From: Arctopsyche grandis
Taxonomy: Eukaryota > Arthropoda > Insecta > Trichoptera > Hydropsychidae
Direction: 5' to 3'
Length of the DNA: 64,000 nucleotides
Assembly: GCF_051622035.1 (NCBI RefSeq)
Contig: NC_135366.1
Coordinates: 749,001 to 813,000, forward strand
Positions 1 to 64,000 of this stretch are shown here, piece after piece. The notes beneath the pieces are model-generated. The model was not told the DNA's origin. It searched no databases and saw only the letters and a list, made by a program, of their open reading frames with translations. Within the stretch, counting starts at the first letter, position 1, and each line of letters opens with the position of its first letter. The position numbers and the translations under genes are program-made.

Positions 1-3000
1 CCTTGATAGTTATCCAATATGCATATGCGAACGTCTTTTATTGCATCCATCTTCTTTTTTAGCTGAAAATGGTCAGATATACAAAATAGATCTTGATAAG
101 AATTGCGCTCGGTTTCAGGGAATTGTGTTTTAACTATGTAATGTGATTTATGTATGTTTGTTTATAATTATTTGCCAGTTTTTCAAAGCGGGTCTGTTTT
201 ATCTTTTAATAAAATATGACTTTTTTATAAAATATGGTAATTTTTTTTCATACCTCTTTAAGATAGAACATTTGACCGGAATAAGCGCTCAAAATAGTTA
301 TATCTTCACCGTTATATCCTTGCTGAATTAAATAGTTTGCTAATAGCACAATGAATTGGGCTTCGTGTGCATTTGAGTGACTGGAAATCTCGGCTTCCTG
401 AAAATGAGCATACCAGTAATTAAGGAAATGTAATGAGATATGGAGTATTTGCTCCAGTGAATGACCGAGTCAAATATGTATGTACATGTATTAAGAACAC
501 CATTTATTCTGATGAGACACTTTCAATGCAAACAGAAAATACGAAAAATATTGCTATATTTAACCTAATATAATCGCTTGATTGTAATATGTTTTTGAGC
601 TCTTTTTCCTATTATGCTGTAGATTAACATTAGAATAATATAATACTATGATTACTAACCAAATTAAATTAAATTGTAAAATAGAAAATGATCAGTAGAT
701 CAGTGGCTATTAAAATAGATATAAGATGTATTGTGAACATAATTTCGTAATAATAAAAAGCATTTAAAAATCAAAAATATATAATACCTTCGCTTCTGGA
801 AATTCATGTGCAACAAAGAATAAATTCTTTGCAACCCCCAAAACATTGGGATAGTCGTAAACAGATGAATGATTCTCCAACTTGGGATATATGGCTGGTG
901 TGATCAAACTGGCTATTTCAGGTCGCATCCTATGCTGCACCCCCAACTGACAGAAATTAGTACCGTTTTTAAATGTACGTTCGAAGAGAGATATTTCTAG
1001 ATGGAATTTGCGGCCCAGCTGATATGAGGCGGTTGTAGGTCGCAACTGCTGATGATCACCTAAATGTTAGAAAAAGGATAAAGAAACAATTCGATGGTAT
1101 ATGAGTCATAGGTAACGTTTCTCAAAACTTTAATAAATAATCTTCCAATTAAAGTGAGTGTTAAAATCTACATTCAGAAATGTCTGATCGCAAATTTCAT
1201 ACATATACAAATCAAATGCCAAAAATATGTCACATGTTTTAATTATTTTATATCTCAATTAGGTTGACACGTCTTCAGTATATCTGAAGAAAGGTTTCCA
1301 AAAAGGAGCCATCCTCCAGTATAAGGAAGATAAAATATTGGTAGGGTGACCCGGAAGTAAATGGAGAAAGCAGAGCAGATTCCAGCAACAAAAGGAAGAA
1401 TAAATAAGAAGATAGAATATGTTTGATTTAATTGACATTTTAAAACATTTGTGTACACTAAATAGGGGTGGGGAATCTCATGAGTCGAAGTACGATTCCC
1501 CAAACTCGAACGCTATCAAGGTTTTTAGTTAATTTGAATAAAATAAGTCCTGCTTCGTTGATATTGCATAAAATCAAACTGTTCCTCTAAGAAAGTATAT
1601 GGAGTTTTTGACTGTTATTAATACTGTATACCAAGCAAATAACAAGCAAAGTTTAATTGTTTTTTTTTTTTTTGTATTAATATTTGAAATGTATTATTAT
1701 ATGTGAGTATGTATATGTACTTAGATATATCACTAATAAGAAAACTATAACACGATTACAATTATTTCAACCTAAAAACTGCTCTTCATATCACTTTTGT
1801 GTTCTACATATTGTATATTATGTACATCTTACCAAGCATGATGACGTGTTTACAATTTTCGTTCAAGTTTACGACAATATGTGATTCAAGGACTTCAGCC
1901 GCCTCTTCAATCACAACTAAAAACAATTAAAAATGCATTAACGATTATGAAATCAATAGCATTGTTTAAGTATATCGAAGTATCAACCTATCGACGGAGA
2001 CAGAGAACAGAGTAAAGGTCTCAAACGGGCAGCTGCAGTTGTAGTCAGTCCAATCACATGGGCCTTTTTCAATATCTGAATATCGCTCATTGTGTTGAAA
2101 TCCTCATACAATGCATACAAAGTTTGGTATTTTTCCTGCAGATTATAATATTTACATCAACACAATACATAGAACCTATCAACAACTACAGCGGGCTCAT
2201 TCCTAGAGCCATCAAATAGGAAAACTTATAATAAATAGAACTTAAGACACAACTTTATTAGCATGTTACGTTCACAACTTAACTAAAGTTATTAGGAAAA
2301 ATGCTGTAGCAGTTATAAGCATGCATGTGATTAATCCATTTTTTCGAGTTCATTTTTCCATCTAGGATTAGACCTATTACTGAATATTAACTAGGCTATG
2401 GCTAGAGCTATCGCTTAAAATAAGTAATAAATCAGACTCAAAGCAGCAATTTTTTTTTATATATTAAATAATTTTAAATTTAAATTTAATTAATTAATTA
2501 ATTTTAATTTTAAATTTAAAGTCAATTTTTTTTTATATATTAAATTCGTTACTGAAGATATTACTCTAAGACACAGCGATTGCAAATCACACACAAAGAT
2601 CATTGAATTATTGGATTAAAATGATGAGAAGTAAATTACCCGTAACTTCATAGTTTCATTGAAAAATACATTTTTTAACTCTGAACACCAATACCAATAG
2701 AGGTTCCAACGTTGATTTAAATTCAAATCTTTGGGTTTTAAATTGGAAAAATTAACCGTCTCTTTTGAAGCGCATGAAAGTTGGGTCTGAAAAACAATAA
2801 TTATATAAAATTATATGTTCTATATCACAATAATATAATATTTTATTATTCTGTATCAATAGAGAAAGCGTGGTTTTATCTCACATAGGCATATTTTACT
2901 AATTCTATTGGACAAGTTTAATATATAGTGTAAAAAAAATATAAACTGAAACTGTCTTAGTGACCAATAATTGTAAAAATCTTATATATTGGTTACATTA

Positions 3001-6000
3001 ATAACTTTTTTCAAGAATAGACGGCCTCTGTACATTACCTTTAAAAGAAATAGCTGACACAAGTGATATGTTTCATCTCTTGTACGATGCGTTTTTACAG
3101 CCTTTAATTCTATCTTCTCTGAAGTCTGTGAAATTTCGTCAGCAAATGAAAATAATGAGAATTTTTTATAAGTCACTGGAGTCGGTGAGATTTCGAAATC
3201 ATCATCGTCATCCAACACATTTCTCATATCGTCAATGTCTAAATCGTCCTTAGTGAACCGTTCAACTGCGAGAATATCGAGATAACATTGATAAATATCT
3301 TCATGACGGTACTTCTCCACTTCTTGCAGCTTGTCGCTCATCAATAGCCAATTGACTAAACGCGATTTCGAAGAATTACTTGAATAATTCCATAAATATC
3401 CACATATTTGAAACTGCGGCAAGCGATCATTCAACAAGTCCACGTCGATGATGCCATCGGCGGCTTCAATGTGCAAAATCGAATTCTGCAATTGGTTCAT
3501 TTTTTTGATAAGGTCGAATAGATCTCGGGAATGGGGATTTTTACTATTGTGCAACTTGCGCAATGAATTCAGGTTGTAATTTTTTGCAAACTCATCGTTT
3601 TTAGATTGGCCGCCGATCCTAACAATGTTTTTGGTCGTCGGTAATATGCCTGAAAGGAACTGATCAAGTGCGTGATTCGTAAAACATAAAACCAATAACG
3701 GTTTGTCAGAAACTGATACATTTTTCAAGAGGGTGTTGACTATTTTGAGACCGATGTAGGTTTTTCCAGTGCCCGGTGGACCTTGGATGGTGACAAACTC
3801 CCTAGACAAAGCCATCTTGTACGCTGCATATTGGTATTCGTCCAAACCGAGGTCTGAAGACGATGGCCAGCCTAGGTTATTCTTTATATCCACTTTAAAA
3901 GTCTTATCGTTAAAGGAGATGTTGTATATATTGGTGATGTGTTTAGGGACTACTGTCGAAACCTGCAAATAAAGTTCATTGTTAATATGGCATATCGGAC
4001 TATTTTCTGTCTGTCACCTTTGACAGAGACACACCTGCATGTTTACAATGTAGTCTTTCATTGGCAAATTTTCGCCGGAATTTTGAAGAGCTTCCAACAC
4101 AGGTCCATATTGCAGAAAGAAAACGTCACTTTCAAACATTACATACGTTCCGTTGAATAGATCGTCACCAATATCTTCATTTTTCATATCGACGATTACC
4201 TAAAAGTATGGATTATTTAAAACAGAGTAGAGCGGGAAAAATTAAGGGATTAGAATCTTGAGGATAAAAACTTTCAACTGAATAGCAAAGTATTCATTGC
4301 ACCATGAAAATGAGATACCAAAGTAATAAGTATAATGTTTGGCCAAAGCATTGTAACATAAAAAAATAAAGTAAAAATTAGCATAGTGAGAATAGGGTAA
4401 GTTAACAATTCTGTTTTTATTCACTACAATAAGTACATATATAATATTACTTTCATATTAATTATTACAGAACAAGGGCAATTACTGTTATAAATAGATA
4501 TTTAGAGTAATTTTGAACTGTAAATGGCTATATATTTTTAAAGTAATTACTAGGGAGTTAAATCCTACCATTCCCTGCGACAACAACTGCTCCGATCTCT
4601 CAACAATTGTACCGAATAAACAAGTTTTAAATTTGTCTTTCGTGAAACATAGCAGAGATCCAAATAAAAATCTCTTATAAAACGCTTTTGGATGCCTATT
4701 GAGATTGTTTTCATCAAAAGCCACTAATATTCCTGCGCGCTTATTGGAAACGGCAAAATATTTAAATCTGGCACTAAGGTAAAATCTGAAAAGAAATAAA
4801 AATTTTAATACACAAACAAACTATTGTTAAATGGACACTATCTTATGTTCAAATTAATTTAAGAAACCATTGTGGAACTTTGTTATACAACTAAAATAGT
4901 ATTTACTTGATTTGTGACATTTCAGGTGATCTTATTGCACAACAAAGGTCAATGAAGAGAATAGAGATGGAATAACAATATAAATTAAATAAGCATATGT
5001 ATGTGTATATGAAATTATAGCAGTGAAATTGAAATAATAATAATTTAATTTGGGGCGAGGTGGAAACCAGTATCAACAAACAGTACTATTAGAGCAGCGG
5101 TGACCAACTTTTCGGACCTCACAGACCACTAAATTCATAATTTAAAATCCCGCAGACCTCTCACATGAATTTTTAAAAAAGATATTAGTAAAATAATGAT
5201 CAGATAACTTCATTTTATTTATATGAAATGCACCCAGTAGCGAATCACCAACAGTTCGGGCCCTGGGATAAAGTTTGAAAACTGGGCCCCTTCTTAATTT
5301 TTTTAAATCAATAATAAATTCAGCCAAAATATATTGAAATGTACAATAATACATTGATAATAGGTTAAACATTCCAATGGTCAGAGATTTTTTATATTTA
5401 TTCTGGCCTTCAAAGAAGGTAAAAAGGTTTTTCTGCTTAACATTCTCTTTTCTGCATTTTGTAGGGTTTCAAATTTTATGACACAAAAACATATTTTGCT
5501 TTTTAAAATATCACGTCTGTTGGTGGAAACTACTGGTCAAGTAGGAAATTCAAATAACTTGAACATACATTCATAGTGGACATATAAACCTCATTATTAA
5601 TGTTTTACCTTCCTCCGTTGTGCTTCTTTTGCTTAGGATCATGTAAGAAACTCATTATGGCATCCCTCATGGGAGAAATGTAGTCTTCTCTCATCAATCG
5701 AAATTGAACATCCAAATAATGATCCACGCAATTGTACGCACCATCAATTATATTTGGACGCAAGAAGGTAAAATTATTTGAGTTAATTTCATCTGCATCT
5801 GGAAGTATAGGCATAGTCCTAAAATCATCGGGAACTTCCCGGTCATCATCCAAAGCTTTTCTGGATCGCTGAAAAGCAAAAATATTCGATTAAGTCATTG
5901 CAAAAAGCCACATTGCAAAATTCAATACTTACAAATCTTTCGGAAAGTTCTTCTTTCGTCAAAGTCATTCGCGTTTGAATGTCAGTCAAAGATTGCTGTA

Positions 6001-9000
6001 GTCCATCTTCGAAACGCAGTTTCTGACGATCTTGTAATCCTTGTAATATCACTTTACTGTAGTCTACCAATTTCGTCAATGTGTCCAAAGCTATGTTGGG
6101 CATCAAAGTAATGACACAATTGTAAAAAGTGAAAACGTTCTTCCAAAAACCGTTATAATCATCCCAAAATAATTTGTTCATCTTCTTCTCATTCATTTTG
6201 ACGTATGGTAGATTTAAAATGTACTTTTCAAACGATTCCAGAAAATTAGATTGGCACACCTTGGTCATTATGTTTGCTTTCGATTCATTGAAATTCACTA
6301 TGCAGACTTTGGACAAGCAATTCATGAAAAGTACAATATTGTCCGGCGAAAAGTCCTTCGTCAGGGTGTTGGTGAACTTTTTATTTTGTCTACTGAACAC
6401 CATGAGGATTTCCGATCCATCTTGTGACGACATCTCGAGCAGTTGTTTGAATCCGAACGTTATGTGACTCATATCAATTGGGTTCGCATGTTTGTTGATT
6501 TTGTGCTCCGGCTGATTTGTCGGTTGGAACTGAAATCTTCGACTATTTGATGAAGCGTGTGCAGGCTCTTTTGAGATACCTTAAATGTGATAAAAAAATA
6601 TTTTTATTGCAGAATTCAATAAAATGTATTAAGTATTTATAAAATTATATTTAAAGAATAAAAACCAGCTTTCTTTACTTATTACAAAGCTCTTGAATCA
6701 GTTTGCTGATAACTGAGCTAACAGTATCATGCATGATTAATGTACATATACATATCTATCGAATAATATAATATGATACATTTGTAAAAAAAAATAAGTA
6801 AAAATCCCCTTTTGCGATAAAATACCATACAGGTCAGGTGAATATGAGCCATCTCATGTAAAAGTTTCGTAGTCGAAGATCAAATTCGAGACTTAAAAAT
6901 CTTCTCATTTCATCAGTTGGAAAACAAACATGGAATAATCATCGTCCAAACCCAACAGGTTGGTTTAATTCGGGGTTACCCAAGTGCAGATTAACAAGTC
7001 TATAAGGCCAAAGAATATGTATACTAATAAACGAATAAATAGAACCCATTATTGAAAAATAAAATTTTAAACGAATATATTTCATTAGGATTGATCATTC
7101 ATCAATCATCCATCACACACATGCACAATTATGCACATTCAGAGATACGAGTTTTGAGCGGTGATTTTTTGGTTAGAACTGAAATCTACGAAGATTTGAA
7201 TTTGATGAACATTTCGGTGAAAATAAAAAGTCGTTTAGACTTATTATTTCCACAATGCCGAAGATTACAATCAGAAATGAGCAAAATGTGAAAATTTCGA
7301 GTAGAAAGAAAAACTGGGAAATTTGAAAATTCATAGATCGTTTTTAAATACATCAATATAATACGGCAGTAAATAGTTTAAGTTTAAGATAAGTATTAAG
7401 AATTATAATAAAATTATTTAATTATTCACAATTTTCGTATGCAATTTCTCCTTCTTGAATTCAAAATTTTTATTAATGGTAGATTTTTATTTAATTCTTA
7501 CTGTTTTTCTACGTATGTAAATAATTTGTCAAATGATGATAGAGTATTCAGTATAATTGAATAGTCTGATGGCAAAATTTACATAAAAATAATCTTTTAA
7601 TCATTAAAAAAGCATTTAAAACATTACAAAAATAGTTGTATTTTTATTTAAAAAGGATCCTTATTGTATTTGAACTCGTCAGGATTATAAGTTGAATTAA
7701 CATTAACTTAATCATAAGTTCTGTTTTAGGTCATCGACTTTAGAGAGTCTTTAATTAATATTATGTATTAGATGTACATATTATGAGCATTTATAAAGAT
7801 TGTAAATAGGTTTTTGAGCTCTTTTTCCTATTATGCTGTACATTAACATTAGAATAATATAATACTATGATTACTAACCAAATTAAATTGTAAAATAGAA
7901 AATGATCAGTAGATCAGTAGCTATTAAAATAGATATAAGATGTATTGTGAACATAATTTCGTAATAATAAAAAGCATTTAAAAAACAAAAATATATAATA
8001 CCTTCATACCTTCATACCTGCATCATAAGTTAATTTTAGACAATTTAAAGATCGTAAATATCATAGTTATCGTTGATGCATTGTACTCAACAATATCGTG
8101 CTTGATTAATCTATCAGATTATATATATTATTTGATTAATCTATCAGATTATATATATTATTTGATTAATCTATCAGATTATATATTATTTGATTAATCT
8201 ATCAGATTATATATATTATTTGATTAATCTATCAGATTATATATATTATTTGAATTTTGTTTTGGTAAAAAAAAGTAAAAAATCCCCTTTTGCGATAAAA
8301 TACCATACAGGTATGAACATGAGTCATCTCATATAAAAGTTTCATTTTAAAATTCAACCAACCTGTTGGGCTTGGACGATGATTACTCCATGTTCGTTTT
8401 CCAACTGATGAAATGGGAAGATTATTAAGTCTCGAATTTGATCCTCCATAGTTAACTCGTAATCCTATATAAAACATATTTCTTGAGAGGACTTTTACAA
8501 TACAACTGGCGAATATATATTAGTTACTAGGTTTCTGACTAAAACTTACCTGATGAGGGTGCGTGAAGATCTCTTCCAAACGAATCTTTTTTTGCCGATG
8601 GTTTTCCAACGGATGAACTACCTATATATAGATCATAGTTAGGCTCTCCATAGTTAATTCGCCATTCTAAATAAAATATAAAATAATATTGAAATTAAAA
8701 ACCGTCACATAAATCCGGTGTTGCCCAAGTACAAATTCTAATCAAGTACATCGCTAAGGTAAAGAGTATATGAATAAATAGCAGCCATAATAATGGGTGC
8801 CATTTTTACTAACCTCTTCTTAGTTCACAAAAGATTTTTTTAATTGAGTATGTATTTTACTGAGATTGATCATTCATCAATCATTCATCACACACGTGCA
8901 CAGTGATGCAGATCCGAAGACAAGACTTTTGAACGAATTCGACACGCCCAACAATGACCAGTGGAACAAGTGTTCTCCACAAAAAATTTAGAACAAAAGA

Positions 9001-9541
9001 TGAACCGTGAACGTGCAACGACAACCCCTTTGCACCAGAAGTACTCCTTGGTCAGTGGGATTTCCTATTCAACCTAGTACATACATAGTACATATATGTA
9101 TGCATGTACATATATGTACTAGCTGATGTATCTGATTTATGGTACATATTAAATATTTTTCACATATAAAATCCAAGGATAGTGGAGTTAAATAGGCTAT
9201 GTTCGACTTGGAATCAGAGGATGTTATTATGCAAAGTTTGATCAAAATTTAACAAGAGTGATAAAGGGTTATTGTTATTAAGATATATGTAGATAGGAGG
9301 GACATTTGATTTTATTACTAGCTGAATTACTTTCGCTGGTAAATATGGATGGTATTTGTAGTAGAATACGGGTGTAGATTGGAGTGGAAAGTTCAAATGC
9401 CAAGAGTCCTAGTGACCATGAAAATTATGTATAGGTAGATCCATGGAGTGGTCCAAAACCATAAAATATATTTTTTAAAACATCTAAAAGTTCTTACCCA
9501 TACAAATGTATATATGTTTAAAACCATTTCGTGATGAATTC

Positions 9542-9633
<92 letters not shown>

Positions 9634-10292
9634 ATACATACACAAGTAATAATTTATGTTATAATAAAGAAGACTAACCTGGATTAGGTCTCGCGGGATG
9701 AAGACTAGGTCTCTCTTTCCCATGGGATGAATTAGCACGAAGAAATAATTTTTGCGTATTTGGGCTCCCTAGAAAAATACAAATAGCACATTAGAATCGA
9801 AAAAATAAATGTTGTTGATTTCAGGCATAAATCACCACGATACATCTTGTCTGTTTTAGGTGATAATTTAGCTCTTAAAATTTCATTTATAAATTTCAAA
9901 AATTCGAATCATCAGATAGGTTTAGAATAGAAGGCGTTTTAAATTAAAGAAATAGTTTTTACAGCAATGCTTTTATTCACCACTGGCCGGAAACAGTATA
10001 TGATTTTACTATTATTAATTACAACATATAATATATAATAAATTCCTGAAGTTTTTCTTTTTAATACAAAACTGCAACACTGAACATTAGAATAAATATA
10101 TGTATTATAACTTTTACTGAGATTATTTGCCGGAAAATGATAGAATTAAATTAAAGAAATAGTAAAGGTATATTGAAGACTGGATTGGTATGTAGTTTTA
10201 GTTGTATTTATTCTTATATGTATGTATATAGATAAACCTTGATCGTCTTCATAAAAATCCCACCATGAAAATGAAGCACGACGACTATCCAT
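1..10292 (-). CDS. ZNFX1: ZNFX1-type SF1 RNA helicase, partial (15 exons, 3' end beyond the window)
   Basis: Exons (minus strand, phases all compatible): 10292-10238, 9768-9679, 8666-8550, 8464-8363, 6579-5933, 5868-5609, 4785-4569, 4199-4035, 3962-3039, 2786-2640, 2135-1988, 1916-1833, 1059-788, 397-254, 62-1. They give about 1144 residues. Seen: Walker A GPPGTGKT near residue 612, then [14 protein letters not shown], the loop [16 protein letters not shown], a DExx-box variant [42 protein letters not shown] and DNYQG at the edge. This order and wording match the ZNFX1 family. Vertebrate ZNFX1 is an interferon-induced dsRNA sensor; C. elegans ZNFX-1 acts in germ granules in small-RNA inheritance. 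The NFX1-type zinc fingers would lie left of base 1. Exons 2-4 are short, phase 1-1 and encode a polar, probably disordered N-terminus. The start is my choice; an in-frame ATG at 10343 would add 17 residues. Family very sure, exons 1-4 less so. Confidence 0.88.
6785..6970. repeat. Partial duplication of 8264-8445, half of it inverted
   Basis: Bases 6785-6869 repeat 8264-8343 in direct orientation (shared word tccccttttgcgataaaata). The next ~95 bp, 6872-6970, are instead the reverse complement of about 8358-8450, which is helicase exon 4. The intron between exons 4 and 5 therefore contains an antisense copy of exon 4, about 1.4 kb from the sense copy in the same pre-mRNA. Confidence 0.85.
6980..7165. 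repeat. Diverged copy of 8705-8965
   Basis: Both stretches contain ttgatcattcatcaatcat followed by a cacacac-tgcac segment and similar flanks (cccaagt-cag upstream, acttttgaacg or gttttgagcg downstream). Together with the neighbouring copies this indicates that the 5' half of the helicase gene went through a rearranged duplication of roughly 1.8 kb. Confidence 0.7.
7810..8004. repeat. Direct copy of the exon 13 / intron 13 junction
   Basis: This stretch repeats 591-791 with few differences. The source spans the last bases of helicase exon 13, its splice donor and about 190 bp of the following intron. The copy sits in the large intron between exons 4 and 5 in the same orientation, so it brings a second donor-like site into the transcript. 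Confidence 0.85.
8102..8252. repeat. Minisatellite, 31-bp unit, about 5 copies
   Basis: The words gattaatctatcagattat and atatattattt recur about five times in tandem, one copy slightly shorter. It lies in the intron between helicase exons 4 and 5. Confidence 0.95.
9547..9625. repeat. (TA)n microsatellite
   Basis: About 39 uninterrupted TA dinucleotides in the intron after helicase exon 2. The long open frame across it is a by-product of the repeat. Confidence 0.98.
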
Positions 10293-10378
10293 GACGACGA
10301 ACAAACGTACACTTACTGATAGAGCAAATTTTTCGTGAAACAATACTTCTCAAACTTCTCATGGTCCGTACGCACCAA

Positions 10379-10948
10379 ACCAACGACGATTTTGTGCCAA
10401 CTTTTAAAACCAGTAGAGTACAAAATATCGAAATAAAAATTAAATTAAAAAATCGAAATTAAATATCAAAATTAAGCTAAAGACCGAGATTGAGCTAAAA
10501 TTAGATCATCGTTGATGTTTTGAATACCAACAATGTTTTGAATTACGACGATACGCATTACAACCAGAGAAATATTATAATTTCTCTGATTACGAGCGAA
10601 AAAATCCTTGTTATTGTTTCTTATAAGTCGTCACGATATACTATTGTGTTTCGGCCATCGGAAACATTTAACCAACGACGATTTTGGGCCAACTTTTAAA
10701 ACCAGTAGCGTACAAAATATCGAAATAAAAATTAAATTAAATATCAAAATTAAGCTAAAGAGCGAGATTGAGCTAAAATTAGATCATCTTTGATGTTTTG
10801 AATACCAACAATGTTTTGAATTACGACGATACGCATTACAACCAGAGAAATATTATAATTTCTCTGATTACTAGCGAAAAAATCCTTGTTATTGTTTCTT
10901 ATAAGTCGTCACGATATACTACTGTGTTTCGGCCATCGGAAACATTTA
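10379..10948. repeat. Tandem duplication, unit about 290 bp, two copies
   Basis: The words accaacgacgatttt, gttttgaattacgacgatac and cgtcacgatatact occur in both halves; the first word recurs 292 bp later. It lies just upstream of the presumed helicase start. AT-rich; no gene seen. Confidence 0.92.
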
Positions 10949-11025
10949 ACAAAAAAAATGTCGGTGATTTGTCAAAGGGTTTTTTTTTCTTTCGTCGAAA
11001 TAAAATTAATAATCACACATGATCC

Positions 11026-11165
11026 GATAAATTGTACCTCTGAGATGGATTTAATTATTTGATTTATTTCGACGAGAGAAACAATTGAAGACATTATCCG
11101 ATAAAATTTACCTCTGAAATGATTTAATTAATTGATTTATTTCGACGAGAGAAACAATTGAAGAC
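11026..11165. repeat. Tandem duplication, unit about 70 bp, two copies
   Basis: Both copies end with gatttatttcgacgagagaa followed by acaattgaagac. No gene is visible between 10949 and 11263. Confidence 0.9.
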
Positions 11166-11591
11166 TAAAAAAAATTCAATTGATAGACCGACAACGCTCC
11201 GGATTGCGGTCATCGCTCGGTCACCCATACTAATAAATGAGATATTCTCAGTAACTGCGCATGAAGGTCTGTTCATACCTAGTCAGCACGTACCGACTTC
11301 AGCAGGTATCCGGCCGTACGAAAAGTATTCTTTGGTACATTTTGTATGGATATGTTCATTTGAACCGTCACGTTTACGCCACGGCAGGCTTACAGCAGTA
11401 CCCGACATTTACAGCAACATCCGTCAACGTATCGTATCCATCTTTTTGGCCATCGTGGAGATATACACGCGAATTACGTGCCATGAGTCTGCCGCTTTGC
11501 TGTTTTGGACCAATTATCGATAGTGACAGTCAAGAGCTTTTCAATCTTTCGACATGGTTTTGGCGCAAATATTTAAAAAAAAATTAAATTT

Positions 11592-12300
11592 ATGGGGATC
11601 TAGTCTTGTTGTGAAGGTCTTCTTCACCACCAGTCCGCCATGTATTATAGACAGGTTCGTCTGTGTTCGATATTAAATACAGCTATGTTCAATATGGTAT
11701 TTATTTGGTAGTAACACGTATACACAAGTATGATTAATTGTTGTTCTTCCAAGTCCGCGTAGTGAAGTGGTGGCTGGTCAGGAGCTGGATGTTGACTGGT
11801 CTGCTGCTGTGTGTCGACGCTTGCTGCTCTGGGTCGACTGGCGTTGTTTGGGTTGTACCTCCTTTTATATGGTTTCTGGAATGCTTGGTGGAAGTGGTTA
11901 TTGACGCGTACGAGAGGAATTTTGTTTTCGTCGAGGCGTCGAATTTTCTGGAATGCTTGATGGAAGTGGTTATTGACGCGTACGAGAGGAATTTTGTTTT
12001 CGTCGAGGCGTCGAATTTTCTGGAATGCTTGATGGAAGTGGTTATTGACGCGTACGAGAGGAATTTTGTTTTCGTCGAGGCGTCGAATTTTCTGGAATGC
12101 TTGGCGCCTTTCCGCTCGATGTATTTTAATGGTGGCGGCGTGTTTCGACCGTTTTGGTTCCACTCGACTGGTAGGGGCGTTCCGCCTGAGTTTAATATAA
12201 CGACTACAGGTGCATGTCGTCTGGGTTTCGGGAATGTAGTTTGTTGTTGCGGAATATTCTCGAATGTTTCGATGACGATGACGACGACGAGATTCCTACA
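11592..12300 (-). repeat. LTR copy 1
   Basis: Bounded by aattt on the left and the internal segment on the right. It contains three tandem 69-bp units (each with gaggaattttgttttcgtcg) and a gacgatgacgacgacgag stretch. Confidence 0.85.
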
Positions 12301-13880
12301 TGGCTCTCCGGTGAGTGTTAACGATGTGTGTGATTTTGTGGGAATCTTGATGTGTTGGAGTCTATTGACTCGATGGCGTCGTTGTTTGTCCGGTTGTGCT
12401 GGAGAAAGTTGTCTCGACAGCGGGTCTTGTGTTGCATGCCGGTCCAAGTCTTGTTCTCTACCAGGTTGCTTATTTTGGGCGAGCTGCGTTGGTAGTGAAG
12501 GTTTGTGATGGCTTGGATGGTGCTGTTGTGCAGGCTGCTGTGTTCTGCGTGGAGTCATTCGCGTGACTGTTTTGCTGGTTGTGCTGGAGTTAGTTGTCTC
12601 GGCAGCGGGTCTTGCGTGAAGAACGTTGGTTGACGAAGTGCGTTGAGTGCTGGTCTTCGTTGGTTGTGCTGGAGTTAGTTGTCTCGGCAGCGGGTCTTGC
12701 GTGAAGAACGTTGTTTGACGAAGTGCGTTGAGTGCTGGTCTTCGTTGGTTGTGCTGGAGTTAGTTGTCTCGACAGCGGATCTTGCGTGAAGAACGTTGGT
12801 TGACGAAGTGCGTTGAGTGCTGGTCTTCGTTGGTTGTGCTGGAGTTAGTTGTCTCGGCAGCGGGTCTTGCGTGAAGAACGTTGGTTGACGAAGTGCGTTG
12901 AGTGCTGGTCTTCGTTGGTTGTGCTGGAGTTAGTTGTCTCGACAGCGGATCTTGCTTGAAGAACGTTGGTTGACGAAGTGCGTTGAGTGCTGGTCTTCGT
13001 TGGTTGTGCTGGAGTTAGTTGTCTCGACAGCGGCTGTGTTGTGTTGGAGCTAGTTGGCTCAGTGGCGATTTGTTTCGCCGGTTGTGCTGGAGTGGGTTGA
13101 CTCAACAGCGGGTTGTGTTGGTAGCTGGTCCATATGTACTTTCACACCATGTTACTGTTTCGGTCGTTACAATGGTAGTGAAGGTTTGTGTCGGTCTGGA
13201 CGGTGCTGTTGTGCAGGCTGCGGCGTCCTGCGTGGGCTCATCGAGGTGATGAATCATCGAAGGTGTGATGAGCGGTGCTGGCGGATCAACAGTAGTGGAT
13301 CCATTTGGTTGTTGTCTCCGTTTACAGACATGATGTTAGCAGTTGTGTAGTTTGCTATGTGGGCTGCTTTGTAGGCTGCGATGTGGGCTGCTATGTAGGC
13401 TGCGATGTGGGCTGCTATGTAGGCTGCGATGTGGGCTGCTATGTAGGCTGCGATGTGGGCTGCTATGTAGGCTGCGATGTGGGCTGCTATGTAGGCTGCG
13501 ATGTGGGCTGCTATGTAGGCTGCGATGTGGGCTGCTATGTAGGCTGCGATGTGGGCTGCTATGTAGGCTGCGATGTGGGCTGCTATGTAGGCTGCGATGT
13601 GGGCTGCTATGTAGGCTGCGATGTGGGCTGCTATGTAGGCTGCGATGTGGGCTGCTATGTAGGCTGCTTTGAAGGCTGCGTGGCTCTTAGTCGGGGGTCA
13701 CCAGTTATGGTGAGGTTGGAAGTTGACTGCACTGTGGGCTGCTTTGTTGACTGCTTTGAAGGCTGCGTGGCTCTTAGTCGGGGGTCACCAGGTATGGTGA
13801 GGTTGGAAGTTGACTGCGCTGTGGGCTGCTTTGTTGACTGCTTTGAAGGCTGCGTGGCTCTTAGTCGGGGGTCACCAGGT
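12301..13880 (-). repeat. Internal segment 1: nested tandem repeats
   Basis: Three arrays in order. About 12580-13030: six units of roughly 86 bp containing gttgtgctggagttagttgt. About 13360-13670: about a dozen 24-bp units (ggctgctatgtaggctgcga, then tgtg). About 13672-13880: three units of roughly 90-100 bp, each containing the primer-binding-site-like gtcgggggtcacca, the last at 13864-13877. Open frames across these arrays (Pro/Gln-rich on minus, Cys/Gly/Val on plus) are by-products of repetition. Confidence 0.9.
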
Positions 13881-14589
13881 ATGGGGATCTAGTCTTGTTG
13901 TGAAGGTCTTCTTCACCACCAGTCCGCCATGTATTATAGACAGGTTCGTCTGTGTTCGATATTAAATACAGCTATGTTCAATATGGTATTTATTTGGTAG
14001 TAACACGTATACACAAGTATGATTAATTGTTGTTCTTCCAAGTCCGCGTAGTGAAGTGGTGGCTGGTCAGGAGCTGGATGTTGACTGGTCTGCTGCTGTG
14101 TGTCGACGCTTGCTGCTCTGGGTCGACTGGCGTTGTTTGGGTTGTACCTCCTTTTATATGGTTTCTGGAATGCTTGGTGGAAGTGGTTATTGACGCGTAC
14201 GAGAGGAATTTTGTTTTCGTCGAGGCGTCGAATTTTCTGGAATGCTTGATGGAAGTGGTTATTGACGCGTACGAGAGGAATTTTGTTTTCGTCGAGGCGT
14301 CGAATTTTCTGGAATGCTTGATGGAAGTGGTTATTGACGCGTACGAGAGGAATTTTGTTTTCGTCGAGGCGTCGAATTTTCTGGAATGCTTGGCGCCTTT
14401 CCGCTCGATGTATTTTAATGGTGGCGGCGTGTTTCGACCGTTTTGGTTCCACTCGACTGGTAGGGGCGTTCCGCCTGAGTTTAATATAACGACTACAGGT
14501 GCATGTCGTCTGGGTTTCGGGAATGTAGTTTGTTGTTGCGGAATATTCTCGAATGTTTCGATGACGATGACGACGACGAGATTCCTACA
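13881..14589 (-). repeat. LTR copy 2 (central)
   Basis: Offset from copy 1 by 2289 bp; shared by the two internal segments, as expected after unequal recombination between elements or LTRs. Confidence 0.85.
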
Positions 14590-16169
14590 TGGCTCTCCGG
14601 TGAGTGTTAACGATGTGTGTGATTTTGTGGGAATCTTGATGTGTTGGAGTCTATTGACTCGATGGCGTCGTTGTTTGTCCGGTTGTGCTGGAGAAAGTTG
14701 TCTCGACAGCGGGTCTTGTGTTGCATGCCGGTCCAAGTCTTGTTCTCTACCAGGTTGCTTATTTTGGGCGAGCTGCGTTGGTAGTGAAGGTTTGTGATGG
14801 CTTGGATGGTGCTGTTGTGCAGGCTGCTGTGTTCTGCGTGGAGTCATTCGCGTGACTGTTTTGCTGGTTGTGCTGGAGTTAGTTGTCTCGGCAGCGGGTC
14901 TTGCGTGAAGAACGTTGGTTGACGAAGTGCGTTGAGTGCTGGTCTTCGTTGGTTGTGCTGGAGTTAGTTGTCTCGGCAGCGGGTCTTGCGTGAAGAACGT
15001 TGTTTGACGAAGTGCGTTGAGTGCTGGTCTTCGTTGGTTGTGCTGGAGTTAGTTGTCTCGACAGCGGATCTTGCGTGAAGAACGTTGGTTGACGAAGTGC
15101 GTTGAGTGCTGGTCTTCGTTGGTTGTGCTGGAGTTAGTTGTCTCGGCAGCGGGTCTTGCGTGAAGAACGTTGGTTGACGAAGTGCGTTGAGTGCTGGTCT
15201 TCGTTGGTTGTGCTGGAGTTAGTTGTCTCGACAGCGGATCTTGCTTGAAGAACGTTGGTTGACGAAGTGCGTTGAGTGCTGGTCTTCGTTGGTTGTGCTG
15301 GAGTTAGTTGTCTCGACAGCGGCTGTGTTGTGTTGGAGCTAGTTGGCTCAGTGGCGATTTGTTTCGCCGGTTGTGCTGGAGTGGGTTGACTCAACAGCGG
15401 GTTGTGTTGGTAGCTGGTCCATATGTACTTTCACACCATGTTACTGTTTCGGTCGTTACAATGGTAGTGAAGGTTTGTGTCGGTCTGGACGGTGCTGTTG
15501 TGCAGGCTGCGGCGTCCTGCGTGGGCTCATCGAGGTGATGAATCATCGAAGGTGTGATGAGCGGTGCTGGCGGATCAACAGTAGTGGATCCATTTGGTTG
15601 TTGTCTCCGTTTACAGACATGATGTTAGCAGTTGTGTAGTTTGCTATGTGGGCTGCTTTGTAGGCTGCGATGTGGGCTGCTATGTAGGCTGCGATGTGGG
15701 CTGCTATGTAGGCTGCGATGTGGGCTGCTATGTAGGCTGCGATGTGGGCTGCTATGTAGGCTGCGATGTGGGCTGCTATGTAGGCTGCGATGTGGGCTGC
15801 TATGTAGGCTGCGATGTGGGCTGCTATGTAGGCTGCGATGTGGGCTGCTATGTAGGCTGCGATGTGGGCTGCTATGTAGGCTGCGATGTGGGCTGCTATG
15901 TAGGCTGCGATGTGGGCTGCTATGTAGGCTGCGATGTGGGCTGCTATGTAGGCTGCTTTGAAGGCTGCGTGGCTCTTAGTCGGGGGTCACCAGTTATGGT
16001 GAGGTTGGAAGTTGACTGCACTGTGGGCTGCTTTGTTGACTGCTTTGAAGGCTGCGTGGCTCTTAGTCGGGGGTCACCAGGTATGGTGAGGTTGGAAGTT
16101 GACTGCGCTGTGGGCTGCTTTGTTGACTGCTTTGAAGGCTGCGTGGCTCTTAGTCGGGGGTCACCAGGT
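14590..16169 (-). repeat. Internal segment 2, copy of 12301-13880
   Basis: Same arrays in the same order, shifted by 2289 bp; the primer-binding-site-like motif nearest the LTR is at 16153-16166. Confidence 0.9.
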
Positions 16170-16878
16170 ATGGGGATCTAGTCTTGTTGTGAAGGTCTTC
16201 TTCACCACCAGTCCGCCATGTATTATAGACAGGTTCGTCTGTGTTCGATATTAAATACAGCTATGTTCAATATGGTATTTATTTGGTAGTAACACGTATA
16301 CACAAGTATGATTAATTGTTGTTCTTCCAAGTCCGCGTAGTGAAGTGGTGGCTGGTCAGGAGCTGGATGTTGACTGGTCTGCTGCTGTGTGTCGACGCTT
16401 GCTGCTCTGGGTCGACTGGCGTTGTTTGGGTTGTACCTCCTTTTATATGGTTTCTGGAATGCTTGGTGGAAGTGGTTATTGACGCGTACGAGAGGAATTT
16501 TGTTTTCGTCGAGGCGTCGAATTTTCTGGAATGCTTGATGGAAGTGGTTATTGACGCGTACGAGAGGAATTTTGTTTTCGTCGAGGCGTCGAATTTTCTG
16601 GAATGCTTGATGGAAGTGGTTATTGACGCGTACGAGAGGAATTTTGTTTTCGTCGAGGCGTCGAATTTTCTGGAATGCTTGGCGCCTTTCCGCTCGATGT
16701 ATTTTAATGGTGGCGGCGTGTTTCGACCGTTTTGGTTCCACTCGACTGGTAGGGGCGTTCCGCCTGAGTTTAATATAACGACTACAGGTGCATGTCGTCT
16801 GGGTTTCGGGAATGTAGTTTGTTGTTGCGGAATATTCTCGAATGTTTCGATGACGATGACGACGACGAGATTCCTACA
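16170..16878 (-). repeat. LTR copy 3 (5' LTR in element sense)
   Basis: Ends ttcctaca followed by the aattt target duplication and Harbinger sequence. Confidence 0.85.
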
Positions 16879-16884
16879 AATTTT

Positions 16885-17084
16885 TTACGGAAATATTTAA
16901 AAAAAATTTGTCCATCATCCACAAGCTCCTTATACAGTGTCCAAAACTCTCCTTCGGTTTTTCTATTTTTTAACATGGGATGCACATCAAAACGCCTCCG
17001 TGCTTTTTTATTGCCTTCTTGAGCTTCTTCTTCCAACAACATCGCGATTATACATAATTTTTCGTTCGATAAACGTCGAAACAT
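16885..17084 (-). pseudogene. Harbinger transposase, N-terminal piece
   Basis: An open frame begins MFRRLSNEKL and carries FDVHPMLKNR, EGEFWTLYKELVDD and FFKYFR. These are the hallmarks of the N-terminus of HARBI1-like transposases, where a (V)HPML-R..GEF block precedes a KFFxYFR block. The sequence then runs into the LTR of the inserted element. Across the insertion, minus-strand sequence near 11500-11575 contains another FKYLR-like word and SIIGPK, plausibly the next transposase part. No catalytic DDE residues are present. It is a nonfunctional remnant; the family is fairly sure from the motif order alone. Confidence 0.7.
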
Positions 17085-17363
17085 TTTTGCTGACTTGTAT
17101 TCTGACGCGTAGCTACGAATGCACGTGTATGCATTCATATTGCATGTACTCGACAATACGACGTAAGCAATATTGCGCCGTATCGTCATGGCCTCTAATG
17201 TATAAGTAAGCCGATTTTGCCTTGCACTCGGCCAAATTGCTGTAATCGTGACGTGACCGCGACGTGTACGTAGATATGAATAGAAATGTAATAAAATGAC
17301 ATATTTTAAACGGAGTCGTGCTGTGCTGAAGCCGTGCAGTGCTGTTAAGTATGAACAGACCTT

Positions 17364-17689
17364 TAAGGGGTCGAATAAAATAGTGGAAGAAAAATCGAAA
17401 AAGAGTAAACTACCACTTCCGGTTGACGACTGCTTACTAAATTTTATATATAACTTGCTTTTAAGCTTAAACTTCTAGATATGAAATTTCAGTTCAGTAA
17501 ATGCCGAACAGTTGGTACACATATGTGTTAGAGTTTAGTATAGGGAGTTGGTACCCCAGAATCGTTTGCGGGCGACAGTCAATCGCATCGAAGATATACG
17601 AACAATAAACGTATAAGATAGAATTAAGATCGCTTTTAATTGTCTCTATCTCCTGCAATCCTCCCTACTACCCAGCGGACCCTATATAA
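17364..17689. repeat. Dispersed repeat plus unrecognised sequence
   Basis: 17364-17505 repeats 21421-21565 closely (ccacttccggttgacgactg in both). 17510-17689 contains tgttagag, aataaacg and a pyrimidine-rich stretch; it might be an old LTR but I could not find a partner copy. No gene seen. Confidence 0.55.
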
Positions 17690-18160
17690 CTATTTCCCAT
17701 CTTGACTGACAAATTTCTCCGCCAGTGGGTAACTTTAAATTAGGCACTTTACAGTATGAACTTTTTATACATGTAGTATCTTGTTTACAGGTGATGACAG
17801 ATGTAGAATTCAAAAAGAAAAGGTACGCATATCAATATGGATTAGAAGGATGTAGACTGGAACAGAAACCAGGAGCTGTTCTCAAATAATCAAATATTCA
17901 AATTGTATCGGTTGTCCACTCTTATCCGTCGATAATCTCCAGGAAGTGTTGTCTTTGCCGAGCTACTCTTCGTTGCGAATAAATGGTATGTACATATATA
18001 TGAAAATCAAGCACAATGATTGCACAATACATATAACAATATTTACCTTTCGGTTTTAGAAAAGGAAGATTTACTTTCATCAGTAGGAAAAATATCAGCC
18101 AATAGCATATGTGCGAAAATAATTTCATTATTCATTAGTCTGCTGTAGAACCTCATTCTG
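17690..18160 (+). pseudogene. PRIM2 partial copy A (exons 6-7 remnant)
   Basis: Matches 51590-52050 of the intact PRIM2 gene, starting in the intron before exon 6. The exon 6 region (from about 17792) retains the acceptor and gatgacagatg, but a 9-bp stretch after gcatatcaa is missing and a base lost near 17870 shifts the frame. Exon 7 stops matching after aaaataatttcatt and jumps to sequence that normally lies downstream of the gene. Only two of the four iron-sulphur cysteine regions are covered. A duplicated, nonfunctional piece of the host gene. Confidence 0.85.
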
Positions 18161-19195
18161 ATTATAAAAAACAAAGAATAATTTTAGTACAAAAGGTAAT
18201 ATCAATTATAGAAATATGTTAAGGATGTTCCTTTGGCGATTATTACTTTGATTTTTTTTATCTAGATCATCTTCCAATTTAGTCCAGATAAATCGGAATC
18301 GACTATTCTCACTTTTCATCCATGTATTTTGTTTCTCGTTTTGATACGTGAACTTTATGTAAGATTTATTTATATAAAGTACACGTCATTACTGATAAAA
18401 CTCATTGATCAAAACCTTCAAAGAGCGAAATTTTGGATTTAAAACAGCATCCTAATATTTATCTTTTCTACCATATTTAAGACATGTTTATGATATGTCT
18501 TAAATATATTATATGTACATATAACTTGACTAAAAAGTCTGTATTGTTGAACTGCCAGGCACGCAATACATATTTACTAAATATTTATTATGGAGATCAA
18601 AAGTTACATAGAAAAACTGGTCAAAACATAGTACGTGTATGTTATGTAGATATAGATATAACACGCAGTGTAAATTGGTAAGAAAACATTTTGTATGTAT
18701 AGTTTACTAGTTGTTTTACCCGGCAATACTTACATACATACAATGTCTCTTTCGAAATTATATATTAGATTTATGAGTGTTTGCATGCAGTTTGCATACA
18801 AATGTACAATTTACGTTACACTATTTTGTAAAATAAAACTTTTTCAGTAGATTAGATTTTCCTAATGGTAAAGTGAAAGTTAATGCATCAGAAAATATTA
18901 GATTTGAGATTAGAAAAATGAGATTTTAAGAATTAGTAAAAAACATTTTTCCTACAGCAGTAATATGGTTGTTTTCTGGGTATAATTTTTATAAATTTGA
19001 GTTGGTATTTGATTAAACTGATTTATAAACCAATTCAAATTTTTCGTATAAAATATAATATTGTATTACATAAATTTCCTCTTCTTTTTTACTTCTCAGT
19101 TGGCAACCCTATTGGGTTATTTTTAATATCAGCCCCCCTGTAAAATTCCTGGATATGTTTGATGACGTCACGGAAGTACCAAACGTTTTTCAATT
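18161..19195. other. Duplicated noncoding DNA downstream of PRIM2
   Basis: Matches 52190-53060 downstream of the intact gene in several blocks (ctcattgatcaaaaccttca; the word gttttacccggc). From about 19010 it also matches 26480-26620 and 35115-35265. No coding region seen. Confidence 0.7.
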
Positions 19196-19424
19196 ATATT
19201 TACAGAAGCTCTCAAGCGATGACATCTTCATTTACGGATAATAGGGACAACACCCCTATCGAAGCGAGGCTTAGAGGTTTAGAAATTAGGATATATGTAC
19301 TAATTTGATCCCAAAGTCAAAAGGAATAGCGGAGGAACTAACGGATGTCGTAGGATGCCCCATTCCAAAGCAATGGGGCATAAATTGTCCTTTATGTGAA
19401 GCTACATACGATGACGCCCATTAT
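19196..19424 (+). pseudogene. Gene X exon 2 remnant
   Basis: Matches 48890-49118 (ttacagaagctctcaagcga; acaacacccctatc). The reading frame present at 48892 is lost here because a short stretch after gacatctt differs. Downstream bases read CPLCEATYDDAH in one frame, a CPxC-like word also kept at the other two copies, but no complete gene is evident. Confidence 0.55.
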
Positions 19425-19898
19425 ACGAACGCCAGGGGTTCTCAATCGAGAGCCACCTGATGTCGTGATGTGTGTATAGAGCTCGGTGCGGTTTTCCTTC
19501 AAGGTGCCTGCGGATCGTCGTCTGTGATCTGGTCTCTGCTGTCTGCTCTGCTCTATGTCTCCCTCTTTCGTACCGTGTGCGTAAGTGTGAGTGTGATACG
19601 CGACAGTGGCTGGAGATTATAAACCAATGAAACAGGTCGTAAATCTGTTCATAATAATTATATTTACACGTTAAATATACATAGAGCAAACAGGGGGAGG
19701 CGAATAGTATGTTCACTCGACCGAAGCGGGAGGCGAATAGAAGTCAAAAAGCCGCCGAGAGCGAGGTTGTTCACTCGTCGGCGGCTGAGTAGGAAGTAGA
19801 GGCTAGCCGCAACGCAGTGCGGCCAACACAGAAAAACATAGGTTTTGTGGGTCGTAAGGCCACGAACGCCGACCATCAGACAATTGGTCTGAACAACA
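19425..19898 (-). mobile_element. Possible LTR remnant
   Basis: A GC-richer block that on the minus strand begins TGTTCAGACCAATTGTCTGA and contains a TATA-like stretch in the middle. Its distal part recurs, cut off at the same base, at 31260-31395 and 49104-49239. I found neither a coding region nor a target duplication. An old LTR is the best guess, but it could be another kind of repeat. Confidence 0.35.
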
Positions 19899-20572
19899 TT
19901 TAATCAACATACATGAGCCGTTTCAATTGAAAGTGGCATAAGATAATTTTTCTTCGTTTCAAGAAATATTTTACAAAACATTAGATATTTTTTGCGTTTA
20001 ATTTATTTTTGAAAATTGAACTTTCGCCATTTTTAAATATAACGGCTCATATGCAAAATTTCTACAAAAGTAATTCATGTTTGTGCTAAAGATTAAATGA
20101 AATACTTGTAAATATACCTCTATATAAATTGTAAACAAATGATTTTCAACTGTGATGTTTATCTGTTTTGGTTCAAGTTTTTTAAATTTATTTCAAATGT
20201 TATATATTTACGAATATATTATATATTTACGAATATATATGAATTTTTTTAATTATTATTAAGAAATGTTATATTATTGTTGAAATCGCGCGGCCAATTT
20301 AAGTGGTAATAATATATGCGCGAATATAGTTTTAATTTTTCTTTCAAATTATAATATGTTACAATTGAAAAAGAAATTTGAGATGATACAGTAAATGTAT
20401 GTGTAGTTGGCCCAATTGGATTGAGAATAAATATTGAATGAAAACACTTTTTTTAATTTATCTGCATATAATCCTTATTTCATGTCTTTATTTTATGTAA
20501 TTCAAACTTACTATGTATATGTAAATGTACGTAAAACCTTGACACAGGGTTTTTATAATAAATATATATGTA
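19899..20572. other. AT-rich stretch, nothing recognised
   Basis: No supported gene or repeat, apart from a short local duplication, tatatatttacgaatatat. Confidence 0.6.
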
Positions 20573-20960
20573 CAGTATACTCTCAATTATCCACGTGCGG
20601 ATTATCTGTTTTTTAAATAAATTAAATTTTTATTAAAATTAACAAAAACGCTTGCTTCGTTGAAAGAAAAGTCCTCTCCGGACACAAATCATCTAAAGAG
20701 TGTACGAGTATAACAATTAAGTGTTGTGGAAATGCTCAGGAACTCATAATATTAAATTTTTAGTAATTGGAAAAGCAAAATAGCCCAGATCATTCACGGA
20801 GATTGAAATAAAAAATCTTTGTGTTGATTATTATAACCAAAAAAGACCCACGGATAGACAGAGACTTTGAAGATTGGGTTCAAGACTAAAGGAATTTAAA
20901 AAAAAAAAATTCGGATGTGACCAACCCATGACTTTTTCTATGTATTCGAGGAATATAAGG
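20573..20960 (+). mobile_element. Tigger/pogo fragment, diverged
   Basis: Resembles 28624-28970: it starts cagtatactctcaattatcc, like the terminal repeat of the Tigger copies below. It later carries diverged forms of the coding words around ttgaagattgggttcaagac. The right end is missing. Confidence 0.7.
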
Positions 20961-21059
20961 TTACAAAGAAAAATTCGATAATTAAACACACATATCGATT
21001 ATGAGAGCATTTTCGATACAAATTGAGCTCAAATGTAGGGAAACTTACACAAGACAAAA

Positions 21060-21740
21060 GTTCTACTTCCAGTTGTCAGATTTTGTTCAAAATTTTTTTA
21101 TTACTTAAAATCACTAAATATTATACACAAATATCAACAAAATAAAAAGAATTTAAAAGGTGAAAATAAAATAATGAAATATTGTTTTAAAAAAAATTAC
21201 TACTTCCGGTTTACAAATTCTGACCAAAATCTTACCAACTCTAAGTTAGTACATAAAAAATACAAATATTAATTTTCAGCTTTATATGTTCAGGGGTGTG
21301 GAAGTAATCGTGGTAACAACACTTTACTTTTCCAAGAGGAATAAATCCGACTTCCGGTTTATTAAATTTAGTGATTTTTTATTTATTTTCATCACATTGA
21401 TTTCGACCCCTTAAACACATGTTTAAGGGGTCGAAAAAAATAGTGGAAGAAAAATCGAAAAAGAGTAAACTACCACTTCCGGTTGACGACTGCTTACCAA
21501 ATTTTATACATAACTTGGTATTAAGCTTAAACTTCTAGATTTGAAATTTCAGTTCAGTAAACCAAAAGGTCTCAGAAAAACAACTATTTCCTAATCTACT
21601 TCCAGTTTAGGAAAAAATATTGGAGTATAAAATTTATAATTACTATTATGTTTCATTTGATTTGCGATTTGGAAAATGATTGCATTCAAAAACTTAAAAA
21701 AAACAGGACACCTATAAGGGGAGGACCATTTCCGGTCTAC
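21060..21740. repeat. Degenerate repeat with periodic acttccggt motif
   Basis: acttcc[ga]gt or a near match occurs at 21064, 21202, 21350, 21475, 21598 and 21728, spaced 138, 148, 125, 123 and 130 bp. The intervening AT-rich sequence is poorly conserved. The flanks, about 20961-21059 and 21741-22085, hold nothing I recognise. Confidence 0.6.
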
Positions 21741-22089
21741 TTAAAAATTTGAAGAAAATTTAGGTCGTATCGATAAAAAATTCAGTTTGATAGAATGAAC
21801 GGTGTTCAAAAAATCCCAAAAAATCCACTGACACACACACATCTTTTCTAGATCATAAAAACGTGATCAGTGATCGATTCCAAGTTCGAATCAGTCAAAA
21901 TCTCTAGTTCAAATTTTTGCATGATCAAAAAACTTCATCTATTGTTACTTTGTACATAGATAAAGTAAAAAGGTTATAACAGTATTGTTAATAGATTATG
22001 TTCCTTTTCATAAAAATAAAACTATAATATGTATGTATGTATATTAAAAACAAACGACTGTCTTATGATAGCTAAAATACATTTTCAAA

Positions 22090-22765
22090 CATTCCTCTAT
22101 ACTTCTGTATGCTGATGATACAAAAATTTATAAACCTATATATGTACACTATAGACGATTGTCATAAGCTACAAGAAGATCTGGATAGATTTTCTATATT
22201 GTTTGAACAATGACCTTTTTATTAATCTATAAAAATGCTCTATTTTAAATTTCACTAGAAATAAGTCTATTATCACCAATCACTATCAATTAAACCATTC
22301 AATTCTAAACACATCATCTTCTATTAAGGATCTTGGTGTAGTACTCAATAATAAACTCGATTTATTTGAACATATTATTACCTTAACAACAAAGCATTTA
22401 AATCTCTTGGATTCCTACTCCGCTCAACAAAACCCTTTAATGTTCCTTATGTACTTAAATTACTTTATTTTTCCTTTGTAAGGTCTCACCTTGAATTTGC
22501 CTCAATTATCTGGTCACCTTTTTATCTATCCCATATTAATTGTATTGAGAAAGTCCAACTTAAATTTATTAAATCCTTACGCTACCTTTTTCCTACCTAT
22601 ACCCATTCTACTGTTCCCGATATTTTAAAAATCCTATCTTTTAACAATCTTTCTGTCAGGCGACGACTTACTGATGCTACATTCTTCTTTAAGCTCATAA
22701 ATGGTTTCCTTAATTGTTCTGATTTACTGAATAAGGTTAGGGGTGCCATAATTGTCAAGCATTGA
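22090..22765 (+). mobile_element. CR1/Jockey-group LINE, 3' fragment 1
   Basis: Begins at the reverse transcriptase catalytic box (LYADDTKIYK) and runs to the end of ORF2 in several shifted frames. KDLGVVLNNKLDLFEHI, SHLEFASIIWSPF and RRLTDATFFFKLINGFL are recognisable as the region C-terminal to the RT. It is truncated at the 5' end and broken by stops and frameshifts. The two shorter copies at 31396 and 49240 begin later. Confidence 0.8.
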
Positions 22766-22799
22766 TACGGGACATTTAAGTGCTACATAAATAAAACAT

Positions 22800-24060
22800 G
22801 GAAAAGTAGGTAGGTAATAGTTTATTTTAAAAAATTAGTCTTTTTTAGCCCAATCGTATTTTAACGATGATTTAACTTTTTTAATTAAATCGTTTTCCTC
22901 TTTTATATGATTAAAAAATTGGGCGCAAGTCATTTTAAAATTATACTGGCAAACCAAAATTGCCTCAACTGTCTCAACTGCCAGCTTATTTCTTTCATCC
23001 GACCATTGTGTTGACATCAGGGAAAATATTCTCTCCACATTGGCATTGTGGGCTGGAATGGCAAATATTCACATAGTTTTATTAAACATGACTTCTGTTC
23101 AATATGCTTGGTATCTCTAAAAAACTTCAGCCATTTCTCTTCAATTTCAGCGTTGTCTCCCAGTTTTCGTTGGTATTATTTTTATTTAAATAATCTTTTA
23201 AATATACGAACTGGTTGAAAAGAAGCTCATTGTTTTCAACATCGATGTTCCTTACTTGCAAATATTCAACGGTTCGTTCTATTTCCCTCCATTCAGGAAC
23301 TTGCTTGAGAGTCATCCAATCGAAAGCATTAAACTTTTTGAATGATTGGGACCACTTATCAATGTATTCCACAGCAGTGTTAAAGAAATCGACAGTCTGT
23401 TTTTCGAAAGTTTCCACTTTGGCACTGTTTCCAGAATCAAGCTTTAAGAGATTCAAGATTTTTTTTGTCGTCATTCCAATAAAATTGGATTTTTTTCTCT
23501 CGATCATATGTCGTTTTGTCTCTTCTAATAAAGACTTTACTTCCAGGACGGTGATGTTTGATTTTTCTATTTTTTTTAATTTGAGATTCAAATGTATTGA
23601 GCTGTGAATGCAAGAAGCAAAAATAAGCTTCACTCATTGGATCATCAAAAAAATCTTACATAAAGGGCCTTTGGTGGTCTGTCTTCGTTAGCGAAAAAAT
23701 CTTTTAATGGCTGCCACAGATTCTATATTCTTTCAATTGCAGGTAAAAGTGATAACAACCTAGTCCCAATGTACACCAAGCCCAAAGCGAAGCTTATCAG
23801 TTACAAATTTTACCGAAATGGCCCATTTTTCGCCCTATTGGGTCTCACTTTCTGGCAATTTTGTTTTTATACTTTTACAGTTGTTTTCAGCATGCCTCAA
23901 CGTATTGTTGCCAAAAACTTTTAAAGTCAGTTTCCCCCAGACTTTCAAGTAGTGCGTGTCTTTTTTTAGTGTTGTGAGCGTTGAGCGTAAAATATGAATT
24001 TTTGTCGATAGCCGAGAAATCAAAAATTGTCACTTTCTGGGTGGAAAATTATTCTTTTGC
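22800..24060 (-). mobile_element. hAT transposon remnant
   Basis: Minus-strand frames at 23633-23127 and 23038-22835 cover the distal half of a hAT transposase. The last frame holds the C-terminal dimerisation signature ERIFSLMSTQWSDERNKL followed by AVETVEAIL. The coding region is split by at least one frameshift near 23050-23120 and its N-terminal part (BED finger) is not evident. Short pieces of its 3' end (gtaggtaggtaatagttta) also lie at 32015-32070 and 49862-49915. Family call rests on the ERxFSxM...R.K.....E motif. Confidence 0.75.
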
Positions 24061-24139
24061 GGAAATTTATCGACGATCGGGGACGCATTCTACCTACAAT
24101 AACTATATTTTTTAAGAAGTATAAAAAAAACAATGGACA

Positions 24140-25160
24140 TAACTAGTCACCGGAGCCTGAGGGGGCCGTGTATTGTTCAAATGTCGTAAATGCATTATTA
24201 AAGGTTTGCCGAACAATGGATAGCACTGTGACTATCCTACCTCTAGACATAACACCTGTCGAAAGAGGAAAAATGGCAAAAAAACTGACTTCTCGAGACG
24301 AACGGCTTTTAAAGAGAATTTTACTTCAAAATAGTTTCAAAACTGCGTCAGAAATTAGGTCCGAGTTCATTGAAGTTGGAAAAAACAGTAAGCCTTAGAA
24401 CAGTTCAATATAAACTAAATGAACTTGGTCTATTTTAACGGGCAGTTAAAAAAAAAACCCTCCTCACGAAGAAAATGAAGGATACTCGTCTTTGGTGGGC
24501 CAAAGAGAAGAAAAATTGGACAGTTCAAGATTGGGAGACAATTACTTTTTCAGATGAATCCAAATTCAACCTGATTGGATCAGATGGGATGGCGCTAGTA
24601 CGACGAAAATCAGGCGAACGCTATAAAGAATCGTGCTAAGCGCTGACTGTTTAACATTCGCCATGGTATGGTATTGGGGGCCATCACACGGTATGGTGTT
24701 GGGTCAATCATTAAACTACTCACAGGAGTATAAAAAAATCATCGACAAAAGCGTTATTCCTACATTAGAAGACTTACCGGAAATGGTTAAGGATCTTGTC
24801 TTTCACGATGATTCAGCACCGGCGCATCGTTCAAAATTCAAATTGTTTTCACAATTAATATTAATTATTTTTAATGCATTGGTATATCACCATTTGTTTT
24901 TTTTTTAAATATCGATCAAGATAAAGATAGTTTAGGTATAAACTCCATTGAATGGCCAGGAAACAGCTCGGATCTAAATATAATCGAAAATATGTGAAGC
25001 AAAATAGGCAAAAAAATTAGAGATAAGAAACCAAAAACGATAAAATAATTAAAATACATTATTTATGATGTATGCTACAATGAAATTATTGATGAATTAT
25101 TAAAAAAATAATATGAATCACTACTTAAACGAATAAAACTATTTATTAAAAACAAAGGGG
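24140..25160 (+). mobile_element. Tc1/mariner (Tc1-like) transposon, broken
   Basis: The transposase begins MDSTVTILPLD at about 24217, followed by MAKKLTSRDERLLKRIL and a helix-turn-helix region. Then come WWAKEKKNWTVQDWETITFS with DESKFNL (first Asp), LVFHDDSAPAH (second Asp) and WPGNSSDLNIIENMW (Glu). These are the DDE landmarks of Tc1. Stops and frame changes separate the pieces, and the stretch between second Asp and Glu contains extra AT-rich bases. A 100-bp copy of its 5' end lies at 43026-43125. Confidence 0.85.
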
Positions 25161-25297
25161 GTCCCATTAAATATTAAAATAAAAAAACATTTTTATTTGT
25201 ATTCCCTACTATTATTTGAAGTCCCCTTGATATGTTGAAAAGCTTGAAAAAGAAAAAAAAATCCGTTTTTATCGATTTGTTGATTTATGAAATCTAC

Positions 25298-26123
25298 TCC
25301 AGGTATTAAAAAAATGTTCATTTTTACATTTCTAAAAAACGCCCAATCAAAACGATTTCTTTTACAGATGTATTCGTATATTATATCAAGGAGAATGGTC
25401 TGATAGGATGGCTAGAAAAGTGAATTTGTCTGTAAAGTGATGACTGTCTTTTAATGATATGTTGCAATATTTTCATGAAAATCTTACAAATCTTTTTATT
25501 AGTCATTTTTAAATAACCCACTGTTGAAGAAGACAAATCAGCACATCTTTCTATGACGATTTATTTGTCATAACTATTTCTCATCTTGACTGATAAATTT
25601 CTCCGCCAGTGGGTAACTTTAAATTAGGCACTTTACAGTATGAACTTTTTATACATGTAGTATCTTGTTCACAGGTAGAATTCAAAAAGAAAAGGTACGC
25701 ATATCAAATGAGATATCAGTATGGATTAGAAGGATGTAGACTGGAACAGAAAGCCAGGAGCTGATCTCAAAGAATCAAATATTCAAATTGTGACGGTTGT
25801 CCACTTTTATCCGTCGATAATCTCCAGGAAGTGTTGTCTCTGCCGAGCTACTCTTCGTTGCGAATAAATGGTATGTACATATATATGAAAATCAAGCACA
25901 ATGATTGCACAATACATATAACAATACGTACCTATCGCTTTTAGAAAAGGAAGATTTACTTTCATCAGTAGGAAAAATATCAGCCAATAGCATATGTGCG
26001 AAAATAATTTCATTGAAGCATTTAAAAACAGACAGTTTTGAATCTACTATTCATCCGTTGCAATATTATGTTGAGAGTTTTAGTCAACATCTCGATGAGT
26101 GTAATGATTCGAGCGATGCTTAA
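25298..26123 (+). pseudogene. PRIM2 partial copy B (exons 5-7)
   Basis: Matches the intact gene from the intron before exon 5 to the stop codon. Exon 5 keeps its acceptor and start but has lost most of its middle, including the first iron-sulphur cysteine. The exon 6 acceptor region has lost about a dozen bases, and an insertion plus point changes disturb the exon after ctggaacag. Exon 7 (25945-26123) is open and ends in the normal stop. Exons 1-4 are absent. Nonfunctional segmental copy. Confidence 0.85.
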
Positions 26124-26289
26124 ATTATGTACGACACTTTTATGCAATTTTCTGATTCCATTATTGATTAGTCTGCTGTAGAACCTCATTCTGATTATAA
26201 AAAACAAATAATAATTTTAATACAAAAGGTAATATCAATTATAGAAATATGTTAAGGATGTTCCTTTGGCGATTATTACTTTGATTTTT

Positions 26290-26395
26290 TTATCTAGAAT
26301 CTAGATAAAAAAAGATCTAGATTCTAGATAAATCTAGATGATCTAGATTTATCAAGATGATCTAGATGATCTAGATTCTAGATCATCTTCCAATT
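26290..26395. repeat. Simple repeat based on ctagat
   Basis: Repeated (t)ctagat(t) words in both orientations, self-complementary throughout. The equivalent stretch at 34020-34045 and 34969-35035 is split by a hAT element. Confidence 0.85.
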
Positions 26396-26749
26396 TAGTC
26401 CAGATAAATTGGAATTGACTATTCACACTTTTCATCCATGTATTTGGTTGAAAAGTTCATCCAATAAGGTTGCTTAAACTGATTTATAAACCATTTCGAA
26501 TTTTTCGTATAAAATAAAATATTTTATTACATAAATTTTCTCTTCTTTTTTACTTCTCAGTTCGCAACCCTATTGGGTTTTTTTTAATATCAGCCCCTCT
26601 GTAAAATTCCTGGATCTGTCACTGGTTCAGATTGTGATTTTAGTATTTCAATATTATCTAAAGGCCATGATATAGAAGAAGGGTTTCGAACTATCAATAT
26701 TATCGTCGTCAGTATATATTTTGAGTTTTTAGAGGATCCTTGTTTCAAA

Positions 26750-27248
26750 ATGGACGACAGTAGAAAAGCTGCTGTCGCTATAATACTCGCGATTGCGTTG
26801 AAAAGTAAACGTCACAAAAGGCGTTGGGTAAAAATTTGGATTTTTAAACGAAACTATTTCAATACCAGGCAAGAAATGCTCCTGGGCGATGACTTTAGAA
26901 TGAGTGAGGATTTGTTCGAGAAACTTCTAACCTAGGTTTCGCCTTATATTACTAAACAAGACACACTTGAGACAAAAAAATATATCGCCGAGAGAAAAAC
27001 TTGCTGTAACACTGCTATACGTTGCAACTGGCAGAAGCTTCAAGTGCTTAAGATACTCGAGTATTATTTCTACTGCTACTATAAGTGAAGCCATTATTTC
27101 CACATGCAAAGCATTGATTCATATTCTTAACCGTTTGCCCGCGGTCGTCTTCTATGGAAGCTTTGGGCGACAAGTCTGTAGCGCGGCTGTCTTTCTGAAC
27201 TTTGCACGGGATTTTGAGGGTTATATGCGCCTATTTCAACTGTTTTAA
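26750..27248 (+). pseudogene. Harbinger H1 transposase, truncated
   Basis: MDDSRKAAVAIILAIALKSK opens the frame, followed by WIFKRNYFNTRQEML and MSEDLFEKLL. After an in-frame TAG come SPYITKQDTLE and, across a one-base frame change, ISPREKLAVTLLYVATGRSF and ISEAIISTCKAL. This is the N-terminal half of a HARBI1-like transposase up to the helix-turn-helix region. The catalytic DDE core is missing and the frame ends in FQLF. The same TAG is in all three copies, so they derive from an already broken parent. They cannot encode active transposase. Confidence 0.85.
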
Positions 27249-27728
27249 AGTTCAAAATTGGTTGAATATATTACTGAGAGTTGAATGCCATCTATTCAAT
27301 TTGCTCAAAATGAATATATACCAGTCAAAATTAGTGGTTTTGTGGAACCATACTGAAACCTCGTTTATGTGACGTCACGTCTTCATACAATTATGAAGAA
27401 TGATTTTTGTCAATTAATCCAAAACTACGAGATCATGTATTTTATTGTTTAAAATAATACTTTGTGTGTTAATTAACATATCTGGTTACTTGAGTAAATA
27501 TTAAAACCTGCATTTAAGGTCGAAAACTCGATTGCCAAATTCGCGAAAAAAGTGCCGCGTACAGGGCTTGTTCGCTATATTTATTGCCGCGGGCAAAGGG
27601 TTAAAGGGTATATAAAGGTAAGAAATAAAATCCATAGTAATATAATAACTTAAAAATACTTTTTTATTTCAATGTTCTTAAAGACTAAGTAGTTTTAAAA
27701 ATAAAGAAAACAGCAGTTATGGTGTGAA

Positions 27729-29753
27729 CTATTCAAAAAGATTTTTTACTGAGCATTGCTTAGAAATAAATTTTAATGCGTTTATCGTGGCTACGTTATT
27801 TCGTGGACGTTTTATAATAATTGGAGAAGGCAGCCCTTTTTTGATTTTTATGCCTGTTGGATTGGAGTTGGAATTGTTATTGAAGTTTTCTGGTATGTGA
27901 ATTATGGGTGGCGGCGTGCACAAGTAAGACGTAGATGGGGCTGATGGTGGTGAAAAAGAATTAACTTGTCCAGAGTTTCTATTTAAGTCATTAAGTTGGG
28001 CTTCAAATAATACGTTGTTGATAGCTTTTTCAGCATATAGTCTCTGGGTAGGACTGAGTTCTTTCAATTTCTCAGACCATACCAGAACAATTAGATCAAC
28101 AGGTTTTTGGGGAGATTGGGAAGAAGTTGTGGGCTGAGACATCAAAGTACATGCTTTAGTCAGCAGCTGATTACGTTTTGTCATCGGCTGATTACGTTTT
28201 GTCATCGGCTGATAACGTTTTGTCATCGGCTGATAACGTTTTGTCATCGGCTGATAACGTTTTGTCATCGGCTCATTATGTTTAGCCATCGGCTCATTAT
28301 GTTTTGCCACCGGATCAGGATTTTCATCAGCTCTATTTACTTTTGGTAAAAACACGAGTGCGTGAAATGTTTTGGATATCGGGATGTAAACTTCACCCAA
28401 CCTTTTTGCCTTGTCAATTTTTTTCAACTCTTTCCTGAAAGCAACATTGTTCAATAAATAATTAAGGGTCACAAAAAAAACTAGGTAGGTACTTCAATAG
28501 CGACATTTTGATATTTGTAAATTGTATAATTCAGTCCCATATATTTGATTTTTTATCTTCTGTAAATTGTACAATATGAACTAATCAATTAATCTATATA
28601 TGTGTAAGTGTATTGTATGTATACAGTGTACTCTCGATTATCTGGATGCGGTTTATCGGGTTTGCAGATTATCCTTGCTTGAAATAAATTCAATTTACAA
28701 TCAAATATATAATGCAGTTGAGACTGGATTATATTGGGAATTCAGATCATTTGTAGAGCGTATTACAATCATGTTCTGTGGAAATGCATCAGCAATTGAT
28801 AAAATGAAACTATTGTTAATTGGAAAACAAAAAAAAAAAAAAAAGATCAGTTAAGGGGACTGAAAAAAAAATCTTCCTGTTGATTATTATATCCAAAAAG
28901 AAGCATGGATGGATAGAGATCTTCGAAGATTGGTTCAAGACTAAGTGGGTTCCTGAAGTGAGAGACATTTTAAAAACTTGCCACAGAAAGCAGTATTGTT
29001 AATAAATAATTCTTCTCATACGAACAAATATAAATATATTATATTAAAAAAAATATATATTGTCTAATTTTGGTTGAAAGTAAAACCAATAACACTAGTT
29101 CGAACATGGAGAAAGATTCTTCCTAATCTAAAAATAAATTTATCAGATTGTGAAGAGATCAAGGCAGGTGATATATCTGTAATATACAAATTAACGGAAA
29201 ATATAAAAAATTAATACTTCAGATTATCCGTGTTTTTCAATTAACCTGCCCCCTTATTCCCCAAAATTAGCCCGGAAAATCGAGAGTACTCTGTAATAAA
29301 AACAATAAAGCTCAATAAAAACAAATTAAGTTTAAAATGAAAAAAAAGTAACGTTCATTTTGACACATGAAAAAAGGAGGTTATGGTCACGAACGTATAT
29401 ACGTATAACGTAATAAGGATTGTAATTCTAGTATCGCGGATTTTACTATTATCTATCACGATAATAAATTAATACAACAACTTATTTAATATGTTTAAAT
29501 TAAAAAGCTACCTGTAGTTGCTGCGAAGACTGTTTAATTTATAATTCACGTCTTCTATTGTCGCGTTTGACTTGATTGACTTATATATTTTTAAAAGCTC
29601 ATTTAAATGTTCATTTCTTTTATATCTATTAAGGTAAAATTTGTTGCGCGGGTCCCATAATGCCTCGCAAGTCTCGTAACAACGAATGAATTGATGTAAA
29701 TTCGATTCCGATATGGTCTCTGAAACATCATCGGCATCATCCATGGCTGTCAA
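27729..29753 (-). CDS. MADF-BESS-like protein of Harbinger H1, copy 1
   Basis: Two exons, 29753-29512 and 28434-27729, joined in phase (AG/GAAAGAG completes an Arg codon). About 315 residues. Residues 15-95 form a MADF (Myb/SANT-like) DNA-binding domain: FIRCYETCEALWDPRNKFYL, LKIYKSIKSN, and LRSNYR continuing into KELKKID across the splice. Then comes an array of 7-residue units (MTKRYQP and variants). A C-terminal block, LSPTQRLYAEKAINNVLFEA, resembles the BESS-type tail of insect MADF proteins. Such proteins accompany the transposase in Harbinger elements and help it bind DNA or enter the nucleus. The frame is intact although the transposase is not. A Tigger element lies in the intron. Confidence 0.8.
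28624..29293 (+). mobile_element. Tigger/pogo element, internally deleted, 670 bp
   Basis: Flanked by TA on both sides. Ends are complementary: cagtgtactctcgattatct on the left and aatcgagagtactctg on the right. Inside, a plus-strand frame reads GTEKKIFLLIIISKKK, then EIFEDWFKTKWVPEVRDIL, a typical segment near the end of the DDE domain of jerky/CENP-B-like transposases. It lies in the intron of the MADF gene. Confidence 0.85.
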
Positions 29754-29942
29754 GCGCGTACTGGTGATTGGGGAAGGATTGGCGCTTCTTACTCACTCCA
29801 TACGAATCACAGTTCTCGTATCAACATTATGTATTACTTCAGATATCGACGGAGGGATTTAAACTGTCAATACAGGTTATTAACACACCTCGGTTTACGG
29901 CCAGTACCCCTCGGGGGCTGTCACATATTATGATTCGGTTCG

Positions 29943-30155
29943 GTGATAACTAGTCAAATGTGAACCGGTCACACGTGATCACCTGTCACGATAAAACCGG
30001 TCATAACCTAAAACTGGTCACGAGAAAACTGGTCACACCCTAAAATCGGTCACGAGAAAACTGATTGAACGATTTTAGGGTGTGACCAGTTTTGGTATGA
30101 TGGGTGATCACGTGTGACCGATCTAGAGCGACCGTGACCTGTGACTAGTAGTCCG
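29943..30155. mobile_element. Fold-back MITE, copy 1
   Basis: Two long arms in inverted orientation: gtgataactagtca... and ...tgactagtagtcc, with ggtcacacgtgatcacc in one arm and ggtgatcacgtgtgacc in the other. Repeats of aaaactggtcac lie between them. No coding capacity. Confidence 0.8.
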
Positions 30156-30858
30156 TTTACCTATGGTCTGGTGATTAGATCCTAAATGTGAATCGCTACC
30201 AGGATAACTACTAGACGCACGAAAATTCGTCGCACATAAAAATTGCGATACAGAAAACTGCACAAATATTGCTCAGCAAATGCTTTTTTTCACGACATTT
30301 TTATTATCATCGATTAGACCAGAGCCACGCAACCTCTTGATATTCGCGGCACACATTGTTTACGACTCGTATGCGGGCTCTTCGCTCGCCCGTGAAAATC
30401 GCGCCGCGACTCAATGAGTGTGGTGACATCTTTTTATTACTTTTTACTAATCCCTTAGCGCCAGTGGCTACGTCCATACTACCGATATCTACACCCGATA
30501 TTTTCTAAATTTTCCATATCCAGTTCCCATATTGCAACCTGTGGTTGCTATTTAGGAACTGGTTATGGCAAATTTCGTAAATAATTTTTTCGCAAATTAC
30601 GGCAAATAAATCGATCTATGAATCGAAAATGACGGCTGTGCCCCCTTCGGGGCCCCATGCGGCTGCGCCCCATAAGGCTGCGCCCCCTGCGAGGACTTTG
30701 AATCCATTGAATCGAAAAAAGTCGAATCGGCGCCTATGAATCGAAAAAAAAAACGAATCATTTGTTCGATGACGTCACGGATCTACGGACGAACGAACGA
30801 ACCAAGGATACATACATATATACAAAGTCCCTTTCCAAATTATATATTAGATTTTATC
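30156..30858. other. Noncoding DNA, start of segmental duplication S3
   Basis: From about 30437 it matches 48310 onward, apart from small gaps in S4, and the match continues to about 34010. No gene in this part; it includes a C-rich run with three cggctgcgccc-like words. 30156-30436 matches nothing else here. Confidence 0.7.
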
Positions 30859-31155
30859 ATGTCAAAAATGTGCAAACTAAAATTTGAAACAGACTACTTT
30901 GAAAATGAACACATTTATATTTTGAATAGTAAAACCCCTAAGATCGAAAATCGACAAGCAGATGTAAGTATTATAGTGATATTTTTATGATAAATATAAA
31001 AAGACCAATACCTTTAAGTACCAAACGTTTTTCAATTATATTTACAGAAGCTCTCAAGCGACGACATCTTGAACAAACAAAAGGATAGTAGGGACAACAC
31101 CCCTATCAAAGCGAGGCTTAGAGGTTTGGAAATTAGGATCTATGTACTAATTTGA
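30859..31155 (+). CDS. Gene X, copy in S3 (unidentified small protein)
   Basis: Exons 30859-30963 and 31048-31155, in phase, encoding 70 residues that start MSKMCKLKFETDYFENEHIY and include NTPIKARLRGLEIRIYVLI. Identical layout to the copy at 48703, exactly 17844 bp further right. I do not recognise the family; the charged, partly helical sequence gives no motif. A CPLCEATY-coding stretch about 80 bp downstream could belong to a longer original gene. The protein may be the truncated N-terminus of something larger. Expression unknown. Confidence 0.4.
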
Positions 31156-31259
31156 TCCCAAAGCCAAAAGGAATAGCGGAGGAACTAACGGGTGTCGTAG
31201 AATGCCCCGTTCCAAAGGATAAGTGTCCTTTATGTGAAGCTACATACAACGACGCCCAT

Positions 31260-31395
31260 TGTACGAACGCCAGGGGTTCTCAATCGAGAGCCACCTGATG
31301 TCGTGATGTGTGAATAGAGCTCGGTTCGGTTTTCCTCCAAGGTGCCTGCGGATCGTCGTCTGTGGTCTGGTCTCTGCTGATGGCTGCTCTGCTCT
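31260..31395 (-). mobile_element. Possible LTR remnant, fragment 2
   Basis: Matches 19425-19560 and breaks off at gctctgctcta, where LINE sequence begins. Confidence 0.35.
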
Positions 31396-31975
31396 AGATT
31401 TTCTATATTGTTTGAACAATGACCTTTTTATTAATCTATAAAAATGCTCTATTTTAAATTTCACTAGAAATAAGTCTATTTTCACCAATCACTATCAATT
31501 AAACCATTCTATTCTAAACACATCATCTTCTTTTAAGAATCTTGGTGTAGTACTCAATAATAAACTCGATTTATTTGAACATATTATTTCCTTTACCAAC
31601 AAAGCATTTAAATCTCTTGGATTCCTACTCCGCTCAACAAAACCCTTTATTGTTCCTTTTGTACTTAAATTACTTTATTTTTCGTTTGTAAGGTCTTACC
31701 TTGAATTTGCCTCAATTATCTGGTCACCTTTTTATTTATCCCATATTAATTGTATAGAGAAAGTCCAACTTAAATTTATTAAATCCTTACGCTACCTTTT
31801 TCCTACCTATACCCATTCTACTGTTCCCGATATTTTTAAATTCCTATCTTTTAACAATCTTTCTGTCAGGTGACGACTTACTGATGCTACATTCTTCTTT
31901 AAGCTCAGAAATGGTTTCCTTGATTGTTCTGATTTACTGAATAAGGTTAGGGTTGCCATAATTGTCAAGCATTGA
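31396..31975 (+). mobile_element. CR1/Jockey-group LINE, 3' fragment 2
   Basis: Matches 22175-22765 from agattttctatattgtttga onward, covering only the region C-terminal to the RT catalytic box. Frames are broken. The spacer 31976-32372 to its right is AT-rich, shared with 49840-50221, and includes a short hAT tail. Confidence 0.85.
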
Positions 31976-32372
31976 TACGGGACATTTAAGTGCTACTTAT
32001 AAATAAAACATGGACAAGTAGGTAGGTAATAGTTTATTTTTAAAAATTAGTCTTTTTTAGCCCAATCGTAAAAATGTTTTTTTCCCTACGAAGCAGCGGT
32101 ACCTACCTACACTAGTTCAGATTTAAAAGGCAAAAAATTTAATGGCCAATATTTTAGTAAATAAATCACTTTTCGGCCAGTATTTTCTTTCAAAACGGTT
32201 AATATTATTTTATTAAATGTCAATATAAATAAGTAAATAATATGAATAACATAATATAAATCAGTTACTACATAAATATGAAGATTTTCGAAGTAACAAA
32301 TTGTAAATATCTAAGGGACTCTATTTTTCATCTGGTAACCCTGGCTGTAAAGGGAAGTGATAGTGGGGCAAA

Positions 32373-32381
32373 TTTCGCGCC
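32373..32381 (+). promoter_or_regulatory. E2F-like site upstream of PRIM2 copy C
   Basis: tttcgcgcc lies 30 bp before the ATG at 32411, as in the intact gene. Confidence 0.6.
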
Positions 32382-32410
32382 ATCTGTCAAAACATATCAG
32401 CTGACAAGAC

Positions 32411-33804
32411 ATGCGAAACAGTGCAGCTGCAGCTCTGCATAAACTACGGGATGAATATTCTGATCATGTCCTTAACGTCACCAAACCACCAGCTGGAACT
32501 TTGCCTCTTCGCACAATTCAACGGTTAGAACTGAACCAAAATAAATTATATGTATAACGCATACATGTGCAAAACCACTTTTTTTTCTTCAGAATATGCA
32601 AACAACGTTTAGAAGTGTATTATGCTCTTAGTAAAATTATTCAGGTAAGTTATGAGTTTATGACTGATTCAAGTGATAAAACAAAATTTGATTAATTCAC
32701 ATATTACAATTTTCAAACTGTCTTATGAACGTCCAGGAAGATTTTATATTTAAAAACCAATTGGTACACAGAAGATCCCCAAATCAGTGTACTGAAAATT
32801 TTTAATCTCATCCATATGAGGTTAATTCTATTATTTATTATTATTGATTGTTGTATAAAATATTTTGCTGATTTATGTGAAAAATTCAGGTCACGTGGAA
32901 ATCTGTCTTACCTTTAATTCGTGCCAGATCGGTGCCTCTGTCGAATGGAAAAGCCTATGTCAACGCATCACACTTCATCTTTCTAGCATCCAGTTTTCAA
33001 ACAGAAAACATTTTAAAACACCTATCTGTTATTAAAATTGGACTTATTCGCTTATTTTCCTCCGTGTATGGAAAGGATTCATCATCACATTGAAACCAGG
33101 CATCACATCCGATACGAAGCTCGTGTACAGTTTATGCCATTTTTAAAAGATTTTACAAAGGTTTTTATTCGTCATTTTTAAATGACCCACTGTTGAAGAA
33201 GATAAATCAGCACATCTTTCTATGACGATTTATTTGTCATAACTATTTCTCATCTTGACTGACAAATTTCTCCGCCAGTGGGTAACTTTAAATTAGGCAC
33301 TTCAAAGTATGAATTTTTTATACATGTAGTATCTTGTTTACAGGTGATGACAGATGCAGAATTCAAAAAGAAAAGGTACGCATATCAAATGAGATATCAG
33401 TATGGATTAGAAGGATGTAAACTGGAACAGAAAACCAGGAGCTGTTCTCAAATAATCAAATATTCAAATTGTATCGGTTGTCCACTCTTATCCGTCGATA
33501 ATCTCCAGGAAGTGTTGTCTCTGCCGAGCTACTCTTCGTTGCGAATAAATGGTATGTACATATATATGAAAATCAAGCACAATGATTGCACAATACATAT
33601 AACAATATGTACCTATCGCTTTTAGAAAAGGAAAATTTACTTTCATCAGTAGGAAAAATATCAGCCGATAGCATATGTGCGAAAATAATTTCATTGAAGC
33701 ATTTAAAAACAGACAGTTTTGAATCTACTATTCATCTGTTGCAATATTATGTTGAGAGTTTTAGTCAACATCTCGATGAGTGTAATGATTCGAGCGATGC
33801 TTAA
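32411..33804 (+). pseudogene. PRIM2 partial copy C, with promoter, internally deleted
   Basis: Starts with the same promoter region and exon 1 as the intact gene. Exon 2 has lost most of its length (from after agtaaaatta to near its end). The exon 3 acceptor reads cacat instead of cacag. A deletion then removes the end of exon 4, the intron and the start of exon 5, and a second removes about 30 bp near the end of exon 5. Exons 6 and 7 are open to the normal stop at 33802-33804. Cysteines of exons 5-7 remain, but the joined protein would be disrupted. Nonfunctional as primase. Closest to the intact copy, so the duplication is recent. Confidence 0.88.
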
Positions 33805-34045
33805 ATTATGTACAACACTTTTTATGGAATTTTCTGATTCCATTATTGATTTGTCTGCTGTAGAACCTCATTCTGATTATAAAAAACAAATAATAATTTT
33901 AATACAAAAGGTAATATCAATTATAGAAATATGTTTAGGATGTTCCTTTGTCGATTATTACAGATAGATTGGAATCGACTATTCACACTTTTCATCCATC
34001 CATTTTGTTTCTCGTTGTGATAAAGATCTAGATTCTAGATAAATT

Positions 34046-34968
34046 TTACCGTGGCCGCACAGGTGATAATAGTGGTCCCATGGAAATGTCTGGTGGCTGC
34101 ACCAAATTTAATCAAATAAATTGAAGTTACAAAAAAAGTGGATCAATTTATTCATAAAATAAAAGAAATTTAAACATTTTGGTATCTATTAATTTAATAA
34201 TAATACTCCTTTCTTCCAATGCAAGCCGCATTGCTGCTTCTAAGTTTGCGTCTGTCAGCTGGTTTCTAAATTTGTTTTTAATAAAGTGCATTACACTGAA
34301 TAATCTTTCGTAATATACGGTAGTGGGAAAAATAGACAATATTAATAAAGCAATTGTTGCAAAATCTTTATATTGGTTTGTTTCATTTTCAACGTATATT
34401 TCCGACCAAAATTTTTGAACCGAAATATTATTAAAATGGTTTTTAAGTACTTGATCATGACTAATTTCTAATAATGCATATTTTACGTTAGCCCAGTTAA
34501 TTAATCTGAATACTGAAGATGATTTTAATCTATTTTATAGTACTATGAAATTTTCATTTGTCATCATAATAAAAGGGGAAGATACAAAATAAACAGTTCA
34601 AAATAAAATATTCAATTCTTCGAACCTTTTATCGAGTTCCAGATTCAGAGATTTAAGACACTCTATTATTTTAACTTCTAATTTTAATTTTGAAGTTGTT
34701 TCTGTCATCTTATCTATGAAATCACTAGCAGAAGATAAAATTGTCATTTTCAACTTCTGTCACAAGGCTTTTCGCTATAATTTTAGTTTGTCAATGATGA
34801 GCATGGTTTCTATAATATTATTGTTACTTAAGTTACTTTTTTGTAGTTTTTAAAATATATTAAATTTTTTTTAAATATTAGTATTATTTACTATCAAGTC
34901 GCTGGTGGCCGCAGTAAAATCCACTAGTGGCCCATGCGGCCACCGTGGCCGCACTTGAGAACCACTGA
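34046..34968 (-). mobile_element. hAT element, short or truncated copy
   Basis: The right end reads ttgagaaccactg, the complement of the hAT terminus CAGTGGTTCTCAA. Near the left, a minus-strand frame (34339-34148) holds the C-terminal signature YERLFSVMHFIKNKFRNQL followed by DANLEAAMRLAL. GC-rich gtggccgc words lie near both ends. It splits a ctagat repeat that is continuous at 26290. The rest of the transposase is degenerate. Confidence 0.8.
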
Positions 34969-35395
34969 TCTATATGATCTAGAATTATCTAGATGATCTA
35001 GATTTATCTAGATGATCTAGATTCTAGATCATCGTCCAATTTAGTCCAGATAAATTGGAATTGACTATTCACACTTTTCATCCATGTATTTGGTTGAAAA
35101 GTTCATCCAATATGGTTGCTTAAACTGATTTATAAACCATTTCGAATTTTTCGTATAAAATAAAATATTTTATTACATAAATTTCCTCTTCTTTTTTACT
35201 TCTCGGTTCGCAATCCTATTGGGTTTTTTTTAATATCAGCCCCCCTGTAAAATTCCTGGATCTGTCACTGGTTCAGATTGTGATTTTAGTATTTCAATAT
35301 TATCTAAAGGCCATGATATAGAAGAAGGGTTTCGAACCATCAATATTATCGTCGTCAGTATATATTTTGAGTTTTTAGAGGATCCTTGTTTCAAA

Positions 35396-35892
35396 ATGGA
35401 CGACAGTAGAAAAGCTGCTGTCGCTATAATACTCGCGATTGCGTTGAAAAGTAAACGTCACAAAAGGCGTTGGGTAAAAAATTGGATTTTTAAACAAAAC
35501 TATTTCAATACCAGGCAAGAAATGCTCCTGGGCGATGACTTTAGAATGAGTGAGGATTTGTTCGAGAAACTTCTAACCTAGGTTTCGCCTTATATTACTA
35601 AACAAGACACACTTGAGACAAAAAAAATATATCGCCGAGAGAAAAACTTGCTGTAACACTGCTATACGTTGCAACTGGCAGAAGCTTCAAGTGCTTAAGA
35701 TACTCGAGTATTATTTCTACTGCTACTATAAATGAAACCATTATTGCCACATGCAAGGCATTGATTCATGTTCTTAACCGTTTGCCCACGGTCGTCTTCT
35801 ATGGAAGCTTTGGGCGATAAGTCTGTAGCGCGGCTGTCTTTCTGAACTTTGCACGGGATTTTGAGCCTTATATGCGCCCATTTCAACTGTTT
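35396..35892 (+). pseudogene. Harbinger H1 transposase, truncated, copy 2
   Basis: Same N-terminal frame (MDDSRKAAVA...) with the same TAG after KLLT as in copy 1. It ends in the same place before any catalytic residues. Confidence 0.85.
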
Positions 35893-36409
35893 TAAAGTTC
35901 AAAATTGGTTGAATATATTACTGAGTTGAATGCCATCTATTCAATTTGCTCAAAATGAATATATACCAGTCAAAATTAGTGGTTTTGTGGAACCATACTG
36001 AAACCTCGTTTATGTGACGTCACGTCTTCATACAATTATGAAGAATGATTTTTGACAATTAATCCAAAACTACGAGATTATGTATTTTATTGTTTAAAAT
36101 AATACTTTATGTGTTAATTAACATATCTAGTTACTTGAGTAAATATTAAAACCTGCATTTAAGGTCGAAAACTCGATTGCCAAATTCGCGAAAAAAGTGC
36201 CGCGTACAGGGCTTGTTCGCTATATTTATTGCCGCGGGCAAAGGGTTAAAGGGTATATAAAGGTAAGAAATAAAATAAATAGTAATATAATAAATTAAAA
36301 ATACTTTTTTATTTCAATGTTTTTAAAGACTAAGTAGTTTAAAAATAAAGAAAACAGCAGTTATGGTGTGAACTATTCAAAAAGATTTTTTACTGAGCAT
36401 TGCTCAGAA

Positions 36410-39400
36410 TTAAATTATAATGTTTTTTATCGTGGTTACGTTATTTCGTGGACGCTTTATAATAATTGTAGAAGGCAGCCCTTTTTCGATTTTTATGCCT
36501 GTTGGATTGGATTTGGGATTGTTATTGAAGTTTTCTGGTATGTGAATTATGGGTGGCGGCGTGCACAAGTAAGACGTAGATGTGGCTGATGATGGTGAAA
36601 AAGAATTAACTTGTCCAGAGTTTCTATTTAAGTCATTAAGTTTGGCTTCAAATAATATGTTGTTGATAGCTTTTTCAGCGTATAGTCTCTGGGTGGGACT
36701 GAGTTCTTTCAATTTTTCAGACCATACCAAAGCAACTAGATCAACAGGTTTTTGGGGAGATTGGGAAGAAGTTGTGGGCTGAGACATCAAAGTACATGCT
36801 TTAGTCAGCAGCTGATTACGTTTTATCATCGGCTCATTTTGTTTTGTCATCGGCTCATTATGTTTAGCCATCGGCTCATTATGTTTTGCCACCGGATCAG
36901 GATTTTCATCAGCTCTATTTAGTTTTGGTAAAAACACGAGTGCGTGAAATGTTTTGGATGTCGGGATGTAAACTTCACCCAACCTTTTTGCGTTGTCAAT
37001 TTTTTTCAACTCTTTCCTGGAAGCAACATTGTTCAATAAATAATTTAGGGTCACAAAAAAAAACTAGGTAGGTACTTCTATAGCGACATTTTGATATTTG
37101 TAAATTGTATAATTCAGTCCCATATATTTGATTTTTTATCTTTTATCTTCTGTAAATTGTACAATATAAACTAATCAATTAATCTATATATGTGTAATTG
37201 TATGTATACGGTGTACTCTCGATTATCTGGATGCGGTTTATCGGGTTTGCAGATTATCCTTGCTTGAAATAAATTCAATTTACAATCAAATATATAATGC
37301 AGTTGAGACTGGATTATATTGGAAGTGTTTTCCAAATAAAAAGTTTGCTTCGTTAAAAGAAAAGTCCCTTCCCGGACGAATTCAGATCATTTGTAGAGCG
37401 TATTACAATCATGTTCTGTGGAAATGCATCAGCAATTGATAAAATGAAATTATTGTTAATTGGAAAACAAAAAAAAACTAGATCAGTTAAGGAGACTGAA
37501 AAAAAAATCTTCCTGTTGATTATTATATCCAAGAAGAAGCATGGATTTTTTTTTTTTTTTTTGGTGCCATCTTATCGATTCCCGATAAATCATCACCAGC
37601 GATATCGTTGCTCTTCAGATCATGTACGGGCACTACGGAATCATCACTCCGTCCCCAAAATTGTGAATTGAGCTTCTGAATCTCTCACATTCAGAACACC
37701 AATTCGTGAGGCTTTTTTCGCTTTAAACGCCTCTGCTGGTGAGTTGTGTCCAATAGCTGCAACGCTTCTATGTTAGGGTGACGGTGCAGTCTCAACTCGT
37801 GCCTCCCGGCGCATTCTCGGATGACTTCTTTTACTTTTTTGATTTTAAGGTCCTTGTGGATCTCTTCATTTGTGACGAAGCGATATGCATCGGTGATAAT
37901 CCTCAAAAACTGGTTTTGACATCTTTGCATTTTTTCGATATTGGATGGCTTACTGCATCCCCACAGTTGTATGCCATATGTCCATATTGGCTTCACGATT
38001 GCCTGGTATATCAGTTTTTTGCATTGTAGGTCTAATTTGGAGTGTCTTCCTATTAGCCAATGCATTTCTCTCTGTTTAATTCGAATCTGTTCTATTTTTT
38101 TTTTAATGTGATGCCTCCACGTAAGCCTTGAGTCAAGATGCAGTCCTAAATATTTAGCTGACAAAGCTTGTGGAACTTGGATTCCGTTTATGAAAGTCTG
38201 AGTGCTGACACTATTTCGTCGCAGTGCAAATGTGACCTGCATTGATTTTAGCTCGTTGAGTTTCATTTTCCAGTCCTTGGTCCATTTGCTGATCTTGTCC
38301 AGTGCACGCTGCAGGCGTTCAAATGCTTCCTTCTGTGACTCGCTCGATGACATAATGACTGTGTCATCTGCAAATGTTCCAATGAATGTCTCTTCGCTTG
38401 TCGGGATGTCAGCAGTGTATATCAGGTACAGTATAGGCCCTATTACGCTTCCCTGTGGTACTCCTGCAGAGGCTGTGAAAAAGTTAGAGAATGCCTCCTC
38501 ATGAGCAACTCTGAATTTGCGTCCGGATAAGTATGATTCCAGTAATTTGACATAATTTCCAGGTAATGACTTGCTGATTTTGTGGATAAGTCCTTCGTGC
38601 CATACCCTGTCGAAGGCCTGTGAGACATCAAGAAATACAGCTGGACAATACTTTTTTTCCTCTAGCGATTGCTCTATTTTTGAAATAACACGGTGCACTT
38701 GATCGATGGTAGAATGTTTCGACCTAAATCCAAATTGGAAGTCGGGAACATCGGTTAAGGGCTTGAGTCTTTTTAATAATAGTTTTTCGAATAGCTTAGA
38801 GATCGCAGGCAACAAGGATATTGGTCTGTATGATGTCACTTGTTCGGGTGACTTTTCAGGTTTCTTCAACATTATGATTTGAGCAGTTTTGAAGCACTCT
38901 GGCACATGCTTGAGCCGGAAACATGCATTGTATAAGTATGTTAGCATGATAATAGCCTTTTTTGAAAGTTCCTTGAATAGTCCCGGTGAGATTTCGTCAA
39001 TTCCAGGTGCCTTTTTAGGATTTATATTGTCATCTATTTCTTTAGCTACTTCCATAGGGGTGACAGTTTTGATTAGTTGCTGTGGTTGATACATTGGTGT
39101 ATAATCAGCATCAGATTGAATATTGTGTGGTTGGAATACTGTCTCTAAGTGTTGTGCAAACAGCTCAGCTTTTTCTTTGTTGCTTCTTATCCACTCTCCT
39201 TGCGCATTTTTCAGAGGTGGTATTTGTAGAATTGGTCGTTTGAATTTCCTAGTTGCTTTCCATAGTGAGTGATTTTTATCAGCTGCAGGGCCCAAACCTT
39301 CCAAATATTTTTCAAAACAAATTTGTTTATGCTCTTTAATAAGTCGGTTAACTTTGTTACTTATGTGGTTAAATTCTCTTTTGTCTGCAATATTTCTGGT

Positions 39401-42400
39401 TCTATGCCATATTCGTCTTGTTCTACGTCTTTCTTTAATCAATTGTCTAATTTCCATGGGGTAATTAATGATTTGGTCTGGTTTTTCTTTTGGTACAGGT
39501 GTAGCTTCTTTCGCAGCCTCTCGTACAGAGTCAATAAAATTTTGAGTGTGTAGTTCGAGATCTTCTATAGTTTTAAGTTTCACTATTAAATTTATTGATT
39601 GGTCTAGTTTTTTCCTGAACATATCCCAGTTAGTGCGTTTATTTGTCAGGTTCTGTCTCCTTATTCTTTTAATTACCAGTGTGCTCAGTGTCATTAGCAC
39701 TGGTGTGTGATCAGAAGTAAGGTCCTCTATTCCTTCGACCTCAATGTGGTTTGGGGCTATTCCTTTGGATATAAAAAAGTCAATTAAATCTGGTACCTTT
39801 TTACTGTCGGTCGGCCAGAAGGTTGGTTTTTGTGAGGAATGATACTCGCACGAGGAGCTCTGAATCGCGTATAGAAGGTTGTTTCCTTTACCAGGAGTTA
39901 TAAGTCGTGATCCCCAAGCTGTATGTTTAACGTTGTAGTCTCCTCCAATAATAAATCTTGGCCCAAGGGAATTAAAGATGTTTATAAATTGGTATTTTGT
40001 GATGGTATGCTTTGGAGGACAATATGCTGCAGCAATATTTAAGTCAGCATTGCCATATTTAATTGTGATGATAGTAGCTTGCATGAATGGTTCTCTGATA
40101 TCTTTTTGTTCGAAGTGCTGGATATTTTTTTTGATTAAAATAGCAGTACCACCGCGAGCTCGTTCACTAGGATGTGTTGTCCAATAAGCCGAGTATCCGT
40201 TTATCTTTATGTAACTTCTTTGTGAAAAGTGTGTTTCTGATATTAGTGCTAGATCGATGTTGTTTGTCTTTAGAAACACTTCAAGTTCATGGACTCTCTG
40301 ATTGAGTCCGTTTGCATTCCATGTTAATATGCGTAGGGAATTATCTGTCATTTTTATTATGTTTACTTGGTGATTTGCACTGATTTTCAATTTTTTCCAC
40401 TCTGGTTATGAGCCAGTTGAGTTGGTGTTTTATTTCAGTTTGAAAGTCACATAGCAACTGCATCATGCCACCGATGGTAGGTTCAATTGATTTATTTTCC
40501 TGCCCGATATCTTGTTTGCTTTTGTCTGCTTGGGACTTAGCTGCTTCACTATATGTTTTGTCCACAGTTGTTTGTTTATCAACAACTTCAATTTGATTTT
40601 GTTGTACGCGTTGTGTTACTGTTACCTTTTTGGGTTGTGATGCTTTTATCTTTTTTTTATAGACCTCACACCCCCTGTAGCTAGCTGGATGTCCTTGCTG
40701 GCCACACAGGGCACAAGTTGGGGGAACATTTTTCTGCTTGTTGCATTTTGTTGTGTGATGGTCTGCGGCACATTTGACGCATTTAGGTTGTCGATTGCAA
40801 AAATTTTTTGTATGCCCAAGTTGTTGACAGTTTGTACACTGAGGGATGTCTTTTACTTTCATTGGTGGTTCAATTGTTACTCTGCAATGTAGAAGTTCTT
40901 TAATACCATATACTTCTTTGCAGTTTTCTTTTGGCACCAGGTCTACAAAAAATAGTGGGAAATGTTTTATTTGTCTTTCACCATCGGTTGTAAATTTCTT
41001 CATAATATTTGCCACATTGGCCACTTCATATCCTTTATCTTTGAAAGAATCTTTTATTTCATTAACGTCTGTTGATGGCGGTAAACCTCTAACAACCACT
41101 CTATAGCACCTTTCATTCTTGAGTTGATAGGTGTGGTACTCTAGATTGTGAAGGGGGTTTTCGTTGTCTTTACATTCACGTTGTTTTAAATCATTTAGTG
41201 TTTTTTTGATTTTGCGATAATCTTCTTCGGTTTGTGTAGTGATTTTGATACTATTATTTGAAATTAATTTAAATTGGCATTGAATGGGTGGTGTTTCTGT
41301 TGTTGATAATAGATGAGCTCTAAACTTATTGAAGTCAATAACATTGCTCACATAAATAGGTGGTGGAAGTGGTTGTTTGTTAGGTTTATTGGTTTGCTGT
41401 TTTTGTGTTTCTTTCAGGTTATTTTGCGGGGAAGATAATACTTTATCTATTTTTCTTTTTTTACTTCTTTTCTCCGCATTTTGGCTAAGTTCATTTTCAA
41501 GTTCTTCTTCATCCGTGTGGTAGTCTTTATTCATATTGTCAAGACTTTTGCTCCTATTTAGAATAGATGTAGAAGGCCTGGATTTTTTTTCCATTGTTTC
41601 AATTCTTTTCTTTAAATCGGTTATAGTTATCTCATATTGTTTGCATCTGATTTCATATTGTTGGCATATATGTGTAAGTTGATCATACGGATCGTACTGC
41701 TGCGCCAGTGGCACTGGATTATCTGTGTTCATTTTTCAGAACGGGTGCAAAACTGCGCCGCGCCGGTGACAGCGCGGCAACAGTTTGATTTTGTTGTTGT
41801 ATATTCACTTATTATATTATATTATTGCAACTTTAAATTTTATTATAATAATTATTATATATTTATAAAATTTATAAATGTTAAATCGAACGCGATAAGG
41901 CGATAACGCACATCGACCGATTGCAACCGTGTACGGCGACGAACTTGGCATGGATGGATAGAGATCTTCGAAGATTGGTTCAAGACTAAGTGGGTTCCTG
42001 AAGTGAGAGACATTTTAAAAACTTGCCACAGAAAGCAGTATTGTTAATGAATAATGCTTCTCATCCGAACAAATATAAATATATTATGTATATTAAAAAA
42101 AATATATATTGTCTAATTTTGGTTGAAAGTAAAACCAATAACACTAGTTCGAACATGGAGAAAGATTCTTCCTAATGTAAAAATAAATTTATCAGATTGT
42201 GAAGAGATCAAAGCAGGTGATATATCTGTAATATACAGATTAATGGAAAATATCAAAAATTAGTACTTTATCGATAATACGATAATACTAAGATTATCCG
42301 TGTTTTTCAATTAACCTGCCCCCTTATTCCCCAAAATTAGCCCGGATAATCGAGAGTCCTCTGTAATAAAAACAATAAAGATCAATAAAAACAAATTAAG

Positions 42401-42828
42401 TTTAAAATGAAAAAAAAGTATCGTTCATTTTGACACATGAAAAAAGGAGGTTATGGTCACGAACGTATATACGTATAACTTAATACGGATTGTAATTCTA
42501 GTATCGCGGATTTTACTATTATCTATCACGATAATAAATTTTTAATATCAAATAAATTATATAATAAGTTTAAATTAAAAACCTACCTGTAGTTGCTGCG
42601 AAGACTGTTTAATTTATTCTTCACGTCTTCTATTGTCGCGTTTGACTTGATTGACTTATATATTTTTAAAAGCTTATTTAAGTATTGATTTTTTTTAGAT
42701 CTTTTAAGGTAATGCCTGTCGCGCGGGTCCCATAATGCCTCGCAATTCTCGAAACAACGAATGAATTGATGTAAACTCGATTCCGATATGGTCTCTGAAA
42801 CATCATCGGTATCATCCATGGCTGTCAA
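36410..42828 (-). CDS. MADF-BESS-like protein of Harbinger H1, copy 2
   Basis: Exons 42828-42587 and 37016-36410, phase compatible, about 282 residues. The intron is 5.6 kb because of the nested Tigger and Jockey insertions. The MADF domain (FIRCFENCEALWDPRDRHYL) and the tail LSPTQRLYAEKAINNILFEA are kept. The 7-residue array is short (about four units). The C-terminus differs from copy 1 (ends TIKNIII), because small changes near 36410-36430 shift the last residues. Whether an intron of this size is still spliced cannot be judged from sequence. Confidence 0.65.
37691..40351 (-). CDS. Jockey ORF2: endonuclease and reverse transcriptase
   Basis: From the ATG at 40351 (MTDNSLRILTWNANGLNQ) about 886 residues; an upstream in-frame ATG at 40390 would add 13. 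The N-terminal 220 residues are an APE-type endonuclease (ISETHF, GGDYNVKHTAWG, TSDHTPVLM). The reverse transcriptase follows (YRPISLLPAISKLFEKLL, FLDVSQAFDRVWHEGL, GVPQGSVIGPILYLIY, FADDTVIM), then a C-terminal region with AIVKPIWTYGIQLWG, as in Drosophila jockey. It nicks the target and primes cDNA synthesis. The start overlaps the end of ORF1 by 11 nt, suggesting coupled reinitiation. No stops or frameshifts. Confidence 0.95.
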   Translation of the reverse strand: MTDNSLRILTWNANGLNQRVHELEVFLKTNNIDLALISETHFSQRSYIKINGYSAYWTTHPSERARGGTAILIKKNIQHFEQKDIREPFMQATIITIKYGNADLNIAAAYCPPKHTITKYQFINIFNSLGPRFIIGGDYNVKHTAWGSRLITPGKGNNLLYAIQSSSCEYHSSQKPTFWPTDSKKVPDLIDFFISKGIAPNHIEVEGIEDLTSDHTPVLMTLSTLVIKRIRRQNLTNKRTNWDMFRKKLDQSINLIVKLKTIEDLELHTQNFIDSVREAAKEATPVPKEKPDQIINYPMEIRQLIKERRRTRRIWHRTRNIADKREFNHISNKVNRLIKEHKQICFEKYLEGLGPAADKNHSLWKATRKFKRPILQIPPLKNAQGEWIRSNKEKAELFAQHLETVFQPHNIQSDADYTPMYQPQQLIKTVTPMEVAKEIDDNINPKKAPGIDEISPGLFKELSKKAIIMLTYLYNACFRLKHVPECFKTAQIIMLKKPEKSPEQVTSYRPISLLPAISKLFEKLLLKRLKPLTDVPDFQFGFRSKHSTIDQVHRVISKIEQSLEEKKYCPAVFLDVSQAFDRVWHEGLIHKISKSLPGNYVKLLESYLSGRKFRVAHEEAFSNFFTASAGVPQGSVIGPILYLIYTADIPTSEETFIGTFADDTVIMSSSESQKEAFERLQRALDKISKWTKDWKMKLNELKSMQVTFALRRNSVSTQTFINGIQVPQALSAKYLGLHLDSRLTWRHHIKKKIEQIRIKQREMHWLIGRHSKLDLQCKKLIYQAIVKPIWTYGIQLWGCSKPSNIEKMQRCQNQFLRIITDAYRFVTNEEIHKDLKIKKVKEVIRECAGRHELRLHRHPNIEALQLLDTTHQQRRLKRKKPHELVF
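40341..41732 (-). CDS. Jockey ORF1: gag-like RNA-binding protein
   Basis: 463 residues. The N-terminal third is polar, with a likely coiled coil (YEIRCKQYEITITDLKKRIE) and Lys-rich stretches. The middle has the PRE_C2HC-type RNA-binding region (VVVRGLPPSTDVNEIKDSFK). Three zinc knuckles follow: CTNCQQLGHTKNFC, CVKCAADHHTTKC and CALCGQQGHPASYRGC. ORF1 proteins of this type form the ribonucleoprotein with LINE RNA. The start MNTDNPVPLAQQYDPYDQL is the first Met after an upstream stop. Intact. Confidence 0.93.
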   Translation of the reverse strand: MNTDNPVPLAQQYDPYDQLTHICQQYEIRCKQYEITITDLKKRIETMEKKSRPSTSILNRSKSLDNMNKDYHTDEEELENELSQNAEKRSKKRKIDKVLSSPQNNLKETQKQQTNKPNKQPLPPPIYVSNVIDFNKFRAHLLSTTETPPIQCQFKLISNNSIKITTQTEEDYRKIKKTLNDLKQRECKDNENPLHNLEYHTYQLKNERCYRVVVRGLPPSTDVNEIKDSFKDKGYEVANVANIMKKFTTDGERQIKHFPLFFVDLVPKENCKEVYGIKELLHCRVTIEPPMKVKDIPQCTNCQQLGHTKNFCNRQPKCVKCAADHHTTKCNKQKNVPPTCALCGQQGHPASYRGCEVYKKKIKASQPKKVTVTQRVQQNQIEVVDKQTTVDKTYSEAAKSQADKSKQDIGQENKSIEPTIGGMMQLLCDFQTEIKHQLNWLITRVEKIENQCKSPSKHNKNDR

Positions 42829-43016
42829 GCGCGTACTGGTGATTGGGGAAGGATTGGCGCTTCTTACTCACTCCATACGAATCACAGTTCTCGTATCAAC
42901 ATTATGTATTACTTCAGATATCGACGGAGGGATTTAAACTGTCAATACAGGTTATTTACACACCTCGGTTTACGGCCATTACCCCTCGGGGGCTGTCACA
43001 TTATGGTTCGGTTCGG

Positions 43017-43125
43017 TGATAACTAGTCACCGGAGCCTGAGGGGGCCGTGTATTGTTCAAAGGTTGTAAATGCATTGTTAAAGGTTTGCCGAACAATGGA
43101 TAGCACTGTGACTATCCTACCTCTA
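43017..43125 (+). repeat. Tc1 5' fragment inside a fold-back element end
   Basis: 43018-43125 repeats 24139-24245 (ggagcctgagggggccgtgt), including the first residues of that Tc1 transposase. It is flanked on both sides by gtgataactagtca. Confidence 0.8.
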
Positions 43126-43381
43126 GTGATAACTAGTCAAATTTGAACCGGTCGCTCTAGATCGGTCACACGTGATCACCCGTCACACTAAAACTGGTCA
43201 CGAGAAAACTAGTCATAACCTAAAACTGGTCACGAGAAAACTGGTCACACCCTAAAATGGGTCACGAGAAAACTGATTGACCGATTTTAGGGTGTGACCA
43301 GTTTTGGTATGACGGGTGATCACGTGTGACCGATTTAGAGCGACTGGTTGTCCTGTGACTGGTTCACATATGACTAGTAGT
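43126..43381. mobile_element. Fold-back MITE, copy 2
   Basis: Longer and cleaner than the copy at 29943. Left arm ggtcgctctagatcggtcac, then acgtgatcacccgtca; right arm tgacgggtgatcacgt, then gtgaccgatttagagcgac. The arms pair over about 80 bp; the right arm has one 15-bp extra block. Confidence 0.85.
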
Positions 43382-43407
43382 CCGTTTACCTATGGTTCGG
43401 TGATTAC

Positions 43408-43516
43408 CAAATTGCTGTAAACGTGACGTGACCGCGACGTGTAGGTAGATAAGAATAGAAATGTAATAAAATGAAATATTTGAAACGGAGTCGTGCAGTG
43501 CTGTTAAGTATGAACA
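43408..43516 (-). mobile_element. Harbinger H2, right-end fragment
   Basis: Matches 17222-17363 (aattgctgtaa-cgtgacgtga) with a small gap and ends gtatgaacagacc directly before ttaa. Confidence 0.8.
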
Positions 43517-43572
43517 GACCTTAAGGCGTTGGATGAGCTTTCTAGGGGGTTATGGACAACTAAGGTCAACAA

Positions 43573-44541
43573 TTAATGCAGGGCGCAAGTGATCGCTTCC
43601 TCGACCATCGTCAGGGATGCGATTTCTCGCCTTGCGTTGCGTGCGTCTAAATGCGACGCTTTGGAGCGCGAGTGCGCCGAATTGCGCTCTCGCGCAAATA
43701 ATGTGAGTGTTGAGGGTGCGCGCTCATTCGCCAGGATCGCTGCTGGTCCTCCTCCAATATCTAGGCCAGGAGTTAGCGATCGGAGTTTGCCTGCGAGACC
43801 GCCTAGATCGGCTGTTTTGGTATACCCGAAGGAGATAACTTCGTCCTCGAGTTCCGAGGTCACCAAGAATATGCTGACCTCTGCGGTTAATTTGACCGAT
43901 GAGGGAATAGGAGTTTGGTCTGTGCGTCCTATTAAAAGCGCTGGCATCGCAGTTAATCCACGTACAGCTCTGGAAGCCTCTAAGATGGCTTCATCGATCA
44001 CCTCAAATAGTAATTTGGGATTAAGGGCCTCGGTGCCTTCCGCCTGGAAGCCACGCATTGAGATTTTGGAAGTTCCAGGCGATATGTCCGACGGCGACTT
44101 GGTCTCGGAGCTGTTAAGAGTTAACGCTGTTGAATTCAGCGGCTCTGATGTCAGAGTCGTTAGAAGGGTAAAGCCTGGTGCTTGAGGTACTGGTAGAGCT
44201 GTGCTGGAAGTTGTTCCTGCGTTGCGACATTTGCTGATTGCCGCCAAACGCGTATTTTTGGGTTGGTCCTCTTGCCGTGTTAGGGATCATATCAGGGATT
44301 TCAGATGTGTCATGCATATGGCCATTTTTCTGCGAAATGCCCTGAGAAAACCTGTACTTGTTCTCATTGCGCCAATATTGGACACGAGAGAAAAGATTGT
44401 CCTAAACTAGCCGATAAACCGACCTGTGCCTCTTGTATGCGTCTCAAACGTGAATCCAAACATAGGACTGGTGGATCGGACTGTCCTTTGTTCCGACGCT
44501 TTATGGATATGGAGAATGCTCGTACTGACTATGGCGCATAA
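43573..44541 (+). pseudogene. R1-clade LINE ORF1, broken
   Basis: The frame at 43589-44185 (SKCDALERECAELRSRANNV, a coiled-coil-like start, then RIEILEVPGDMSDGDLVSEL) matches the central region of R1-type ORF1. A TGA at 44183-44185 and a frame change near 44305 interrupt it. The last part, 44305-44541, carries the zinc knuckles CHAYGHFSAKC, CSHCANIGHERKDC and CASCMRLKRESKH and ends TDYGA. The N-terminus is missing. Confidence 0.8.
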
Positions 44542-47500
44542 TTACAATTTTCGTTTTGGGCAAATTAACTTGCGAAGATCTCGTGCAGCTACAGCACTAA
44601 TCTCGCAGATATGTTTGGATTGTCATATTGATATTTTGCTCATCCAGGAGCCTTATTCTACTGAGGGTAATATTCGTGGTCTGGGGCGACACGTTCGTGT
44701 TGTCACTGGACACAAATCTTCGGAGTACCCTTGGGCAGCTGTTGCTTTGTTTTCTCCTAATATCTCTGTTCTCTCTTTAGACCACTTGTCTGGATCACAT
44801 TATGTTTGTGTAGAGCTGTCTCTCAATGGATCTTCTTTTTATTCTGTTTCTTCTTATTTCCAACCATCCATCCCTGTTGATATCCATATTCAGACATTAG
44901 ATAATATTCTGTATCATCTGCGCCCTACTTCTAAAAAAATCATCATTGGTGGCGATTTTAATTATTACTCCCCACTCTGGGATCCTTGCCCCACAAATGA
45001 CAGGAGGAGATGCGTTTGGGGTAGCGCTCTTGAAGACTTTATTTTTCAACGCGATCTATATATTCACAACAACAGAGATGATATCCCGACGTTTGAAAGT
45101 CCTGCTGGCTCTTCTTATATTGATGTCACTTTGTCTTTGGGCTTAGATGCCGGTGATATGAAGAATTGGAGGGTTCATTTGGGAGAAACTCTGAGTGACC
45201 ATAACTTAATTACTTTCGATGTAAATTTTGAGTGTCCTATTAATTCTGTGTCTGGTTTGCCCTTACCTTTTCGTAACGGCACAAATCTATCTTGGATAAA
45301 TTTCAAATCTCGTCTCTGTAATTTCTTTGACGGTCATTCTGCTGCAAACAGTTGCCCTGATATGTGTGCTCCCGATTTGTGTGCTTCTGTAATTAACCTT
45401 GCTACCATTAGTATAGCACAATATGTCTTTGGTGGAGTTGGTGCTGTAGGTAGGCGCTCTACTCCTTGGTGGAATGACTACCTTGCATCCCTTAAATCCT
45501 TAGTCAAAAGGGCTATACGTAAATTACGCTCGGCTAAGCGTCGTGGTTTTGGTCCAGATTTTTTAATGCCCCTTGGTATCGAGGTTAGAAGAGCTTCTGC
45601 ACTTTTTAAGCGTCAAATTTTGCTGTCCAAAAAAAAGTCTTGGGAGAATTTTGTTAACTCGCAAGCAGGTTCGGGACCTTGGGGTCCAGCGTATAAGGCC
45701 ATCGCTAGGGACCCCGCTTTTATTATGTGTGGAGTTCATAGTCGTCTTGATGGTCACCTTGCTTTATCTAGTAGTGAAGCGGTTAATAACCTTGTGAATG
45801 CACTTATCCCTGTTGATCGCTTTGACAATGATCTACCTGTTCACGTTTGTATCCGTAATTTTGCTTGTCATGTTACTGAACTTAGTTGCTATGAAGACCT
45901 TCCGACTTCGGAGGAAGCTAGTGCGATTTTTAATAACCTAGGTCGGGGTAAGGCTCCTGGAGTTGATATGATAGGCGGAGATATTGCCAGAGCTGTTTGG
46001 TCGGTGGTTAATTTTGAACTTCTTAATGTTTATGGGAATTGTTTTAAATTTGGAACCTTCCCTAGTTGCTGGAAGGTTGGTAAATTGATTGTCATTAAGA
46101 AGTATAATACTGACAGATTAGCTAGTGACCCTAAGGCTTATCGCCCAATCAGTTTGTTACCTATTTTTGGGAAGGTCCTAGAGAGACTAATATCGAGTCG
46201 GCTCAGCAGATTCCTTGACGATAACTCTGTTTTATCCGATGGTCAATTTGGTTTTATATCGGGCAAGTCTACTTTTAATGCAATTCGCTGTGTCTTGAGG
46301 GAGTCTTCGGACTCTCCATCCAAGTATGTAGTTGTTATTTTGTTGGACGTTGCTGGAGCGTTTGATAATACCTGGTTGCCCATGCTATTGATCAAGTTGC
46401 GTCTGCTGGGACTGCATCCGAATTTACTATGCTTACTGCAGAATTACTTGTCGGATAGGAAATTGGTTTTCGAACTCGGTGGACAGGTTGGTTTCAGGGA
46501 TCTCTCTATTGGATGTCCACAGGGCTCCGTTTTGGGACCTATCCTTTGGAACATTCCTGTCAATGACCTTTTTACAATCAATTTGCCGGAGGGTTGCAAG
46601 TTGGTTGCGTACGCTGATGACATAGTGTTATTAACGCACGCAAAGTCCCGTGCTGATCTGGAATTTAAAGCAACTGCGGCACTTCACCTTCTAGTCGATT
46701 GGGTCATAATTTACAAATTTTCTTTCTCGCCCAAGTCCAAGTGCTTGTCGATAAAGGGTTCTCTTGTTAGAGCCCCTACTATTAAACTTAGAGACTGTAA
46801 GATCAAATTTGTCAATGAGTCCACTTATTTGGGTGTTGTTCTCGATGTCAGGCTTTCATTCAATGGTCATATTGGGAGAGCATTAGATAAAGCTAAGGTT
46901 TCCTTTGGTCGTATTGGTCGCCTCTGTGGTCGCTCATAGGGTTTAGGTTTCCATGACAAACGTTTGGTGTACGATGCTGTATTTGTGAACTCTTTGACGT
47001 ATGCATCTAGCATTTGGGGTCATCGTGTCGAATTAAAGTACAGTCCGTCGTACATTAAATAGTGGTCAGCGTTTTCCTCTGATAGCTCTTACCCAGGCCT
47101 ATCGCACTGCGTCTACAGACTCGCTACAGATTCTTGCGGGTACATTGCCACTTGATTTGATCGTCCAAATGAGAGCTGCTCGGGAAAAACTTCGTGATGG
47201 GTTAGATGCTACCGTCTCGGGCGTCCTTTTCCGTGCGCCTAATCAGTCACAGTGCGATGATCCTCGATTCTGGCTGAAGTCTGTTATTTTAAATTGTGCT
47301 ATTTCGGCTTGGCAACTTAGATGGGATTGTTCCTCCAAAGGTAGACACACCTATTTATTTTTTCCGAGGGTCACTTCGTGCCTTGAGCGTTATTGGCTAT
47401 CGCCCAGTTTTTGGACCAGTCAATTTTTGACTGGTCATGGCCACTTTAACGGCAAGCTCGCATCTATGGGCTTGGTATCTGAGTCCTTTTGTCCGTGTTC

Positions 47501-47711
47501 TTTTCCGGTGCAGGATGCAGATCACATTCTGTGGTCCTGTCCTGGGATGGAGACTGAGAGGAGGGTTCTGCTAAACAGCGTCAGGGGTTCTCTCATTGGC
47601 CCCCTGCATCATGGGGATTTAGTAATGAATAGAGCATCGTTTACAGCTTTTGAAAAGTTCGCGGAATGCTTTGGGAAGCTGTGTTCCCCTGAATGCTACT
47701 ACTCCACTTGA
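44531..47711 (+). pseudogene. R1-clade LINE ORF2, broken near the C-terminus
   Basis: From the ATG at 44531 (MAHNYNFRFGQINLRRSRAA) the frame is open to 46939. It contains the endonuclease (LLIQEPYS, IIGGDFNYYSPLW, LSDHNLITF) and the complete reverse transcriptase core (YRPISLLPIFGKVLERLI, ILLDVAGAFDN, GCPQGSVLGPILWNI, VAYADDIVLL). A stop follows CGRS at 46937, and near 47050 the frame is disturbed again. 47145-47711 reads in another frame, MRAAREKLRDGLDATVSG, to the C-terminal zinc motif CPCSFPVQDADHILWSC. Old but well preserved; not able to make full ORF2. Confidence 0.88.
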
Positions 47712-47941
47712 TTGCATAAGCATTTATGAGTTCATTTTTTTTTATTTATTATTATTATTTTTATTCTGTAGATGTGTGTGTGTGTGAGTGTGCGTTTGCT
47801 GTTTAGGTGTGTGTATGTTTTTGTGGTTTGTGTATGTGTGTGTGTGTATGGTTTTGTGGTTTGTGTATGAGTGTGTGTGTATGTGTGTGTGTGTATGGTT
47901 TTGTGGTTTGTGTATGAGTGTGTGTGTATGTGTGTGTGTGT

Positions 47942-47992
<51 letters not shown>

Positions 47993-48308
47993 TATGCACG
48001 TATAAACATACAAACATGTATGTTTACTTGAAGTGTGCGTGCATTCGCAGGGCACATTTCAGGTATTGTTTCCTAACGCTTGCGCGCTTTATGTGTTCAT
48101 GCGTTGTTGTTTATTTTGTACTTGGTTATGTACAGTGTGGTTTTTTTTAATAGAACAGTGATGTGCTGTTGTTCTTGTGCGATATTCATGAACAACCGTC
48201 TCGTTCTCCGACGAAAGAGTCTCTTAGACTGTATTCGTTGGGGGGGTGGTGGCCTTATGTTGAGGGCTTTAAGGGTCAAATTCCTTGACCTTTATAGCGG
48301 GCTTAGTA
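47712..48308 (+). repeat. GT-rich 3' UTR of the R1-clade LINE
   Basis: 47770-47992 consists of GT runs interrupted by gtatggttttgtggtttgtg repeats, ending in a pure (TG)n of about 40 bp. The following 300 bp are unique and look like further 3' UTR, so the GT tract lies inside the element and not at its target. Confidence 0.7.
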
Positions 48309-48702
48309 TTACTTTTTACTAACCCCTTAGCGCCAGTGGCTACGTCCATACTACCGATATCTACACCCGATATTTTCGAAATTTTCCATATTGCAACCTG
48401 TGGTTGCTATTTAGGAACTGGTTATGGCAAATTTCGTAAATAATTTTTTCGCAAATTACGGCAAATAAATCGATCTATGAATCGAAAATGACGGCTGTGC
48501 CCCCTTCGGGGCCCCATGCGGCTGCGCCCCCTGCGAGGACTTTGAATCCATTGAATCGAAAAAAGTCGAATCGGCGCCTATGAATCGAAAAAAAAAACGA
48601 ATCATTTGTTCGATGACGTCACGGATCTACGGACGAACGAACGAACCAAGGATACATACATATATACAAAGTCTCTTTCCAAATTATATATTAGATTTTA
48701 TC
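48309..48702. other. Noncoding DNA, start of segmental duplication S4
   Basis: Collinear with 30437-30858 except for small gaps. No gene. Confidence 0.8.
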
Positions 48703-48999
48703 ATGTCAAAAATGTGCAAACTAAAATTTGAAACAGACTACTTTGAAAATGAACACATTTATATTTTGAATAGTAAAACCCCTAAGATCGAAAATCGACA
48801 AGCAGATGTAAGTATTATAGTGATATTTTTATGATAAATATAAAAAGACCAATACCTTTAAGTACCAAACGTTTTTCAATTATATTTACAGAAGCTCTCA
48901 AGCGACGACATCTTGAACAAACAAAAGGATAGTAGGGACAACACCCCTATCAAAGCGAGGCTTAGAGGTTTGGAAATTAGGATCTATGTACTAATTTGA
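48703..48999 (+). CDS. Gene X, copy in S4 (unidentified small protein)
   Basis: Exons 48703-48807 and 48892-48999, consensus GT/AG, in phase, 70 residues: MSKMCKLKFETDYFENEHIY at the N-terminus, KLSSDDILNKQK and RLRGLEIRI in exon 2. The predicted protein is the same as at 30859. About 1.3 kb upstream of PRIM2 on the same strand. Not recognised. It may be the truncated start of a larger gene whose rest was replaced by the LTR/LINE junction downstream. Confidence 0.45.
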
Positions 49000-49103
49000 T
49001 CCCAAAGCCAAAAGGAATAGCGGAGGAACTAACGGGTGTCGTAGAATGCCCCGTTCCAAAGGATAAGTGTCCTTTATGTGAAGCTACATACAACGACGCC
49101 CAT

Positions 49104-49239
49104 TGTACGAACGCCAGGGGTTCTCAATCGAGAGCCACCTGATGTCGTGATGTGTGAATAGAGCTCGCTTCGGTTTTCCTCCAAGGTGCCTCCGGATCGT
49201 CGTCTGTGGTCTGGTCTCTGCTGATGGCTGCTCTGCTCT
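49104..49239 (-). mobile_element. Possible LTR remnant, fragment 3
   Basis: Same piece and same breakpoint (gctctgctcta) as at 31260-31395. Confidence 0.35.
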
Positions 49240-49819
49240 AGATTTTCTATATTGTTTGAACAATGACCTTTTTATTAATCTATAAAAATGCTCTATTTTA
49301 AATTTCACTAGAAATAAGTCTATTTTCACCAATCACTATCAATTAAACCATTCTATTCTAAACACATCATCTTCTATTAAGGATCTTGGTGTAGTACTCA
49401 ATAATAATCTCGATTTATTTGAACATATTATTTCCTTTACCAACAAAGCATTTAAATCTCTTGGATTCCTACTCCGCTCAACAAAACCCTTTAATGTTCC
49501 TTATGTACTTAAATTACTTTATTTTTCCTTTGTAAGGTCTCACCTTGAATTTGCCTCAATTATCTGGTCACCTTTTTATTTATCCCATATTAATTGTATT
49601 GAGAAAGTCCAACTTAAATTTATTAAATCCTTGCGCTACCTTTTTCCTACCTATACCCATTCTACTGTTCCCGATATTTTAAAAATCCTATCTTTTAACA
49701 ATCTTTCTGTCAGTCGACGACTTACTGATGCTACATTCTTCTTTAAGCTCATAAATGGTTTCCTAGATTGTTCTGATTTACTGAATAAGGTTAGGGCTGC
49801 CATAATTGTCAAGCATTGA
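49240..49819 (+). mobile_element. CR1/Jockey-group LINE, 3' fragment 3
   Basis: Collinear with 31396-31975. The last part, from 49631, is open (TVPDILKILSFNNLSVSRRL). 49820-50221 is AT-rich spacer shared with 31976-32372. Confidence 0.85.
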
Positions 49820-50221
49820 TACGGGACATTTAAGTGCTACATATAAATAAAACATGGACAAGTAGGTAGGTAATAGTTTATTTTAAAAAATTAGTCTTTT
49901 TTAGCCCAATCGTATTTTAATCGTAAAAACGTTTTTTTCCCTACGACGCAGCGGTACCTACCTACACTAGTTCGGATTTAAAAAAATTGAATGGCCAAGA
50001 TTTTAGTAAATAAATCACTTTTCGGCCAGTATTTTCTTTCAAAACGGTTAATATTATTTTATTAAATGTCAATATAAATAAGTAAATAATATGAATAACA
50101 TAATATAAATCAGTTACTACATAAATATGAAGATTTTCGAAGTAACAAATTGTAAATATCTAAGGGACTCTATTTTTCATCTGGTAACCCTGGCTGTAAA
50201 GGGAAGTGATAGTGGGGCAAA

Positions 50222-50230
50222 TTTCGCGCC
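50222..50230 (+). promoter_or_regulatory. E2F-like site of the PRIM2 promoter
   Basis: tttcgcgcc matches the E2F/DP consensus TTTSSCGC and lies 30 bp before the PRIM2 ATG. DNA polymerase alpha-primase genes are classical E2F targets in animals. The site is also kept in copy C. Confidence 0.65.
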
Positions 50231-50259
50231 ATCTGTCAAAACATATCAGCTGACAAGAC

Positions 50260-52142
50260 ATGCGAAACAGTGCAGTTGCAGCTCTGCATAAACTACGGGA
50301 TGAATATTCTGATCCCGTCCTTAACGTCACCAAACCACCAGCTGGAACTTTGCCTCTTCGCTCAATTCAACGGTTAGAACTGAACCAAAATAAATTATAT
50401 GTATAACGTATACATGTGCAAAACCACTTTTTTTCTTCAGAATATGCAAACAACGTTTAGAAGTGTATTATGCTCTTAGTAAAATTACCCTTTCACTCGT
50501 GCAATTCTCCGACGACTGGAATGTGGCCATCTTGGCAAAACTCAAGGAAAACTTTCCCGACACATACCAATTATGCACGAGCCGTGGTATAATAACGATT
50601 CAACATTTGAAGACTCGACACTACGATAGAATTGCTAGATTTTTCATGTATCATGTTGCCGTCAATAGTAAATCTCTTGGCATCTGTGAATGGATCGTCA
50701 ACTGCGAAATCTGCCTATTCAGGTCATTATTTAGGTAAGTTATTTGTTTATGACTGATTCAAGTGGTAACATAAAAATTGATTAATTCACAGATTACAAT
50801 TTTCAAACTGTCTTATGAACGTCCAGGAAGATTTTATATTTAAAAATCAATTGGCACACAGAAGATCCCCAAATCAGTGTACCGAAATATTTGAATCTCA
50901 TCCATATGAGGTTAATTCTATTATTTATTATTATTGTTAGTTGTATCAGATATTTTACTGATTTATATGAAAAATTCAGGTCACGTGGAAATCTGTCTTA
51001 CCTTTAATTCGTGCCAGATCGGTGCCTCTGTCGAAAGGAAAAGCCTACGTCAACGCATCACACTTCATCTTTCTAGCATCCAGTTTTCAAACAGAAAACA
51101 TTTTAAAACACCTATCTGTTATTAAAATTGGACTTGCGACTGTTAAATGTGATCCAAGAATCGATAAGATGATCAAAGATTTTCAATCAACATCTGAAAA
51201 GTATTTTATGTTCATTCACATTAAATTTCTAAAATACGCCCAATCAAAACGACTTCTTTTACAGATGTATTCGTATATTATATCAAGGAGAATGGTCCGA
51301 TAGGATGGCTAGAAAAGTGAATTTGTCTAATCTTGACGACTTATCCGCTTATTTTCCTCCGTGTATGGAAAGGATTCATCATCACATTGAAACCAGGCAT
51401 CACATCCGATACGAAGCTCGTGTACAGTTTATGCCATTTTTAAAAGATATAGGCCTGTCTTTGAATGATATGTTGCAATATTTTCATGAAAATTTTACAA
51501 AGGTTTTTATTCGTCATTTTTAAATAACCCACTGTTGAAGAAAATAAATCAGCACATCTTTCTATGACGATTTATTTGTCATAACTATTTCTCATCTTGA
51601 CTGACAAATCTCTCCGCCAGTGGGTAACTTTAAATTAGGCACTTCAAAGTATGAATTTTTTATACATGTAGTATCTTGTTTTCAGGTGATGACAGATGCA
51701 GAATTCAAAAAGAAAAGGTACGCATATCAAATGAGATATCAGTATGGATTAGAAGGATGTAGACTGGAACAGAAAACCAAGAGCTGTTCTCAAATAATCA
51801 AATATTCAAATTGTGACGGTTGTCCACTCTTATCCGTCGATAATCTCCAGGAAGTGTTTTCTCTGCCGAGCTACTCTTCGTTGCGAATAAATGGTATATA
51901 TATATGAAAATCAAGCACAATGATTGCACAATTCACATAACAATACGTACCTTTCGGTTTCAGAAAAGGAAGATTTACTTTCATCAGTAGGAAAAATATC
52001 AGCCAATAGCATATGTGCGAAAATAATTTTATTGAAGCATTTAAAAACAGACAGTTTTGAATCTACTATTCATCCGTTGCAATATTATGTTGAGAGTTTT
52101 AGTCAACATCTCGATGAGTGTAATGATTCGAGCGATGCTTAA
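50260..52142 (+). CDS. PRIM2: DNA primase large subunit, complete (7 exons)
   Basis: Exons 50260-50372, 50441-50734, 50793-50910, 50980-51200, 51265-51502, 51686-51893, 51964-52142, all GT-AG with matching phases; 456 residues (human PRIM2 about 509). The protein is the regulatory subunit of primase within the polymerase alpha complex and helps start RNA primers at replication origins and lagging strands. Seen: RHYDRIARFFMYHV (family RDHISHFILRL), SKGKAYVNASHFI (FAYVPLKDIV), YFPPCMERIHHHIETRHHIR with FLKDIGLSL, then YAYQMRYQYGLEG. All four iron-sulphur cysteines are placed: FPPC in exon 5, KSCSQI and DGCPLL in exon 6, SICAKI in exon 7. The N-terminus is shorter than in vertebrates and the HPNQFF block is diverged (HPLQYY). 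Most complete of four copies in the window; likely functional. Confidence 0.92.
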
Positions 52143-53061
52143 ATTATGTACAAAACTTTTTATGCAATTTTCTGATTATAATATTCATTAGTCTGCTGTA
52201 GAACCTCATTCTGATTATAAAAAACAAATAATAATTTTAATACAAAATGTAATATCAATTATAGAAGTATGTTAAGGATGTTCTTTTGGCGATTATTACA
52301 GATAAATGGGAATCGACTATTCACACTTTTCATCCATCCATTTTGTTTCTCGTTTTGATACATGAACTTTATGTAAGATTTATTTATATAAAGTTAATGT
52401 ATATTTATATAAATTACACGTCATTACTGATAAAACTCATTGATCAAAACCTTCAAAGAGCGAAATTTTGGATTTAAAACAGCGTCCTAATCTTTATCTT
52501 TTCTACCATATTCAGGACATGTCCTAAATATATTATATGTACATATAACTTGACTAATAAGTCTGGATTGTTGAACTGCCAGGCACGCAATACATATTTA
52601 CTAAATATTTATTATAGAAAAACTGTTCAAAACATAATACGTGTATGTTATGTACATATAGATATAGATATAACCCGCAGTGTAAATTGGTAAGAAAACA
52701 TTTTGTATGTATAGTTTACTAGTTGTTTTACCCGGCTTCGCTCAATATTTATAATATAAACAGCTTAAACATGGCGAATCTAATAGTAAATTTGTTTTTT
52801 TATTACATTTATTTGAATCGGAAAGAAAAATCGAATCGTCGTCATATTTCCAACCAACAATACTTACATACATACAAAGTCTCTTTCGAGTGTTAACTAC
52901 ATATTATACATACATATGTATAATTTACGTTACACTATTTTGTAAAACAAAACGTTTTTCAGTAGATTAGATTTTCCTAATGATAAAGTGAAAGTGAATG
53001 CATCAGCAAATATTAGATTTGAGATTTTAAGAATTAGTAAAAAAAATTGGTTGTGGCTATT
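52143..53061. other. Noncoding DNA downstream of PRIM2
   Basis: Shared in blocks with 18161-19000 and 33805-34020. Includes acccggcttcgctcaatatt, a word common at ends of dispersed insect repeats. No gene seen. Confidence 0.7.
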
Positions 53062-53300
53062 TTTTTTATTTATTTATTTAATATACTTGGGGGAGGCGGC
53101 AAAGCCGATAGGCCCAAGGGGTTTGAATAAACATAATTTTACAAATTATACATATATGCAATAAAAAAATGAGAAAAATTAAAATACATTAAAAAAAAAA
53201 ACAATATTAAAATAAAATAAAATAAGAGAAGAAAAAAAAATATAAAATAAATAAACAAAAAAAGATAAAAATACAGAAATATGATTATGGGAAAGAAGAA

Positions 53301-56165
53301 TCACAAAAATCCTTTGGTTTTAAAAAAAGTATCAAGTTTATTCTTAAAAATATTAATATTAATAGAGGTTACTAAATCGTTGGGAAGACTATTCCAAACT
53401 GAAACCACTCTGTTAGAAAAGAATGTATCTCTGATCAATTTGTTAGATTTATCTTTTTGGAGTCTAAGCGTGTGACCTCTGAGGTGAGTGTTTATGTTGA
53501 ATGAAATAACATTAGACATATGACAATTATAGTGATTATTAAGAATTTTATAGACTTCGATTAAGTCACCTCTAGATCTTCTCGTCTCCAATGTAGTGAG
53601 ATTCATTATTTTCAATCTTTCGTTATAAGAAAGTGATTTGAGTTCAGAAGGAATCTTTGAAATTCTCCTTTGAACCCTTTCAATACATGTAATATCCTTT
53701 TTAAAATGAGGATTCCATATGCAAAAAGCGTATTCAAGTCTAGGTCTGATGAAAGTTTTATATATTTTTGTTAAAATAGTTAAATTTAGAAAATTGAATA
53801 CCCGCTTTATAACATACAAAAATGAGTAAGTTTTGTTGACAATATGATTTATATGAGCGGACCATTTTAGGTCGCAAGTGGTGATGATACCTAGGTCTAA
53901 TTGGTATTGGACGCAATTCAGGAAAAGGCTGTTTATTTTGTAGGAAAGATTTGGGTTATTATTTCCTAGGTGGAGAACAGAGCATTTCTTAACATTTAAA
54001 GTTAAAAGCCAAGTTTTAGACCACGTGACAATTGTGTCCAAATCGCTTTGAAGGGAATTTCTGCCATCTGAGTTGGCAGGACAATAAAGTTTAATGTCGT
54101 CAGCGAAAATAGAATATTTACAAGTGAGGTCATTTGCTATATCATTAATAAAAATTAAAAAAAGAATTGGCCCTAAAACAGAGCCTTGGGGAACACCACT
54201 AAGGACGGGATGAGATTCTGAAGAGCAGGATCCAATCCTCACCGAGAAGTATCTAGACTTTAAAAACACTCTGATCCAGTCAAGTAGCCTTCCTCTCACA
54301 CCTATATGCTCGATTTTTAGTAAAAGCCGATCGATAGGAACTCTATCAAAGGCTTTTTCGAAGTCAAGATAGACGACATCTACGGGTATATTATTATTAA
54401 GAAGGAGAGACCAATCATTGTGCACGGTTAAAAGGTTACTCAGTACTGATCGGCCTTTTATAAAACCATGCTGGTATTTAGATAAAAGGTTACAAGACTC
54501 AAGAAATTTAGTCAGTTGAGAGGCGATGATTTTTTCAAAACATTTTAGCAAAATGGGTGAAAGACTGATAGGACGATAATTAGTGGCTTCTAATTTGTTT
54601 CCCTTTTTGTAGATAGGAATAATGTTAGAAGTTTTCCATTCGTTGGGTATAAAGGAAGATATAAAGGAATGATTGAAGAGTTTAAAGAGGGGACGAGATA
54701 TGGATAGAGCAGTTTTTTTAAAAAAAAGTGAAGGTAAGTTATCATTACCAGGGGCGGAGTTGTCTCCCAGGTTGTGTAAAACCTCTGAAACGACTTTTTC
54801 GGAAAACATTATGTTATTAATTACTGTTGAATTTCGGGACAAGTTAGGAAGCATCGGCAGATTTGTAGAGTCTTCTTTGATGAATGAGTTGCTAAAGGCC
54901 TTAGCAAAAGTGTTGGCTATTAAGAGGGGATCCGTAATAAGCTCCTTTTTTTCATTCATGATTGTGGAAACTACAATTTTAGATTTTAGGTTAGAGTTTA
55001 AGTATTTAAAGAAAACTTTGCAATCGCCAGAAGCGATTGAAAGTTCAAAGTCACGCTTTGAGTTTCTTATTTGTTTAGTGACTTCATTATTAAGTTTTCT
55101 ATAATTAGCATAACCCTCATGGGTTTTATGTTTAGCATAAATGTTCCAAAGTTTCCGTTTTTCTTTAATCAGAATCAATATAGGTTTATTGATCCACGGT
55201 TTACATTTGGATTTGAATGGTTTAAGGAAAGGAACAAATTTTTGTATGCCAGCATTTATAATATGATAAAAAGAATCCCACTTAGAATGAATATTAATTT
55301 CGAGTTCTAAAAATGACCAATCGCTGTCTATAAAAAAATCATTCAATTTCTCATAGTCGGCTAATTTAAAGTTACGCTTTAAGAAAGGATCAGTTTGAGG
55401 TTTACATTGGGATCGATCACACCATTGAATCAGAGAGTTAATTATAATATGATCACTTAGACCAATTGGGGAGTCAGAGAGAATCGATGATAAGAAATTG
55501 TGGGAGTTTGAGAAAACTAGGTCCAATGTCGATGGTCGATTACATCCTCGAAAACGAGTAGGGAAGTCTACCAGTTGATTTAGTCCTGAATTTGCGATGC
55601 AATCAAGAAACTCAGCTGCAGAGCCGGAAAGACCAACTGGGCTGAGAAACTTCCAGTTAATGGTAGGAAAGTTGAAGTCTCCAAAAATCAGCGTTGGACA
55701 GCTTTTACATCCTTCATTGGCGATGACGTTGAAAAGTTTGATGTCTTCCTCAAATGTGGAAGTGGGAGGTCTATAAATACACGCTAAGATAAATTCGCAG
55801 CAGTTAAAACAAACCTTTAACCACAAGTGTTCAATGCCTGATATTGAGATATTGGATGGTAAAAATCTTTCAACCACAATACATGGATTATTAGAAGAAA
55901 TTTTTACATAAATGCAAACACCTCCTCCTCTTCTATCTTCCCTATCGGATCTATAAATAGCAAAATTAGGAATTTCTACGACACTGTCAGGTATGTTATT
56001 ATTTAGCCACGATTCACTTATTAATATTATATCGGGATTGTTATTAATTATGTAAAGTTGAAACTCACTGAATTTGGGAATTATTGAGGAGATATTCGTA
56101 TACATAATTTTAATTTCAAGATAAGCATTAATGTAGAAGTTATTTCTATTGATGTTAGTAGCCAT
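53301..56165 (-). CDS. CR1-like ORF2: endonuclease and reverse transcriptase
   Basis: 954 residues, uninterrupted. Endonuclease in the first 230 residues (LISESWLNNN, RSDREDRRGGGVCIYV, GDFNFPTINW, LSDHIIINSL). Reverse transcriptase about 470-760 (NYRPISLSPILLKCFEKII, VYLDFEKAFDRVPIDRLL, GVPQGSVLGPILFLIFIND, FADDIKLY). The C-terminal region has RPRLEYAFCIWNP and ERVQRRISKI. SRYFSVRIG and the VPQGSVLGP block are typical of the CR1/Jockey group. The ATG (MATNINRNNF) overlaps the ORF1 stop by 11 nt. An intact ORF suggests recent activity. Confidence 0.92.
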   Translation of the reverse strand: MATNINRNNFYINAYLEIKIMYTNISSIIPKFSEFQLYIINNNPDIILISESWLNNNIPDSVVEIPNFAIYRSDREDRRGGGVCIYVKISSNNPCIVVERFLPSNISISGIEHLWLKVCFNCCEFILACIYRPPTSTFEEDIKLFNVIANEGCKSCPTLIFGDFNFPTINWKFLSPVGLSGSAAEFLDCIANSGLNQLVDFPTRFRGCNRPSTLDLVFSNSHNFLSSILSDSPIGLSDHIIINSLIQWCDRSQCKPQTDPFLKRNFKLADYEKLNDFFIDSDWSFLELEINIHSKWDSFYHIINAGIQKFVPFLKPFKSKCKPWINKPILILIKEKRKLWNIYAKHKTHEGYANYRKLNNEVTKQIRNSKRDFELSIASGDCKVFFKYLNSNLKSKIVVSTIMNEKKELITDPLLIANTFAKAFSNSFIKEDSTNLPMLPNLSRNSTVINNIMFSEKVVSEVLHNLGDNSAPGNDNLPSLFFKKTALSISRPLFKLFNHSFISSFIPNEWKTSNIIPIYKKGNKLEATNYRPISLSPILLKCFEKIIASQLTKFLESCNLLSKYQHGFIKGRSVLSNLLTVHNDWSLLLNNNIPVDVVYLDFEKAFDRVPIDRLLLKIEHIGVRGRLLDWIRVFLKSRYFSVRIGSCSSESHPVLSGVPQGSVLGPILFLIFINDIANDLTCKYSIFADDIKLYCPANSDGRNSLQSDLDTIVTWSKTWLLTLNVKKCSVLHLGNNNPNLSYKINSLFLNCVQYQLDLGIITTCDLKWSAHINHIVNKTYSFLYVIKRVFNFLNLTILTKIYKTFIRPRLEYAFCIWNPHFKKDITCIERVQRRISKIPSELKSLSYNERLKIMNLTTLETRRSRGDLIEVYKILNNHYNCHMSNVISFNINTHLRGHTLRLQKDKSNKLIRDTFFSNRVVSVWNSLPNDLVTSININIFKNKLDTFFKTKGFL

Positions 56166-57216
56166 AATCCGTTTTATTGATCATAATGGTGAGCTGGTTT
56201 TTAAGTTCAGGGCACTGGTTGATTCTTGTCATATGATTGCTGGGTTTGTTAGTTATAGTACAATTGAAGCATTTGGGCGGGTTCGATGTAGATGGACAAT
56301 TTGAAACTAGATGACCAGAAGAAGCACAGTGAGAACAATTTGGTTTTTCCTCTTTGCAATATTTTATAGAGTGCCCGAAGTTGCAGCAGCGTGAGCATTT
56401 AAGCACGCTAATGTAGTCATCGATCCTGCACGAATTCCAGTCTATGAAGCATCTTCCTTGGTTTACAAGTTTTTTTCGGAGTGCTGGCGAAGTGGAATAC
56501 ACTCTGTGGCAGGTGGGCCCTTCCCGAGAACCCGCTAGGTGACTGAATTTAATGTTATTAGAGACGTCAGTTCCGAAGTCTTCTATCAAAATTTTCATAA
56601 TTCTGTCGTCGGGTACATCTCTAGGAACGTATTTAACAATAATTTTTGGCCAACGCTTTTTCGGGAATACTACATTTAGCTTAGCCAAATTAATTTCATT
56701 ACACTTTGCAATTAATTCGCAGTCTATGATAGAGTTTGTAAAAATCACCAAACCATTGTTACTGACCTTTTTTAAACCTATTACTTTAGCACCTATTTTA
56801 GTGGGGTTAATTGCTGCTTGGAGAGTGGCTTGTGTTGCTTCAGAACTGGAAATTCCAGAATCCTTGCAGGGGTATATGATTACAGCGGGAGATGGAGATT
56901 TAGCTGCGATCCCCGTGTTCGCCACCTTCAAGTGTCTGGATCCGGAGCTTGAAGCCGCTACTTCGGAGAACAGCTGAGTTTGAGATGCGAGTGGTGTTCG
57001 TTTGTCGGAGATCTCATCAGTTAAAATATCCAACAATCTTTGTACGGATTCTTTGATACATTTGGATTTGGCAGTGGTAAGCATGTTACCACTTGCTAGT
57101 ATCTCCAGGATTATAGTTTGTTGTTTTATAGCTTCGTTTAATTTCTTCATTATAATTGTTACAATTTGAAAAAATAAAAATATTGGCGCAAGATTCGGCA
57201 CGATAAGTCGACACAC
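56155..57216 (-). CDS. CR1-like ORF1: zinc-knuckle RNA-binding protein
   Basis: Up to 353 residues; a likelier start is the Met at 57150 (MKKLNEAIKQQTIILEILAS), giving about 331. A helical N-terminus is followed by an RRM-like region (IIVKYVPRDVPDDRIMKILI). Zinc knuckles follow: CSRCCNFGHSIKYC, CSHCASSGHLVSNC, and a third CFNCTITNKPSNH. It ends NKTDYGY, closely like TDYGA at the end of the R1-type ORF1 in this window. Presumed role is packaging LINE RNA. Intact. Confidence 0.88.
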   Translation of the reverse strand: MCRLIVPNLAPIFLFFQIVTIIMKKLNEAIKQQTIILEILASGNMLTTAKSKCIKESVQRLLDILTDEISDKRTPLASQTQLFSEVAASSSGSRHLKVANTGIAAKSPSPAVIIYPCKDSGISSSEATQATLQAAINPTKIGAKVIGLKKVSNNGLVIFTNSIIDCELIAKCNEINLAKLNVVFPKKRWPKIIVKYVPRDVPDDRIMKILIEDFGTDVSNNIKFSHLAGSREGPTCHRVYSTSPALRKKLVNQGRCFIDWNSCRIDDYISVLKCSRCCNFGHSIKYCKEEKPNCSHCASSGHLVSNCPSTSNPPKCFNCTITNKPSNHMTRINQCPELKNQLTIMINKTDYGY

Positions 57217-57223
57217 GTGCGAT

Positions 57224-57261
57224 TGCTGCCGATAATCGATTCAAACTGATTATCGGCAGCA
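57224..57261. repeat. Perfect 14-bp inverted repeat at the 5' end of the CR1-like LINE
   Basis: tgctgccgataatc and gattatcggcagca with a 10-base loop, just upstream of ORF1. Confidence 0.9.
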
Positions 57262-57265
57262 GGTA

Positions 57266-57794
57266 CTATATCTGCGTCAGGCGCAAAGCTTATAATCCGA
57301 TTATAATTTCTTACATATAATGTATGCTAGACTTGTTTAATCAATCGTTCATTATACATGAGGCAAATAAATTTCGCACGTTATTATAATAGATTTATAT
57401 CATTTAGCTACTTCGCGGCTTGTACTTGTATGTGGATATTATACGTTGAATATGATAATAATTTTCTAACAATTAGATATATCCTACCGCTCAAGCCAGA
57501 AAAGGATCTAAAAAACCCAGCAATCATCGGTTTCAAACTTTTGTTTCATTTTAGAGAAAAACTTTGAAAATTTTATGTATATATGCGTAAAGCATACTTT
57601 GCAGTCAGCCTGTATTGCAGTCACCAATATTGTTAAACTGGTCGCTCTCTCGTTGAACGAACTCTAGGCGACTATAGAGTGGTGAAACTCAACTATACGT
57701 TTCAAGTATTTGTCTTTTTAACTATTCAATCGATCGGTATTCTTTATTCACACTATTTTCCATAAAAATGACATCCGCTTTGACATCCGATTGC
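57266..57794. other. Unassigned sequence
   Basis: No gene recognised. A short duplication of aaaatgacatccg lies near 57767-57820. Confidence 0.6.
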
Positions 57795-57809
57795 GGAATC
57801 CTAAAAATG

Positions 57810-58270
57810 ACATCCGATTGCGCTAAAAAGTAAACGCCAAAAAAGGCGTTGGGTAAAAATTTGGATTCTTAAACGAAACTATTTGAATACCACGCAAGAA
57901 ATGCTCCTGGGCGATGACTTTAGAATGAGTGAGGATTTGTTCGAGAAACTTCTAACCTAGGTTTCGCCTTATATTACTAAACAAGACACACTTGAGACAA
58001 ACTATATCGCCGAGAGAAAAACTTGCTGTAACACTGCTATACGTTGCAACTGGCAGAAGCTTCAAGTGCTTAAGATACTCGAGTATTATTTCTACTGCTA
58101 CTATAAGTGAAGCCATTATTTCCACATGCAAAGCATTGATTCATATTCTTAACCGTTTGCCCGCGGTCGTCTTCTATGGAAGTTTTGGGCGACAAGTCTG
58201 TAGCGCGGCTGTCTTTCTGAACTTTGCACGGGATTTTGAGGCTTATATGCGCCTATTTCAATTGTTTTAA
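57810..58270 (+). pseudogene. Harbinger H1 transposase, truncated, copy 3
   Basis: Starts inside the N-terminal region (WILKRNYLNTTQEML) and has the same TAG after KLLT. The following part is read from 57992 (ISPREKLAVTLLYVATG). No catalytic core. Confidence 0.85.
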
Positions 58271-58739
58271 GGTTCAAAATTTGTTAAATATATTACTGAG
58301 TTGAATTCTATCTATTCAATTTGCTTAAAATTAATATATACCAGTCAAAAATAATTTTTTTGTGGAACCATACTGAAACCTCGTTTATGTGACGTCACGT
58401 CTTCATACAATTATGAAGAATGATTATTTGACAATTAATTCAAAACTACGAGATATATTATGTATTTTATTGTTTAAAATAATACTTTGTGTTAATTAAC
58501 ATATCTGGTTACTTGAGTAAATATTAAAACCTGCATTTAAGGTCGAAAACTCGATTGCCAAATTCGCGAAAAAAGTGCCGCGTACAGGGCTTGTTCGCTA
58601 TATTTATTGCCGCGGGCAAAGGGTTAAAGGGTATATAAAGGTAAGAAATAAAATCCATAGTAATATAATAACTTAAAAATACTTTTTTATTTCAATGTTC
58701 TTAAAGACTAAGTAGTTTTAAAAATAAAGAAAACAGTAG

Positions 58740-60657
58740 TTATGGTTTGAACTGTTCAAAAAGATTTTTTACTGAGCATTGCTTAGAAATAAATTTTAAT
58801 GCGTTTATCGTGGCTACGTTATTTCGTGGACGTTTTATAATAATTGGAGAAGGCAGCCCCTTTTTGATTTTTATGCCTGTTGGATTGGAGTTGGAATTGT
58901 TATTGAAGTTTTCTGGTATGTGAATTATGGGTGGCGGCGTGCACAAGTAAGACGTAAATGGGGCTGATGATGGTGAAAAAGAATTAACTTGTCCAGAGTT
59001 TCTATTTAAGTCATTAAGTTGGGCTTCAAATAATACGTTGTTGATAGCTTTTTCAGCGTATAGTCTCTGGGTAGGACTGAGTTCTTTCAATTTCTCAGAC
59101 CATACCAGAACAATTAGATCAACAGGTTTTTGGGGAGATTGGGAAGAAGTTGTGGGCTCATTGTGTTTTGCCACCGGCTCAGGATTTTCATCACCTCTAT
59201 TTACTGTGGATAAAAACCCGAGTGCGTGAAATGTTGTGGATGTCGGGATGTAAACTTCACCCAACCTATTTGCGTCGTCAATTTTTTTCAACTCTTTCCT
59301 GAAAGCAACATTGTTCAATAAATAATTTAGGGTCACACAAAAAACTAGGTAGGTACTTCAATAGCGACATTTTGATATTTGTAAATTGTATAATTCAGTC
59401 CCATATATTTGATTTTTTATCTTCTGTAAATTGTACAATATGAACTAATCAATTAATCTATATATGTGTAAGTGTATTGTATGTATACAGTGTACTCTCG
59501 ATTATCTAGATGCGGTTTATCGGGTTTGCAGATTATCATTGCTCGAAATAAATTCAATTTACAATCAAATTGTATAATGCAGTTAAGACTGGATTATATT
59601 GGAAGTGTTTTCCAAATAAAAAGTTTGCTTCGTTAAAAGATTAGTCCCTTACCGGACGAATTTAGATCATTTGTAGAGCGTATTACAATCATGTTCTGTG
59701 GAAATGCATCAGCAATTGATAAAATTAAACTATTGTTAATTGGAAAACAAAAAAAAAACTAGATCCGTTAAGGGGACTGAAAAAAAAATCTTCCTGTTGA
59801 TTATTATATCCAAAAAGAAGCCTGGATGGATAGAGATCTTCGAAGATTGGTTCAAGACTAAGTGGGTTCCTAAAGTGAAAGACATTTTAAAAACTTGCCA
59901 CAGAAAGCAGTATTGTTAATGAATAATGCTTCTCATCCGAATAACGCTAATTCGAACATGGAGAAAGATTCTTCCTAATGTAAAAATAAATTTATCAGAT
60001 TGTGAAGAGATCTAGGCAGGTGATATATATGAAATATACAGATTAATGAAAAATATCAAAAATTATCCGTGTTTTTCAATTATTCCCCAAAATAAGCTCG
60101 GATAATCGAGAGAACTCTGTAATAAAAACAATAACGGTCAATAAAAACAAATTAAGTTTAAAATAAAAAAAGGAGGTCATGGACACGTATAACGTAATAC
60201 GGATTGTAATTCTGGTATCGCGGATTTTACTATTATCTATCACGGTAATAAATTTTTAATATAAAATAAATTAATACAACTTATTTAATAAGTTTAAATT
60301 AAAAACCCACCTGTAGTTGCTGCGAAGACAGTTTAATTTATTCCTCACGTCTTGTGTTGTCGCGTTCGACTTCATTGACTTATATATTTTTAAAAGCTTA
60401 TTTAAGTATTCATCTTTTTTAGATTTATTAAGGTAATTCTTGTCACACGGGTCCCATAATGCCTCGCAAGTCTCGTAACAACGAATGAATCTTTGTAAAT
60501 TCGATTCCGATATGGTCTCTGAAACATCATCGGTGTCATCCACGGCTGTCAAGCACGTACCGGGTTTGGCGCTTCTTACACACTCCATACGAATTACAGT
60601 TCTCGTATCAACAGTATGTATTACTTCAGATATCGACGGTGGGTTTTGAACTTTCAA
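58740..60657 (-). CDS. MADF-BESS-like protein of Harbinger H1, copy 3
   Basis: Exons 60657-60311 and 59298-58740, phase compatible, about 301 residues. The upstream frame is open further than in copies 1 and 2, starting MKVQNPPSISEVIHTVDTR, so the true start may be here, with the others shortened. MADF domain: FIRCYETCEALWDPCDKNYL. The 7-residue array is reduced to one unit (AKHNEP). The tail is LSPTQRLYAEKAINNVLFEA. Intact. A Tigger lies in the intron. Confidence 0.78.
59488..60119 (+). mobile_element. Tigger/pogo element, copy 3
   Basis: Flanked by TA; left end cagtgtactctcgattatct, right end aatcgagagaactctg. Same internal coding piece (EIFEDWFKTKWVP), same intron position as the other copies. 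Confidence 0.85.
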
Positions 60658-60745
60658 TGGTAGCGGTATCTACGCCGGTATTTGATAGATCTATAAAATA
60701 CCGCAGATCGTATAACACGACGTATAATATATCGTATTATACGCA
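60654..60745. mobile_element. MITE inserted in the end of Harbinger copy 3
   Basis: Absent from the same place in copies 1 and 2 (gtcaatacaggttatt). Contains ggtatttgatagatctat, as in the MITE at 60997. Confidence 0.7.
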
Positions 60746-60996
60746 CGAGTCAGGTTATTTACACACCTCGGTTTACGGCCAGTACCCCTCGGGGGCTGTC
60801 ACATATTATGACAGCTATGAAGAAATATCACCTCCAAGTTCTTTACTTGAAAACTGGCACCACTCAAGACTCTCTCCGCTCATTCGTCTCGTCCAGAATC
60901 AGTGATTTTGAGTGCACTATATCTGATTCGCCTATACCCTTGAGGAATACTTCCTACATTATTAGTGTAACTTCGAATGAGGTTTTCAACCGCATT

Positions 60997-61137
60997 GGCA
61001 GCGTTAACACTAGAGGTATCTACCGCGGTATTTGATAGATCTATCCGGCCTTGGAAAACAAGAAATAGCGTTCGAACACGCGGTATTTGATAGATCTATC
61101 AAATACTGCGGTAGATACCTCTAGTGTTAACGCTGCC
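60997..61137. mobile_element. MITE with 49-bp terminal inverted repeats
   Basis: 141 bp. Arms ggcagcgttaacactagagg... and its complement match at 48 of 49 positions around a ~43-bp centre. Flanked by att on both sides. Confidence 0.92.
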
Positions 61138-62577
61138 ATTATTGACCCCTCATTCTGGCCGGCTGGGGTCGGTGTTAGGCGGTGGTTTTTTCGCTCGACC
61201 CAGTCTATCCTTAATTAGTGGTTTCTGGGGGGCTGCCCATAGGCGGCGGAAATTAAATTTATCCTTTTATTATCAAAATGTCAGAGGGTTATCTACCAAA
61301 ACCTCTACATTTTCTAATGCCGTTGCCATCAATGATTTTAATTTCATTGCCCTCACTGAGACTTGGCTTCACCCTTCTATTAAAGATGATGAATTATTCA
61401 ATTATAATTATTCTGTTTTTAGACGTGACCGTGCCTCTCGTGGTGGTGGTGTCCTGTTCGCCATTAGCAATAAATTCTCCTATAATTCCAAGCGCTTGCA
61501 CTTCCTTGAAACTGCTGTTGAGGATATCTGGGTCGAAGTTGTTATTAGGCGTTCCCATTTTGTATTTTGTATAGTTTATTTTCCGCCTGATCTGTCGAAC
61601 ATTAACATTAATTTATTTTTTGATAACATCATGAACAATTCCCCCTATCTATTTAATAAAAATCTAATTATCAGGGGAGACTTCAATCCCAACTGTCATC
61701 CTAATATAAAAATTGATATTGAGTTACTTGTTAATTTTTATAAGCTAACCCAGATAAACTCTTTATTTAACAATTCTGGTCATTTACTCGATTGTATCTT
61801 GGTATCTCAGCATGTTGATGCTTCCCCGGTCACTAATCTTGTCGAGTTGGTGGTACCTGACCCCTATCATCCTCCGTTAAACTTTGACATTATTTGTGAC
61901 GTTACTTTTTCCTCTTGTGTATATGAATTATCTCCAGTTGTTAATATGGATGTGAATGCCGGTTGGGTTTTCAGAGATGTCTGTTTTAATGATCTCAACA
62001 AAATGTTGTCATCTACTGAATGGAGTGCGCTTTATAATTGTAATCAGGTTGATGATGCACTTTAAACCTTTTATCGTATACTTTATGACAGTTTTGACTC
62101 TTGTTTTATTAATAGAGTATTGCTTCGACGTAATGAGTCTTCTATTAGAAAGTATCCACCTTGGTTCAACTCTGCGATTATCAGACTCATCAGAAAAAAA
62201 CACCGTTGTCATAAGCTCTCGAAGATATTCGGCCGTGATAGTGATCTGAATTCTTTCAAACTTTTGCGAACCCAGTTGAAATCTCTGATTGTTGATGCCC
62301 ATTCTCAGTATGTTGGCGAATGTGTGTCACACATTCGCCAACATACAGAGTCTACATACATACATAAAGTCTTGCCCCAAAAATTTTTGGAGGTTGATTA
62401 ACTCCAAGCGCAAGACTATATCTGCCCTTTCTAATATGCATTATGACAATAATTTTAATATTTTTGGTCAGGATGAGATTTCCGAGGCTTTCACTGGCTA
62501 TTTTAGCTCACAGTTTGTACAGGAGAATAATGCCGTTCCTAATCACGACTGTTTCCCTGACTTTGCGCTCTTGTGGT
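61138..62577 (+). pseudogene. LINE fragment: endonuclease region, broken before the RT
   Basis: A frame at 61124-62065 encodes an APE-type endonuclease of the Jockey/CR1 group: LSFYYQNVRGLSTKTSTF, ALTETWLHPS, RRDRASRGGGVLFAI, and RGDFNPNC in place of GDFN. A stop near 62063 and frame changes follow. 62120-62401 reads YPPWFNSAIIRLIRKKHR, the usual linker between endonuclease and RT. The sequence ends near 62577 before any RT motif. No ORF1. The active-site region is already altered (PDPYHPPL where SDHxP is expected). A dead fragment. Confidence 0.8.
62308..62346. repeat. Perfect 19-bp inverted repeat with a 1-base spacer
   Basis: gtatgttggcgaatgtgtg, t, then the exact complement cacacattcgccaacatac, within the LINE linker coding region (YVGECVSHIRQH). 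Confidence 0.95.
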
Positions 62578-62663
62578 GAAACCCTTGCGCTCTTGTGGTC
62601 CTGACATGATCCCGGACTTCAAACTAAACGAAGGTAATAGCTCGTTGACCATACCGGTGATCA

Positions 62664-62801
62664 AATGCAGACAAAAATAGCATGCATATGTACTATACTG
62701 GGAGGTCTGCAGCCCTGCAGCCTATATGGACGGCAAAAATAGCATGCATTTGTACTATACTGGGAGGGCTGTAGCCCCGCAACCCATATAGACGAGCCGC
62801 C
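62664..62801. repeat. Tandem duplication, unit about 68 bp
   Basis: aaaaatagcatgcat-tgtac occurs twice, each followed by tatactgggagg and a gcagccc/gtagcccc stretch. Confidence 0.9.
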
Positions 62802-62809
62802 ACTGGAAC

Positions 62810-62900
62810 ATACCCATACAAAATGTACCAAAGAATACTTTTCGTACGGCCGGATACCTGCTGAAGTCGGTACGTGCCGACTAGGTATGAACAGACCTTT
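62810..62900 (-). mobile_element. Harbinger H2, left-end fragment, inverted
   Basis: Reverse complement of 11262-11352 (ccggccgtacgaaaagtatt), ending gtatgaacagaccttt. Confidence 0.88.
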
Positions 62901-64000
62901 ATCTGATTCGTACGGTACAATATTTCGTGTGGGTTTTTGTAACTCGATATGTATTTCGCGCAGCTTTCGATTGACGGAGATTTCGGGCGCCCAACGTTCC
63001 GCGATCGAGACTTTGGGCCGGGCCGCACCGCTCGACTCGCGAACAACTTTGTTGACGAGTTTTGAGAACGTTGAATTTTGAGACGTACAATACGCATTTA
63101 ACGGATCTATTGTAATTTGTTAGGATTTTCAACATCTCTATTATTTCAATTGTTAATTTTATACCACACAGCCACACACCCTGTCCATTTAAAATAATAT
63201 ACATACTCATGCTTTATTGCCGTCGTAAGCAAGTCGAAAAAGTCTTACTTACCGTTCAGTATTATCTATTGTAATTTATTAGGGTGTTTTACATCTCTAT
63301 GATTTACTGCTGAGTTTATCGCGCGGTTTATCCCTTCCCGGTCCAAGATCTTTACACGCGCACTTTTTCGCGCGCGATAGAACGACTGTGTAAAGGGGGC
63401 TAATGTGTATGGGCCGGGTCGCACCGCTCGACTCGCGAACAACTCGGTTGGCGCGACGTGTCGTTCTGAAAATGCAAAATGACCGATCCTTTACACATTG
63501 TATGGGGTCACATTTCATCGGACCGGACCCTGCAACCGGTCTCTCGGGTAATAAAGCCCGATGACGGTTGATATCAGTTGACAACGTTGGGTCTGGTCGC
63601 ATGGATTTAATGACCTGAACGATCGACATGCCGGACCCATCAAAAAAACTCCATACAAAAAAAACACCAACAACCGCACGAGCAATCTACGACAAGCCTC
63701 TATTGTATGAATGATCAATCTATGAGATAATTTCTCAATTAATTGCTCAATATGAGGTAATTGAACTAAAATTTGATGCAGATATCATTTATTGCACGTA
63801 ATAAGTTTGTTAAATCTATCGAGTACAATAAACATTAATTTGAAATAACAACAACATAATAATGGAATTTGCCGAAGATCGAGGAAGAAGAGACGAAATA
63901 CAATTAGTTAGAGAAAATTAAAAAAAAAATGTGGTCTAAAAATTATGTGGATAATGTAAATAACAGTGTCCTTGTGTATTTAACAATAGACAGCGGTTTC
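62901..64000. other. Unassigned right edge
   Basis: GC-richer to 63600, then AT-rich. The word ccgcaccgctcgactcgcga, or a one-base variant, occurs near 63017 and 63421, hinting at a dispersed repeat. No supported gene; an ATG at 63862 opens only 19 codons. Confidence 0.55.

Follow-up and report, generated by a model that had tools for sequence, protein, structure and literature searches.

An intact, divergent PRIM2 paralogue among broken duplicates in the genome of the caddisfly Arctopsyche grandis

The primase large subunit (PRIM2/p58/Pri2, PF04104) is normally thought of as the product of an essential single gene. PRIM2 is an E2F target, and the HGGR motif of the subunit forms an important primer/template loop. 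Fast-evolving duplicated paralogues of housekeeping replication genes make up a general class, in which the essential gene is conserved while the duplicate drifts. PRIM2 has an N-terminal domain that connects PRIM1 with POLA1 and a C-terminal domain that remains on the primer 5′ end (PMC10969946), and the cluster cysteines of yeast Pri2 lie at positions 336, 417, 434 and 474 (PMC4348247). Judged by titles and the openings of abstracts, the open-licence literature yielded no paper on insect PRIM2 duplicates. Here we describe copy D, a PRIM2 homologue that shares a 64,000-nucleotide window (the whole stretch of DNA analysed, C12:749001–813000 of a 475.7-Mb assembly) with three broken copies, A, B and C. 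We argue with moderate confidence that copy D is a still-functional, fast-evolving PRIM2 paralogue that arose as an old DNA-level duplicate.

Copy D is formed by seven exons bordered by GT donors and AG acceptors (Table 1), whose joined frame of 1,371 nt encodes 456 residues with no internal stop; a search for the frame, splice-site or length lesions of a pseudogene found none. The protein matches the Pfam family DNA_primase_lrg (PF04104) over profile positions 2–266 of 266 (E = 3.2e-43), scoring 148 bits where the cut-off is 22.4. Among solved chains it matches 22 distinct primase large subunit sequences, the best being 8g99_C (E = 6.3e-29, 104 bits), which we take to be the Xenopus chain; 4rr2_B, presumably the human chain, matches at E = 1.8e-24. 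An N-terminal domain is present ahead of the cluster domain and is weakly conserved, with the best solved chain covering residues 21–442 of copy D. Overall identity is 27% to the canonical PRIM2 of the same genome (described below), 25% to the human protein and 23% to a second divergent relative on contig C11. Cysteines 282, 362, 374 and 415 (in FPPC, KSC, DGC and SIC) align with the human, Xenopus and canonical PRIM2 cysteines and, by the columns of the family, are the predicted ligands of a 4Fe–4S cluster; the steps between them are 80, 12 and 41 residues, against 81, 17 and 40 in yeast Pri2. The original prediction, that seven exons join in phase into a full primase large subunit with these four motifs as Fe–S ligands, is borne out by the intact 456-residue frame, its GT–AG borders, the PF04104 match and cysteines that share columns with those of the solved chains and the canonical protein.

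Table 1. Features of copy D and of the three partial PRIM2 copies in the window
Feature	Position in window	Strand	Basis or content
E2F-like site TTTCGCGCC	50222..50230	+	motif; starts 38 nt 5′ of copy D ATG
Copy D exon 1	50260..50372	+	spliced frame
Copy D exon 2	50441..50734	+	spliced frame
Copy D exon 3	50793..50910	+	spliced frame
Copy D exon 4	50980..51200	+	spliced frame
Copy D exon 5	51265..51502	+	first predicted cluster cysteine (FPPC) and altered YEAR loop
Copy D exon 6	51686..51893	+	second and third predicted cluster cysteines (KSC, DGC)
Copy D intron 6	51894..51963	+	codon and phase (1) match the canonical PRIM2 intron
Copy D exon 7	51964..52142 (stop included)	+	fourth predicted cluster cysteine (SIC)
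Copy C	32411..33804	+	tblastn and alignment; without most of exon 2 and late exon 4 to early exon 5
Copy B	25314..26123	+	tblastn and alignment; without exons 1–4 and part of exon 5
Copy A	17686..18129	+	tblastn and alignment; part of intron 5, gapped exon 6, part of exon 7

The E2F-like site that had been predicted near the start codon is likewise present, with 29 nt between the end of TTTCGCGCC at 50222 and the ATG. This 9-mer occurs twice in the window, here and at 32373, before copy C, with no occurrence on the other strand. A match to TTTSSCGC on either strand has a chance of 0.0074 in any 100 bp of window-like sequence. By count the 8-mer TTTSGCGC is unremarkable (six matches in the window against 2.76 expected, a number equalled in 10 of 100 shuffles); its position alone is telling.

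Copies A, B and C, which the original prediction had called defective, all lie upstream of copy D; each is partial, having lost coding parts, and none spans the whole protein. Beyond the losses given in Table 1, copy C has an additional gap inside exon 5 and copy B a short gap where exon 6 begins. All four copies sit in duplicated units, with a repeated piece upstream that we call reverse-transcriptase-like from a reading of its frame, and another repeated block downstream. The main blastn pieces of the PRIM2 copies differ by about 4–8%. The D and C units (48307–50487 against 30435–32639) are identical to each other only in patches, the difference being 0–1.3% over 48307–49356, 0 in 50107–50256 and 2.7% across the next 150 bp, with values of up to 4.7% overall. 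This pattern suggests unequal exchange or gene conversion.

The duplicated units are separated or flanked by three non-LTR retrotransposon-like blocks (37691–41735, 44411–47711 and 53301–57240). All of these contain long frames, and each holds one frame with reverse transcriptase and endonuclease domains. A separate tandem array at 11591–16878 consists of a 2,289-bp unit repeated at 100% identity, with two complete units and a third truncated at 710 bp; the unit contains 24-, 72-, 85- and 87-bp repeats of its own, and the 12–16 kb region has a strong G and T skew. On the minus strand, 2982–4013 encodes a frame of 343 aa that matches the AAA_11 helicase domain (2.8e-12). An Rfam scan of the window gave zero matches.

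That copy D was under constraint in the past follows from its frame, which is intact and retains the cysteines at 27% identity to canonical PRIM2. Present-day constraint is likely, as comparison of the copies indicates. In blocks chosen by eye, D and C differ at 22 of 933 sites in exons and at 24 of 448 in introns (p = 0.006), with the same direction for D and B (10/470 against 19/296, p = 0.003) and for D and A (5/249 against 11/172, p = 0.03). Since the patchy identity described above suggests gene conversion, simple counts are weakened. Scoring of changes private to one copy was confined to sites covered by two or more of the other copies, with mixed-pattern sites excluded (two exon, six intron, one flank). 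On this basis the D lineage has changed at 3 of 391 sites in exons and at 13 of 400 in introns and 3′ sequence (p = 0.02); the private changes of the three broken copies taken together fall at 11 of 391 exon and 15 of 400 non-coding sites (p = 0.55), and the 3:13 split of copy D does not differ significantly from the 11:15 of the broken copies (p = 0.18). Selection on the amino-acid sequence is not visible between copies, as non-synonymous change is not clearly less frequent than synonymous change (pN and pS of 0.022 and 0.031 for D–C, 0.021 and 0.022 for D–B, 0.020 and 0.019 for D–A).

These values, with pN/pS at about 0.7 for D–C and about 1 for D–B and D–A, fit the main rival explanation, in which copy D is recently dead: functional for most of its history, it would have lost expression and not yet have been hit. 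All three exon changes private to D are non-synonymous, three of the four copies are broken and transposon frames lie all around, each of which is in keeping with such a fate. Neutral simulation cuts both ways: at 3.25% change, 9.2% of 5,000 runs left the frame stop-free under substitutions alone, but the figure falls to 0.08% when splice sites and length must also be kept, under an assumed indel rate. A frame and splice sites free of lesions, and exon changes in the D lineage rarer than non-coding ones, also speak against recent death, which we regard as possible but unlikely.

A genome-wide search for the PRIM2 family gave at least six matches (C12:9.05 Mb, contig C69, C11:18.54 Mb and three pieces inside the window), and a search with the D protein at least 23, with 20 belonging to the cluster inside the window and single matches at C12:9.05 Mb, on C11 and on C69; match counts for repeats and large families are lower bounds. 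The C12:9.05 Mb locus, 8.25 Mb from the window on the same contig, is the canonical PRIM2, with 502 residues and one intron. It is 43% identical to the human protein (copy D, 25%), and its first exon alone scores 358 bits against 8g99_C, where the whole of copy D scores 104. At C11:18.54 Mb (L003:1066-2322) lies an intact, intronless PRIM2-like frame, 418 aa from its first ATG, which matches PF04104 at 1.5e-38; its protein is divergent with all four cysteines kept, and it occupies one genomic place in both searches. An E2F-type site, TTTCCCGCCAAG, lies 17 nt 5′ of the canonical ATG, and an E2F-like site, TTTCGCGCA, 148 nt 5′ of the first ATG of the C11 frame.

The far more conserved canonical gene makes it very improbable that copy D is the genome's working PRIM2, or one of its main ones, even though it is full length and has both the cysteines and the E2F-like site. 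The suggestion that copy D might be the only working gene thus finds no support, with a further divergent relative present on C11; and a separate single-copy PRIM2, one of two findings that the original prediction had named as jointly counting against it, exists at C12:9.05 Mb for the canonical type. What stands of that prediction is a full-length homologue with its ligands amid broken copies; a role as the genome's main PRIM2 looks improbable.

Intron 6 of copy D and the canonical PRIM2 intron share the same alignment column (452), the same codon and phase 1. The match in position and phase marks copy D as having been duplicated at the DNA level from a PRIM2 that contained introns; a processed retrocopy was rejected, copy D having six introns, one of them common with the canonical gene. 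Introns 1–5 have no counterpart in canonical PRIM2 and may have been either lost by the canonical gene or gained by D. On the reading we favour, copy D goes back to an old duplication of the genome's PRIM2 at the DNA level and has evolved fast while staying intact. It lies in a cluster of duplicated units, and the three remaining PRIM2 copies there have lost coding parts.

Capture of a parasite or viral gene would be a different source. The assembly does contain a PRIM2 on the microsporidian-like contig C69, and in a six-sequence tree copy D groups with the C69 and C11 proteins at 97% support. All three are long branches, however, and their grouping is the result that long-branch attraction would be expected to give; the pairing of D with C11 within it appears weak, at 58% support among long branches. 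Copy D has seven exons, one of its introns agrees in position and phase with that of the host gene, the solved chains it matches best are ones we take to be vertebrate, and a viral-contig scan gave 34 pattern matches of which none was confirmed. The C11 protein had no match among phage sequences. The common host intron and the unconfirmed viral matches led us to set aside a microsporidian or viral origin, to which we attach very little probability. Least probable is that the extra PRIM2 copies are an assembly artefact: tandem repeats do lie nearby, such as the 100% identical 2,289-bp units, but the copies differ by about 4–8%, in their deletions and in the sequence between them.

Contig C69 (58.7 kb, 28% GC) has 25 ATG-started frames of at least 100 aa that make up 46% of its length; from our reading of these frames, histones among them, we take it to be microsporidian. 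Contig C51 is provisionally taken as microsporidian too, solely from its 26% GC and the 276-aa frame of a 3.4-kb locus. Both C69 and C51:26483 are AT-rich, with intronless divergent genes, and probably come from a parasite, present in the sequenced material, that has a PRIM2 and a PRIM1 of its own. Contig C1, which is at least 36 Mb long, contains a COX1 frame of 512 aa (C1:36084329-36085669) that uses the invertebrate mitochondrial code and reads as insect-like; we take it to be mitochondrial DNA, inserted or misjoined.

Some residues that human, Xenopus and canonical PRIM2 have in common are altered in copy D, which counts against the reading we favour. The HLRHGGRMQY of PRIM2 reads HIRYEARVQF in copy D, so that the R of the HGGR loop is kept and the H and GG are changed, and FWK/FWR is replaced by YFH. 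The loop also departs from HGGR in the C69 (YTDR) and C11 (HNER) proteins; because of this we do not treat it as a strict hallmark of PRIM2. Human, Xenopus and canonical PRIM2 are identical at 161 columns, of which copy D keeps 71 of 159 alignable, the C11 protein 72 of 150 and the C69 protein 61 of 149. That copy D retains so many of them, together with the four cysteines, at an overall identity of 25–27% speaks for the favoured reading. Given YEAR for HGGR and YFH for FWK/FWR, we infer that copy D may handle primers differently. None of six candidate primer-contact residue names occurs in PMC6298731, and a search by residue name gave no primase paper.

One tentative extension, which we put forward as doubtful, is that the genome has three working types of PRIM2, one conserved and two diverging. 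The diverging types, copy D and the C11 gene, would then serve as alternative primases with the host PRIM1 in a special setting (germ line, endoreplication or telomere filling), their primer-end loop being under recurrent change, for example in conflict with selfish elements. A dedicated second primase with a PRIM1 of its own was rejected: a genome search for PRIM1 gave three matches, two of them pieces at one place on C5 and the third on the microsporidian-like C51. In the host PRIM1 gene (C5:1.450–1.452 Mb), a 430-aa frame reads through one PRIM1 coding piece and on into sequence like that of a reverse transcriptase, which we read as an apparent insert between the coding pieces of the gene.

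A canonical PRIM2 accompanied by two intact, diverged relatives would bear on which primase contacts can change and on what purpose a spare subunit serves; should copy D prove silent, the locus would be a commonplace tandem duplication in the course of decay. Set against the PRIM2/p58/Pri2 family (PF04104), copy D is alike in its alignment with a vertebrate PRIM2 over residues 21–442, the register of its cysteines and its E2F-like site, and unlike in its 25% identity to human, the YEAR loop and the 14 residues that follow the last conserved block. With the canonical PRIM2 of its host it shares the phase 1 intron at column 452 and an E2F-type site close upstream, but the canonical gene has 502 aa and one intron where copy D has 456 aa and six, and the proteins are 27% identical. 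The C11 frame resembles copy D in being divergent, with four cysteines and an altered loop (HNER), and differs from it in having no introns and 23% identity.
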